In this document: positions 1-64,000 of the stretch, in pieces
Numbering within the stretch: the stretch's first letter is position 1
Layout of the letters: each line of letters begins with the position of its first letter
Origin: Zygnema cylindricum
Taxonomy: Eukaryota > Streptophyta > Zygnematophyceae > Zygnematales > Zygnemataceae
Direction of reading: 5' to 3'
DNA length: 64,000 nucleotides
NCBI GenBank assembly: GCA_037447655.1
Contig: JBBHKE010001050.1
Span: 35,001-99,000, forward strand
Made by a program: the position numbers and the translations under genes
The notes under the pieces: generated by a model
The model's database searches: none
Told to the model about the DNA's origin: nothing
The model's input: the letters and a program-made list of their open reading frames with translations, nothing else

Positions 1-1579
1 GCACACACGATTTAATTTCGTACGCCGAAGATTTATTTCCGATGAGTCTTTCCGTACAGATATTATTGTCTGCGAACGTGTACTGCTGTCCATGGTTTCA
101 GATTTAGAGTGGATGCTTAAGTATCTAAAAGCATGACGACGAATCGACGGTAAATCGACGAGTAACGTATAATCGACGGCTGTAGAAATTGAACTCTTAA
201 TGTCGTGACACGATTTGACGAAAAGGTAAGATCTTGAAAAGATACGAAAAGTGAAATATCTTCTGGTAAGGAAAAATCTGCACGAGGAAATCATTATTGT
301 ACGGGTTGTCTTTTCGCATTTCTTCTGCTCCGGCGTCTCAAAATGTTTGCAGCAACGATCATAAAAGACAAAATCTCCGCCAGGAGAACAGAATTCTGGA
401 TTCGTTTCAATTCGCACTTTTTTTTTGGGGGAAATGCTGCGGGCACCAAAAAGATTCGCTACAGACAAAAATCTCCCGACTGCGCGTATCTTTTTTGAAA
501 TTCTGTCATAATCTGTGATGGTCAGCGGCCGCCGTCACTTGAGACGTCACCCTGTCGAATGTTTCAGCTTTTTTTTAGGAGTTTTTTCCTGGATTTTTTT
601 ACGTTTCTTTAAATTTGAAAAATAGTATCCCTTTAAAAACGTTTTTATCTCGTGGAAATACGTTTATTGGGCATTTGTAGTTTTTTACGGGTTTATTTTT
701 GTTTTTTTCAAGTTTTTGTAGTTTTTTCCGTCTCCGGGCATATTTAGGGTTTTCCTTTTTTTAAACAACAAATAGACCAACCAATAAATACTGCCCTGAA
801 CAAATGAGTCAAAATACTTACACGTGTACAAATATTTTTTGTCGCATTGGAAAAGCATCCGACGGTGCATCCGAGGCCAAACTTCGATTCTGCCGAAACC
901 CTAAAACTGCCAACCTGTAAAAGTTAACGTCTATTGAAAATAGACGGGAAAACCTAGCGGCCAGTTTGTGGCCGTTTGAGTCTCGTTTTTTAGCAATTTG
1001 TCGTTTGTGCTGTAGTACAGTACAGTACTGCACTGTAGCTGGATTCGATTTTTCTTACAAATCTCTCGGTCTCCGCAGCCATTCCCTTTCATTGGAAAAA
1101 AAAAAGAATCTAAAAAAGTAGAAATAGAGTTTCACTTTTTTTGGAAGAATGTGAAATTGCGAACGGGCAGCAAAAGCTGGATGTCGAGCAAATTCCGTAC
1201 AGTAGCGGAATAAAGTGGCAATTTAATAAAACGTGGGGAGTACAAGTGCCGTACGGATGGAATTTTTGGGGTGTCCTGGTGCCACTTGACAGCGATTTGC
1301 CATCCTCGCGGGCTGTTATCCAAAAGTGGCAAAGATTATTTTCTTCGTACAAACATTTGTACGAAATTTTGAAAAATACGTCACTGCTTGTAACCCCCAA
1401 AATCTGGTCTTCTATTTACCGTACGTTGTTTATTTTCGAAAAGGACAAAAGATAAAATATTGCTGAATCAGATAACGAATCCAGAGGCAAGTTGCGCACA
1501 TTTTTGTGCTTTGAGACGTTAAAAAAAAGCCAATATTTATGATATTGTACGGCGTACGGCAACGCGAACATGACATGTC
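1..1579. other. Intergenic sequence, no gene seen
   Basis: AT-rich DNA with frequent GTAC and CGTAC words. Short ORFs overlap on both strands (for example around 1110-1455) with no recognisable domain and no supporting splice sites. A short GTAC-rich inverted stretch lies near 1010-1040. I see no RNA gene or confident promoter. Confidence 0.6.
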
Positions 1580-1778
1580 TACACCATGCTTCTCTATTAG
1601 TGTTGATGTATTTTTCTCGTACACACGTCCGATTTTCAATTTGAGACCGCCAATCGGAAGCTGAGAATGTTACCTTTCAAACGCATCCGTCAGATCTACA
1701 ATTGGACAAGTGTGTACGGAGAAAATATGTTTTAAGTGGCGGAAAAACATTAACCCTAATAGCGATTCGCGGTCTGTA
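1580..1778. mobile_element. Short TIR element (MITE), CACCGTG family
   Basis: The left end reads TACACC...CTATTAGTGTTGATG and the right end AACATTAACCCTAATAGCGA followed by TTCGCGGTCTGTA, so the ends are inverted copies. The interior shares GAGACCGCCAATCG(G/A)AAG and CGCATCCGTC with the copies at 5758-5973 and 11936-12152. There is no coding capacity. The TA at each end suggests a TA target duplication, as in Tc1/mariner-type MITEs. Confidence 0.7.
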
Positions 1779-1970
1779 CAATTTGAAAGAGCTTGTCTCT
1801 GCCGTTAGATCTCGAGTAGAAACCCTAATAAGGGAAGAAATATCTACCGTCGATCTTTATTGACAGTTTTCGATATTTGTGATTTTTTTCTCCATGGAGA
1901 CGTGGACGGCTCGTTTTGGAGCTACAAGATATTAGGTCGTACGTTATTTCTCCTCGTTTTCTGCCCTTTA

Positions 1971-2274
1971 GGGTGTGTCCCCATGTGGCTAAGTTCGGGT
2001 TTTTTTCTGTCGTTTTCCTTTAAAACTTAGCGCCGTACTGCCTAAGTTGTAACCGTACGAAGGAATCGCAAATTTGCAGAGTACAATTTGCGTCATCCTT
2101 GAACTTAGGATGTACGAAAATTTGTCGTCTTGTGCTTTTCGACCCACTTCGACGACAAAAAACGTCATCTTCAACCTTATGTTTAAAACACGTGCGCGAT
2201 GTGATTTAAAATTAGGTTTTTTCGATTGACAAATAGGAACATATTTTCGCACGTGCCGTAGATTTCGACAAAAA
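1971..2274 (+). mobile_element. Harbinger-like TIR element, left half
   Basis: The segment starts TTA|GGGTGTGTCCCCATGTGGC and shares its interior (ACTTAGCGCCGTACTGCCTA, TTGTCGTCTTGTGCTTTTCG, GCACGTG) with the elements near 24380-24735 (inverted), 25188 and 49163. The TTA before the GGG terminus fits a PIF/Harbinger three-base target duplication. The right end is not found. The assembly gap at 2275 follows directly and may hide it. Confidence 0.6.
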
Positions 2275-2284
2275 NNNNNNNNNN
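2275..2284. other. Assembly gap (10 N)
   Basis: Ten undetermined bases. The true length of missing sequence is unknown. The gap lies inside or at the edge of a Harbinger-like element. Confidence 0.99.
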
Positions 2285-3060
2285 GTGCAACAGCACAAGA
2301 GTTATAGGCATGTGATGGCATTAAACTCACAACCGCAGTGCATGCTACAAGCATGTACCATCCGTGACATGATAGCGTAACGTGTGCCATAACATGGTGT
2401 AACATGGGCTTTGGCAATTGCTAACCAAACTTTTTGCATTGCCGATTTCGTTTGAATGTTTTATCCTCTTTGCTAATTGCAAAATGTATTGCCGGCTATG
2501 ATAATTTGCAGCGCTGACAATTTAAAGTTAGGCTGTCGTCTTTATTTAGTAACATATGTTAAATACTTGGGTCACGTTTTATTATTATCTTATACATTAC
2601 GCCTTTATTCAACTTTGCTGTCTTTGTTTACTCCGTACTTGGTGTCATTTCAACTACGTTTATTAGCGGATTTGTTGATTCATGCCTCATTTGTTTCTGT
2701 CGTTTCAACTTATTTCCGCATTACATATTCTATTATTATTTTGCACTGGGTTCATAAATTGTATACAATGATTTATTTCTGCTGTCGGATTGAAATTTAA
2801 CAGTCGCGACGTTTAATAGTATCGGCCGTTATGTAAAACGTTAATCGTTTCTCCTATTTTGTAAGTTTGCTTTAGCCGTTACGTTTTTCAAACCAATCGT
2901 TAACGGTTTCGGGTACAATGTGGTACAATACCGTGTGCAATGCGATAGTACAGTGCCTACCATGTACGAACATCGTACGTGACGCCAACACTCAAATTAC
3001 GGTAGTGTACGGATATTGAGAACACGACAACGTGGCGTGATGTGACGGGATCGCCATTTC
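2285..3060. other. Intergenic sequence, no gene seen
   Basis: AT-rich with GTAC-rich patches near 2930-3000. The ORF at 2477-2800 has a composition typical of chance AT-rich reading frames and no recognisable domain. Confidence 0.55.
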
Positions 3061-3355
3061 GCCTCCCCCCCTTTTCAGTCCTCACCTTCTCTTTCCCACC
3101 TCTCTACTTTTACTGATGCCTCTCCTCCCTCCATTCTATCCACACCATCTCCTTCCCAACCCTCTACCTCAACCCATGTCCCCTCCCCCCCTTTTCAGTC
3201 CACTCCTGTTTTCCAACCCTCTACTTTTAGCGATGCCTCTCCTCCCCCCATTCTATAAAAAAGAATCCACACCATCTCCTTCCCAACCCTCTACCTCAAC
3301 CCATGTCCCTTCCCCTTCTTTTCAGTCCTCACTTTCTCTTTCCCAGCCCTCCAAT
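3061..3355 (+). repeat. Imperfect tandem repeat, about 120 bp unit
   Basis: The C-rich unit contains CCTTTTCAGTCC, ATGCCTCTCCTCCC and CCAACCCTCTACCTCAACCC. CTTTTCAGTC recurs at 3071, 3191 and 3318, giving periods of 120 and 127; the last is enlarged by an A-rich insert at about 3256-3265. The repeat encodes the proline/serine-rich first part of the ORF that overlaps it. Confidence 0.8.
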
Positions 3356-3639
3356 TTTACCAACGTCGCTCCTTCACATCATCAATCCATACCATTTTAT
3401 CCAGAACTTTTTGTCGGCCTTGGTGCATATGATATAGATTGGGCCAATTAGAAGGGTTATATCGTACAAAACAAAGGGAGTAATGTAAACGCGGAAGAGA
3501 TATTTAAAGAGTACCATTATGGATTGAATGGGCATCCTCCAGTAAAGTTGTTATTAAATCGGGAAGAAACGGTCAAATATAAAAAACAAGGATCTCCATT
3601 TTCGATATGGGCGGACATAGAAGGTATTGTAACTCTGTG
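3116..3639 (+). pseudogene. Broken proline/serine-rich ORF of unknown function
   Basis: An ORF runs from 3116 to a TAG at 3449-3451. The same frame then continues open for about 60 more codons, including GHPPVKLLLNREETVKYKKQ and GSPFSIWADIEGIVTL, until the LTR at about 3640. The first 80 residues are Pro/Ser/Leu-rich and come from the tandem repeat. The second part has a normal protein composition and looks like a real domain fragment that I cannot assign. I infer a gene or TE-encoded protein interrupted first by a stop codon and then by the retroelement. No start context or intron can be argued. It could also be a DNA-transposon protein remnant. Confidence 0.4.
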
Positions 3640-4545
3640 AACTCCATTGGCCCATAGAGTATCCAGCTTATATGAAGCCTCTAAGATAATATTTTCCCTT
3701 TTGAATTTCCCATTGAACAAGTGCCACCCAGGCACACAAGTATTCTGACCACCTTCACCCCTTTAAAGGCCCGACTCCCCTGAGCCAAACGCAAATTAAT
3801 CACTGAATTTGTTCCCCTGAGCAGTACGTTATGGCTGGCCAAAGATGGCCTATAAATACAAAAGGGCTATAGGAGAGAGGCGCCTCCAAAAATTGTCTAA
3901 GTCCTAAATCCTAGTTCTTCTCTCAACCCCCTACTCCCTAACCAATCACATCACTGTACACTACAAGAAGGTACAGATGCCACTGTACTTCTTGTATGGC
4001 CATGGTGCGGCATGGCCGTCCCGTTGATGCCCGTCAGTTCCTGAGCCATGGTTCCTCTCTTCGTAATATCCGTTGTCCACTCATGGCTTGCCACGTGTCA
4101 TTCGATGACGTTCTCTCTATAAACGGCCAAATGTCCACTCCGGTGCGTCGGCTCCACTATGAGCTGTCCGATCTGAAAACGACATTAAATTCCATCCGTT
4201 CAATTAAATGTTGTTTTGTTTATTCCGTGCGGTCCCATTCCCTAAGCCGTTAAGTGTATTAAGATTTTTATGCATTTGTAAATGTTGTCGCTTATTGTAG
4301 ATTCATCCTACAGGCTTGGTTCCTTTCTTTCATGACCATAATTTTGAGATTTGCTTGTGATCTTTGAGTAGCTACAACAAGTATGAAGGCTCAGTAACAC
4401 CACAAACTAACAAAAAAAGATAGCTATATAAAATACCTTTTTCAACACTCCCCTTATTTTCTAATCTATCTTTTGCTTTAGCCCACACTTCTCCCTACAA
4501 AATACCAATTTAGAAGGGAGTTTAGTCATCATGTCTCCATCTCCC
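3640..4545 (-). mobile_element. Truncated Ty1/copia element: RNase H tail plus 3' LTR
   Basis: On the minus strand, 4540-4455 reads as the RNase H C-terminus of the B/C/F clade (MMTKLPSKLVFCREKCGLKQ, then K-I-D and a stop). A polypurine tract AAGGGGAG follows, and then an LTR beginning TGTTGAA at 4447. The LTR runs down to about 3640. It contains a GTAC cluster at 3957-3992 and a sequence close to the gag start (ATGGAGTTCACAGAG) at its inner end. Everything 5' of the RNase H tail is missing. It interrupts the ORF at 3116-3639. Confidence 0.8.
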
Positions 4546-4644
4546 ATCTATATTTCAAGTGTCATGCCTTGTCTTTTCTTTGTATATTTAGGTATTAGGA
4601 CAGGGCCCAAGCACTAATTGTATTTGTGTGTTATTTGCCTACAG

Positions 4645-4890
4645 GACTGTACATACTACATTGGCGTAATTTCAGCCGACGACGAGTTGGACGTACCACC
4701 ATTGCCCGTATTTGGCCGACTTGCGTTCGTCCGTACTAATCTTACCGTTATCACGACTCCGGGCAATGCGTTTCTGCGGTATCTCGGCCGTGGCGAAATT
4801 TTGAAATATAGCATCGAACAGTTGGACGTCTACAGACGAGCTGACTTCATTTCTGACAATGCGATCCATTTGGACAAATTGAAGTCGTGA
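4645..4890 (+). CDS. Putative terminal exon, hypothetical protein
   Basis: The reading frame is open from a good splice-acceptor context (TTATTTGCCTACAG|GAC at 4644/4645) to TGA at 4888-4890, giving 81 residues. The stretch is clearly more GC-rich than its flanks and uses balanced codons, unlike chance ORFs nearby. Residues such as DDELDVPPLPVFGRLAFVRT and RYLGRGEILKYSIEQLDVYR look like a folded domain. I do not recognise the family. No matching upstream exon is visible: the copia LTR fragment lies directly upstream and may have displaced it. It resembles the exon at 6125 in having an acceptor and then a stop. Confidence 0.4.
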   Translation, partial: DCTYYIGVISADDELDVPPLPVFGRLAFVRTNLTVITTPGNAFLRYLGRGEILKYSIEQLDVYRRADFISDNAIHLDKLKS

Positions 4891-5757
4891 ACCATTTGGA
4901 GGTTCACGCATTCTCATATATAGGAAGGGTTTTTATCCGTAGGTTATAGATTCTGTAACGTAGGGCATGGGATTCCAGTCGCCTATTGGCTGAATCCAAA
5001 CTAGACGCAATGTTTACATAGCACGCTTGTAACTGTGTATTCATTTATATTTGTGTTATGCGCATCCTTTGAGTTTGGTTATCTCAAACCCCATAAGTGT
5101 TTGGCATATTGGCATTTCTAGTTTTTGTTTGCTTTCTTGTTTGTTTATGTTTTTTGATTTATTCTTGTTAAGTCTAGTTTCGGATTGTCTTCAATAGGAT
5201 AACTCCTTTAAGGAATATAAATAGACCGTGGGGCCTAGTGGCCATCCATCGGCTTAGTATTCTTGCACTTTGCAAATCGTCTCTTCTCCTCTCTCTTGTT
5301 TTTGTTAAAAAAAAAAAAAGATTGTTATATTTTATTTCCAGTCGTTATTTCTTTTTCAGTTTTCTTTTTGAAATAAATAAATATATATAGTAATCACATT
5401 CTCTCGACATTCGTCAACATTGTCACACATTTGGCACAATTGATGTAATTTTCGAAACATATCTTCACATTTTCAACAAAAATCAACAAACTTCAACATC
5501 TCTAGTTAAGAGATTGGATTCAACATTAACTTATATTCCAAAGATTCCCTTGGAATAGATTCCATGATGGAATCTCACATCAAAATATCATATCGAAATT
5601 GAAGTGACCTCGTGTTGGCATCTAAACATTCTATGGTCGTAACCAAACAAGCGAACAATAGTATAATCGCACGGTTCGTACTTTAGACGAGTTTGACTTT
5701 TTACGAACTGTACGACGTACTTATCGACAAAATCCTTCAAAAATCGTAATATTACAG
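4891..5757. other. Intergenic sequence with TATA-like promoter
   Basis: There is a TATAAATA box at 5216-5223 after AAGGAA, followed about 30-90 bases later by a CT-rich leader-like stretch (TCTCTTCTCCTCTCTCTTG) and an A13 run at about 5309-5321. This could be the promoter and first non-coding exon of the gene whose exon starts at 6125. An inverted repeat, AGATTCCATGATGGAATC, lies near 5560-5577. No ORF of note. Confidence 0.35.
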
Positions 5758-5973
5758 TACATCGTGTATCGCTTTTAGTGTTAATGTTTTTTTTGCCACT
5801 TAAAATATCTTGTCACCGTACACACTTGTCGGATTTTCACATGGAGACCGCCAATCGAAAGATGAGAATCTTAGATTTCAATCGCATCCGTCCATAATCC
5901 GACTAGAATGTACGGATAAAAGATGTTTAAAGAGACAAAAAAAACATTAACACTAATAGCGTTACACGGTGTA
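5758..5973. mobile_element. Short TIR element (MITE), CACCGTG family
   Basis: The left end TACATCGTGTATCGCTTTTA and right end CTAATAGCGTTACACGGTGTA are inverted copies. The interior shares GAGACCGCCAATCGAAAG and CGCATCCGTC with the copies at 1580 and 11936. At 216 bp it is the same size as the copy at 11936-12152 (217 bp). Non-coding. Confidence 0.8.
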
Positions 5974-6124
5974 GTGTGGTAAGTATAATTTGTTTGATGA
6001 ATTTCCATTATGTCAACATCATCCATGTTTTCATCAACATCACCCTAACTCTTCAAATATCCTACAGCCAATCAGATTTCAGTGCATGCCTTTTTTAAAA
6101 GTTTAATTTTCTTCTTTCTTTCAG

Positions 6125-6397
6125 GTCACCGGAGTCTACTATGCTTTCGATACCAGCCTTCCTATCGGCTCCCGATTACTCGATGCAAAATTGCTTAACC
6201 ATGTAACCAAATGTCTTACCCCGATTGTCGACACCGATTATTACAGTTTTAAGGTGAACGAATTCACCGAAAACGGTGGTGATAACTACCCCGATATTCG
6301 CGACGCGATCCCCGTTTATCCTTCGGGCCGTTTATTAAACGATATTGTGGCTGACTATATTAATGCGACGTCACCTGTAAACCCGGTCGTCGAGTGA
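6125..6397 (+). CDS. Putative terminal exon, hypothetical protein
   Basis: The frame is open from a strong acceptor (TTTCTTCTTTCTTTCAG|GTC at 6124/6125) to TGA at 6395-6397, giving 90 residues. The exon is markedly more GC-rich than its flanks. It contains VTGVYYAFDTSLPIGSRLLD, VDTDYYSFKVNEF and PVYPSGRLLNDIVADYIN. No family is recognised. The TATA box and CT-rich leader near 5216-5310 could belong to it, with a spliced first exon between. The MITE at 5758-5973 would then sit in the intron. Confidence 0.45.
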   Translation, partial: VTGVYYAFDTSLPIGSRLLDAKLLNHVTKCLTPIVDTDYYSFKVNEFTENGGDNYPDIRDAIPVYPSGRLLNDIVADYINATSPVNPVVE

Positions 6398-6435
6398 AGA
6401 ATTCGTAATGTGAACGGCGCGCAAGAAACATATAC

Positions 6436-6940
6436 TACACCGCGCATCGTAATTAGAGTAATGAAAAAATTAGAGTAAAAAAAGAGAAAAAAACAATTAG
6501 AGTAATTTACTCTAATTTATGTGATAGAACTATTTCAAAAGGGAATTTACTCTAATTTATGCGGTGTACTCTAATTTGGCAAGTTAATATCCTCTACTGT
6601 AAATAAGGTATTCGTACAGAATTTGACAAAACGTACAGTTAATCGTCACTATGACGTTTGCACTACGTGGTTTGTTAAAACGCAGTTATATGATAATGGC
6701 CTGTATTAAATCATTATTTGTACTTTTTTACTTATAAAAGTACAATTTTGCACGGTCGGACGTCGTCCGTACTCCACACTATTTAAAACAAAAATATATT
6801 AGAATTAAAAACGCTAATTAAACCTTACATTAAATAGCATAATGAATAAATTAGAATCATTTACTCTATTTGATGTGATATAGTCGAAATTTTGAGCGAC
6901 CGAATTAGAGTAATTTACTCTAATTACGATTCGCGGTGTA
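6436..6940. mobile_element. TIR element (MITE), CACCGCG/TTAGAGTAA family, intact
   Basis: The 505-bp element has ends TACACCGCGCATCGTAATTA(GAGTAA) and (TTACTC)TAATTACGATTCGCGGTGTA in inverted orientation, about 27 bp long with one or two mismatches. The word (A)ATTAGAGTAA or its complement recurs at least six times inside. There is no ORF. The terminal TA on both sides suggests a TA target duplication. A second, longer copy is split by element D (26016-26125 and 47836-48347). The first 14 bases of the terminus are shared with the CACCGTG family. Confidence 0.85.
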
Positions 6941-6986
6941 CAGTACCAACTTGCTCGTCATCCCAAACATGCTCTCTCACAACCAC

Positions 6987-7268
6987 TTCTTATACTTGTG
7001 GTAAGTTTGTAAAAGCATTTGTTTAGATATGGAATGTCCATGCTGTTTGAATTCGTCCTTTCCGTTTAATGATTCATATTAGCATGCCAGATTTGTGTTG
7101 TGTTGCATGTTGGTCTATTGTATAAATTTCTTATACTTGTGGTAAGTTTGCAAAATCCCTTCTTGTGCTTGTTCACATTGTTTAAATTTATCCTTTCCAT
7201 TAATTGACTCATATTGGCATGCCAAATTTCTTTTGTGTTTTATGTTGGTCAATTGAATCAGTTAAAGT
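6987..7268 (+). repeat. Two-copy tandem repeat, 141 bp period
   Basis: TTCTTATACTTGTGGTAAGT starts at 6987 and again at 7128, and the following 120 bases stay similar (ATATTAGCATGCCAGATTTG against ATATTGGCATGCCAAATTTC). Each copy carries a consensus 5' splice site, GTG|GTAAGTTTG. The repeat may therefore represent a duplicated exon-intron border or be a chance match. Confidence 0.75.
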
Positions 7269-9229
7269 CCATTACATTTTTGGAGCGCTGATAATAATGC
7301 TCTGTTTTTACGACGTTGTGTTCAATGTAAATTGCTACAACAAGGACTTGTAAAAACCGTTAAAAACCCTAGAGAACCTTCGAAATTGGCTTTGACGTTC
7401 TATGATTTCGACCTATCACTTTCTGAAGTAGGGAAGACGTAATGTGACTGGGATGTAAGAACTGATCTCTAACAACTGTTTACTTATTGATTACTAATTC
7501 GTTTAACTTGATTCTCTTTACAGTGCCTTAAATTGCATCGGCGAGATATAGTTCATCGCCGCTTACCATCGACTAATCAGGGCCAATAAAGTCGAGGAAA
7601 AATAAATGAGTAATTAAGATTCATTTAAGCTTCGGTTGTCGACATGTGAGAAAGTAAAAATTTTCACGAGCGTATAATGTATTTTCATAATGAGAATTTC
7701 ACACAACATTTTTACAACTTGAAGTGCAATTTCTATGGGCGTGGAGATAATAAGTACATGCTATGTATATTATGTCATCCGGCCCTTTTTTTATTTGAAA
7801 TGTTGTTGGTGTACAGGGTACCATGTTGTCTTAGAAGTATACAAGGTAATAAAAAGTTGATGTTTTTTTTACCATTTTCTTAATGCAATCCAACTCAAAA
7901 ACCTAATAGTCTTCCTGAACGACAGAGGGTAATTGGCACGGGGATATCGAAAAACGGAATTCCTTTTAAATTATGCATAAGAAATTTGACCCGTAATAAA
8001 AACAGAATACAGATGAGAAAATTGTTTTAGTGATCTTATTTTTATTGTTTCTTGTACAAATGTTGTTGTTTTGCTATGGAGAAACTCTCCACAAAACAAA
8101 TGCTTCTTGATGAAAACCTAAACGCGATCTTATCGAGCAACCTGGTAACAAACATGATAGAATTGAAGCCAACCGACAATTTTGTGCCACAGTTTTAAAG
8201 CGAATCCCTCTGATCCTACGGTGTCGAACTCTCTCTCCTCCATCTGTCTCCCTCCTCCCTCTATCTCCCCCCTCCCTCTTGAGGTTTCTCAATGCAGTGA
8301 GAAACCTGCGAAAGTCCTTGATAAGTTAAATAATGTGGATTCCTTTTACAGTAACGTAAATTAAAAATGACGGGAACAAGGAGAGCTCGTCCTTATATAC
8401 AACTGGAGTCAAAATTTATAGACTCTTGGAAATAGAATGCTACTTCTTATGTCGTAATGTTTGTTTGTGGAAATTGGTTTCTATTGGCATACACATTTTT
8501 GTAACCTTTACACAATTTGCATATACATTATACACTTTTTTCTGTAGTATTCTTTTAACATACAATTAGATTGTGTTCCTTCTTATATTGTGTGTGCCAC
8601 TGTTTTTTCAATAAACCAGCAGTTTCAACCGTTTAAATGTAGTTAAAATGTGTAAACAAAGATTTAAAACTTTAAAGCGTTTAAAATCGTACAATTGCCG
8701 TACATGTGATATGTCTAAATATCATCCAGACCACATCCATTTTTTGGTCATGTTACTCGATATTGATCAAATATCGGGTAACTTGACCAAAACCAAATAG
8801 GAAAATATGAAATATCACACGAACATATACAAAAATGAGTACATCGCATACAATTTTCCCAATAAAGAAATAGTGCCCCACACTTCAATTTGAAATACAA
8901 AAATAAAAATGGCTACCACCATCTACAATAACGCTCAACTAGCGCCAAGATTCATTCATTTGTGAACCTAATGTCGTTTTTAAGAATGGGCCATTGTGCC
9001 TCTAACAAATAGGTCCTCCCCAGATGAGATTCTAGTTTAATGAAAATGCTTTCAACCTCTTGACCAATGGAGAATGTAAATTTTTGACTTTGGTAATTAT
9101 TAGGATAGCATTGACTTTTGTCATAAAGGAGCTTAAAGAAAAACATCATCGACGAATTTTGAAATTTCCAAACAAAATATTATATCGTATGATACAAAAA
9201 TAACATGATGAAACCGTATCAAAAAAGAG
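7269..9229. other. Intergenic sequence, no gene seen
   Basis: AT-rich DNA with a short CT-rich run at 8225-8282 and T/A homopolymers. ORFs such as 8952-9149 (minus) show no recognisable motif. No RNA genes or confident repeats beyond low complexity. Confidence 0.5.
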
Positions 9230-9231
9230 CT

Positions 9232-9428
9232 AGAGAGGGATAGCGGGAGAGGGAGGGGGAGAGGGATTGGGAGGGGGAGGGGGAGAGAGAGAAGGAGAGG
9301 GGAGAGGGAGGGAGAGAGAGGGAGGGAGAGGGAGGGAGGGAGGAGAGGGAGGGAGAGGAAAAGGGAGAGGGAGAGGGAGAGGGAGAGGAGAGGGAGAGGG
9401 AGAGGGAGAGGGGGGGGGGGAACGAGAG
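9232..9428 (+). repeat. Polypurine GGGAGA tract, about 200 bp
   Basis: The strand is almost pure purine (GAGAGGGAGGGGGAGAGGGA and similar), ending in a G10-11 run at about 9411-9420. ORFs on either strand here are only Gly/Arg/Glu or Ser/Pro/Leu translations of the repeat. Such homopurine mirror-repeat DNA can adopt triplex or G-quadruplex structures. Confidence 0.95.
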
Positions 9429-10268
9429 AGGAATTTTCAAGTTACTTCAGGGAGTACAGTGGTTTCCCTTAACTAGGATGAAAACAAGAACGGAAAATGA
9501 CTCATACTGCTGGTTTCCCATTTTACAGTGGGAGTGTTCGGCAAAAAAGGGTATACTCTATCAACATTAAATCTGGGCAAGGTTCTATGATGTTGTTCTG
9601 CCTTCCGTTATGTAGCCAGTTCTGTTTCCCATTCGGTATTACGTCCCCTTTGCGATTCCGTTTTTACTAATTTTTACAATTAATTTGCTTTTCTACTTTT
9701 TTCAAACATCACACCCTCATGGATTTTCATTGTTTTTGTCCTCGTCTGTCCCGACAACAGTCACGTCACCGCTCTCCAAAGCTGTGTGAGAAAAATAAAA
9801 ACCGTTATGAGAAAATAATACAAAGATGAGAAAATGGGAAATTGAGGAGTTCTAAAAGTTGGGATCTTTTAACCGACAAGTTAACAAAAAAGAAACTTCG
9901 CTAGATTGTACAGCAATTAATAATTTCAATTAAAGAAAATAATTAATTGATTAATTTCAACTAATAATTTCAAGCTCTCCCCTTTTTCTCTCTCCTATTT
10001 ATTTTTTTCCGATTCAAAGTTACTTACAATAAGCTTACAGACCTTGAAATTTCTCTAGTCTACATGAAAATATAACAAAAAGAATCTCTTTAAATTTCAA
10101 AACTCTCATGCATTACACATCACAGATGAATGATAAAAAGATTAAAAACATTCCCATATGACTTAAAACAATATTTGGACATACAATTTTAGACAATTCC
10201 CAAAAAAAGTTTAAACCCATTTAACCTTTTCCCCAAAACTTAGAAAATTTCTAAAAACCCAGTAACGG
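9429..10268. other. Intergenic, downstream side of the COX5C gene
   Basis: AT-rich. It probably includes the 3' untranslated region of the minus-strand gene ending at 10271. I could not choose a polyadenylation signal with confidence. Confidence 0.4.
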
Positions 10269-10270
10269 AA

Positions 10271-10471
10271 CTAACCGGAATAGAACTCCTCAGTTCGCCT
10301 TCTGAGATTCAAATGCCAAATTTTGAAAATCAAAGCGCCTGCGAGTCCTATCAACATTCCATTGCGAATTTCTCGCAGAACGGAAGCTGTGGCTCTATGT
10401 GCCACCGTTTTACGGCGGAACAGTTCGTCTTTATTCGATTCGTTGAGTGGATGAATCGACCGATTCTCCAT
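10271..10471 (-). CDS. COX5C: Cytochrome c oxidase subunit 5c-like protein
   Basis: The 66-residue protein is read on the minus strand. From residue 22 it follows the plant-type COX5C pattern: KTVAHRATASVLREI, then a hydrophobic helix NGMLIGLAGALIFKIWH, then LNLRRRTEEFY. The conserved marks seen are V-A-H, S-V-x-x-E-I, G-L-x-x-G, K-x-x-H-x-N and R-x-T-x-x-F-Y. COX5C is a small inner-membrane subunit of mitochondrial complex IV with one transmembrane helix. The protein stops shortly after F-Y, so it lacks the acidic tail that I recall from flowering-plant homologues of about 63 residues. It also carries about 20 extra N-terminal residues unless translation starts elsewhere. The ATG at 10471-10469 lies just after a strong 3' splice-site-like tract, as expected for a gene with a leader intron. 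Confidence 0.7.
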   Translation of the reverse strand: MENRSIHPLNESNKDELFRRKTVAHRATASVLREIRNGMLIGLAGALIFKIWHLNLRRRTEEFYSG

Positions 10472-10473
10472 AG

Positions 10474-10545
10474 CCTGCAGTACTACAGAGAGGAGGAGAG
10501 GGGAGAGGGGAGAGAGGGGGAGAGGGGGAGAAAGGGAGGAATATC
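10474..10545 (-). promoter_or_regulatory. Likely leader-intron acceptor of COX5C
   Basis: On the minus strand a 45-60 base CT-rich tract runs into CTCTCTGTAGTACTGCAG|GCT, with ATG three bases later. Both TGTAG (about 10486) and CTGCAG (10476-10475) could be acceptors. Plant COX5C genes are known to carry an intron in the 5' leader. I could not fix the donor. Confidence 0.5.
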
Positions 10546-11479
10546 ACCTCACGACACTCTTTGCCACGTCACATTTAGGAAGGAAGATGTGTTCAGTTTC
10601 TGCCTTTCTGGGGAATAAGAAACACAGAGAGAGAGAGAAAAAAAAATGAGAAACGTACATTTTTTTTTCCCTTGAATATTGTTCGGTTGTACTGATTCTA
10701 CTTAAGAACAAAATCTCACCAGCAGCTCTGGAAATTATACGGCAGCCATGCAGAGAGACAGGTGGAAGAAAAGTTGAAAAAAGGGTAGGAGAAAAAAAAA
10801 GTAATTATGATAGGAAAAAAGCTTCAGATTTATCTCTAGTCGCCTCTATTTTTTCGAGTGACGTAGAAGTGACATATGATGAATTTGAAAGCAAGGGATC
10901 TGAGCCGTTGATTTTGGCATGCATGCATGGCGATTCTGGCTTTATAAGCGAGCGTTTAAAATATGGTCGTTGATCTATTTTTTCAAATTTTTGCTCTAAT
11001 GAACGTGCATACCTAATCATAGAATTGTATTAAATATTACGAATAAAACCCTATTTTGTTAACATTGACTAATTAACAATGGTGTAAACCACACTTATGG
11101 TATACTTAATCGCAAACTACAATGTTAAAGGTTTTAGCTAAACCACTTTGTAAAGGAAACATCATTTTTTTATTTAATTTTCAAACAACAACATAGATAC
11201 TAGACTTTGTTTTCATTCACGAGTTTAATTTAGCAATGAACCATATCAAAAAGCCAATTATTTTTTTTACCATTCCCTGACACAATTATTCACAATTATT
11301 CTCAGAAAAATCGAACTCAGAAATAGTGTTTAGAGCGATTCCCAAGTTGTCAGAGTACCATGTCGCCTCTCATTTTTGTTTTTCATTTCCTCTAAGTATA
11401 TCTCTACAAATATTACTGGGGCTCGTTTGCATTTGTTTTGCCCATAGTTAGTAGCCGGTTCAAATACAAAGAATTTTGA
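10546..11479. other. Upstream region of COX5C, no other gene seen
   Basis: This should contain the leader exon, intron and promoter of the minus-strand COX5C gene. It holds short GA and A runs (10620-10650, 10790-10800). I see no clear TATA box or second gene. Confidence 0.4.
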
Positions 11480-11712
11480 ATCTTCCATCTCTCCCTCCCT
11501 CCCTAATTCCCTCCCTCCCCAACCTTAAAAAAAAAAATAGTATCAGCGAATTGGGTGGAGAGGGAGGGAAGGAGGGAGAGGGCGAATAGCTCTATCTCTC
11601 CCTTTCCCTCCCTCCACTCCCTCCCCCTCTCTCTCCCTTCCTCGCTCCCTCTCTCTCCCTTCCTTCCTCCCTCTCTCCCTCCCTCTATCTCCCTCTCCCT
11701 CCCCCTCTCTAA
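11480..11712. repeat. Polypyrimidine/polypurine tract with inverted arms
   Basis: A CTCCCT-rich block (11487-11520) is followed by a GGGAGG-rich block (about 11555-11582) and a long CTCCCT block (11596-11709). Pyrimidine and purine blocks on the same strand are mutually complementary, so a hairpin is possible. The ORFs at 11503-11868 are translations of this low-complexity DNA. Confidence 0.9.
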
Positions 11713-11935
11713 ACAAATCGATATTGTTCGCATCGGCACAACCGATATACTGGCAGTATGTCGGATCCGCGCCGTGGCGCATTGGATCGCCACGTCGGTA
11801 TCGGCATATTGGTATCGACACACTGTAAAAAATTTAAAAATCGGATAATTATATTTACATGAAATCATGAATCCCGAAGTTGCGTCGGCTGGGGAAATCG
11901 GTTAATTCAATGCGATATGCATCAGTACATTACAG

Positions 11936-12152
11936 TACACCGTGAATCGCTATTAGCGTCAATAGTTTTTCTGCCACGTTAATCATATTTTTTTCCGTAC
12001 ACTTGGAAAAAGTATAATATTATGCATAGTTATGTTTTTTTTTTTGCCTTTGAACTTTTTTAGAACGGCAATCGAAAGGTACGATCCTTATCTTTCCATC
12101 GCAACCCGTCCGATCAAAAAAAACATTGACACTAATAGCGATTCACGATGTA
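11936..12152. mobile_element. Short TIR element (MITE), CACCGTG family
   Basis: Left end TACACCGTGAATCGCTATTA; right end TAATAGCGATTCACGATGTA. These are nearly perfect inverted ends flanked by or containing TA. The interior shares CAATCGAAAGGTACGATC-like and CGCAACCCGTC segments with the copies at 1580 and 5758. 217 bp, non-coding. Confidence 0.8.
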
Positions 12153-14019
12153 AAGTGGTTCAACTGGGGGCCAAACCCTCCAGGTTGGGTAATACGGTAA
12201 ACCGTAACGTATTTACCGTAACGTATTCAGCGACTCACTTATTTCGTCCCGCATACCGGGAATACCGGCAGATTTTTAGGTTTGAGTTCAGTACGAATTG
12301 AGCCACCTAAAGTTTCTTGTCCGGATTCCTTCTTGAACTTTATACAACAGCAATAGACATCCTAAAAAATTATGAAGGAACGAGCTATGTAATCTTTTTC
12401 CCCTTCGCGTGCTTTAACCTCCGCTCGTTCTTCTTTTTTTCTCTCAATTTGAGCGAAAAGCTCTCCTTTTCCACCTTTGAATTTTGTCCACCAAGTCATC
12501 AGAATGATCACTTTATACCATCATATGTCAGAAAACTGTAAGTAATTCTTCCATTTACTGTCAATGTTGTGAAATGGCAAACTAGGGTTTCACGTTACTA
12601 GCAATGAGAAAATCCCAAACGCTGTTTTGTGGCAGTTTAGAGATACTGAGCTGACACTTACCTGTCCAAACATAGAACGCTAGGTATGTAATATGTGTTC
12701 TGGCACACAGTATGTATTGAACAACTATTTTTTACACATTTTTCACATGCAATGGTCTTCTATTCTCTTTCCTCGTTACCCTTTTCACATTTTGCACATA
12801 TTTTGCTGGAAATAATTAATTTTTTCATACGCAGTGGGAGAGACACCGCTACGCTATACCGTTTGTGTTTTGTTCTACCTTTCTTAACCTACATACAGGA
12901 TCTACTGCCAGATATATGTAACGAATAGGAGTTCCAACTCTATCGAATATTCCTCATACATGGATATTTTTCTGCAAACGCGGTGACTATAGGTTTGCCC
13001 TAGTTGACATATTGCAGATTCTTTCGTAGTATAATTTTTGACATTGTGGTTGACTTCTGGTTCAGTGGCTGGTGCTTAGAGAAACGAAACTTTGACAATA
13101 CATGTGAACCAATCCCAAGGGTCTCAAGGTAAAGTGTTGACCCCCATTTTTTTGACTCGTCCAATGGTTTGCCATCACGCTTTTTTAAACAAGCTTTTTG
13201 TTTTTGTCTCAAATAGGATGTTCTGTAATGACATGCTTCTTCAACCGCAGCTGTTTGTACGTAGACTTTGATATTTTTGCATAAAGATGCACCTCGATAG
13301 AAGTTAATACAAGTCCCTGGTGGAACCACCTGTCTAACATAGCCTCTATATGAAAATAGATGAAATAAAAGATAATCATATGACCCACTGGAAAACCCAG
13401 GGATCCAGTTCCCCAAAAATCTTCGCATTTGAAGAGCAAAGAACTATATCCCAAATGTCATATTTTGCATCAAAGCTTGTGTATCACATTACAGTCTATT
13501 AGATGCATTTGAAATCCAGAACAATATGATTAAGGGAAAGTCCTCGAAAGTCTTAACATGATAAAACATCTCAACCAAACCAATCTCCACACGAAGTGCA
13601 CTCAGTTGTAGCTGACTGTCTGTAATTTAAATATCCCTATCCTTTTGTGTGCAAGACATTCTCTGCACAAACAAGTAATAAGAGCAACTTGACCCTGACA
13701 ATAAACCTCCCCAAACTATAATTTGAACTTCCACACTCCATGAAAAACAACGAAAGGCTTCTAACGCTATGCGTAATCTGTACAATTTCGAAGGCTTCGA
13801 TGCATATCGACAGAAAAATGGTGAATCGAATGAAAGAACAGAAAGAAAGAAAGAAAGAAAGAAAACCACACATGGATATGTGCTTCTGTGACAGTCAAAA
13901 ACCCTTTACAATGGCGCAATACCTGGGACGATCAGCTCTCACAAGGGGAATTGAAGCCAGGAATTTGCACTTCGATCCATTCCAAATCTTTTTTTTTTTG
14001 TCTTCTAGGTAACCTTAGT
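12153..14019. other. Intergenic, 3' side of the oxidoreductase gene
   Basis: The part next to 14020 should include the 3' untranslated region of the minus-strand oxidoreductase. A 142-codon minus-strand ORF at 13000-13428 has no recognisable family and I do not call it a gene. A GAAA microsatellite lies at about 13840-13863 and a T11 run near 13989. Confidence 0.45.
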
Positions 14020-17000
14020 TTAACACAAATCCCCGAGAACTTCCTCAATGAGGACCGGTCGACCTTCTTCGATGGACTTATGACCTGCAACTCCAACTGC
14101 CACAGAGAGAAGTCCTTCTAATAAACCAACAGGAGGTCGTCTCTCTCCTTGCGATCTCGCAGCCTCAATAAACTCAAGATGTTCCAAATAACTAGATCCA
14201 TGGTGCAGACCCTCGTATCTGCATAAATACAGACACCTCGAGTTAGTACCTTTCTTTTTTTGCGAGGCAACTGTCGCGAAAAAATTAACCAAAAGGAATT
14301 AAAATTTGAGCTAAACATCCATCGCAACCATCTAGCGGAGCAACAGCGGTGCAAAAGCAGTGCAAATTCACCCCGTTTGGCCCACTTTCATGAAGTTTAA
14401 GAGAGACTTGTAGCAAAATGAAAGGTCACAAAATTGCGAAGTGTGTTTACTCAAAGTTTCCATTGATGAGGCAAAGCTCTCTAGCTCAAGCTAATTAAGG
14501 AACATTTATCCACACTACAATTTCTTACTTGATTCTTTCATCATGGACATGAATTGTTTGCACTCCGGCTCGCCCTCCTGTCCTGCTACCAATGCGAACC
14601 GTACCATCTGGTACAAACGCCTCTATCTGTGATACAAAGGTTAAAAACCAACATATACAAAAATCATCAATCTTCCTGTTCCATTAGCTAACAATCCATG
14701 AATCGCATACAGAATTTTGTCTCTAACCTCAAAAGTTTTTCAATCTAAGAACAAGGACAAGAACAACTACCCGCCACAAAGTCTCTTCAAACATCACTGT
14801 CAAATCAATTTGGTCATAACAGATATTCAATAACGCCTAGTTTTTGTGAGTTCTCGAACTGCTTCAACAATCAGATGTTGGCCACAAGACACTTTGTAAA
14901 AACATTCAGCAAGCATATTGAGGTGATGCAAAGGCAATATTAGTGGTTGAAGCACAGTTCAAATGTGTGAAAATGCCTGAAAATTATTCCGTCTTATATG
15001 CGCAGTATGCGTGCTTTTTGAGTATAATACGCATAAAATATGGGGCAACAACAAATGGCCAACATTAAGACTATGGGTTGAAGAAAGCAAAGATAATTAT
15101 GGAAGATGGAAGCTGAGGAAATAATAAGAAGATGTCAAAATTGTGTCTTTCTCACCTTTCCTTGATCACCTCCCACAGATATTTCTTGCTCATTACGACT
15201 ACCCTCAGCAAACATACAGAGGTCTAAAAGGCCTCTGGCTCCTCCTTCATACTCCACAATAACGTATGCATTATCCAGAATATCAGGCACCTGTTGATCC
15301 CCCAAAAGTTAACAGGCAGGACCAGAAAAGTCAGCAATACTGCAATTAGAAAAAAAAAAAAAAAAAAAAAAACAACTAGTTTCAGCAGAGCTCAATATTC
15401 CCAAGAATTCCTTGTCACCTCAATCCAGTGACTGCAATGTCGTCACTGGCTAAATTAAAGTTAAATTAAAAATCCAGATTATCAGTTCAAAAGATCGAAG
15501 TAGAAAGAAAATAAAAAGTGACAAACTCCCAACAATCTCCCAAAAAAACTGCAATGTGCATCTCCCTACCAAAAAACCTTGAGGAAATTGCAGTGATACC
15601 ACCGAGTCAAAATAACGACACTAAGTCAAAAACATGAAAGGAACCAACATTCTTCTAGAAGAATAGTTCAGCGAAGAAAAGTTGCCATCGTCAAAAACCA
15701 TTTTAAGAAAATAAAAAAATGTGTCCGTGTTATACAACAAGAGGACGCATAGTCATCATCAACAATGTGAATCAGTGGCTACTGAGATAACCTACACTCA
15801 GATTCCATCTAGGGTAAAAGGATTAAGGAATTACCTGGCCCTCATAATTTTCATTAAGATGGTTGACTGCCTGTGACCCAGAAGCCATGACTCTTATGGG
15901 CTTCTGCCCAACAATAAGGTTCATGAGGTCAAAAAAATGGCAGCACTTCTCTACAAGAGTTCCCCCAGTATTGCGTGAAAATCGATTCCAATTGTTTACC
16001 TGCAAAACAAACGATCCCAAGATCCACAAAGATAAACTATATAAATAATGCGTACAACATAAGTATGCTTCACACTCCTTTGTAAGAAAAAAAATGATGG
16101 TAAAAACAACAACGGCTCTTAACAAACAGGAATCAACCTTATGTCGTGGTAAAACATAAACTGTTTTGTATAGAAGCAAAATGACATTGAAAAAACCCAG
16201 ATGTCAAAAAATACAAAAAAATGCAAATGAAGAGGTTAGAAAGCAGTGTATTTGGGGTCCTCTATAAAAACCTGCAACAAAGACTTAAGAGGAAAGTCAA
16301 ATTGTAAAAGACACTGGCGAACATGAAGGAGGCAATAAAGACTAAAGAAGAAACTTTTTAAAATTTAAGTGGGAGAAAAAGCTAATTGTTCAATTTTCAG
16401 ACAAGTCGAAGGAGAGGAGGAACCACAAAAGCTGGAACAAAACTAATGCAAACGGAAAATTGTTTTGGTGCTCCAGTATGGCCTACCTTTGGAAGGAAAG
16501 GGAAACGATGCTCCCGAATTGCGACCATTCGAACTCGACCAATAGCACCTCTTTTCACTTCAGCGATTAGCCGTGCTACAGCTGGCATGTAGCGGTATTC
16601 TAGCCCCACCTGGACTAAAACATCTGGGCGAGCTGCTGCCGCAGCTACAACCTGTCACATCATTTTTCCAGCACTGAAATTAGCGATCTGACAAAGAAAG
16701 ACTGAGTCAGAAAAAAGACCACAACATTTTCCCAGGGTTGAAACTAACGAACTAAAAGAAAGAATAAGGGAAAACACAAGACCATCAGCTTTGCTGATTG
16801 GACGTTATGATTAATAGCAGGAGGTAGTAGGCTATGCAACAAGAGTATCTTGTGCGTTTTGCACAAACTTGAACAGATCTTGAACAATCTATCAAAGTAC
16901 TGGCAGTTTTTTTTACATTGACTTTGGACGACAAATCAAACGACAGGGAAAAAATTGTGAATTGCAATATTTTTCTGCAGGACTCGGTCACGGGATGATT

Positions 17001-18530
17001 GCAAATAGCTAACATAGCTTCACATTGTTATACAAAAAAGAACCTAAGCAAATAGATCCCGTGAAATGACGAATATAAGCAATAAGAAATTGCGTGCAAT
17101 ATAGTTCCAATGGTTACAATCCGGGAACGCCGGGTACATCGTTGACAGCAAGCATATTTCAGAACGATGGACCAATAAAAAATAAGCTAAGAACATCCAT
17201 GGTCCTACAAATCTATGCAAACAGGAGGAAAGAAGACAACTGTAGCCAGTATAGGCAGTTAAGAGAGCATGACACTCAATCCAAATGCAGAGAATTCACA
17301 CCAACTTTGTGGTAAGCTTCACCGACCTCCTTGCAATCGGTGACATTCGTGCAGAGAGGCTTCTCCACCAGGATATGGTGGGGAGCCGGATGTTGCAATA
17401 TATCGAGCAATATTTCCGCATGTGTCATGTTGGGAGTTGCCACCACAACAACATCACATAATCCACTATCGAGAAGACTGCGGTGGTCACTGAAGACCTG
17501 GAAGGACACGAAGCACAGAAGCAAAACAAAGGACAGGTCGATAAACATAGGCAAAAAGATCCTGGAATATGAGATTGAAAACATTGTCATTTAGAAACAG
17601 CATACTACCACTGTAGAACACGGATCGTCCACAAGTTCCAGAATTAAAATACCAAACGGTTAACCCTGCAGCACATTGCCAAACAGGATAGCCAATAGCA
17701 TCAAATTAAAACACAGCCCTCAGGTTATACTTTAACCTGTCTCAGCTTATTACCAGTTTTGCAAGTTACAGGATATACCATTAAACATTTGGCTGTTTAC
17801 ATCTATCTGCAATATCTAATTCCTGCGGTCTTTAGGAAAACTTTGATGCAAAAGAAATGAAAAAACAAAATAAACATTCTCATGCCAAAACCGCCTTTCA
17901 AACAGCACACATTAAAGTCGCAAACATTTACGAATAATGTTGTATCAGTCAAACACAGATACGTGGAACAAATTAAGAACAATCCAAAACCAATAAGAAA
18001 AACTGCTCATGAGTCGTAATTCAGAAATCGCTCACTTTTAGAGAACTGTTGTTAGCGGCTTTAATAGCTGCCTGTCTCGACGGTCCGTGTGGATCGGCTA
18101 TAGCTGTAATTTTTGCTCCTTCAAGAACTGCAATGTTAAAAACATGTTCGACTCCCATCATTCCAGTCCCAACGATTCCATAACGAACTTCTTTGAGAGC
18201 TGGCACTGCGTCATTCACTCCAGTTGTTGCCTTTGATGATTCCTTTGCCACTTCTGTAAGCGAAAAGCCTGAAAAAGGTTTCAAATGGCTGAAGTTGCAA
18301 AATCCAGTATCCTGACTGTTTCCAACTGTTTGTGACTGTTTGTGATATCTCTCGGAATCTGTATCAGAAGTTGAAGGTGCTGATGATGGTGGTTGAAGAA
18401 TTGCAGAGGCAAGAGTTGCCGAGCTGGCGACACTATAAAGAGCGTCAGATAACAGCTGGCAAGCCTGTCCAGTAACTTGTCGGCAAGCGAAAGATTCAGC
18501 TTCAGAAACTGGAAGTTTGAGAGACGTCAT
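14020..18530 (-). CDS. Gfo/Idh/MocA-family NAD(P)-dependent oxidoreductase, 7 exons
   Basis: Minus-strand exons: 18530-18036, 17497-17306, 16651-16487, 15999-15835, 15290-15156, 14626-14529 and 14218-14020. Together they give 1449 nt, or 482 residues plus TAA. Introns 1-5 are phase 0 and intron 6 is phase 2; all are GT-AG. The donor of intron 2 (AAA|GTTGGT) is weak, but it alone keeps frame with the next exon. Residues 1-113 are a Ser/Thr-rich extension. Residues 115-150 form a Rossmann fold with G-x-G-x-x-G at 121-126 (RYGIVGTGMMG). The family E-K-P motif is at 210-212. LEYRYMP and AIREHRFPFLPK follow, then GGTLVEKCCHFFDL with His305 and Asp308 in the usual catalytic area. These enzymes use NAD(P) to oxidise or reduce sugar-like substrates. 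The substrate here is unknown. A start at Met124 would destroy the Rossmann motif, so the ATG at 18530 is preferred. Confidence 0.92.
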
Positions 18531-20016
18531 ACTTCCTTACAAAAAAGTTATATGCAACAAGACTTATGTCAAACTTAAATTCTCGTGGAATTTACCGAAG
18601 AAGAAATAATGTATGATAAAATAGTCACCGGTCGACAAGTAATTTGTGCATGAGAATATTAAAATTAAATTGGTATTTGAATCAACATATGAACAAAAAT
18701 TGCTTCCTTTCGTTCGATATCTTCAAACCTAAAAGAATTGAAAACCAATGATCACAACAGAAGTGAAACTGTTTACCGCTGTTAAATATATATGCAAGAC
18801 GAAACAGTCTACGCATAGGGTTTCTATTCTGCAAGTAATCGTCGAACCATACAAAACCTTTAAAATGTGACTGAAAATAGACTCAGTATTGCTATGCTTG
18901 GTTGATATGGATGAACCAAACGAGGTTATATTTTCAAAAAGGAAATGTTTCAATCTAGATTTGACTATTACATCTGCTGCAGAAGCTATTCTGGCCGTAA
19001 TATGCTTTTGTAAGATACAAGCCTCGCATTGTACAGTGCTTAGATAAAGTTTTTTAAAGGCATTATTCTGGAAAAATCTTTGCAATTAATTTGTATAAAC
19101 AATCCACGGGCTCTGAGATCCGAAAGAGGCAGTCCAGGAACCGTTACAGTATGTCACGGTTATGTCACGGTATTGGCTAATTTTTCTTTGTCGGATATCA
19201 AATATGTAATATAATTTGGTAAAAGGCGGTGATAGCTTGTGGTTGGCTGTTGAAGATCGAAAAACAAATATTCCACTGGTTGCCACTCTGATTTTTTGTT
19301 AAGAAAGTATTTTGGGAGTAATGTATAAATTTTTGGAGTAAGGAGACTGTTAAAAATGTTTCATTAACGTACAGCGAGCTCCACGAATTTCCTTGAACAA
19401 AATAGAAAACTTTTGCGTACCCAATCACACCATATAATTCACACATGTGAACCGTTAAAGATAACCAATAAGTTTCATTCGTCTATTTAAGCCAGACAAA
19501 AAACAGCTAAAAAACGTAAGATTAAACCTTTTTGTAAAACGCTCTCCAACGGGCAGACTCTGAAAAAAATATATTTACTTCAAATAAACCCGATATTGAA
19601 AAATTTTACGGTGAGATAACCGAAGGTCAGAAGGGGTATAATTCAGATTCGGAGAGGGGTAGTTTGTCTCGATAAACTAGAATCAGACAAAACTTTAAGA
19701 TCCACTAAAGCGCGAATCTCGGAAGAGTGCCGACCGAATACATCCCCCCTAAATTTAAATACATTCCTCCTAGATCCATACAGTCCAGATGCGTTGTATC
19801 TACAACAGGAAAGTGAAGATCTCCCACATGTTTGGGCGGTTGGTCGCAATAAAGTCGCGGATGACCCCTACAGGCAGAGCCACGTCAGATATTGTCGTCA
19901 TCGCAAATATCCACGAGTCCAGATGACACTTCGAATGTGTCGGACACAGAAATCATTTCAAATTCTGACACAGGAAATAGTGTAAGACGATACAGCCCGT
20001 CAGGATTGACAATTGG
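18531..20016. other. Upstream region of the oxidoreductase gene
   Basis: AT-rich, presumably with the promoter and 5' leader of the minus-strand gene near 18531-18730. The ORFs at 18729-19446 (minus) lack domain signals. No other feature is supported. Confidence 0.45.
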
Positions 20017-21226
20017 TGTTCGAACCATAGTTCAAAAGTAGGTGAAATTGTACGCAAAACATACAATATGGCCTTAAGACCGATATTGTATTGGTCTCAA
20101 AATGAAAAATAATATTAACAGGGTTGAGTTGCACATCGAACGATAGAGAATTAAACGTCATGTCTAAGGCTGCGGCCCCATGTAGTTGTAACTTAGCGTA
20201 CTTCGTATTTTAGCGCGGATCAAGTGTCTCTATGTGTTCTCTCGAAATTGGAACTTAAGTTTGTGACGATTGTATACGCCGACAACGCCCGTGATGGTTG
20301 TCACCGTGTACAATCTGTCTTTGCCGCACTGTATATTTCGAAACTTTTTGAAGTGTGGCACAGCACATCGTAATTTTTGAAACATTATGGTATGTCACAT
20401 GTCCTTTTGTGACATCGTAGACGTACAAATATACAACCATGGCTGTACGTCATGCCTTTGCGTTTGCCCCTCCTCTTCGGCCGCCATGAATGGAAATAGA
20501 CTTCTTTAGGCCCATGCAATTTTTACTTTCTTCGCGCGTTTGTTGTATTCTTCCCGACGTCCCTTGGCTCCCGCACGTGCGGTCGCCCTGAGCACTGTGC
20601 CAACCTCCACTGTTGCCGCCAAAGTTGTGTTGCTGGTACTTTCCATGGTGTCGACCCTCCCCATGGCCAAATTGTAAAGGGCGCGACTTTTTTTTTGTTC
20701 AACTGTCGAAATCCGCTCATCTATAAATTTTAATATCTGCTTATGCGTACATGATATACGCATACATATGGATCTTCAGTTCTCTGTGATGCGCTGTTAT
20801 TATTATTATTTTTTTTAATTTCCACCTTTTTTGAACAGTTGACATATGTTCGGTTATAGTGTGATTATACTTACTTTATTAGTATGAAACCTGCCACATA
20901 ACTTCAGAAATAGGCAATAAACTCACAAGCTCACAATTATTTATATATCTGAAACTTCTTCAAGATTTTTTTTTCATAAACTCTTGCAAATCTAGGCAGA
21001 ACGGACCATTAATTGTGCTAATAGATTTACACCTGATTTTATTTAAAATGCCAAACTCTCACACCTAATCTCTATGTCAGTTCCGGTTTAATAACCCTAA
21101 ATTGGGAGGGGAGATGATAGGTGTAAATATCTCTGAAGTAACTAGTTGCAATTTACCAATTAGTTATGTTTAGCTGAAGATATCATATACTCTACATTAT
21201 ATATTTAAGGAATATAAAGTACATTA

Positions 21227-21436
21227 TAGCTTCCTCTCCCTCCCCTCCTCTCCCCGCCTCTTCCCGACCCCCCCTTCCCTCCTTACACTCCATCTCCTTC
21301 CCCCCCCTCCTCCTCCTCCCTCCTCCTCCTCCTCCCTCCTCTCCCTCCTCCTCCCTCTCCCTCCTCTTCCCTCCTCCCCCCTCCTCCTCCCTCCTCTCCC
21401 TCCTCTCCCTCCTCCTCCCTCCACCCTCCTCCCCCG
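21227..21436. repeat. CT-rich CTCCTCCCT microsatellite, about 200 bp
   Basis: A nearly pure pyrimidine strand of TCC/CCCT units. The minus-strand ORF here is Gly/Arg/Glu low-complexity translation only. Confidence 0.95.
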
Positions 21437-22950
21437 TCCGCTCTCTATTTCTCTATTGACTCTGCATCTGGACCTTTCTTACAATTCTGAGAATGTGATT
21501 GGACATGAGCGTCTATCGACAATCTTCGTCTACATAATGCCGTGTACTATAAAACTGGCCTTTTGATGTAATGTCCTACGAGAAAGCAGTCACATGGGAA
21601 GCACCCATATGAGAAGCACAGACAGTTGATTTGATAATCCTACATTAAACCACATATGTATATTTTCTTATCATCATCATCATGAAGATAATCGTGAATC
21701 TTTTAGTTCATCAGCTAAATCAGGCTTATGTGACATGTGACAAGAACAAATCTTGAAAAGGATAAAAACATGAAAACAAAAAAACCTAAAACAGGCTGGA
21801 AGGTGTTGGTCCACCGGATTGGGAGCTGAACTATCTCTATAGCTAGCTCAAGCTATTGACCACAAACTTTATTCAAAGCCGAGAAGTAAAACAGAAAATG
21901 CCCATCTGCCAGACTAACCCGTCGAATATAATCACCAAAAGAACAGAGGCCTCCCTCCCAAGTCTTTGAGACAGCCTCCCCCACCCGACTCATCACCACA
22001 AGAAGATAATGTTACTATAAACAACCAACAAGTAAACACTAACCACGATGGAGAAAAAACTTCAAAAAAGGTCCATACACCTCAAGCGACTTCAATGAAT
22101 AATAATTCAAATAAGACAAGTCAATTGGACGCAATCATCATGTCGTATAAACAAACATGGAAAATTACAAATTTAACTTTCTCTTATTTTTACTAAATAA
22201 ATGAGCTTACAAAGCTCTTCCCTGCCGACATGAAGGTTTTGAGCAATTCCACCCACGATTGTCAAGACCACGTTGAGAAACTCCTTCCAAAAAACAATTG
22301 CAATTACTTTTCAACTCGTAAAAGTAATATCCAGACACAGCCAGACACTGCCAAACTCTTCCTCTTCTTGTTGATGTTATCAATAACATAAAACTTATCT
22401 ATGTGGAAAAATCTCACGTTGGCCTACATCAACAACCTGAAACTATTTAACTGTTTCATCGTGAAACAAAAATCCCTTTAGGCCTCCATCGGCAGTATTT
22501 AGCTCAGTGTCTCTAGAACAGCTAGCAACAAGTCGCTTTGCTCCAACTTCCCGACAGAGATAGGGATGTAGTCCTTGAGCTCTGGATTGTTGTAATGTTG
22601 AACCATGACACCTTGTCGAGCTAATTTTGCATGTATGCCCAAAATTGTATCTTAGGCTGGCCTATTAGAGCCATTCTCAAAAAAAGTAAATGCCTAACTT
22701 TCACAAGGTTCATCACTAGTTTTTTTTATCTTGCACACAGAAGTCAACTATGTCCACCTCGGAAGTCAAGTAACAAATATGCCACATATCAATCGACGAA
22801 GGCCACTGTAGACAAAACTACATTTTATCATAACAAGGTTGTTATTTGAAGCAACAGTTTACCCATGGTATCTACACTTTATTCATTGTTTGAAGTTAGC
22901 AAGAGAAGAAGCAAGATAAAGAGTTGACCATGGAGATTTGATTCAACAAG

Positions 22951-23410
22951 AAAATAGAAAACTGAAACAGAGCAAAAAAAATGTTTTTTTATTTTGTTTT
23001 AAACTACATGTTTGGATTTAACCTACAAAAGGTAGACGGACAAAAACGGATTGGAAATATATTTACTGAACGCAAAACTGAATCACCAACTGAAACTGAA
23101 GACGGATTCCACGGATAATGTGGAATAGAGTAAAGTAGTTTGAAATATTTAGTGTGACTTTGACAAGTGGGAGGAGATGGAAAGAGTAACATATATGGAG
23201 AAAGTGAGAACGATTACTTAGACTTTAGTTTGGACCAAAATTGTAGTGGAGGAAATTAGGAAACTGAAATAGAGCAGAAAAAATGTTTTTTCGGTTTTAA
23301 ACTACAGGTTTGGATTTGTCCTAGAAAAGGTAGACGGACAAAATTAGATTGGAAATGGATATAGAGAAATCAAAACTGAATCAACAACTGAAACTGAAAA
23401 CGAAATACAT
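22951..23410. repeat. Direct repeat, about 145 bp units about 300 bp apart
   Basis: The block starting AACTGAAACAGAGCAAAAAA (about 22957) and containing GGTAGACGGACAAAA recurs at about 23261 (AACTGAAATAGAGCAGAAAA, GGTAGACGGACAAAA) and ends in CAACTGAAACTGAA in both. It lies in non-coding DNA inside the Harbinger-like element. Confidence 0.75.
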
Positions 23411-23758
23411 GATGTAAATTTAATTATCATTTGAAAACATAATTTAAACTGAAATATGACAAAATATAGTAAAAAAAATGGAAAATTGAAGCTCTAAACA
23501 ACAACAAAGTTTAGAAAGCAAATATCACAAAGTATAATCTTCAAAAAAATGAAAGCATATCAGATCTAAATCCTTGAATACCACTCAAATAATAGTAATA
23601 TTAGCTTTACACTAAAAACAGTCCAAAAATGTTTCAAAACTACTACGTAATGGATCTTAAAACAACAAAAAGGTTCAAAAAATATAATATGAAAAGGAAT
23701 AATTGAGTTTTTTTCTTGACAGAAGACGATATTTTAGAAAACTGCAACTGAAACATGT

Positions 23759-23836
23759 AACTAAGGTCGACAAAGAATCTGCATGAAAAACTGAATTAAC
23801 TAAGGTCGACAAAGAATCTGCATGAAAAACTGAATT
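23759..23836. repeat. Perfect tandem duplication of 39 bp
   Basis: The unit begins AACTAAGGTCGACAAAGAAT and ends GAAAAACTGAATT. It is present twice with no difference, which suggests a recent slippage or repair event. Confidence 0.9.
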
Positions 23837-25187
23837 GAAACAAAAGTGCGAGTGGATTTGAATTTAAAACTGTAAATTGTATATATAACTGAAACCAAAT
23901 CTTCACCTTAAATTTTAACTGTAACGGAATCAGAAAATGAATTTGAAACAGAAAATTTCTTTAGTTTTTCAAAAATTGTCTAAAAAAGGGTTAAACATTC
24001 TTTCAATTCCGTTGAAACGTACCTCCAGTATAGCTCCTCCACCAATTATACCTCAGACGAAAATCTCACGATATCCGCCTCTTTCACCTTTATGTTGTCG
24101 TGATTTTCAAATGGTGGATGTAGTGCTTTTATACCTTGCGAGGTGGTGAAACAACGTCGCTCTGAAAATTTCCTCTCATTCCCTCCTGATGCACTTAAAG
24201 CCAACTTGTGCAAGACAACTTGTGTCAGAACGCAGAGTGGTGTCACTCGAAGGGGGAATAGGGCGCGAGGTGACAGTGGCAGTGAGTGAGAGCAGCAAGG
24301 GCGACTCCGCAGATTTTCCACCTTCGCAGACTTTTCACTTTCCGTGAAATGACACACCACCATCGAAACCCCTTCAAAAAAAAACCGTACAACGTGCATA
24401 CGGACAAAAACGAAATGCCTTGTACTTTTTTCAGTCGTCAAAAACCTTTTAAAAATTATCACACGTGGGAATATATTTTCCTATTGGTGTAAGCGGATTT
24501 ACTAAGCTTAAAATATATTGTCGATGTTGTTTATGAAAATTTTGAAGATGACGTGAATGTGGGTCGAAAAAACGCAAGACGACAAATTTTCGTACACCCT
24601 AAGTTCGAGAATGACGCAAATTGTACCTTATAAATTTGCGATTTATTCGTACGGTCGCAACTTAGGCAGTACGGCGCTAAGTTATAAAGGAAAACGACAG
24701 AAAAAGCCCGAACTTAGCCACATGGGGCCGCAGCCTAATTTTTGAAAAACATTCGGACAAATTTATATTTTTCCGTGAGTTTTGAGGTATTTTTTATTTA
24801 AACCGTCAGATTTGGACGACCGGATGGTCGCTGATCAAAGTAGCGATCTAAGAAGATCACATGAAAAGCCCATGACACAACTAACGATAGGACTTACGTC
24901 TGCGTTTTTTTTTTTTCAGGGTTTTTTTCCAGCGGAATGTCATCCTACGCCGTGTCAGTTCGCTAAGAAATTTCTTCCGGCGGCGTGCGCAATATTATAA
25001 TGAAACGTCAGACTCGTACGTTCGTACAAAAGTATGCACAACGCACACACATACAGTATGCCTACTCTACGCAAGTTTTGTGCCAACTTTTGTGCGCCTA
25101 CCAAAGGCCTACCATAAAAACGCTTACTTTTGAACTATGGTTCGAACAAAACAAACAACATCTTGTACTTTTAATACATTTGCCTTA

Positions 25188-25804
25188 GGGCGTCTCCATG
25201 TGCCTAAGTAAGGGTTTTCTTCAATCGTTTTCATGTAAAACTTAGAGCTGTACCGCGTAAGTTTCAACCGTACAAAAAAATAAAAAAAATAAAAGTACAT
25301 TTTGCGTCATCATCAAATTTAGGATGTACTACATGTTGTCGTCTTGTGTTCTTCAACCCACGGCCACGCCAAATAACGTCATCTTTAAAATTTTCTTTAA
25401 AACAGAAGGAAGATGTGTTTTAAAACAAAGATTCGAAAAAAAAAGTAAGAACACGTATTAGCACGTGTAATTTTTTTTCATAAAATTCAAAGGTATTCAA
25501 GCGACGACGAAAGGTACAGAATTCATTATTTTTTGTCCGTTTGCGTCCATCAAAGTACACAATTTGTTTTTTTTTGTCGCGTTTCGTTCAATACGAAATT
25601 TTCCATTCTATGAAATAGTGAGAAATCTCTGTGGGCACCCCATCAAGTCGCATAAGCTGCCTCTCTCACGGAACTTCGCAATTTTTCACCATTTGGTGCG
25701 TCATCATAGATTGTACACTGCTGGCAGCCGTCACAAGCATTGTCGACGTATACAATCGTCACACCCTTAAGTGACAACTTTGTTTTGTTCACATAGGGAC
25801 ACCC
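25188..25804 (+). mobile_element. Harbinger-like TIR element, about 617 bp
   Basis: The left end GGGCGTCTCCATGTG follows TTA. The right end CACATAGGGACACCC is its inverted partner. The interior shares GTAAAACTTAGAGCTGTACC and TTGTCGTCTTGTG with the other copies, and TATACAATCGTCACA with 20168-24735 and 49163-50055. The right flank is CAG, so the three-base duplication is not preserved here. Non-coding. Confidence 0.65.
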
Positions 25805-26015
25805 CAGATCCAGGTTCGCCGGATCTGAGACGCACCCTTACATAAGGCAAAAGCTGTAGAAACACGCAAGTTTTGCTATCACCCAAAACTGCCTGCCTAT
25901 GATATTCGTAACAGTTTTGTACAAACCAACCCGGTATTGACAGTTTGACGACAATGCCAGGCTGGGAAGTTCTGACAATTTTCATCCATTGCGGTTATCG
26001 AAATGTTATTCCATT

Positions 26016-26125
26016 TACACCGCAAATCGTAATTAGAGTAATGAAAAAATTAGAGTAAGAAAACAAAAAAAAACTAAAGCAATGAACTCTAATTTATGTG
26101 ATAGAACTTTTTCATAGAGGAAGTT
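26016..26125 (+). mobile_element. CACCGCG-family MITE, left half (split by element D)
   Basis: TACACCGCAAATCGTAATTA (then GAGTAATGAAAAAATTAGAG) matches the intact copy at 6436 through GTGATAGAACT. Homology stops where element D begins at 26126 and resumes at 47836. The two halves are therefore one target site separated by 21.7 kb. Confidence 0.85.
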
Positions 26126-27319
26126 TGTCGAGCGTGCTTGAGAAACATAAGAGAAGGGCCCACAACCAGATAGAGTTTGCATCGGAGTCTTGCAAATAAC
26201 CCCCCAAATGCGGATCTTTCCCATGATAGTGACAATGCCCATTTCAACCCCTATTCCTCCCGTAAGCATGCATGCAAAACACGGAGACAATCGGACAAGA
26301 AATAGAAATGAATGCGTGGGAAGGCAAAAATATATCCCCTCAATGATTTTCCACTGGAAGTCGAAACAAATGCTCCCTCAAAATCCATTGTTTTGATCAA
26401 AAGGTTTTGGGAGACTAATCCGAACAACACATTCGGAACCAAAAGAACTACCAAAAAGGAACACTTGAACTCCCACGCAGGAATATAGGAAAGAAATATA
26501 ATAGGCCGTTTCAGTTTTAACAATATCACCTTGCCCCTAGATAAAAGATAATAAAAGATAGAAATTAAAATGATAGCAAAGCGAGCTCAATATATCCCAA
26601 GAATTTAAAATGACCCAAAAGAGAAGGCAACCCCTCCCTATAGTACCGAAAATAGGTAAGATCCTCCTTCACCACGCGGTTTCCGCGACTCAAAATCGTT
26701 AGGACTCTTCTCAGTTTCAATAGCAAAAAGTCAAAATCGCCCAAACGATGGATAGTGCCAACTACATGTCCGAACTACGATCTCCACAGAAGACTATTAC
26801 AAAATTAAGATGGCAATAGAGTCAAAAATACACACAAGACAAAGATTCTCCAAAAGAAGGGATGCTTCGATTTTCTGAGGGTTTTATTAAGAGACAGTAC
26901 GGAAAAAGCAACCTGTCTCCTTCAGCCCCAAGTGTCTTATACATTGAAGTTTGTCCAATTCTAGGTTCAAATGTCAAAGTTATGCTATTAACCAATGAGC
27001 GGCAAGCAAATGTAATTGAACTGACATAAGACAAAATAATCCGTACTACACTCTAAGCAAAAAGTTATGCTTTTGACTTCGGCTAGATCCGCGGCCGGAA
27101 GTAATTATTCGTTCCACTATTTTAAGACAAAGTACTGATAAGGACACGAAAGTGCCAGACTTTGACCTAAGGTAATTAATGGACCAAAAGTCAGCAGAAC
27201 CTGAACTGAATTCCTATTGAGAGCTAACAACATAATCTCGACGACAATCCGAAAAGTTACGTGGCAATCCATAATGTACTCCCCACGAGGGCTGGCAGAA
27301 ACTAGTCCAATTTAAAGGA
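26126..27319 (-). repeat. Element D 3' LTR, inner part missing
   Basis: It aligns with 46491-47630. The part at about 26880-27308 is nearly identical by eye to 47195-47619, while the outer 200 bp align only patchily. The last about 205 bp of the LTR (present at 47631-47835) are lost at the junction with element A. Confidence 0.75.
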
Positions 27320-28200
27320 TGCGCCTTGAAGCAGTGTATGACTAAAGAATTGGTAATGTCTTACCTTGAAATGAAAAAGGGCTTCTCAAATCTGGTTTAG
27401 TGTACATGCTTTGTATGTTCAGCTAGATTTCACTGAAAAATCTATGAATTTAGATATTCAGGAGTTAGTATATTAGATCACTATCATGCTATGAAAAGGT
27501 TGTTTCTCTAGAGTACTAGTGCAGGTGGTGACTTTTCACCACCTCAGCATGCTATGTTATTGATGAGAACTTACCAGATGAATAGAAGGGAGCCAAAGAT
27601 AGGCTTAGAGATCTTCCAGAACGTCAGTGGAACATAGCGTTAGCAATCCAATTTATTTTGAGTGAAGAAGCTAACCAGATTTCACAAAGAGGTAATAATA
27701 ATAAGTCTCTTCAAGCATTAGCAAATCAGTTTTCTGATTATAATATTGGCAGTGGCAGTGGTAGAGGTAGTGGTCTTAGAAGGCCACCTTTATCATGCTA
27801 TTATTGTGATGAGAAATGCCATGTTTTCAGGCTTTGTCATGCATATAAGAGAGCGAAAGCCACAGTAAATTTTTGCTTTAGTTGGGATGAAAGCCAAGTT
27901 TTATCTCAGTCAGGTGGACATCCAACAGCATTTTCCAATGCACTTCAGGAGGAGGACGTGAGTAGCTTTCCCGACAACAATGAAAAGAAATACTTTGCGA
28001 TGGCACAAGCAACGGAAGGCGTGGAGGAAGACGAGTGGATAATGGACTCCGGTGCATCTGCTCACATGTGCCGCAATCGCCATCTGTTTGAAAGTATTCA
28101 ATCTATTTCACCCATCAAAATTTATAACATCGTCTGCCGTACGTCTAACAAAATCCAAAATCCAAGGGTAAAAACCCTCCCTATCTACATACATGCGTGA
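27320..28200 (+). pseudogene. Element A (copia): gag C-half and protease, decayed
   Basis: Frameshifted gag similar to element E (FSPPQHAMLLMRT against E's FSPYHQAMILLKR) leads into an open stretch from 27658. A zinc knuckle is visible as CYYCDEKCHVFRLC; the usual His is shifted, so the knuckle is damaged. It ends with the protease block WIMDSGASAHMC, where DSGA is the aspartic protease active site. The frame ends at TGA near 28198 in unrelated sequence. The gag start and 5' LTR are lost. It is closest to the E family rather than B/C/F. Confidence 0.75.
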
Positions 28201-28462
28201 ACCTACGTGGGTTCATGACTTTAAGGAATAAATGTACATTGAAACCTCGCCAACTCTACCTGAAATCACGCTTTGTCGCCAAACGATACTTGGTGTCTAT
28301 ACTCCAAGATCGCGGTACCTGTGCACGAAATGAACGGTATCGCACGAAAAACTTGAAAAGTGTGGGCATACGCACAAAACAAAACGGTACCACGAACGAA
28401 ATTAGAACTTGTTTTATTAGATGTGTACGCGCATCGCGTACACGTCAAACATAAATGAATCA

Positions 28463-28722
28463 CGATCGCACGTGCGACCAAAAATCATACACGCACGTCA
28501 AAATATTGTGCGGGCGTGAATGATATCGTGCGCGCGTGAGTGATATCATGCGCGCGCGCCGAATATCGGGCATGCGTGCACGATATCGTGAGCGTGGACA
28601 CAATATCGCGCGTGCGTACATCGTACTTTGCACGCATGCATAATATCGCGCGCGCGAGCACAATATCGTGTGTGCGTGCGTAATATCGTGCACGCATGCA
28701 GAATGTCATACGCGCCTGCGTC
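28463..28722. repeat. 20-bp minisatellite of CG/CA alternating units in element A
   Basis: Thirteen consecutive units of exactly 20 bp run from 28463. Most begin ATATCG(T/C)G followed by GC-rich alternating purine-pyrimidine, such as ATATCGTGCGCGCGTGAGTG, ATATCGCGCGCGCGAGCACA and ATATCGTGCACGCATGCAGA. The first two units and that at 28623 are degenerate. Sequence back to about 28300 has similar words. It occupies the place of the integrase and first RT codons of element A. It is not a CRISPR array, as there are no spacers. Confidence 0.9.
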
Positions 28723-28740
28723 TGATACCATGCGGCATGA

Positions 28741-29676
28741 CAAGGTGTTTAACTTAAAATTGAACCCATATAATACCATAGACATGTATAATGCTCGCTT
28801 GGTTGCTAAGGGATATAATGAAAAGAAAGGGATAGATTATGAAGAAAATTTTTCACCGGTTGTAATGTTTCCATCTGTTCGCATCTTACTTACATTTGAT
28901 GCCATAGAGGATTTTGACATCCACCAAATGGATGTGAAAATTGCCTTTTTGCATGGTGATTTAGATGAGGTCAATTATATGAAGTAGCCAAAGGGTTATG
29001 AGGAAGCAGAAAAATAAAATCTTGTGTGCAAACTTTTAAAATCTTTGTATGGCCTAAACCAGGTCCTAGGCAATGGAACAGAAAGTTAGAATAGTTCTTG
29101 ACAGGGTTAGGATTTACTAGAATTAGCTCAGATCATTCAGTATATGTGATGTGTAATAATCATGATGAAGTGATATTCATTATTGTGTATGTTGATGATT
29201 TGTTGTTAATTAGTACGAACAAAGAAAAAATTGTTAGAGTAAAACACACTCTTAATTCACAATTTGAAATAAAGGATTTGGGTGAGGTAAAATATATTAT
29301 TGGCATACAAGTTGAAAGAGATCGAGAAAAAAAAATCATTAGGCTAACTCAAAAAGAAGCGATAGGAAACATGTTGGAAAAATTTGGCTTGGCTAATGCC
29401 TAAGGCTGTGCAACTCCTATGGAATATAAGCAAAAAACTTGAAGGAATGGAGCATGAGTTTCGAGTCATAATATATCAGAACTCAGTGCAGAAGAGCAAA
29501 AAATTATCTCCCAAATACCCTACAGACAAGCTGTAGGAAGTATGATTTACTTCATGAATTGCACTAGGCCCGATATAGCTGCAGCTGTTAGTGTGTTGCA
29601 GCTGTTAGTGTGTTGAGCAGAAGTCTACAAAATCCACGAAGGAGAGACTAAGAGGCAACAAAAAAGGTCTTAAGAT
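28741..29676 (+). pseudogene. Element A (copia): reverse transcriptase and start of RNase H
   Basis: The RT begins directly after the minisatellite (VFNLKLNPYNTIDMYNARLV) and continues with GIDYEENFSPVV, HQMDVKIAFLHGDL, the catalytic YVDDLLL (at about 29188) and LTQKEAIGNMLEKFG. Stops lie at 28987 and 29401 and there are further frameshifts. A MNCTRPDIAAAV block marks the start of the RNase H connection. The frame is cut at 29677 by the 5' LTR of element B. It is a dead copy. Confidence 0.85.
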
Positions 29677-30735
29677 TGTAAAAATTAATGGTCCATTTTA
29701 AGTATTTTCTAGGTCAAAATAGAAATATAGAAAGAAGCCGAAGCAGTCTACCTCTAACTTCTTTCTCCAACTCTCAAACTTGTCGCAGTCACTGAGAAAT
29801 TGGAGAGGGAGCTAGAGCCATGGCTACCTAGGCTATCCACAGGTTTACTTGAAATTTATATTAGTTGAAGGGTTTATTTTATCTAAAAGGTATGTGCCGG
29901 CCACAGGATTTGATCCTTGTACCTACCGGCCGGCAGATGGTAGATAGCCGGTAGCCTTAGCCGTTAAGTCTAGGACTAGTGTTACATAGTATATAGTTTG
30001 ATATTTATTTAACTATGTATACGTATGATAAATCATTTAATTGTAATTCATTACGGGATACATAGATCCGGTAATGTGTAAAGTACGGATTACGGTACGG
30101 ACAGGAAATCAATACCGCGCATTTATTTATTAAGTGAAACGAATACCGCGCATGTATTTATTACGGCTACGATTAAATCCGAATTTAATTGGATGGCCGG
30201 AATTAGCGCCGAGATCGCGGAAGAAGATTTCGGCGGTTTGTGGCCATCGCCACATCGGATGACACGTGGCGAAATTACATTGGATCGTGGAATCTCCGGA
30301 GATTATGGCACCGAATCCGGATATGACATGTGTCGACATTTAGGCCATGTCGTACAATGTCCGTACATAAAGTACACCGGCAGCTGTACTTTTGCGTACG
30401 GAACTCAATTCTGATTGGTTCCGTACATCAGTAGATAGAGTTTGTGAGAGAGATAGGACTTAGAAAAATTAGAAGATAGGACCCTCTCTCCCAGAGAGCT
30501 TCTGTACAAAAGGTCAACTTTGACCCTCCATAACTTACTGCTCAGGGGAGCAAATTCAGAGATTCTTTTTGCTATCGACTGAGGGGAGTCTTGTCTTCAC
30601 AGGGGTGAAGTTGGTCAGCGTTTTTGTCTGCCAGGGTGGCAGTTATTTTTGCTTAAACACAAAGGGGTCAGGATTATCCTAAAGGTTTCTTGGAAGCTGT
30701 CCACTCTGAGGACTTATGGAGGTCTCAGAGTTACA
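29677..30735 (+). repeat. Element B 5' LTR
   Basis: Starts TGTAAAAATTAATGG and ends GAGTTACA, so the termini are TGTAA/TTACA. In U3 it carries an antisense tRNA-like module (29890-29975), then a GTAC cluster (about 30348-30427) and a G-box-like GACACGTGGC (30260-30269). An ATG lies 20 nt before the LTR end (30716), as in elements C and F. Confidence 0.85.
29890..29975 (-). other. Antisense tRNA-like module in B 5' LTR
   Basis: On the minus strand, CTTAACGGCTAAGGC (29968-29954) resembles a tRNA D-arm/A box. GGATCAAATCC (29916-29906) resembles the T-arm/B box. Spacing of about 45 nt is that of a tRNA gene. No acceptor stem can be closed, so this is not a tRNA gene. Confidence 0.65.
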
Positions 30736-31616
30736 GGAAACCGGTCATAAGCTATGGGGGGAGGGAGCAGAAAAATGAGAGCGACGAGTTCGAACCAAGG
30801 GCTCCCAAAGGTTTATGTCATTTTTGTAAGAAACCTGGGCACTATAATGCAAAGTGCACAAAGCTAACCGAGCTTCGGTTAAAGGAGGGGCAGACTAGTG
30901 GTACCTCGAGAGGAAAGAAAAAGGCCCTTGTCACACAGGTACTTGAGGCAGAATCCGATGACGAGGACGATGAGCTCCTTTTGGAAAAGGAGTTGGAGGC
31001 GAAAAATGAGGTTGAAATTCCACGAAGGAACAAATGTGCTTACGGTGGATTGAAAGGTGAAGCAGGCTGGATTATAGATTCAGGTGCCTCCATGCACATA
31101 TGTAAGGATAGGCACCTGTTCACTAAGATAAGAAAGATTCCCACTTTAGAGATAGAGTACGGGGATGGGAGGATAGTCACCACTACTCTTATAGGATCGG
31201 TAGATTTGAAAGTGTTAGTAGAAGGAAAGACATACATAGTAACATTCTCCGATGTATTGTTTATTCTGGAGCTGAACAAAAACCTTATCTCTACATCTGT
31301 ATTAGATGATAAGGGTTTTTTCACTAGCACTAAGGAAGGAGTCTTTACTGCAAGTTATGAGGAGGATGTCTATTTCATTGCTGAGAAAGGTAGCCATGGA
31401 ATGTTTAGGCTGATCTTAAGTAATGAAACGAATAAACTTTATTTTGCTGGTGTTCATGATATTATGATGTGGCATAAGAGGCTTGGGCATGTGAATCTAG
31501 ATAAGTTAAGAGAGAAGAAAAAGATGGGAGTGGTGGAAGGGATTAAATTCATTGAGAATGATGATATAAGTGATTTAGTGGGTGTGCTCAAGGTAAAGAT
31601 ATTTAATACGAACTAG
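30716..31616 (+). pseudogene. Element B gag remnant, protease and pre-integrase domain
   Basis: The gag ATG in the LTR (30716) is out of frame with the long ORF (30690-31616, entered in the LTR), which shows that most of gag was deleted just after the LTR. Visible in order: zinc knuckle CHFCKKPGHYNAKC, acidic linker, IPRRNKCAYGG, protease WIIDSGASMHIC, LISTSVLDDKGF, and the pre-integrase HKRLGHVNLDKL. After the damaged C-A-Q-G-K equivalent (about 31590) the sequence jumps to RNase H. The integrase core and RT, about 2.2 kb in element C, are missing. Confidence 0.85.
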
Positions 31617-32124
31617 GGATCTATGGTTGCATTTGGGTGGGGAGAACACTGACATCACTACTTGGAGTGATGCCAGTTATGGTGATGCTCCGATGAGGAG
31701 ATGCACTTCTGGATATGTATTATATGTGGGTGATGGGGCTTGCTGTTGGAGTAGCAAACAGCAAAAGGTTATTGCTCAGTCCACCATGGAGGCTGAGTAT
31801 ATGGCCTCTTGCTCTGCTGTAAAAGAATTGATGTGGGTCAAGTTTTTGCTTGGTGAGCTTGGTCACCTTAAGAGTGGTGTGCAGAAAATATTTTGTGATA
31901 ATCAGGCAGCAATCGCTATTTCTGCCAATCCTAAACATCATTTTAAAGCCAAACACATGGACATCAGACTCAGCTTTGTTAGAGAGAAAGTAGAAAACAA
32001 AATAATCAGTTTAGAGTACAGACCAGATAGTGAGATGGTAGCAGATATGATGACCAAACTTGTGCCTTCCCCTAAGCTAATTTTCTGCAGGGAGAAGTGT
32101 GGTCTGAAATTAAAGATTGACTAG
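31605..32124 (+). pseudogene. Element B RNase H
   Basis: A continuous frame follows the deletion junction. It reads DLWLHLGGENTDITTWSDAS, GYVLYVGDGACCWSSKQQKV, AQSTMEAEYMASCSAVKELM, FCDNQAAIAISANPKHHFKA and ends KCGLKLKID. This is the complete copia RNase H with its conserved acidic residues (D of WSDAS, E of EAEY, D of CDNQ). It is open for 165 codons from an internal ATG at 31627, but has no start of its own unless it is translated as a gag fusion. Confidence 0.85.
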
Positions 32125-32125
32125 A

Positions 32126-32137
32126 AAATAAGGGGAG
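32126..32137 (+). promoter_or_regulatory. Polypurine tract of element B
   Basis: AAATAAGGGGAG sits directly before the 3' LTR (TGTAGAAAC at 32138). It is the usual primer site for plus-strand cDNA synthesis. The same AAGGGGAG precedes the LTRs of C, F and the copy at 3640-4545. Confidence 0.85.
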
Positions 32138-32729
32138 TGTAGAAACTAATGGTTTTAAAGTATTTTCTAGGTCTGAAAAGAAATAAAGAAGCCGAGGCAG
32201 TCTACCTCTAACTTCTCTCTCCAACTCTCAAACTTGTCGCAGTCACTGAGAAATTGGAGAGGATGCTAGAGCCATGGCTACCTAGGCTATCCTGAGGTTT
32301 ACGGGAAATTTATATTAGTTAGGGTTTATTTATTTAAAAGGTATGTGCCGGCGGCAGGAATTGATCCTTGCACCTACCGGCCGGCAGACAGGAAATAGCC
32401 GGTAGCCTTAGCCGTTAAGTCTAGCCGTAGTATTACGTAGCATATAGTTTGATATTTATTTAAATGATTATACGTGCGATAAATCATTTAACTGAAATAG
32501 ATTACGGGATACATAGATCCAGTAATATATAAAGTACGGATTATGGTACGGACTGAAAATCAATACCGCGCATTTGTTTCGTAAGTGAAACAAATACCGC
32601 GCATGTATTTATTACGGCTACGATTACATCCAAATTTAATCGGACGGCCGCAATTAGCGCCAAGATCACGGAGGAAGATTTCGGCGGTTTGTGGCCATCG
32701 CCACATCGGATGACGCGTGGCGAAATTAC
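32138..32729 (+). repeat. Element B 3' LTR, first part
   Basis: Matches 29677-30273 of the 5' LTR. Element C is inserted after CGAAATTAC; the rest of the LTR continues at 41294. An antisense tRNA-like module lies at 32342-32430 (B-box GGATCAATTCC, A-box CTTAACGGCTAAGGC on the minus strand). Confidence 0.9.
32342..32430 (-). other. Antisense tRNA-like module in B 3' LTR
   Basis: Same module as at 29890-29975. The A-box (32419-32405) is unchanged and one base in the B-box (32367-32357) has changed. Confidence 0.6.
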
Positions 32730-32869
32730 TGTTGAAAAGAGGTAATTAATAGTTCACTTCCCTATTTAGTTTTGTTTTAAAGAAAGAGAGTAAGGATCAA
32801 AGGCGCGCCATGGCTGCCGCCATATTTAGAAAGTGGCAGTTTTTGCAGTTAAGGGTATTTTGGCTAAAA

Positions 32870-32945
32870 TGATGCCTAGGTCTAGGTTTGAACCCGTGAC
32901 CTCTAGATTCTTTGTAGCCTAACGCCTTAACCATTAAGGCGTTAC
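32870..32945 (-). other. Antisense tRNA-like module in C LTR1
   Basis: Minus strand: TGGTTAAGGCG (32933-32923) equals the A-box found in Ser/Leu tRNAs. GGGTTCAAACC (32895-32885) is a near-perfect B-box. The 27 bases between the boxes are similar to a tRNA body. It is about 140-215 nt from the LTR start. Confidence 0.75.
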
Positions 32946-33235
32946 GAAACGATACACGTGACGGGTTTCATAAATATATAAACATTAACGAAACAGCTAA
33001 TTAACAGCAGACTAACCAAAAGGAGCAATTTCTGCATGTACGCGAATCTGAACCGTGTAAAATATGTTTTGATCGGACGGTCGGCATTATAGCCGCCACG
33101 CGAAGTGAGCCTTTTGGCGGCATACGGATATAGCGTCACGGGGTGCCACGTGGCGCCACATTATTTGATACCAAAGAAGATGGGAGGAGGAACCATGGCT
33201 TCCGATATGACAGGTGTCACCTTGTAGACCTTGTC

Positions 33236-33283
33236 GTACAATGGTTGTACAATAAGTACATCGCTCATTGTACTTTCTTGTAC
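33236..33283. promoter_or_regulatory. GTAC cluster in C LTR1
   Basis: Five GTAC words lie in 48 bp (33236, 33247, 33256, 33270, 33280). Comparable clusters lie at the same place in LTR2, LTR3 and the LTRs of B, F and the solo copy. GTAC is the core recognised by plant SBP-domain factors. The regulatory role is inferred. Confidence 0.55.
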
Positions 33284-33599
33284 TTTATAGTGTTTCTATT
33301 GGACTAGGGTTTAATAGTAGGTAGTCGTGAGTAGGCAGACCGAGACTTAGTAATATTTAGGTACCTCTCTCTCTAAGAGAGCTTGTAACTATAAAGGTCA
33401 TCTTTGACCAGCCATAACTTACTGCTCGGGTGAGCAAATTCAGTGATTCTTTTTGCGTTTGACTCAGGGGAGTCTTGTCCTCACAAGGGTGAGAGTGGTT
33501 AGAATATTTGTGTGCCTGGGCGGCGCTTATTCAGCGGGAAAGTAGAAGGGGCAAATATTATCCTAGAGGCTTTACATAGGCTGCTCATTCTGTGGGTCA

Positions 33600-34720
33600 A
33601 TGGAGACCACAAAATTTCAGGTTATGGGCCCACCCTCTAGGGTGCCCATATTTGATGGATCAGAATTTCTTTATTTAGAAATGATGATGGAGGGAGAACG
33701 ATTTGAGAAGCATTTATGGGGCATAGTGTCTGGACAAATTCGATGCCCACCTCTACCTGGGTTTGGAGGGACACATTTTTCTGGCACCTCCGCCTCTACA
33801 GTTGGTAGAACAGTTGCCACCATCACCGAGGATGAAGATGAGGAAGGAGAGGATATTGTCATGGAAGGAGAAAAGGGAGCAGTTACAACTCAAGTGACAC
33901 CATTGCCGAAGGCGATATCGGCAGCAGCACCACCAAAAACAGCGACAAGGGTTCACACCAAAAGATCAGAGTATGAAAAGTGGAACTACAAAGACAAGGT
34001 TGCTAAGCTCTTAATTCTTAAAAGTGTAGCAAAGGGCATTGCCATTCCCCTTATGTATGTCCAATCTTCATCTCAGATTTGGATATCACTAGTTAACAAA
34101 TATAAGAGTGGATCATTGCAGTAACAACAGTTGGCCGAAAATAAGATTGCAGCTTATACTTATAAAGGAGGAATTATGAATAATTATTGCAATGATTTAG
34201 GAGCATTATTTGGAGAGTTAGAGAGTGCAGGTAACTCATGGTTCGAGAGACAAAGAGTGAACACATTAATGATGAAACTACCTGAAGAGTATGAGAATAT
34301 CATTAACCGATTGCAGAACATGAAGATAGCAATTGGAATTGGGATGACACAGTGGGAATGATTTTAGTGAAAGAAATTACCATAGAGCCTAGGAGAGGGA
34401 GTCCAAGTGTTCAAGCATTGTCAGCAAGACCTGATTGGCGGAAGCGTGATGAGGAGAGAGGGAAAGATCCCTATCGAAACTTTGGTGGAAGAGGACAAGG
34501 AGGTGGCAGATTTGATAGACAAGGGAGAAAAACTTCTCGAGGAGGATTATGTCACTTCTGCAAAAAACCGGGACACTTTATGGCAGATTGTGTCAAACTT
34601 GCAGATCTTCGACTGAAAGATGGTCAAGGAACCTCAAGGGATGGAGGAAAGAAAAAGGCTTCCTGACTCAAGTTCTTGATGAGGAAGTGGAAGAAAAAAC
34701 TGAACCTGAAGAGGAGTGAA
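33600..34720 (+). pseudogene. Element C gag1 (truncated, with stops)
   Basis: The frame starts at an ATG 20 nt inside LTR1 (METTKFQ), crosses the primer-binding site as VMGPP, and continues SRVPIFDG and FEKHLWGIVSGQ. The middle part has an acidic Glu-rich patch, then WNYKDKVAKLLILKSVAK and the UBN2-like ISLVNKYKSGSLQ. A TAA interrupts at 34122. A frameshift at about 34330-34360 separates the zinc-knuckle part CHFCKKPGHFMADC. The coding region ends near 34715, where sequence of other elements begins. Gag would form the capsid of the particle. Confidence 0.85.
33620..33634 (+). promoter_or_regulatory. Primer-binding site for half initiator tRNA-Met
   Basis: GGTTATGGGCCCACC follows the LTR end directly. 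It is the exact complement of the anticodon arm GGUGGGCCCAUAACC of plant initiator tRNA-Met as I know it, not of the tRNA 3' end. Priming by a cleaved 5' half-tRNA is established for Drosophila copia and yeast Ty5. Confidence 0.85.
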
Positions 34721-34721
34721 G

Positions 34722-34850
34722 TTGTATTGGGGTTCTAATTATCAAGGGATCATTCATTTGGGTTTATATCAACTAGGAGTCACCACTATCTAGATTAGCT
34801 TCTTTTGGATCTGCGAATTCTGTGGGTAATGGAGCCCATAGAATTTCAAG
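34722..34850 (+). repeat. Fragment of an F/solo-type LTR 3' end
   Basis: GTATTGGGGTTCTAATTATC to CCCATAGAATTTCA is the plus-strand version of the inner end of the solo LTR (44583-44710) and of 52761-52890. It includes the gag start ATGGAGCCCATAGAATTTCA. It lies inside the C array between gag1 and LTR2. Confidence 0.8.
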
Positions 34851-35083
34851 TGCATTTCCACGAGGTGTAGACCTCGGGAAGTTTTTGTAAACCTGACTTT
34901 GTTGCCATCCCGACCTGTATAAACCTCTATCGTTAGCTTTTTTAAGCTTAGGACAAAATTTGTATCCATGACCTCTCTCACTACAATAAAAACATGCATT
35001 GTTGGATTTTCTATTCCCACTATGATTAAACTATTTGAGCTGATTAAACTGATTTCTTTTCTGATTAAACTGTCCTTTCCTCT
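34851..35083 (-). pseudogene. Zinc-knuckle gag fragment of another copia family
   Basis: The minus strand reads KSNNACFYCSERGHGYKFCP, an intact CX2CX4HX4C knuckle, followed by LKKANDRGLYRSGW and more. It differs from the knuckles of C, B and E and is reversed relative to the array. Together with 34722-34850 it forms a foreign patch abutting LTR2. Confidence 0.75.
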
Positions 35084-35971
35084 TGTTGAAAAGAGGTAAT
35101 TAATAGTTCACTTCCCTATTTTAGTTTTGCTTTAAAGAAAGAGAGTGAGGATCAAAGGCGTGCCATAGCTGCAGCCATATTTAGAAAGTGGCAGTTTTTG
35201 AAGTAAAGGGTATTTTACTAAAGTGATGCCTAAGTCTAGATTTGAACCTGTGACCACTGATTCTCTATAGCCTAACGCCTTAACCATTAAGGCGTTACGA
35301 AACGATACACGTGACGGGTTTCATAAATATATAAACATTAACAAAACAGCTAATTAACAGCAGACTAACCAAATGGAGCAATTTCTGCATGTACGCGAAT
35401 CTGAACCGTGTAAAATATGTTTTGATCGGACGGTCGGCATTATAGCCGCCACGCGAAGTGAGCTTTTTGGGGGCATACGGAGATAGCGCCACGCGGTGCC
35501 ACGTGGTGCCACATTATTTGATACTGGAGAAGATGGGAGGAGGAACCATGGCTTCCGATTTGATAGGTGTCACCTTGTCGACCTTGTCGTACAATGGTCG
35601 TACAATAAGTGCATCGCCTATTGTACCTTCTTGTACTATATAGTGTTCCTATTGGACTAGGGTTTAGTAGTAGGTAGTCGCGAGTAGGCAGATCGAGACT
35701 TAGTAATATTTAGGTACCTCTCTCTTTAAGAGAGCTTGTAACTATAAAGGTCATCTTTACCAGCCATAACTTACTGCTCAGGGGAGCAAATTCAGTGATT
35801 CTTTTTGCGTTTGACTCAGGGGAGTCTTGTCCTCACAGGGGTGAGAGTGGTCAGAATATTTGTGTGCCTGGGCGGCGCTTATTCAGCGGGAAAGTAGAAG
35901 GGGCAAATATTATCCTAGAGGCTTTACATAGGCTGCTCATTCTGTGGGTCAATGGAGACCACATAATTTCA
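35084..35971 (+). repeat. Element C LTR2 (middle)
   Basis: 888 bp, TGTTGAAAAG...ATAATTTCA, very similar to LTR1 and LTR3. It is followed by the primer-binding site GGTTATGGGCCCACC (35972-35986). An antisense tRNA-like module lies at 35224-35295. Confidence 0.92.
35224..35295 (-). other. Antisense tRNA-like module in C LTR2
   Basis: Minus strand A-box TGGTTAAGGCG (35286-35276) and B-box AGGTTCAAATC (35249-35239). The linker differs from LTR1 at several bases, but both boxes are preserved. Confidence 0.7.
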
Positions 35972-37155
35972 GGTTATGGGCCCACCCTCTAGGGTGCCCA
36001 TATTTGATGGATCAGACTTTCTTTATTGGGAAATGATGATGGAGGGAGAACTATTTGAGAAGCATCTATGGGGCATAGTGTCTGGACAATTCAATGCCCA
36101 CCTCCACCTGGGTTTGGAGGGACACATTTTTTTGGCAACTCCGCCTCTACAGTTGGTAGAACAGCTTCCACCATCACCGAGGATAAAGATGAGGAAGGAG
36201 AGGAGATTGTCATGGAAGGAGAAAAGGGAGGAGTTGCAACTCAAGTGACAGCATTGCCGAAGGTGATACCAGCAGCAGCACCACCAAAAACGGCGACAAG
36301 GGTTCAGACCGAAAGATTAGAGTGTGAAAAGTGGAACTACAAAGACAAGGTTGCTAAGCTCTTAATTCTTAAAAGTGTAGCAAAGAGCATTGCCATTCCC
36401 TTTATGCATGTCAAATCTTCATCTCAGATTTGGATATCACTAGTTAACAAATATAAGAGTGGATCATTGCAGCAACAACAGCTGGCTGAAAATAAGATTA
36501 CAACTTATACTTATAAAATAGCAAGTATGAATAATTATTGCAATGATTTAGGAGCATTATTTGGAGAGTAAGAGAGTGCTGGTAACTCATGGTCCGAGAG
36601 ACAAAGAGTGAACACATTAATGATGAAACTACATGAAGAGTATGAGAATATCATTAACCGATTGCAAAACATGGGAGATAGCAATAAGAATTGGGATGAT
36701 ATAGTTGGAATGATTTAAGTGAAAGAAAGCACCATTGAGCTTAGGAGAGGGAGTCCAAGTGTTGAAGCATTGGCTGCAGGAGCTTATTGGCGGAAGCGTG
36801 ATGAGGAGAGAGGGAAAGATCCCTATCGAAACTTTGGTGGAAGAGGAGAAGGAGGTGGCAGATTTGATAGACAGGGGAGAGGAACTTCTCGAGAAGGATT
36901 ATATCACTTCTGCAAGAAACCGGGACACTATTTAAGAGATTGTGTCAAACTTGCAGATCTTCGACTGAAAGATGGTCATGGAACCTCAAGGGATGGAGGA
37001 AAGAAAAAGGCTTTCCTGACTCAAGTTCATGATGAGGAAATGGAAGGAAAAACTGAACCTGAAGAGGAGCTTGAGGAGCTTCTCCTTAATCCGAAAAACA
37101 CTGAAAAACATGTTGACATTCCACGGAGACAAAAGTGTGCTTTCGGAGGTAAAAG
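35952..37155 (+). pseudogene. Element C gag2
   Basis: The start METT at 35952 lies in LTR2 and is followed at once by TAA (35964), so the normal start is dead. A one-base loss near 36090 shifts frame, and stops lie at 36569 and 36717. Recognisable in order: VMGPPSRVPIFDG, FEKHLWGIVSGQ, WNYKDKVAKLLILKSVAK, ISLVNKYKSGSLQ, MMKLHEEYENIINRLQNM and a damaged knuckle YHFCKKPGHYLRDC (first Cys replaced by Tyr). Confidence 0.85.
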
Positions 37156-38610
37156 GGATCCACCCACGGATGGGTGGATCATAGACTGAGGGGCTTCAAT
37201 GCATATGTGCAAAGATAAGTGGTGGTTCACTAAATTGAGAAAGATCCCAACAGTTGAGATAGAGTACGGAGATGGTAGAGTAGAAACCACAAATCTTGTT
37301 GGAACTGTTGACTTTATGGTTCTAGTTGATGGAAAGGCCTCAATTGTAACACTCTCAGACGTTCTTTACATTCCACAGCTTAGCAAGAACCTAGTCTCAA
37401 CAGCTTTCCTAGATGAAAAGGAGTTTGAAACACGAACTAGGAAAGGAATCTTTACAGCAAGCTTTGATAATGAGGTTTATTTCATAGATGAGTTGGGCAG
37501 TCAAGGAATGTTCATAATTGTTCTTTGCAATGAAAAGAGTGTTCTCTACTCGTTAGCAAGTGAGATGATGCTTTGGCATAAAAGGTTGGGGCATGTGCAT
37601 CTAGATAGATTAAAAAAAATGAAGAAAAAGGGAATAGTGGAGGGTATTACTTTTGAGGATGATGAGACCTTTGATGATTGTAGTGGATGTGCCCAAGGGA
37701 AGATTCATAGACTTCCATTTCCAAAGGCAACCACATTTAGAGAGAGAAAGTATTAGATCTAGTTCACACTGATGTTTGGGGACCTGCTAGGTATGCTTCA
37801 CATGGGGGGAAGAGATGGATGTTAACTATCACAGATGATTGGTCTAGATACACGAAGGTATACTTTCTCAGACATAAGTCAGAGGTATTAAGATGTTTCA
37901 AAGAGTATAAAGTATGGAGTGAAAAGCTACATGAAACCTCAATAAAAGAGATAAAAAGTGATAATGGGAAATAATACACCTGCAGAGAATTTGAAGAATA
38001 TCTTAAAGAAGGAGGAATTCATCATGAGAAAATTGTTCCCTATAATCCGTAACAAAATGGAGTAGCATAAAGAGTGAATACAACTTTAGGAGATATGTCC
38101 AGAAGTATGTTAATTGATAAGAGGATAGGGTTGCAGTTTTGGGCGAAGTCTATGAACTATGTTAATTTCATCAAAAATAGAGTCATAACTTTAGCAAATA
38201 AGGAGGAAACTCCGTATGAGAGGTGGACGGGAAGAAAGCCTGATTTGTCTAGTTTGAGAGTGTACGGAAGTCAAGTCTACAGTTTGGATTCCGATAAGAC
38301 TAAATGGAAGTTAGAGGGGAGAGGGAAGCCTGGATATCTTGTAGGATATGATGAGAGCATAAAAGGATACCGAGTGTATGACTTGAAAAAGAGAGATATA
38401 ATTTTGGTAAAACACATAGTGGTGATGAATGAAGAGAAGTCCATTGATCCAATCAAATATAATAAGGAAGTCAAAATCAGATTCGAAACGGACCAGTTTT
38501 CTGACTTTGACTTTGAAAATGAAGAGAAGGAAGAGGGAGAAAAAGAAAAATCTGCAAATATACCAAAGGAGAAGGAGGAAAGGACAACATCCGAGGCAAC
38601 GCCACAATAG
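37156..38610 (+). pseudogene. Element C pol: protease and integrase
   Basis: The protease active site has become WIID-stop-GAS (TGA at 37187-37189). Then come the flap region VTLSDVLYIPQLSKNLVST and pre-integrase HKRLGHVHLDRL (about 37575). The zinc-like CSGCAQGKIHRLPF and the integrase core follow, with LDLVHTDVWGP, ITDDWSRY and IKSDNGK; the conserved Glu region holds NP-stop-QNGVA-stop-R. VYGSQVYS and GYLVGYDES are the typical copia integrase C-terminal marks. Stops occur at about 37753, 37972 and 38050-38068. The enzyme would cut the polyprotein and insert cDNA; this copy is inactive. Confidence 0.88.
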
Positions 38611-38784
38611 GAGGTGGAAACCGATGAGGAACTTGATGGGACACCGCAATTGGGAGATAGGGGAGCTGAAAATCTCCCTAAATGAAACCCAAAGATACCT
38701 TCCATACCGGCGTCCGATTTTGAAAGGGGAAGAAGAGGTAGTAAAAGACATCAAGAAAGACAAGTAAATAACCAACTCACAAAG

Positions 38785-40381
38785 ATGTCTCACCCAGATG
38801 AACCTCAGACATACTTAGAGGCCATAAACACTCTTGAAAGTAGCCGGTGGATCACAGCTATAACTGAAGAAATGGCCTCTATCATGGAAGCCAATACAAG
38901 GGAGTTGGTAGATTGTCCACCGGACCGAAAACCGATCGGATGTAAGTGGGTTTTTAAACTTAAATTAAACCCGGATAATATCATTGAGAGGAACAAAGCT
39001 AGGTTAGTTGCAAAAAGATATACTGAGAAAGAGGGGATAGACTACGAAGAAACTTTTGCACCTGTAGTCAGATTTCCTTATGTTAGAATCCTTTTAAGTA
39101 TAGCCGCAGCGGAGGATATGGAAATACACCAGATGGATATTAAAACAACATTTTTGCACGGAGAGATAGAAGAAGAAATTTAATGAGGCAACCCGAAGGA
39201 TTCGTGGAAAGTGGGGAAGAAAATAAAGTTTGCAAACTGATAAAATCACTCTATGGGCTTAAGCAAGCCCCACGACAGTGGAATATAAAGCTCAACAAAT
39301 TTTTGACCGGTTTGGGGTATATCAAAATTAGTTCAGATCACTTCATATATTTATTTGAGGATGAAGATGGAGTGATATTTATTTCTATTTATGTGGATGA
39401 TTTGTTGGTCTTAAGCAAGTCCTTAGATCAAATTAACAAACTAAAACGCGATCTTAGAAGCTGCTTTGACATGAAAGATCTCGGCGAAGCAAAGTACATT
39501 TTGGGAAATCAGATGGAGAGAGATAGAGGGAATAGAATTATAAGACTCACTCAAAAAGAAGCAATCGGTAATATGCTAGAAAAATTTCAAATGGAGAAAG
39601 CAAACGGATGTACTACTCCCATGGATTTGAAGAGAGTGAGTGAGGGGAGTGAAGAGGGAGGAATATTCATCATTAATGATGAGATGGACGAGATAGAAAG
39701 AAAATTTATGGAAAATATCCCTTATCGGAGATTGTAGGCAGTTTAATTTATTTTATGAACTGTACCCGTCCGGATATAGCTGCAGCTTTAGGTGTCCTTA
39801 GTAGAAATCTAAATGAACCAATAAAGAGAGATTGGGAGGCTGCCAAAAGGGTGATGAGGTATCTGGTGGGGACAAGGGAGTTATGGTTGCATTTGGGAGG
39901 GGAGCACACTGATATCACCACTTGGAGTGATGCCAGTTATGGAGATGTGCCTTTAAGGAGGTGTACGACTGGATATGTGTTGCAAATTGGATCCGGTGCA
40001 TGTTGTTGGAGTAGCAAGCAACAAAAAGTAGTTGCTCAGTCCATTATGGAGGTTGAATACATGGCTTCTTGTGCTGCCACCAAAGAATTAATGTGGGTTA
40101 AATCTCTTCTTGAAGAACTTGGGTTCATGAAGTCTGGAACTCAAAATGTTTTTTGTGATAATCAAGCTGCTATCTCGATTGCAGCTAATCCGAAACATCA
40201 CTTCAAAGCTAAGTATATTGATATTAGACTAAGCTTTGTCAGAGAGAAGGTAGAAAATAAAATTATTAAACTGGTTCATAAAACTGATAGAGAAATGATT
40301 GCAGACATGATGACAAAAGCAGTGCCTTCCCCTAAGTTGATTTATTGCAGAAAAAAACTGTGGATTAAAATTGAAAAGTGA
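38785..40381 (+). pseudogene. Element C pol: reverse transcriptase and RNase H
   Basis: Read in order: GCKWVFKLKLNPDNIIERNK, GIDYEETFAPVVRF, HQMDIKTTFLHGEI, a stop at 39181, SLYGLKQAPRQW, catalytic IYVDDLLVLS (about 39390), and LTQKEAIGNMLEKF. A break lies near 39737. The RNase H segment reads MNCTRPDIAAALG, TTWSDASYG, CCWSSKQQKV, MEVEYMAS and FCDNQAAISIAANPKHHFKA. The Y-V-D-D motif and RNase H acidic residues are intact. Two stop or frame breaks inactivate it. Confidence 0.9.
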
Positions 40382-40387
40382 CTAGGA

Positions 40388-40398
40388 ATTAAGGGGAG
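40388..40398 (+). promoter_or_regulatory. Polypurine tract of element C
   Basis: ATTAAGGGGAG lies directly before LTR3. Confidence 0.85.
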
Positions 40399-41288
40399 TG
40401 TTGAAAAGAGGTAATTAATAGTTCACTTCCCTATTTAGTTTTGTTTTAAAGAAAGAGAGTAAGGATCAAAGGCGCGCCATGGCTGCCGCCATATTTAGAA
40501 AGTGGCAGTTTTTGCAGTTAAGGGTATTTTGGCTAAAATGATGCCTAAGTCTAGGTTTGAACCCGTGACCTCTAGATTCTTTGTAGCCTAACGCCTTAAC
40601 CATTAAGGCGTTACGAAACGATACACGTGACGGGTTTCATAAATATATAAACATTAACGAAACAGCTAATTAACAGCAGACTAACCAAAAGGAGCAATTT
40701 CTGCATGTACGCGAATCTGAACCGTGTAAAATATGTTTTGATCGGACGGCCGGCATTATAGCCGCCACGCGAAGTGAGCTTTTTGGTGGCATACGGATAT
40801 AGCGTCACGCGGTGCCACGTGGCGCCACATTATTCGATACCGGAGAAGATGGGAGGAGGAACCATGGCTTCCGATATGACAGGTGTCACCTTGTAGACCT
40901 TGTCGTACAATAGTTGTACAATAAGTACATCGCCCATTGTACCTTCTTGTACTTTATAGTGTTCCTATTGGACTAGGGTTTAAAAGTAGGTAGTCGTGAG
41001 TAGGCACACCGAGACTTAGTAATATTTAGGTACCTCTCTCTCTAAGAGAGCTTGTAACTATAAAGGTCATCTTTGACCAGCCATAACTTACTGCTCGGGT
41101 GAGCAAATTCAGTGATTCTTTTTGCGTTTGACTCAGGGGAGTCTTGTCCTCACAAGGGTAAGAGTGGTCTGAATATTTGTGTGCTTTGGTGGCGCTTATT
41201 CAGCGGGAAAGTAGAAGGGGCAAATATTATCATAGAGGCTTTACATAGGCTGCTCATTCTGTGGGTCGATGGAGACCACAGAATTTCA
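40399..41288 (+). repeat. Element C LTR3 (3')
   Basis: 890 bp, the same length as LTR1, ending AGAATTTCA and followed by the duplicated ATTAC. An antisense tRNA-like module lies at 40540-40614, and a GTAC cluster at about 40905-40952. Confidence 0.92.
40540..40614 (-). other. Antisense tRNA-like module in C LTR3
   Basis: Minus strand A-box TGGTTAAGGCG (40602-40592) and B-box GGGTTCAAACC (40564-40554), as in LTR1. Confidence 0.72.
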
Positions 41289-41293
41289 ATTAC

Positions 41294-41750
41294 GTTGGAT
41301 CGTGGAATCTCCGGAGATTATGGCACCGAATCCGGATATGACATGTGTCGACATTTAGGCCATGTCGTACAATGTTTGTACATAAAGTACACCAGCAGCT
41401 GTACTTTTGCGTACGGAACTGTAACCTGATTGGTTCCGTACATCAGTAGATAGAGTCTGTGATAGAGATAGGACTTAGAAAAATTAGGAGATACGACCCT
41501 CTCTCCCAGAGAGCTTCAGTACAAAAGGTCAACTTTGATCCTCCATAACTTACTGCTCAGGGGAGCAAATTCAGAGATTCTTTTTGCAATCGACTTAGGG
41601 GAGTCTTGCCTTCACAAGGGTGCAGGTGGTCAGAGTTTTTGTTTGCCAAGGTGGTAGTTCTTTTTGCTGAAACACAAAGGGGTCAAGATTATCCTAGAGG
41701 CTTCTTGGAAGCTGTCTACTCTGAGGACTTATGGAGGTCTCAGAGTTTCA
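41294..41750 (+). repeat. Element B 3' LTR, second part
   Basis: GTTGGATCGTGGAATCTCCG to GAGTTTCA continues the 5' LTR homology (30278-30735) after the insertion of C. Element D sequence follows. Confidence 0.88.
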
Positions 41751-42046
41751 CCCAACATTCCAGGCTTCGAACAACAAAGTGCGTCCATGGTGGGCATTTG
41801 GGGGTTCCAAATCCCAACCCATTATGTCATCATCATTATCACGCGCGGTGCCTTAAAGTTCAAGCTCCGCAAGTTTTTCAAACAACTCATTTTTCTGTTT
41901 CTGGAGTCTTTGTGCTGAGAAAAGCAGCCAAGGATGAAGATCCTAAACGGAGGGCAGCTAATTTTGTTGCCATTGCAGCCAAATGCTGGCTCTAATGCTG
42001 AATGATTCTTTTCGCTGTAAGTTTTGGTGGAATAACTCGGGTCTGG

Positions 42047-43228
42047 TCAAGTTCTTCCGGTGTAGATAGTACACGGCGCCCCCAAGGGTAAAGGTTTTTG
42101 CCCGAGGAGTAGGGCGGTAAGTTTCCTTGTTAACTGATGCTTTCCTGTCCCCCCTTTCTCCTTGTTTTTGTTCCAGCTGCTTCTAAGTCCTCTCTGCACA
42201 TTCTTTTTCAAAATTTTTATACTTGATGACAAACTCCGGTTTGAGTTTCCCAGGGCAACGTTTCCATCAATGTCCGGTTTATTGGCAATTGAGACAGTTT
42301 TAGAGAAAAACCCTGTCATCTGCCCTCATTGCGGTTTTTGACCCGCTGTCTACCACCTTTTTCCCTTTAAGCTTCTTCAAAGCTTGAAGTTCAGTCTTTT
42401 CCTCCTCGTTCAATGATGATTCCACGTTAAATCTTGCAAAATTCCCCAGGGTCTTATCGGTTACGGCTTTCTCCTTTGCTTCACTATGGACGAAATGGTT
42501 GTACAACTTCATTGCTTCCATTAAAATGTCCTTAGCAGAGAGGTTTATATCGTGGATTCCTTGACTCCCAATCCAGTTGTCCAGAGGAACCTACCCTGTG
42601 GGTCCAAAAGAATTGCGAATCGCAATGTATTATTTGGTTGCCATTGGTGGGAGATCAATTGTCGAGAGTTTGGTCTTCAAGCAGAGATTGGAAAGATAGT
42701 TGAAGAGAGTTTGAGGTGTCTCATTCTTCAAGTTTTTGAAGTCCATAAACTCCTTAATAGCGGACTCATTTCTCTCTGTATAGAGAAGTCTCCATGCGTC
42801 CAGAAGGGTGGAGCATGGTGTGGTGTTGGAAACCATCCTAGTGGCATCTAGGCGGCCCGAGTCGCCTGCAATAGATTCACGTAGGCAAGTCCTTGTCCCT
42901 GCAATTTCATGTCGTCCGTGAAGGTGGCAGTGACAAGGGAGGCTGCAGCTGCAGCCAGATCGTCCTCAGTCTACACGACTGCAACATCTAAAAGTGGATC
43001 CGAGACTTTGATACTATTAGCAATTAGGGCGTGGTGCCTCTCCTTGAAATCGACCAATGCCCCTTCACCAAGGTAATTCATCATCATAGGGAATAAGGTT
43101 TTTTCAAAGTCATCATGAGTGGCTCCTCCCCTATACTTCTTGACTTTAGACTGAGTGAAAGATTTCAACAACAGTTCGGAGAAGTCAATCCCGTAGTTAT
43201 CCCCTCTAAATATCCTGTTATCCCCCAT
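42047..43228 (-). pseudogene. Element D gag: capsid-like part
   Basis: Minus-strand frames, broken by stops and shifts, read FEKTLFPMMMNYLGEGALVD, LLDAWRLLYTERNESAIKEF and DFKNLKNETPQTLFNYLSNL, which have the W-x-x-L...TxxxxFNYLxxL look of LTR-element capsids. Then comes a basic segment (42300-42521). I cannot place it in copia or gypsy. A zinc knuckle is not convincingly visible. Confidence 0.5.
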
Positions 43229-43444
43229 CTCTTTCTCCTCCTCCGCATGATAGGTGAAATGTGGAGAGGTCGGCGTGGTAGGACTAAAAAATTGAGCGGG
43301 TGAGAAGACTCATAGTCAATCCCGTAGTTATCCCCTGTATATATCCTGCTATCCCCCATCTCTTTCTCCTCCTCCGCATGATTGGTGAAATGTGGAGAGG
43401 TCGGTCTTGTAGGACTAACAAATTGAGCGGGTGAGATTACTCAT
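43183..43444. repeat. Tandem duplication of 131 bp in element D
   Basis: AGTCAATCCCGTAGTTATCC begins at about 43183 and again at 43314. The two copies differ at scattered bases. It duplicates a piece of the gag-like coding region. Confidence 0.85.
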
Positions 43445-43587
43445 AGGTCTTCGTCTTCAAGACCAGAACTGTCTATTTCTCCGGTAGAAGGTGCAGCTCC
43501 AAGAGGTGTGGATCCCCCTCCCACTAAGGAAGTACATGCTCCTGAAAATATGGTATGGGGAAGGGTGTTCCCCACTGGTATGGCCCC

Positions 43588-44582
43588 TCATCCCCATTGT
43601 GGGGGCGGTGTCCGCGTCCGAAAACTTGTCCGGCCGGGTGGTATCTTCAAATTCGGTAGAGTACCCCGAGGGAGGAAGAGGAAGGAGAAGATGAAGGCCC
43701 CAGCATAAGATATGGTGTGTTCCCTCGGGGCGTGCATCCAGATTGAGCAGAAGTTGGGACTTCGGAACTGGAAGAAAGAGTACATTGGTGAGGGAGAGAA
43801 TAGGCGGGAATATTGATAGGAGCGGAAGTGACTTGCGGCCTGACCACCGACCCGAAGAGTGAGGTGGGAATGTCCGACCCGGAAAGTGAGGTGGGGATGT
43901 TCTTGGGCTCGAAGGTAGGTCCAGAGCACTGAGATGAAGCTGGTGGACGAGGAGAAGAGGGAAGATTTGGGGATACTCTGGGAGATGGCAAAGGAGGGGT
44001 TGACGGTCCCAAGGGAATGTGAATTCTCTTGTCCGATCGTAACTCCACTTAGGCTTCCACTGCTCAAGAGACCTCTATAAAGACAAAAGTGGACTCTTTC
44101 CCGAAGAGCAAAAGCGAATTCAGGAGATAAATATGCACCCAAACCTTTCATATTAGGTTCTGTGATTTCCCCCCCTTCCCGCTGAAGAGGAGTATCTTGG
44201 CTAGTCTTTGAGGGAGGAATGTCGGGTTGAGTGCGTGCGATAAGAGAGGTTCCCTTAGTTGGCGCTTCGGAGTGCGGCCCGGTCCTTGGAGAAGGGGGAA
44301 TCTGCCCACTTAGAATCCCACTTGACCTACGTCGAGCTTCCCGAATAAGCTTCAATTCCTGTTCCCATAAATTCCGCCTTTCTACCTCTAAGGCCTCCCA
44401 ATCTACAGTGGCGGGTCTGCCCCCCGCCGTTACCTTCCCCTGAGTTTCAGAATATTCAATAGTTCCTAAGTCCTTGTGACTACACTAGTCACGTCCGCTA
44501 TTCCCATACCCGGAATTTTTGGATTGTTAGGTCCAGACCGCCACCATCCTTCACACAAATCTTCAGGTCTAGTTCTTGGAAC
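43588..44582 (-). pseudogene. Element D gag: coiled-coil and proline-rich part
   Basis: The minus strand encodes EVERRNLWEQELKLIREARR (likely coiled coil), then a Pro/Ser/Thr-rich region in two overlapping frames (43588-44355 and 43647-44048), with frame breaks. The composition suits a disordered gag N-terminal region. The solo LTR at 44583 separates it from the ORF at 45791-46474. Confidence 0.45.
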
Positions 44583-45628
44583 TTAAATTCTATGGGCTCC
44601 ATTGTCCACATAATTCGCAGATCTAAAAGAAGCTAATCTAGATAGTGCCGACTCCAAGTTGATTTAAACTCAAATGAATGATCCTTTGAAAATTAGAACC
44701 CCAATACACCTTCACCCCTCTGAAGAGAAGACCTTCTGTGTGCTCAGTTCCACCACAGAATGCAAAGCTTGAATATGTGTTTTGGACAATATTCCCCACT
44801 TTGACTTTCCCACTAAATAAGTGCCACCCTGGCACGCAAAGACTCTGGCCAACTACACCCTTGTGTAGCTCAGACTCCCCTGAGTCTGGAGCAAAAAGAA
44901 TCACTGAAATTTCTCACCCGGGCATTAAGTTATGGTTGGTCAAAGATGACCTTTATAGTTACAAGCTCTCTTAGAGAGAGGTACCTAAATATCACTATGT
45001 CTTAGTCTGCCTAATCACGACTACCTATTACTAAACCCTAGTCTTATAGGATCACTATATAGTACATTAGGTACGATAGGCGATATACTTATTGTACGGC
45101 CATTGTACGACATGGTCTACAAGGTGATATTTGCCAAATCGAGAGCCATGGTTCCTCCTCTTATCTTCTCCGGTATCAAATAATGTGGCGCCACGTGGCA
45201 CTGCGTGACGCTATCTTCAAAGGCCGCCGAAAGCTTATTGTGGGTGGCGGCTATAATGGTGGCCGTCCGATTAGTTGAATTTATACGGCTTCAGTTGGCT
45301 TCCATGCATGAATGATTAATGCGCGTTTTCGTTAGTCTGCTGCGAATTAGTCCTTTGTATCAATAGATAAATACGCGTAAAACACATCACGTGTATCGTT
45401 TCGTTAGTGCTTTAATGGATACGGCGTGGGTCTACACCGTATTTTGCAGACCCCGGTTCAAATCGGGCTAGAGGCAGTATTTTGCTTAAACTAGTAAAAT
45501 ACCTTTTAATTCATTATGCCTCCTTCTAAATGACGTAGCAGCCATGGCCTGCCTTTGGTCCTCTCTTTCTCTCTCTTTGCATTTGAACTAAAATGTAGAA
45601 GTGAACTATTAATTACCTTTTTTCAACA
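44583..45628 (-). repeat. Solo LTR of the B/C/F copia clade in element D
   Basis: On the minus strand it starts TGTTGAAAAAAGG (45628) and ends at a damaged TTTAA (44583), with ATGGAGCCCATAGAATTTAA at the gag-start position. It carries a GTAC cluster (45063-45108), TATA-like CTATAAAGG (about 44955) and a tRNA-like module. No clear target duplication is seen: the flanks are GGAAC and CTCTA. The DNA after 45628 looks like a decayed polypurine tract, so it may be a truncated element rather than a clean solo LTR. Confidence 0.8.
45405..45480 (+). other. Antisense tRNA-like module in the solo LTR
   Basis: Antisense to the LTR: TTTAATGGATACGGCG (45411-45426), like the D-arm of Arg tRNAs; then GTGGGTCTAC...GTAGACC-like anticodon-arm sequence; then GGTTCAAATCG (45455-45465) as B-box. 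Its sequence differs from the C and B modules, but the position (about 150-225 nt from the LTR start) is the same. Confidence 0.7.
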
Positions 45629-45790
45629 CTCTATTTATTTTTCCAATACAGGCCTAGAAAATAGATGAATTTCAACAAGAACCTCTGGATTAGTAGGTTC
45701 GGATTGCCAGAACCCTCCGGAAGGGCGAACGAGCGGTGCGGCTGGAGAAGGTCTACCGGTTGAGGCTGACACTTGAGGTGGGGAGGTCTC

Positions 45791-46474
45791 TTATTTTAGA
45801 AGAAGAGAGAATCTCCCCTTGCTGTCACGATGGTCGAACCTCTTCCCTTTCCTAGGATTTCGCGATTCCCTCCTACCTTCCCCTTCTCCTTGACGAGACC
45901 GGGAAGTGGTACGTCCCCTGCTAGCAAAAGTGGGCCTGCTAGCAAAAGTGTCTTGGGATGAAGATGGAGGGGGACGAGGATAAGGATCCCTCCGGGGCAG
46001 ATCCTGTATAAACTGTGAAGAACAACTCTGCAATGAATTACTTTGAATCTCCACAAACCCTCCCACAGGTCTGACCAACCTGGCTCGATCTATCCGGGCC
46101 ACTCTCTGAACCAACTACCTCTTCACCTTCAACCCTTGTAGACTGTGAAGAGCAAGGAGTTCCTTGCGATTAGGACGACGTGGATCCGCCAACACCGCAA
46201 GGTCAATAAGAATCTCGACCCTGGGTACCTTAGATCGAGTATGAAACCCGACCTCTAAAAGATGACCCAAAGTGGGCGCCCTATAGGCTAACCTCTTTTG
46301 TCGTGTCGTCGTAGACACTTTCTTCCTTTCCTCGGCCTGGGCCCTAGTGGCCTCAGCCAAAGATGGGAACTGTTCAGGAGTTAAGCTAGCAGGAGGTGGA
46401 GGAGCGGATGCCCCAGATGGTTCCTTGGCCGGCGAATCAAAAACGGTCCCCGTTGGGGCGGATTCCTTTGACAT
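45791..46474 (-). pseudogene. Element D first ORF (gag N-terminal part)
   Basis: The minus-strand ATG at 46474 lies only 16 nt after the inner end of the 5' LTR. The frame runs 119 codons (MSKESAPTGTVFDSPAKEPS, LTPEQFPSLAEATRAQ, RKKVSTTTRQKRL), then a stop, and continues for about 105 codons with Pro/Ser/Arg-rich SRPTFASRGRTTSRSRQGEG. The basic, low-complexity character suits a gag nucleic-acid-binding region. There is no family match. Only one in-frame stop (about 46115) separates the two parts. Confidence 0.5.
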
Positions 46475-46490
46475 CTGAGACCCTTCTTCC

Positions 46491-47835
46491 TGTACGAGCT
46501 ACTTCGGAGTCTCTCCTCCCCCCGTAGGATGATTACTGCGGGAAAGAGAAAAGAAATATATAATGGAACCCTAGCTCCTTTCCACAAAGAGAGCTTCCAC
46601 TATCAAAGCTCCTATCCCCTCAAATCCGAGTGGAGAAGTTGCTTTTATAGTGCTGTACTTTTCCACTAAAAGTCGGAACAAATGCTCCCTCAAAACCAGC
46701 TGTTCTGATCAAAAGGTTTTGGCAGACTAATCCGGACAACACAGCCGACACCAAAAAGAACTACCAAAAAGGCACAATTAGACTCTCTCGCAAGAACATA
46801 GGAAAGAAATATAATAGGCCGTTTCAGTTTTAACAATATCACCTTACCCCAGAAAAAGATAATAAAAGATAGAATTAAAATGATAGCAAAGCGAGCTCAA
46901 CAAACCCCAAGAATTAACGATGACCCAAAAGAGAAGGCGTAACCCCTCCCGATGGTACCGAAAATAGGTAAGATCCTCCTTCCCCACGAGGTTTCTGCGA
47001 ATTTAAATCGACAGGACTCTTCTCAGTTTCAACAGCAAAAAGTCAAATCGCCCAAAGGATGGATAGTGCCAACTACATGTCCGAACTACGATCTCCACAG
47101 AAGACTATTCCAAAATTAAGATGGCAATAGAGTCAAAAATACACACAAGACAAAGATTCTCCAAAAGAAGGGATGCTTGAATTTTCTGAGGGTTTTATTA
47201 AGAGACAGTACGGAAAAAGCAACCTGTCTCCTTCAGCCCCAAGTGTCTTATACATTGAAGTTTGTCCAATTCTAGGTTCAAATGTCAAAGTTATGCTATT
47301 AACCAATGAGCGGCAAGCAAATGTAATTGAACTGACATAAGACAAAATAATCCGTACTACACTCTAAGCAAAAAGTTATGCTTTTGACTTCGGCTAGATC
47401 CGCGGCCGGAAGTAATTATTCGTTCCACTATTATAAGACAAAGTACTGATAAGGACACGAAAGTGCCAGACTTTGACCTAAGGTAATTAATGGACCAAAA
47501 GTCAGCAGAACCTGAACTGAATTCCTATTGAGAGCTAACAACATAATCTCGACGACAATCCGAAAAGTTACGTGGCAATCCATAATGTACTCCCCACGAG
47601 GGCTGGCAGAAACTAGTCCCATGTAAAGGAATTGCAATCTTTGAGACGGTAGAACTTGGTCGTCCGGCCCCCGTTAGGCGCGAAATAAAGTGCGTTTCGC
47701 TCATTTTAGGAAATACAAGGATCTCATCCGGATTGGTGCACTCACTCTTCCGTTTTCTGATGACTGTACGGGGTAGGAAAGGCCTAGAAATCTATTGTGG
47801 TATAAAGGTGTGTCGAATTGCACACGAGCTTGACA
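46491..47835 (-). repeat. Element D 5' LTR
   Basis: About 1345 bp. The minus strand starts TGTCAAGCTCGTG at 47835 and ends AGCTCGTACA at 46491. It aligns with 26126-27319, with a stretch of near identity in its centre. Confidence 0.72.
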
Positions 47836-48347
47836 AGTTTACTCTAATTTATTTAAGTACTCTATATTGGGTTATTTCGGCAATAATGATCCGCGCTGAA
47901 ATTATGAACACTAAATTACTTAGATGTACAAAAATTTGTGAATCGCTCTAGTTTTAACGTCATTATGACGCTATTACTATTTGTCGCACTGAATGTCAGT
48001 TAATGTTCACACAGACGACGATGTTGTTGACGGACGAGAGTTATGCGTACGAATTTTTTTCGATGTGATTGATTTTTTGTTTAGTGCAATTTCACGTGCG
48101 AGCGTGATTCTATTAAATCATTCTTTGTACCTTTTTACTTATAAATGTACAATTTTTCACGGTAGGACGTCGTCCGTACTCCACACTACTTAGAACGAAC
48201 CTATATTACAATTTTTTATGCTAATTAAACCTTACCTTAAATAGAATAATGAAAAAATTAGAATCATTTACTCTATTTAAGGTGATAGAGTCGATATTTA
48301 GGGCGACCGAATTAGCGTTACCTACTCTAATTACGATTCGCAGTGTA
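47836..48347 (+). mobile_element. CACCGCG-family MITE, right half
   Basis: Starts with the AGTT duplication and TTTACTCTAATTTAT, as in the intact copy near 6547. It shares AGGACGTCGTCCGTACTCCA and TTAGAATCATTTACTCTATT, and ends ACGATTCGCAGTGTA. It is longer than the matching part of the intact copy because of extra DNA at about 47870-48100. Confidence 0.8.
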
Positions 48348-49126
48348 GTGTACAACCTTTACTATACACAGTGTTTTGTGCGTAGTTGTTCAAACCATTT
48401 AGTGCGAACGATTTAATCGCGACAAATTATACGTAACGAACGCATTGAACGATCTGAAAAAACCGTTAAAATAGTTAATGAATTTGTATTCGTACTATTC
48501 CGTACATGTAAAAAAAAAATTTACGATCGTACAAAATTCAAACTTACCGCGCGCAAATGGTTCGACACCACAACGTCTCTTTTCGTAAAAGTCCGTACAT
48601 TTTCGGTAAAATTTCGTACAATTCTGTAAAATTCCGTACATTTTCTCGTAAAATTTATGTTCAGTTTACGGGACTGAAAGTAATAAAAAGTGCAACGTAT
48701 CTTTTTGTCACATTTCGTACATATTCCATCAAACACCGTACAATTCCCGTAAAATACAGTACATTTTCGTAAATCTTACGTTCAGTTTATCGGACAAAAA
48801 GTACTCTACGTTTTTTTGGGATTTTTCAAAAGTCACGAATTCTACGTAGAAATCGGAAAAAAAGAAAAAATCGCACAATTTGAATAACAACGGTTTTGTG
48901 TGACCAAAACTAAACAGTAAAGTACGCGTACAAATGCTGATGTGCGTAGGGTAAACCCATCGTATGATGTCAAATTCTAAACTTGCGGAAGATTTGAACT
49001 TTCAACAGACGAACCTAAAGGCAGCTCATCCTCTAAAAATGTTGAGTCTAATTGGTCTCCAAATTTTTTTTACCGACGAACGGGCAGCTTAATGTAAAAA
49101 AATCAGGAAAGCATTCAACACCATGG
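48348..49126. other. Intergenic sequence with GTAC-rich tandem repeat
   Basis: Contains the tandem repeat listed next. I see no gene. Confidence 0.5.
48574..48805. repeat. GTAC-rich tandem repeat, 123 bp period
   Basis: GTACAATTC(T/C)(C)GTAAAAT, then GTACATTTTC and GTTCAGTTTA(C/T)(G/C)GGAC, occurs twice (GTACATTTT at 48636 and 48759). Each unit also carries internal FCGTAC-like TTTCGTAC and TCCGTAC words. Confidence 0.7.
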
Positions 49127-49159
49127 TACATCGTGAATCGATATTAGCGTTAATAACAA
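49127..49159 (+). mobile_element. CACCGTG-family MITE, left terminus only
   Basis: TACATCGTGAATCGATATTA (then GCGTTAATAAC) matches the family terminus. The Harbinger-like element starts at 49163, so this MITE was probably interrupted. The right terminus was not found after 50058. Confidence 0.6.
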
Positions 49160-49162
49160 TAA

Positions 49163-50055
49163 GGGCACTTTCTCATCTGATAAAACCAGGGTATTTTTTT
49201 GTCGTTTTCATTCAAAACGTAGCGCGCAACTAGAATATCCGCAGTCGTACCAAAAAAATGAAATTACTACAATACAATTTATGTCACTTTGAAACTTTAA
49301 ATGTTCTGCGATTTGTCGTCTAGCGCTTTTCAACCCACTTTCGCGTCCCTCAACTTCATCTTCAAACTTCTGCTCAAATCACCACGCGAGGTGATTTTAG
49401 CTAAAGTTCCATGATTTGAAAGAATAGGCAGACGTTGTCGCACGCGTCATAGGTTTTTGAAAAAAAATTGCGCATAGTCATCTTGTTCATACTTTTTTTG
49501 TGCACTTTTTTCTATACAGGGGCTGTGGAGGGGTCTTGACCAACGGACGCCATTTTGTCAAAAGCGAAGTCCATGAAAGTGCCCCTTTCTTTCTCCCTCT
49601 CCCATTATCGCATTTATCTTACAATTCTTGCAATAAAAACCGATGAAAGATCTCTAAATAATATTACTTTTACACTCTTTGGGCGTATTTTGATGGCAAG
49701 TAGAGTGAGAAGGGACGAAAAAAAAAAATTGGGAAACCACGGCTGGAAGATTTGGATTTAGAGACGTTGAAGCTATCATAAGTGAGCGTGACATCAAAAT
49801 GTCACAAACCCTAAACATCTACAATGTCACAAAAAACCAGAGGCCTTCAACCGTCAATATTTTGTAAATATCATTAATTGCCACAAGTTTTGTAATTGTC
49901 TACAATCGTCACAAATTACAGCCACGCTTGCATCCATCACAATTTAAACTAACGATTTCATTACGTTACATCAAAAGACGCTAAAAGTAGTACGTAAAAT
50001 CTTCGCTGAAAAACAAAGTAACAAGACTAAGTTTCGGTTACATGGGAAAGTGCCC
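49163..50055 (+). mobile_element. Harbinger-like TIR element, 893 bp
   Basis: Ends GGGCACTTTCTCAT and ATGGGAAAGTGCCC are flanked by TAA on both sides (49160-49162, 50056-50058). The interior shares TTGTCGTTTTCATTCAAAAC, TTGTCGTCTAGCGCTTTTCA and TACAATCGTCACAA with the family. The ORF at 49555-49761 has no recognisable transposase. Confidence 0.75.
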
Positions 50056-50160
50056 TAATTCAGATAAACTATGTTTTTAACCTATTAGCCTGAAAAAAAA
50101 ATAAGACTTATTTTTCCTTTAAGCTGAAATAGGTGCGATTTAATTAGTGTCAATTGCATT

Positions 50161-50161
50161 A

Positions 50162-50217
<56 letters not shown>
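50161..50217. repeat. (GA)n microsatellite
   Basis: GAGAGAGA repeated over about 55 bp with one GGG interruption near 50182. Confidence 0.97.
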
Positions 50218-50218
<1 letters not shown>

Positions 50219-52684
50219 GAGATTGACATTCGGTCTACTTAGATAAAAAAACATCACGTTTGACCAAGAAAGGCTAACTCTTTGAGCACCCACATAAATC
50301 ATGGGAAATAACTAGAAGACGCACTAAGTTTATATTTAAGTCGTCATAAGAGGATTCACAAGTAGGGTAATAACTCCCTCTTAGCACATAAGTGTTACAT
50401 CATCAATTTGGACATGCACACCTTCAAATTTATGGTACCTCAAAAGTAACACTCACTATTCATTCACAAGTCATCAAACACCTTAGGAACGACGGCATTG
50501 ATTTACACATAAGTAAGGTTATCAAAACATAAACAATGCTCAACACACAAATCGAATACACAAAGCACAAAAAAATGACAAAACACTTCCATCACTAACT
50601 AACCTCACACTTTATAATGATTTAAAATGGTTACGATAAATATTATGTCTCGTTACCAACTCCACACTTACGTCAACACCAAAGACTTACACCTTTGGTC
50701 CCTATTTTCCTTATTTCAATTTACGGAAAGTGAGAGAGTGACTCTTGTAAATCTGTGTTACTTGCGTTCTATCACTATTTTACAACTACAGTGTAAACTA
50801 TTTATCAAGATGAGGTACGTATTCATGTTGCCCTTCAACACCCTCAAGCTTCAACCCTCGTTCGTCATATCTCGACTGTCAATGATGATCGTGGATTGAA
50901 AGATTTACCCCCCATCCACCTAACGCACATGGATGATTTATGCCATTCTAACCTTTAGTGTTGATGTGTTTAATATATTTTGTTAACAACCCAACGATAA
51001 TGGATACCACAATATTTAATGCTTTAAACGTTTGGTTTTCATGGTTCTATTTCTTTTTCTAGCATTCACTTTGTTGCACTTAGTGTTGTTTACCTTTTGT
51101 ACTGTTTGTTATTCTTTTTGGGGTTTGTGCCTCTTACATTTGGTCAACAATTTTAAAGATTAATCATGTTTTGTACTTTGATGGCTTCACCATGACGTTT
51201 TTTATGATAAATTATATTCTTTAGTTGTGTGACCTTATGTTGCCTTGGCCAATCACCAAACATATAGTTCAGATATTGAAAATCGTCAAAGATTTAAAAA
51301 ACTGACCAATTTCAATGTGAAATAAGGGTGGAGTTCCATCACGAAATTCTGTAATCGTACGAACAACATTACAGAATGCTACATTTTGAATTATGTTCTA
51401 TCGTACAGAGTTTGTAATCCACATGTACAAAAAAGAGTGGTACCACGTAATCTATTATCTGATATTCAAAATATACAAATATCTTTCATGCCGACCAACT
51501 TTAAGTTAAAACCATTTTTTCCGTGCCACGTACTTGCGTACCTGGTGATCGTAGGACATAAGTTTTGTACACCTTGCCTTTGACATCATCTCATGTTTTA
51601 GGGTTTTTGTTTTCGAAACGGAAATTAGGTTTCCACCATCACCAACCTACCTAACAGCTATTTCATGAATGTTTCTATTCTAAAACCAAAACAAAGATTC
51701 TTCCATAACATCACTCCCTGAATCCTTCCACGGAAAGGTTAGAAGGAAAAACGTAACGGAAATGGGTTGCCATGAATAGTGTGATAGATGAACGCGGGCA
51801 CAACTAGTGTGACACATGGATGGTAACAAAAATAGCGTGACGAAAGCTCGTTACGAGATTACTTTTGTGATTTCGTTATATTTTTAAATGCATATATAAT
51901 GTGCAAAATTTCTTGATTTGCGTTGGCTGAAATCCTGACACGTATGTTCATTATCTAACGCACAATTTGTCTCTGTAAGTAGTGATGTACTCACCATTTA
52001 CTCAAACTTTCAAAGCGAATGCTTCGCAAAAAACATCCAACGGTCATTGTTTCCTCCTAGAACTTTCAAGAATATTGGCAAGATTCTCTGTAATGTTGTT
52101 CGCGTGTCAAACAAAATAAGAGGTACGACATAGTACGTATAGGTCCCGATTTATGTTAACAGCCTCACTTTTCGTCCGATGGAACGCCACCCCAATTGCG
52201 TACTATACCATTCTACCATTAAAAAATTTGAAACCCTTTTTTTTCGTAGACACTCTATCGTTTTTAGCGTTTTTTTACAGCCTCGTCTTTTCGACATGAA
52301 AACTCGAATCGCAGGAAACCACGAAGTTGAAGGGGAGATAAAGCGCGCGTGATGGGGATATCTTCCGGCAAAGACTTTCTATTATATTTTGGTGGATTTA
52401 CGTCCACCTTGTCAGAATGCACGCTGAATTTGCCACGTGTAAACCTTTTTGTGGTTATTCGTCATCGAACGAATCAATTTATCTAGCTGTAGCGATTTAC
52501 ACATTTTGTGATAGGCAACTCACCTCCCCGAGGCCGGTAGCCCATCACAGAGACGGATAGAGCAATAAGCTATTGCTTCATGGATAAAGTCCATGTATAA
52601 TCGGATGATCAATGTTTACGCGGGGACACTTAAGAGAATCATAATCGTATCTCCAGTAATGTTGTTTTAGAAAGCACACCAAAA
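50218..52684. other. Intergenic sequence, no gene seen
   Basis: AT-rich DNA. ORFs of 65-90 codons (50627-50899, 51386-51583) have no recognisable domain. I see no RNA gene and no clear repeat. Confidence 0.5.
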
Positions 52685-52760
52685 ACTAGTATGGTAGGGT
52701 ACCCAATAAGTGAAATCTCTCCCATCAAATATAGGCACCCTAGATGGTGGGCCCATAACC
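52685..52760 (-). pseudogene. Start of gag of a copia element next to the F LTR
   Basis: On the minus strand, directly after the LTR end, the primer-binding site (52760-52746) is read as VMGPP and followed by SRVPIFDGRDFTYWVP. The frame then meets unrelated DNA near 52685. Because the same LTR is preceded by the end of F, it is shared by two internal regions, as in the C and E arrays. Confidence 0.8.
52746..52760 (-). promoter_or_regulatory. Half-tRNA-Met primer-binding site (F left LTR)
   Basis: The plus strand reads GGTGGGCCCATAACC, which is the initiator tRNA anticodon-arm sequence itself. Its complement is the primer-binding site, as in element C. Confidence 0.85.
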
Positions 52761-53581
52761 TGAAATTCTATGGGCTCCATTGCCACACAGAATTTGCAGA
52801 TCCAAAGAAGCTAATCTAAATAGTGTCGAATCCAAGTTTATATAAACCCAAATGATTCACCCCTTGAAAATCAGAACCCCATTACTGCTTCAACCCAGTA
52901 AAATAAGACTTTTAGTGTGCTTAGTTCCACCACAGAATGCAAAGTTAGAATATGAGATTAGGACACATTCACCCACGTTGACTTTCCCTTAGAAAGGCAG
53001 CCACTCTGGCAGGCAATAACTCTGACCAACTACACCCCTGTGTAGCTTGAACTCCCCTGAGTCCGCAGAAAAAAAAACACTGAATTTGCTCACCTGAGCA
53101 TTAAGTTATCAATGGTCAAAGATGACCTATTTGTACAGATGCTCTCTGGGAGAGAGGCTGAAATCCAAAAATATTCTAAGTCCTAAACTACCTCTCTAAG
53201 CCTAATACAATTGCACCTATCCAATCAAAATACTGTAAGTTACAAGAAGGTACAAGTACCGTTGTACTTCTTGTACGGCCATAGTACGGCATGGCCGCTC
53301 CGCTGACGCGTGTCAATTCTGAAGCCGAAGTTGCACCCCCCACGATGTCCATTTTCCATTCATGCATTGCCACGTGTCATCCGCCGACATCTGCTCCGCA
53401 AACCGCCAAATGTCCACTCCGGTGCTTCGGCTTCTTTGTAAGTCGTCCGATCCGAAATCCACAATTTAATCACGTCCGTTTAGATTCGACGTCGTTTCGT
53501 TTCGTAATACGTGAAATGGAGTATGTAGATTGGTACCGCATTTAAATACGATTAAAACGCGGTACTTGGAACGTTTCGTTA

Positions 53582-53650
53582 AAGCTTAGTGGATAAGACG
53601 TACGGCTATGCAGCAGCTGCATACCTTGGTTCAAATCCGCCCAATGGCAT
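53582..53650 (+). other. Antisense tRNA-like module 1 in F left LTR
   Basis: GCTTAGTGGATAAGACG (53584-53600) as D-arm/A-box and GGTTCAAATCC (53628-53638), a perfect B-box match. The module is antisense to the LTR. Confidence 0.7.
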
Positions 53651-53737
53651 TATTTTGATAGAAAGCCTTATATTATTATATCTTAGTGTTATATTGTAAC
53701 TAGTTATTATGTTACCGAACCACACAAGGCCAACGCT

Positions 53738-53822
53738 TTAATGAGACCCAAGGGATAAGGTACACGGCTATCAGTACGGCCTATGCAATGAGAGACCTCG
53801 GTTCAAATCCTGCTAGGTCTTA
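53738..53822 (+). other. Antisense tRNA-like module 2 in F left LTR
   Basis: AAGGGATAAGGTACACGG (53750-53767) followed by GGTTCAAATCC (53800-53810) and GCTAGGTC. It is a second module of the same type, 172 bp upstream of the first in antisense numbering. The linker contains an extra TACGGC duplicate. Confidence 0.62.
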
Positions 53823-53990
53823 TATTTTGTTCATACCTCTTTCTGACTATGGCTGCAGCCATGGCTATCTCTATATTCCAGTGAATACGACAAGTATGGA
53901 TGACTTTTTAACACCATCTAGCAAACACATATAATAAATTCAGACCTAGAAAATACCCAATTTTAACACTCCCCTTATTTTTTAGTCTAC

Positions 53991-54686
53991 CTAAGCCAAA
54001 GACAATTTTTTTTTTTTTCTTTCCTTTCTATAAAGCTTCAAGTTAATACCCTTGTATTTAAAAAGATATATTAGATGAGCATAAATAAACATTTTATCTT
54101 GTTGATCACACATCTTATTTTGCATGCCAATTTTCAAAAATCCGAGCTCTTGGAGCAAGGATTTTGTCCACATCATCTCTTTTTCATCCGAGCAAAAACC
54201 AATTTCCCGCTTGCTGCTCCAACAACGAGCCCCATCCCTAATCTGCGACACATACCTAGATGCTAACCCTTTTACATGCACATCTTCATAATTGACATCA
54301 CACCATGTGATGATGTCAAATCCACCCTCCCCCAAATTTATCCAAAAACCACTATTCCCTACTAAAGTTCTCATAAGTTCTTCATCTTCCCCACTTAAAT
54401 GATTATCCGTGATAATTACCCCATTTTCTAAACTTTCCTCACTTTCCCCCATTGAAGTCTCCCTTTCCGACCAGTTTTCAACTTCCGTATTATCTATAAA
54501 ATTATCCTCATTGATTTTATCTTTCCCTTCACTTATGGATCCTAGATCTGACTTTCTCATTTCCAAGTCATACTCTCTACACTCCTCGACGTCCTGAAGT
54601 ACCTCCTCTCTCTTTACTTCCCTTATACCTCCAAAAGTACACTGTTGCTTTCGTGGAATTTCTGTGTGCTTTTCTCTCTTCCCCAT
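53991..54686 (-). pseudogene. Element F: gag tail fused to RNase H remnant
   Basis: A continuous frame of 231 codons on the minus strand. It begins near HTEIPRKQQCTFGGIRE (equal to the gag/protease border IPRRNKCAYGG of B), runs through an acidic Glu/Asp-rich linker, and enters RNase H as ITWCDVNYED, ARCWSSK and LLQELGFLKIGMQNKMC. Protease, integrase and RT are absent. The acidic residue of WSDAS is retained as W-C-D, but the EAEY and CDNQ parts are damaged, so no enzyme activity is expected. The retained open frame despite the deletion is notable. Confidence 0.75.
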
Positions 54687-55040
54687 ACTACTAATAGAAG
54701 CTCTAAAATATCGTCATCCTCTTTCTCCTCTTCCCCTTTTTCCTCCTCATCCACATTCCAACATCTAAGTTTTTCCAAACAAGGGCATTCCTCCATATAA
54801 TGAACCGGTTCCCTACAAAAGAAGCAAACCCCCTTTTTCAAAGCTCTCGTTTCTTTTCCTCTCTCTCTCTTTCTACCAAAATTCCGATAAGGTTTACCTT
54901 TGTATTTCTTCCTCTCATCACGCTTCCGCTCGTCACCACTGTTCCTCTTATCACGATTCCGCCAATCACCACCAGCTGTAAATGCATTCACATTGTCACT
55001 TCCCCTACGAAGCTTCAAAGTGCTTTCCCTCACAAAAATT
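54623..55040 (-). pseudogene. Element F gag: zinc-knuckle part
   Basis: The minus strand reads RESTLKLRRGS, WRNRDKRNSGDERKRDERKK, KPYRNFG and the knuckle CFFCREPVHYMEEC (CX2CX4HX4C kept, with the usual Gly replaced by Val). It continues from the gag at 62354-63036 on the far side of array E. Confidence 0.8.
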
Positions 55041-55113
55041 TGTTGTTTTTAGAAATCTTTAGTCCTCTCTATGCCTCAACTGTGAGGGAGAGATAGCTAT
55101 TCATGACTTAAGC
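55041..55113 (+). repeat. Element E first LTR, 5' stub
   Basis: TGTTGTTTTTAGAAATCTTT to GACTTAAGCTAT matches the first about 73 bp of the other E LTRs, then joins RT sequence directly. The junction is at a short A/T microhomology. Confidence 0.85.
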
Positions 55114-56510
55114 TATTATTGAGAGATATAAAGCTAGACTGGGTGCTAACGGATTTAGCCAAAAGGAGGGAATTGACTATGAAGAGACCTTCTCTCTGTG
55201 GTTCGCTTTCCTACTATTAGAGTTTTGCTTTCTCTTGCTGCAATAGAGGATATGGAATTGCATCAGATGGATGTTAAGACGGCTTTCTTGCATGGCGATT
55301 TGGAGGAAGTAATTTATATGAAGCAGCCAGAGATGTATACAGAAAAAAACAAAGAAAATCTGGTCTGTAAACTGTTGAAGTCCATGTATGGTTTGAAACA
55401 GGCTCCGAGGCAATGGAACCTGAAATTAGATGAGTTTTTAACCAATCTTGGCTTTACCAAGATCAGTTCAGATCACTCAATCTATGTAATGCAAGGTGAT
55501 GATGGAGTGATTTATGTGGAAGTTTATGTAGATGATTTGCTACTAATTAGTAAATCCATCAATGAGATTAATAAAATAAAATCAGCTCTGAATTCCCGGT
55601 TTATAATGAAAGACTTGGGTGAGGCTAAGTATATTCTAGGAATACAAGTAGAAAGAGACAGAAAACATAATATTATTTATTTAACTCAAAAGGAAGCAAT
55701 CAAGAAAATGTTAGAAAAGTTTGGCATGTCAGAGGCAAAGGGGAGTGCCACTCCTATGGAATTCAGGCAGAAATTGGAGGGCACGGAAACGGATGGTGGT
55801 GTTTTGGTTGATGGTTTCTTAGATTCGAGGAGGCAGATTCTATGTCCTCCATTTCTTACAGGCAGATTGTCGGAAGCCTCATTTATTTCATGAACTGTAG
55901 TCGTCCCGACATCGTTGCAGCGGTTGGAGCTTTGAGCCGAAGCCTGCAAAATCGAAGGAAGTCAGACTATGAGGCAGCAAAGAGAGTTTTTCGTTATCTT
56001 GCAGGAACTCGAAATCTTAGACTCTCTCTCGGTGGAGGGGAAGTCAAAATTCATGCATAGAGCGATGCGAGCTACGGAGATATGCCCAGCCAACACTCCA
56101 CCACTAGATACATTTTGAAGATCGGAAGTGGAACTTGCTGCTGGAGCAGCAAACTTCAAAAGGTAACAGCTCAATCTACCATCGAGGCCGAGTACATGGC
56201 TGCTAGCTCGACAGTTAAGGAGTTACTTTGGGTAAAATCTCTCCTCCAACATCTTCTCTTTATGCAATCTGGACCACATATAGTGTGGTGTGACAATCAG
56301 GTTGCAATTACTATTGCATCTAATCCCAGTCATCACTTTAAGAGTAAGCACATTGATATCAAGCTACATTTTGTAAGAGAAAAGGTGATGGGAAAATTCC
56401 TTAAGTTGAGTTATTTACCGGATGAGCAAATGGTGGCTGATATGATGACAAAACGCTTACCTGCTCCCAAATTGAAGTACTGTAGAGAAGCATGTGGACT
56501 GAGTGACTAG
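55114..56510 (+). pseudogene. Element E1: reverse transcriptase and RNase H
   Basis: RT from IERYKARLGANGFSQKEG-like sequence through HQMDVKTAFLHGDLEEV, SMYGLKQAPRQW, YVDDLLLIS and LTQKEAIKKMLEKFG. RNase H reads MNCSRPDIVAAVG, CCWSSKLQKV, AQSTIEAEYMAAS and WCDNQVAITIASN. A frameshift lies near 55195, another near 55850, and TAG at about 56058 replaces Trp in WSDAS. Gag, protease and integrase were lost in the deletion that fused the LTR stub to RT. Confidence 0.88.
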
Positions 56511-56521
56511 CAAAGTCTAAA

Positions 56522-56533
56522 GCTTTAGGGGAG
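56522..56533 (+). promoter_or_regulatory. Polypurine tract of element E1
   Basis: GCTTTAGGGGAG directly before the LTR at 56534. The same sequence precedes 61462. Confidence 0.85.
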
Positions 56534-57375
56534 TGTTGTTTTTAGAAAACTTTAGTCCTCTCTATGCCTTAGCTGTGAGGGAGAGAGAGCTATTGAGGAC
56601 TTAAGCTATTTTTGGTTGAGTTCGGTTCAGTTGTTACCAAAATTAGTGTGACAGTGAAGTTGGGAGTTCACGGTTCATTCACACTTGGGACACGCGTCGT
56701 CACTTGAGAGAAATGCGTGAGTATGTCCTCCGTGGACGTACGGAAATTCGGCAGGACCACCGGACTTCGTGAAGTCAATTCTACGGTGCCAAATCCTCTA
56801 GTCGGACGGCTGACAGCCGCGCCAACAAATACTGACGAGGCGTGACTAGATCACTATCACTTTACGTTGTTTGAACTTCGGTGTAAATATTTGGTAGAAT
56901 AGAATTTTGTTTGTAGTGAATTAGTTGTTTAGTGTTGAGAATGTGGTTTATGACATACCTTCAGTACACAGGTATACTCATACTATTTGTTGTGTTAGAA
57001 TGTTATATGTACGGCTGGAATGCCTCCGTACTGCTTAGTGTAGTTTTGGTGAATAGAAGTAGGACTTAGTGAATTTGATTCATTAGGAACAAATGATATG
57101 AAAATTGTACACTTAGTTTTATGTAATTTCATTTCTTTATATCTCAAGGTTTTTTTAGCGAAATTCATTGAAATTTTTTGTGTTTGTTCCTTTTTATGTT
57201 ATCTACAATGTGGTGAATCATCATGACCTTTGGATTTTTTTTCTGAAATTTATAGTCTGTCAAAGTTGCTGTTCAGCCATTGGTATTTGTGGAAGATTCC
57301 TCTTTTGTTTTGTTCTACGATGACTACTGCTGCATCTTCTTCATCATCAGTGCCAGCAGTTGTCTCAAAACAAGA
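56534..57375 (+). repeat. Element E middle LTR
   Basis: 842 bp, TGTTGTTTTTAG...ACAAGA, against 843 bp for the right LTR, which ends CAACA. The last 56 nt are in the gag frame from ATG at 57320 (MTTAASSSSSVPAVVSKQ). The following GGTCACCGGCCCGCC stands where C has its primer-binding site, with 11 of 15 bases shared. Confidence 0.85.
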
Positions 57376-58384
57376 GGTCACCGGCCCGCCTTCACGAATT
57401 CCGGTCTTTGATAGACGGGAATATCTGTATTGGGCAGATTTGGTTAAGTCTTACTTTAAGCAAGTGAAACTTATTGATGTGTTAAATAGATCACTGGCAG
57501 AATCTGATGCCAGCTTTGATCAGAAAAATGACCAGGCTTTGCATTTAGTAAAGCTTATGATATCAAAAGAATTGCATATGACACATATTAATGTTACAAA
57601 GGCATCACAATTGTGGGATGCTTTGAAATCTTCTTATGTTAAAGCTAGTGACCAGCATGAGATTATAACTGCTGGTCAGATCTATGAGTATAAGTACACA
57701 GGTGGTAGCATGGTGGAATACACTAATCAGTTTTGAATGTTACTGTCAGAAAATGCATGTTCTAGGGGAACTTTCTCCCCTTATCATCAGGCCATGATTC
57801 TCCTAAAGAGGCTTCTTAATGAATATAAAGGAGCCTCAGATGAAATGAAAAAATTGTCTAAACCTCTTTGGAATTTGCAAAGAGCGATAGAGTTTATCTT
57901 GGCAGAAGAGGCTACTCAAATAGTTTTAGGATTTGGAAAACCAACTGTAGCATTTACGGCTCAGTTTCAGAGGGAAAGTAGATATCAAGGGAATCAGTTT
58001 AATCCTCAGTTTGAGAAATGTGTGTATTTCTATACTGATGGTCACTCCTTCAGAGCTTGTTCTTTGTATATAAAAGCTCTTGAAACAGTTACCTTTCGGA
58101 AAGGATGGAGACAACGTGGACCTCCCATTTCCCAAAAACCTCGGAATAAAACTGTTGCATTTTCAGCGGAGGATACGGAATTCAAGAAGAAAACGACCGA
58201 GGAAACAACACCTGATGTGCTCAGTTTTCCAAAAACTGATGACAAAGAGTTCTTCGCTCTTGCCAAACTCGACATGATGGAAGGAGAAAAGGACCTCGGA
58301 TGGATAATGGATTCCGGCAGCTCTTCACACATGTGCTGGAACAAGTCTTGGTTTAAGGAGATGTCTTCTATTCCTTTACGTTAG
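57320..58384 (+). pseudogene. Element E2 gag and protease
   Basis: Starts in the LTR. Gag: GPPSRIPVFDRREYLYW, KLMISKELHMTHINVTKASQ, LWDALKSSYVKASDQHE, a stop at 57734-57736, then MILLKRLLNEYKGASDE. The knuckle CVYFYTDGHSFRAC has its second Cys replaced by Tyr. The protease is WIMDSGSSSHMC with the active D-S-G intact. A TAG at 58382 ends the frame. Only two stops separate this from an open gag-protease. Confidence 0.88.
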
Positions 58385-59860
58385 ATCTTTTATGCTTGTG
58401 GCTATGCCGTTGAATCAAATGCCAAAGGAAACATAGATCTGGATTGTGTGATAGATGGAAAGGTTGTTAAGAGAACTTTGTATGATGTCTTGTATGTTCA
58501 AAAGTTCAAGAAAAATATGTTTTCTACGTCTGTAGCTCAAAGCAAAGGCTTTGAGGTTCTCCAGAAAAATGGCAAGAAAATAGTGAGCAAGAATGGAAGA
58601 GTAGCTCTAGTAGGAACTAGAGGCCCAAACTTTTTGTACGGCATGGACCTGGCTAATAAAATTGATTTTGCGTATTCCAGTGTCCTATGTGATAATGTTT
58701 TGTGGCATAAAAGACTTGGTCATGTGCATCATGAGAGACTTACTAAGATGATAAAACATGACATGATAGAGGAAGTCAAGCTTGGTCAACAAGAGTCTCA
58801 TGTGTGTGATGGTTGTGCTCTCGGAAAGCTTCACAAGCTTCCCATATCACAAGTTTCTGATCACCGAGCCACAAATGTTCTTGGTATTATTCATTCTTAT
58901 GTTTTCAGCCTTTCTAAAGTTCCCTCTCTAGGTGGCACCGCTTCTTTGTCACCTTTACTGACGATTACTCTCGGTATAGTCGCATATACTTCATGAAGGA
59001 GAAGAGAGAAGTCTTCACTCACTTTAAGCACTACAAAATCTGGGCGGAGAAACTTCACGGTTAATCTATTCTTGCTCTCCGGATGGATAATGGTGGAGAG
59101 TATGTATCTCATGCCTTTGCTGATTTTTTGAAAGAAAATGCCATCTCTCGTGAATTTACTGCTCCGTACACATCGGAACAAAATGGTGTTGCCGAGAGAC
59201 TTAATCGGACTTTGACTGAATGTGCTCGATCTATGATGGCCGATAAAGGTGTGGATCCAAAGTTTTTGGGGGAAGCTTTTCATTGTGCTTCCTACATCAG
59301 AAATAGAGTGGAAACCCGGGCTGTTAGTGGTAAGACACCTTATGAAGTTTGGACAGGCAAAAAGCCAAATGTTAGTCATTTTAGAGTTTTGGTAGCAAAT
59401 GTTTTATCTTGGATAATCTTCCTAATTGGAAGCTTAGTCCAAAATCTGTACCTGGTGTTTTTTCAGGCTATGATGATGAATCTACAAGTTATAGAGTGTA
59501 TAATCCTCAGAGAGGATGCCTTCAAACAGCCAGGAATATTTAGATTAAAGAAGAAATTCAATCTGTTGACATTTTTAGCATGGATGCAGCTGAAAAAAAT
59601 GAGAAAATACAAGAGTATATCATTCTTGAGCAAGTACCTTTTACTCAATCCTCTTCTACTTCTTCTACCTCTCTTCGAAATGCCTCTGGGCCGTCTAATA
59701 CACCTTCTGGAGCTGCTCCTTCTATCGTTGCTCCTCCCAATACACGCCTTGTGCGGCAATCTAGGGAACCAACAGTTCCCGCGTCAGATTTTCCGGGGGG
59801 AAGAAGACAAAGCAGCCGCCTTCGAGGCGACCAAGTTGAAATGCTTTTTATGCAAGCATA
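58385..59860 (+). pseudogene. Element E2 integrase region
   Basis: Seen in order: DVLYVQKFKKNMFSTSVAQS, pre-integrase HKRLGHVHHERL, CDGCALGKLHKLPIS, integrase core DDYSRYSRIYFMKEKREVF (other frame), RMDNGGEYVS, SEQNGVAERLNRTLTECARS and GKTPYEVWTGKKPNVSHFR. The D, D and E catalytic residues are recognisable, but frameshifts lie near 58880 and 59390 and a stop at about 59061. The tail (59580-59861) is Ser/Pro-rich linker. Confidence 0.88.
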
Positions 59861-61438
59861 GGGGAGACGCTTACTATTCATGAAGCTTTTTCCGTTCCCA
59901 AAAAGGATCATTCGATCTCGGGTGCAAATGAAGAGATAAAGTCAATTATGGAAGCCCAAACTTGGGAACTTGTGGAGCTCCCACCGAACCGGAAAGCTAT
60001 CGGTTGTAAGTGGGTCTTCAAATTAAAATTCAATCCTGATAATACAATTGAGAGATATAAAGCTAGAGTGGTTGCTAACGGATTTAGCCAAAAGAAGGAA
60101 TTGACTATGAAGAGACCTTCTCTCTTGTGGTTCGCTTTCCTACTATTAGAGTTTTGCTATCTCTTGTTGCAATAGAGGATATGGAATTGCATCAGATGGA
60201 TGTTAAGACGGCTTTCTTGCATGGTGATTTGGAGGAAGTAATTTATATCAGGCAGCTAGAGATGTATACAGAAAAAAACAAAGAAAATCTGGTCTGTAAA
60301 CTGTTGAAGTCCATGTATGGTCTGAAACAGGCTCCGAGGCAATGGAACCTGAAATTAGATGAGTTTTTAACCAATCTTGGCTTTACCAGGATCAGTTCAG
60401 ATCACTCAATCTATGTAATGCAAGGTGATGATGGAGTGATTTATGTGGCAGTTTATGTAGATGATTTGCTACTGATTAGTAAATCCATCAATGAGATTAA
60501 TAAAATAAAATCAACTCTGAATTCCCGGTTTGAAATGAAAGACTTGGGTGAGGCTAAGTATATTCTAGGAATTCAAGTAGAAAGAGACAAGAAACAGAAA
60601 ATTATTTATTTAACTCAAAAGGAAGCAATCAAGAACATGTTAGAAAAGTTTGGCATGTCAGAGGCAAAGGGGAGTGCCACTCCTATGGAATTCAGGCAGA
60701 AATTGGAGGGCATGGAAACGGATGGTGGAGTTTTGGTTGATGATTTCTTAGATTCGAGGAGGCAGATTCTATGTCCTCCATTCCTTACAGGCAGATTGTC
60801 GGAAGCTTGTTTATTTCATGAATTGTACTCGTCCCGACATCGCAGCATCGGTTGGAGCCTTGAGCCAAGGCCTGCAAAATCCAAGGAAGTGGGACTATGA
60901 GGCAACAAAGAGGGTTCTTCGTTATCTTTCAGGAACTCGAAATCTTAGACTCTCTCTCGGTGGAGGGGAAGTCAAAATCCATATATGGAGCGATGCGAGC
61001 TACGGAGATATGCCCAGCCGACACTCCACTACTGGATACATTTTGAAGATCGGAAGTGGAACTTGCTGCTGGAGCAGCAAACTTCAAAAGGTAACAGCTC
61101 AATCTACTATGGAGGCCGAGTACATGGCTGCTAGCTCGACAGTTAAGGAGTTACTTTGGGTAAATTCTCTTCTCCAATAGCTTCTCTTTATGTAATCTGG
61201 ACCACATATAGTGTGGTGTGACAATCTGGTTGCAATTGCTATTGCATCTAATGCCTGTCATCACTTTAAGAGTAATTACATTGATATCTAGCTACATTTT
61301 GTAAGAGAAAAGGTGATGGGAAAAGTCCTTAAGTTGAGTTATTTACCGGATGAGCAAATTGTGGATGATATGATGACAAAACCCTTACCTGCTCCCAATT
61401 TGAAGTTCTGTAGAGAGGCATGTGGACTAACTGACTAG
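59861..61438 (+). pseudogene. Element E2 reverse transcriptase and RNase H
   Basis: RT: WELVELPPNRKAIGCKWVFK, a frameshift near 60095-60125, HQMDVKTAFLHGDLEEV, YVDDLLLIS (about 60455), LTQKEAIKNMLEKFG. A second frameshift lies near 60800. RNase H: MNCTRPDIAASVG, WSDASYGD, CCWSSKLQKV, MEAEYMAAS; stops follow at about 61178 and 61190, then WCDNLVAIAIAS. It ends REACGLTD and TAG. It is almost identical to E1 over the shared part. Confidence 0.88.
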
Positions 61439-61461
61439 CAAAGTCTAAAGCTTTAGGGGAG

Positions 61462-62304
61462 TGTTGTTTTTAGAAAGCTTTAGTCCTCTCTATGCCTCAG
61501 CTATGAGGGAGAGAGAGTTATTCAGGACTTAAGCTATTTTTGGTTGAGTTTGGTTCAGTGGTTACCAAAATTAGTGTGACAATGAAGTTGGGAGTTCACG
61601 GTTCATTCACACTTGGGACACGCGTCGTCACTTGAGAGAAATGCGTGAGTATGTCCTCCGTGGACGTACGGAAATTCGGCAGGACCACCGGACTTCGTGA
61701 AGTCAATTCTATGGTGCCAAATCCTCTAGTCGGACGGCTGACAGCCGCCGCCATCAAATACTGACGAGGCGTGACTAGATCACTATCACTTTACGTTGTT
61801 TGAACTTCGGTGTAAATATTTGGTAGAATATAATTTTGTTTGTAGTGAATTAGTTATTTAGTGTTGAGAATGTGGTTTATGACATACCTTCAGTACACAG
61901 GTATACTCATACTATTTGTTGTGTTAGAATGTTATATGTACGGCTGGAATGCCTCCGTACTGCTTAGTGTAGTTTCGGTGAATAGAAGTAGGACTTAGTG
62001 AATTTGATTCATTAGGAACAAATGATATGAAAATTGTACACTCAGTTTTATGTAATTTCATTTCTGCATATCTCAAGGTGTTTTTAGCGGAATTCATTGA
62101 AATTTTGTGTGTTTGTTCCTTTTTATGTTATCTACAATGTGGTAAATCATCACGACCTTTGGATTATTTTTCTGAAATTTATAGTCTGTCAAATTTGTTG
62201 TTCAGCCATCGGTATTTGTGGAAGCTTCCTCTTTTGTTTTGTTCTACGATGACTACTGCTGCATCTTCTTCATCTTCAGTGCCAGCAATTGTCTCAGAAC
62301 AACA
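61462..62304 (+). repeat. Element E right LTR
   Basis: 843 bp, TGTTG...CAACA, very similar to 56534-57375 and including the gag ATG (62248 area). F gag sequence follows after GAATT. Confidence 0.88.
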
Positions 62305-62309
62305 GAATT

Positions 62310-63036
62310 ATCCCTATGGTAAAGCTCCAAGTCCATGAGGAGAGATCCATTGCCTAAATACGACAAGTGATGTTTTCGTACTCATTGGGGAGTTTCATAA
62401 ATAGTGTATTAATTTTCCTCTCCTCAGATTCTACATATCTCGCACTAGCAAGCTCAACATATAACGCAGCAATATCATTGCAAAACTCTATCATGCTACC
62501 GCCTTTATAAACATAGGTATCTATTTCTTGTTTTACTAATTGCTGCCTGTGAATAGTGTCACTCTTATAAATGTGACTTAGTGCTTCCCATAACTTTGAA
62601 GACTTCGTTAAGTTTATAAGAGTGATATTTATGGATTTAGACACGTTTCTAAGTATAAGATGCTTTGCTATAGTGTTTTTATATTCCCATATTTTTCTAT
62701 CATTTTCTTCATTTTTATTTCCTACAAGTGGTACCATAGCTGAGAGCCTAGCTCCTCTCACCATAGGTGTCCCTTTTTCCTTCTCCCCTATTTCCCCATC
62801 CACGGCAAGGTTTTTCCCTTCACCTTCCATCCCATCTAAACTTCGGTTGATATTCTGGGCAGCATCAGATGATTCTCCATAGTGTGCTCCTCCAAAGCCA
62901 ATTGGCGGACATCTCAACTGTCCCGACACAATTCCCCATAATTGCTTCTTGAAAAGAAATCCCTCCATCATAAATCCTCAATAAGTGAAGCGAGTTACAT
63001 CAAACATATGCACCCTAGATGGTGGGCCCATAACGT
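62310..63036 (-). pseudogene. Element F gag, N-terminal part
   Basis: The minus strand begins at the LTR end as (V)MGPPSRVHMFD, has an in-frame stop before MMEGFLFKKQLWGIVSGQ (ORF 62971-62354), and continues WEYKNTIAKHLILRNVSKSI, LWEALSHIYKSD, YVYKGGSMIEFCND and MKLPNEYENITCRI. It is the copia gag of the C type, diverged. It is cut by array E at about 62305 and continues at 55040. Confidence 0.85.
63022..63036 (-). promoter_or_regulatory. Primer-binding site of element F
   Basis: The plus strand reads GGTGGGCCCATAACG, one base off the half-tRNA-Met site of C (final C to G). Confidence 0.75.
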
Positions 63037-64000
63037 GAAAATTTGTGTGCTCTATTGCCCACAGAAATCGCAGATCCAAAAGAAGCTTATCTAGATAGTG
63101 CCGACTCCAAGTTGATATAAAACCAAATGACTGACCCCTTGACAATCACAAACCCATTATAGCTTCACCCTTGTGAAATAAGACTTTCTATTTGCTCAGT
63201 TCCACCACAGAATGCAAAGTTAGAATATGAGTTTTGGACTCATTCACCCACTTTGACTTTCCCTTAGAAATTCAACCACCCTGGCAGGCAAAAACTCTAA
63301 CCGACTACATCCTTGTGTAGCTTAGACCACCTTGAGTCCGCAGCAAAAAGAATCACTGAAAATGGTCAAGTAAATTGATCGTTATGGCTGGCCAAAGTTT
63401 GCCATTTATACAAGATCCTACTTGGGAGAGGCAACTTCCTACCACAAATTTTCTAAGTCCTGTTCCCCCTCTTAAACTCTATCTACTAAAATACGGCACC
63501 AATCAAATTACTGTGTCATATAGAAAAGTACAGGTGTCGATGTACTTTTTGTACGGCCATTGTACAACATGGCCAAAATGCGACACGTGTCAAATCAGGA
63601 TTTGTTCCTGTAATCTCCAGAGTTCCTGTAATCGCATGTTATCACACCACGTGTCATCTGACGTGGCAAAGACTGTAAAACGCCAAAAGTACCTCTTCCG
63701 TGATAGCGGCCCCTATTGCGGCCGTCTGATCTAAACCGGCTATAATCTTAGCCGCTGAAATTCGACGCGCGGTATTTATTTTGCTATCCAAATAAATGCT
63801 CAGCATCATTTCCGTCCCCATACCCTACTCCATACTAAATCAAACTGTATCTATGCACTTAGTATCTATTCTCCGTTAAACGAATTAATCTACGTCTAAC
63901 AAATTACATATTTATCAAACCCTATATATTGTAAAATGAGTCCTAGACTTAACAGTTAGAGCTAACAGCTACAGTAACTTGACAGACGGCGGGTACCAAG
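63037..64000 (-). repeat. Element F right (5') LTR, runs off the window
   Basis: The inner end is TGAAAATTTG on the plus strand. R/U5 resembles the left F LTR, and a GTAC cluster lies at 63529-63562. The last 20 bases read ATAGAGCACACAAATTTTCA, so the gag ATG has become ATA. U3 beyond about 63700 does not align with the left LTR. Confidence 0.85.
63940..64000 (+). other. Antisense tRNA-like module in F right LTR, cut by window end
   Basis: CCTAGACTTAACAGTTAGAG (from 63942) matches the module of element B (CCTAGACTTAACGGCTAAGG) rather than those of the left F LTR. The B-box would lie just past 64000. Confidence 0.55.

What the first reader, a model, noticed from the sequence alone, without database searches (positions are those of the whole stretch)
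32730..33619. Antisense tRNA-like (A-box/B-box) module at a fixed place in every LTR of one copia clade
LTRs of C (three copies), B (two), F (two) and the solo LTR each carry, antisense and about 150-300 nt from the LTR start, a D-arm/A-box-like sequence followed 30-50 nt later by GGTTCAAATCC or close variants. The modules differ in sequence: Ser/Leu-like in C, Arg-like in the solo LTR, another in B, and two in tandem in F. Position, strand and boxes are kept while the body changes. Seen directly: the boxes, spacing and position. Known: A and B boxes recruit TFIIIC and Pol III, and SINEs use tRNA-derived promoters. Inference: an antisense Pol III unit, or a tRNA-mimic insulator, built into U3.
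Basis: partly seen in the sequence, partly recalled or inferred. Interest (0 to 1): 0.88.

Follow-up and report, generated by a model that had tools for sequence, protein, structure and literature searches.

The report
Antisense tRNA-like gene in retrotransposon LTRs
A large family of copy-and-paste genetic elements carries, at a fixed spot in its end repeats and pointing backwards, what looks like a small tRNA-type gene for a second RNA polymerase, whose start and stop signals are kept while the rest drifts.

Summary
The own genome (353 Mb) holds 5,974 copies of the clade's primer-binding site. Of 53 such sites with at least 900 bp upstream, 45 have an LTR that runs through the place, and 45 of 45 carry the antisense module (42 by host-tRNA A/B-box matrices, 3 by homology). 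Genome-wide, a perfect B box with TTTT at 14-17 nt occurs 828 times, 4 for the reversed pattern. At 72% flank identity the B box is 87% identical and 70% of terminators are kept, against 22% of flank T-runs; the body drifts. The place is fixed from the LTR start (216 +/- 16 nt for types I/III). A tree suggests hand-over between module types through dual-module LTRs. Best reading: a selected, self-terminating antisense tRNA-type Pol III unit in a Copia clade. Transcription and function (shielding the Pol II promoter, or antisense RNA) are inferred. Closest known: Helenus, Cassandra.

The parts
32730..33619 (+). 5' LTR of element C (host LTR of the module in the finding)
   Evidence: self-comparison, target duplication ATTAC at 32725-32729 and 41289-41293
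32866..32941 (-). module in C 5' LTR, type II: A-like box from 32941, B box 32884-32894, T4 32866-32869
   Evidence: 20.8 bits, T4 14 nt past the B box; sequence
33620..33634 (+). primer-binding site GGTTATGGGCCCACC, complement of host initiator tRNA-Met anticodon arm
35220..35294 (-). module in second C LTR (35084-35971), type II; B box 35238-35248; T run only three T
   Evidence: 21.2 bits, no T4
40535..40610 (-). module in C 3' LTR (40399-41288), type II; B box 40553-40563
   Evidence: 20.8 bits, T4 at 14 nt
29885..29972 (-). module in B 5' LTR (about 29677-30735), type I; B box 29906-29916
   Evidence: 21.5 bits, T4 at 17 nt
32336..32423 (-). module in B 3' LTR (32138-32729 + 41289-41750, split by C), type I; B box 32357-32367
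   Evidence: 20.7 bits, T4 at 17 nt
45408..45483 (+). module in solo LTR (LTR on minus strand, from about 45628 down), type II; B box 45455-45465
   Evidence: 20.1 bits, T4 at 14 nt
53582..53656 (+). module 1 in F LTR (LTR on minus strand, about 52761-53968), type II; B box 53628-53638
   Evidence: 28.7 bits, T4 at 14 nt
53744..53828 (+). module 2 in F LTR, at the type I place; B box 53800-53810
   Evidence: 26.3 bits, T4 at 14 nt
63944..64000 (+). first part of a type I module in an LTR cut by the window edge; the rest (degenerate B box, T4) lies beyond
   Evidence: L069

Best explanation
LTRs of this Copia clade carry, antisense and about 155-220 nt from the LTR start (hence presumably in U3), a short tRNA-type (type 2) RNA polymerase III transcription unit: A box, B box starting about 46-57 nt after the A-box start, T4 terminator 12-19 nt past the B box; a predicted RNA of very roughly 85-105 nt that runs away from the element body and ends inside the LTR. 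Selection keeps promoter and terminator signals and the place, not the body. Shown from sequence: anatomy, strand, place, excess over chance, constraint, distribution of module types on a tree. Inferred: that TFIIIC and Pol III use it. The confidence given is for a selected Pol III-type unit. For its job, my most likely mechanism (about 0.45 given a working unit) is that TFIIIC/Pol III occupancy near the outer end of the LTR keeps the Pol II promoter accessible and shields it from flanking chromatin, as tRNA genes and extra-TFIIIC sites do elsewhere (recalled), with the terminator stopping Pol III before host DNA.
For: 45 of 45 sampled LTRs that run through the place have the module, 42 by matrices built from host tRNAs. 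Antisense hits of 14 bits or more 49 (42 with T4 within 30 nt), sense 17 (6), Markov resamples 50 hits in 212 sequences (7). T4 12-19 nt past the B box in 42 of 46, background 5.5%. In 318 kb, hits of at least 20 bits with T4: 32 antisense in clade LTRs, 1 sense, 5 outside. Genome-wide patterns 1,683 against 2 and 828 against 4. B box and T run more conserved than flanks while the body is not; the most conserved columns include T8, R9, G10, G18 and the invariant B-box bases. Place fixed from the LTR start, sd 16, against sd 109 from the LTR end. Type hand-over via dual-module LTRs.
Against: No transcript or occupancy data. Scores of modules (mostly 15-29 bits) lie below most of 20 host tRNAs (28-42 bits). 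The A region as a whole is barely above flanks, and on average 31% of flank 11-mers are at least as conserved as the B box of the same pair. Some columns outside the boxes are as conserved (for example 6 and 8 nt before the B box, and 9-10 nt after it), so other constraints act too. 4 of 46 modules lack T4; window LTR G lacks a module. The sample is from one genome and from copies with a near-perfect PBS. That every sampled LTR belongs to a coding element was not tested.
Confidence: 0.78

Rival explanations
1. A working antisense Pol III unit whose RNA is what matters: the short RNA is complementary to the U3 part of the element's own genomic RNA and tunes copy number, reverse transcription or silencing, as antisense RNAs do for yeast Ty1.
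For: An RNA from this place is complementary to its own U3 whatever its sequence, so a drifting body is no objection. The terminator is conserved, which suggests that RNA is made. Ty1 antisense RNA precedent: passages of PMC12786077. Type I modules share a pairing pattern with double changes (27 cells, 0 of 500 shuffles).
Against: No RNA data. No common fold: 5 of 14 modules fold clearly better than shuffles (z below -2). In one search the two measures less sensitive to relatedness (pairs with double change, further pair types) do not exceed shuffles (159 and 334 of 500), and two pairs carry most double changes.
Confidence: 0.2
2. Relic: a tRNA-derived SINE or tRNA fragment once entered the ancestral LTR and has been carried along without function.
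For: Kojima proposes SINE insertion as the origin of tRNA-like LTRs (PMC10886601). The genome has a separate tRNA-like repeat (L017, L018).
Against: Promoter bases and T runs are kept above flanks while the body between them is not; unlike types sit at the same place; no LTR that runs through the place lacks one in the sample. A tRNA origin itself is compatible with the best explanation.
Confidence: 0.06
3. Not Pol III: the conserved bases are sites of another DNA-binding factor, or a hairpin acting in the sense genomic RNA, and the tRNA resemblance is secondary.
For: Further U3 columns are conserved outside the boxes; the paired stem of type I can form in either strand.
Against: Three signals of one machinery occur at its spacing on one strand; a matrix from real tRNAs finds 42 of 45 independently; unlike types share only those signals.
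Confidence: 0.08
4. Landing pad: the unit attracts new insertions of the same elements, as Pol III genes attract yeast Ty1 and Ty3.
For: Element C sits in the 3' LTR of B, about 300 bp upstream of B's unit. 10 of 43 LTRs examined have another clade LTR as 5' flank.
Against: 5 of the 43 follow a PPT and are not fresh insertion sites; 10 of 38 is about the clade-LTR share of the sampled sequence (24.6%), and the insertion points are spread along the LTR. Small sample taken around elements, starts partly by eye.
Confidence: 0.04

Closest known systems
Helenus (tRNA-like TRIMs; Kojima 2024, PMC10886601; parts 1-5 of 6 of the text read, and a term search)
   Same: tRNA-like A and B boxes conserved inside LTRs; no functional tRNA predicted in most; many fungal families use the iMet anticodon loop as primer and depend on Copia
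   Different: Helenus are short elements (311-1263 bp) without coding capacity, and the promoter is thought to make the element's own template RNA. Here LTRs alone are 890-1310 bp, relatives in the window carry Copia gag/pol domains, the unit is antisense and has its own terminator. The word antisense does not occur in that paper's main text.
Cassandra (5S rRNA-bearing TRIM)
   Same: Pol III promoter and terminator conserved in LTRs (as described in PMC10886601, and in a passage of PMC12786077)
   Different: 5S-type promoter, non-autonomous, sense: transcription makes the element RNA
tRNA-derived SINEs
   Same: internal A/B-box promoter, degenerate tRNA body
   Different: the modules are always at one place and strand of clade LTRs in the sample (32 of 38 strong hits with T4), and end at a T run rather than running into a SINE body (by eye)
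Antisense Pol III-occupied MIR in Polr3e (PMC5358760; listing and start of abstract only)
   Same: antisense Pol III unit beside a Pol II promoter, with an effect on Pol II transcription
   Different: single host intron copy in mammals, not part of an LTR
tRNA-gene insulators and extra-TFIIIC sites (recalled)
   Same: A/B boxes or B boxes near a chromatin edge
   Different: host loci; no boundary activity was tested here

Membership tests
tRNA-type (type 2) Pol III gene | A box, B box and T4 terminator in order on one strand at tRNA-like spacing | tested here: met
   42 of 45 LTRs by host-tRNA matrix; T4 in 42 of 46
tRNA-type (type 2) Pol III gene | transcribed by Pol III | not testable with these tools
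   no RNA or ChIP data
tRNA gene | cloverleaf recognised by tRNA models | tested here: not met
   no common fold
Copia superfamily LTR retrotransposon | Copia-type gag, GAG-pre-integrase and RVT_2 domains, 5-bp target duplication, LTR-PBS | tested here: met
   C: PF14223, PF22936, PF13976, PF25597, PF07727 in separate ORFs; duplication ATTAC; PBS. Tested for C, and partly B; frames are broken; not tested for each genome copy
Helenus / TRIMp3 | tRNA-like sequence with A and B boxes in the LTR | tested here: met
Helenus / TRIMp3 | short non-coding element (TRIM, shorter than 1000 bp in the screen) | tested here: not met
   LTRs 890-1310 bp; gag/pol domains in C and B
Helenus / TRIMp3 | Pol III promoter makes the element's template RNA (sense) | tested here: not met
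   module antisense to LTR-PBS and followed by its own T run
Cassandra | 5S rRNA sequence in LTR | tested here: not met
   no 5S match in the window at E<=10 in Rfam; the boxes are tRNA-type
SINE insertion | free-standing copies with the same body elsewhere | tested here: inconclusive
   none of the 5 strong outside hits in 318 kb has a module body, but this was judged by eye and on a sample
tRNA insulator / boundary element | blocks spread of silencing or enhancer action | not testable with these tools
   needs a reporter or chromatin data

The most novel reading that the evidence does not exclude
A clade of Copia retrotransposons that relies on two RNA polymerases: Pol II for its genomic RNA and, in each LTR, a backward-facing, self-terminating Pol III unit near the outer edge of U3 that protects or tunes that promoter. 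The unit is needed enough that when a second tRNA-like unit arises it can take over the place of the first (type I, then I+II, then II only).
Probability: 0.4. Interest if true: 0.88.

Novelty: new variant of a known kind. Interest (0 to 1): 0.72.

Why it matters
Small-RNA promoters in LTRs are described mainly where they are thought to make the RNA of tiny non-coding elements (Cassandra, Helenus, Ajax). An antisense, terminated Pol III unit fixed in LTRs of an abundant Copia clade would mean that Pol III recruitment itself, or its short antisense product, can be part of an LTR's regulatory equipment. With thousands of natural copies in one genome it is directly testable by small-RNA sequencing and ChIP. 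It bears on how elements resist silencing, on how tRNA-like boundary elements may spread, and on why tRNA-like hits abound in repeat-rich genomes.

Tried and rejected
Counting the B-box word in the window: not above chance. ARAGORN with a lowered threshold: 39 hits, 3 of them modules, too loose. A first constraint test by global alignment was rejected because poorly related pairs came out about 73% identical; it was replaced by BLAST pairs spanning the module. Parent tRNA: not identifiable. Module RNA as primer: the iMet-half motif is in 0 of 46 modules. Landing pad: no enrichment. Common cloverleaf: not found. Naming the host: no RuBisCO large-subunit match; the COX1 family search did not complete; RT relatives in the 120 rows listed are at most 55% identical, and the ones with an organism name are land plants but for one bacterial record.

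Rows dropped. From the antisense hits I left out by eye those away from the module place (L012_6292 at 649, L034_5880 at 1293, L043_5928 at 87, L048_3205 at 76) and two near-duplicate LTRs (L026_3669, L042_545), and added L020, L032 and L046, to make the 46-module list (43 LTRs with a PBS, three with a second entry, one of these being the B 3' LTR seen upstream of C). A1 holds 29 of the 32 type I-like modules of that list plus the B 5' LTR; L016, L039 distal and F distal were left out. A2 holds the 11 type II modules plus C 3' LTR and solo. Constraint counts use only pairs whose BLAST match spans the module with at least 80 and 60 nt of flank; only those with flank identity 0.55-0.85, each pair in both orders. 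In some searches LTR starts were chosen by eye; L044 and L048_605 were left out for lack of a clear start, L035 (doubtful start) was kept and left out. The type I remnant of L033 was added by eye before the tree. The matrix comes from 12 sequences chosen from 20 tRNAs; some of them may be organellar.

Full report
WHAT WAS CLAIMED. I checked the window, then the genome in which it lies (G000, 352.8 Mb, 2689 contigs; window = C781:35001-99000).

THE WINDOW. Self-comparison gives element B (LTRs about 29677-30735 and 32138-32729 + 41289-41750), split by element C (32730-41288, target duplication ATTAC), with a third C LTR at 35084-35971, a solo LTR on the minus strand from about 45628 down, an F LTR on the minus strand (about 52761-53968) and a related LTR cut by the right edge. 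The B-box word alone is not in excess. I built a matrix from the A and B boxes of 12 of 20 host tRNAs (found, fetched, read), so it owes nothing to the modules. Over the whole window and both strands it gives 49 hits of 13 bits or more. Of these, 7 have at least 20 bits and T4 8-22 nt past the B box, and all 7 are modules in clade LTRs, antisense; the module of the second C LTR scores 21.2 without T4. Six hits of 13.0-15.5 bits with T4 are not modules, and three non-module hits reach 20 bits without T4, one of them in a family E LTR. One clade LTR, G (about 3625-4447), shows no module.

GENOME-WIDE SAMPLE. The clade's primer-binding site, GGTTATGGGCCCACC, occurs 5,974 times (6 for the reversed pattern). 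It is complementary to the anticodon arm of the host's own initiator-type tRNA-Met: the extended tRNA word has 9 matches in the genome, two were fetched, and both are called tRNA-Met. Priming at the anticodon loop is known from Drosophila Copia and Ty5 (PMC10886601). I fetched 40 loci around sites among the first 100 listed and took every PBS, with up to one mismatch, in them and in the window: 57; 53 have at least 900 bp upstream. In 47 of 53 the best antisense pair scores above the best sense pair. At 14 bits there are 49 antisense hits (42 with T4 within 30 nt), 17 sense hits (6 with T4; at least one is a real module of an inverted neighbour), and 50 hits (7 with T4) in 212 Markov resamples. 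Of the 53, two show no clade LTR upstream (L017, L019_2725) and six stop being LTR at or before the module place (L011, L012_6292, L030, L034_1446, L043_5928 and the one cut by the window edge). All 45 others have a module: 42 by the matrix at 14 bits or more, three (L020, L032, L046) at 10-12 bits and by alignment. The edge LTR also has one once its continuation is read, with a degenerate B box. PBS-bearing LTRs are likely the better preserved ones; G has no clear PBS.

THE TERMINATOR. In 42 of 46 modules a run of four or more T starts 12-19 nt past the B box, 37 of them at 14, 15 or 17 nt; at random offsets on the same strand a T4 starts in a comparable window (10-20 nt) in 5.5%. In tRNA genes a T run follows the B box at about this distance (recalled). 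Genome-wide, GGTTCAAATCC followed by TTTT at 14-17 nt is found 828 times against 4 for the reversed pattern (a few places count twice where the run is longer than four). A B-subfamily pattern from B box to TTTT is found 1,683 times against 2, and among the 100 places listed about 20 same-strand pairs lie about 5.4 kb apart (counted by eye), as the two LTRs of full-length elements would.

CONSTRAINT. Over BLAST pairs that span the module, mean identity in flank / A region / body / B box / T run is 0.67/0.68/0.64/0.84/0.92 (117 pairs), 0.74/0.76/0.71/0.90/0.96 (67) and 0.85/0.88/0.75/0.92/0.98 (54); at 0.90 or more flank identity (18 pairs) it is 0.94/0.96/0.90/0.93/0.96, so the B box is then no better than flank. 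Column by column (418 ordered pairs, flank 0.72, B box 0.87) the conserved sites include T8 0.95, R9 0.86, G10 0.83, G18 0.86, and in the B box T 0.97, C 0.98, A 0.97, A 1.00, then 0.53, then T 0.99, C 0.93. Columns outside the boxes are conserved too, for example 6 and 8 nt before the B box (0.96, 0.93) and 9-10 nt after it (0.95), and on average 31% of flank 11-mers are at least as conserved as the B box of the same pair, so this part of the LTR holds other constrained sites. T4 runs of modules are kept whole in 70% (n=398) against 22% of flank T4 runs (n=649). T-run labels are set on the query, hence that control. The A region as a whole barely exceeds flanks.

PLACE. For 31 type I/III modules the distance from B-box end to LTR start has median 216 and sd 16 (range 158-238), while the distance to the LTR end has sd 109, in LTRs of 970-1310 bp. 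Type II sits at 154-190 in eight LTRs (888-1069 bp), and at 330-398 in three LTRs that also carry something at the type I place (the type I remnant of L033 is by eye).

HAND-OVER. A tree from the last 480 bases of 45 LTRs, which do not contain the module, groups the eight type II-only LTRs (98/96) with the dual LTR L039 as sister (99/100). The other two duals fall beside the type I-only F-like clade at a weakly supported fork (86/71). Labels need 5 changes, shuffled mean 13.4 (midpoint root). The simplest story is type I first, then a second unit, then loss of the first, with the second now near the usual place. The order is not proved.

STRUCTURE. A hairpin in type I modules, TTGACGGAC/GTCCGTCAA around a T-arm, has 79% of cells paired (slid controls 24-48%) and 27 double-change cells, above all 500 shuffles. 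But the number of pairs with double changes and of pair types does not exceed shuffles (159 and 334 of 500), two pairs carry 22 of the 27 cells, and the structure was taken from one row. The automatic consensus of type I is weak (5 pairs), that of type II is a D-arm-like stem (6 pairs). Of 14 modules folded singly, 5 have z below -2. No tRNA model match reaches its threshold. Promoter and terminator, rather than one RNA shape, are what is kept.

SPECIFICITY. In 318 kb (40 loci and window; 24.6% clade LTR by BLAST), hits of 20 bits or more with T4 8-22 nt on: 32 antisense in clade LTRs, 1 sense, 5 outside, four of these one tRNA-like repeat. Without T4: 4 antisense, 0 sense, 15 outside. At 16-20 bits: with T4 18 antisense, 2 outside; without 3 antisense, 3 sense, 39 outside. 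Families E and A of the window, each with two copies, show no hit with T4 in their LTRs.

HOW IT MOST LIKELY WORKS. The unit lies near the outer end of the LTR, points away from the element body and ends before the LTR edge. It cannot make genomic RNA. Conserved signals with a drifting body fit a role of TFIIIC/Pol III occupancy better than a role of one RNA sequence, but an antisense RNA stays complementary to its own U3 whatever its sequence, so that rival stands. The landing-pad idea finds no support. The Pol II start was not mapped. Everything beyond anatomy and constraint is inference.

COMPARISON. Cassandra, Helenus and Ajax have small-RNA promoters in LTRs (PMC10886601, parts 1-5 of 6 read). 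They are short non-coding elements whose promoter is thought, or for Cassandra reported, to make the element RNA. That paper argues that autonomous counterparts must use Pol II and are unlikely to share a long stretch of LTR with them. It also says that not a few Repbase LTRs contain part of a tRNA, so single cases may be on record without analysis. My searches, limited to open-licence PMC papers and judged from titles and starts of abstracts except for the papers named, listed no account of an antisense terminated Pol III unit in LTRs of coding elements. Two further papers were read in passages only (PMC12786077; PMC12859917).

LIMITS. One genome, unnamed; loci from low-numbered contigs; no expression data; LTR starts partly by eye; coding domains checked only for C and B in the window, in broken frames.

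Noticed in passing
L017:2679, 4207, 4493 (+) and L018:1915 (-): A repeated tRNA-like unit outside clade LTRs (TGGCACAGTGGTAGTGCG ... GGTTCGAACCC ... TTTT, 33.6 bits), perhaps a SINE or tRNA-like satellite.
   Followed up: no
window 11480-11675: A purine/pyrimidine-rich tract that draws dozens of sub-threshold miRNA-family matches in Rfam, most likely from composition.
   Followed up: no
window 32730-41288: Element C has three LTRs (LTR, gag piece, LTR, internal part, LTR), and a piece of F-like sequence at about 34710-34851 sits in the first internal part: a rearranged or recombined copy.
   Followed up: no
LTRs of the clade, between module and LTR start (for example window 32800-32830, 29760-29830): Other conserved U3 words, around CCATGGC and ACTTGTYGYAGTCACTG in sense, recur in LTRs of unlike families (by eye).
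   Followed up: no
window 55041-62305: Family E element has a third, short copy of its LTR start at 55041-55121, 91% like its LTRs, next to a minus-strand coding piece.
   Followed up: no
G000: Five of 43 LTRs followed by a PBS are also preceded by the PPT word AAGGGGAG, so tandem LTR-internal-LTR-internal arrays seem common.
   Followed up: no
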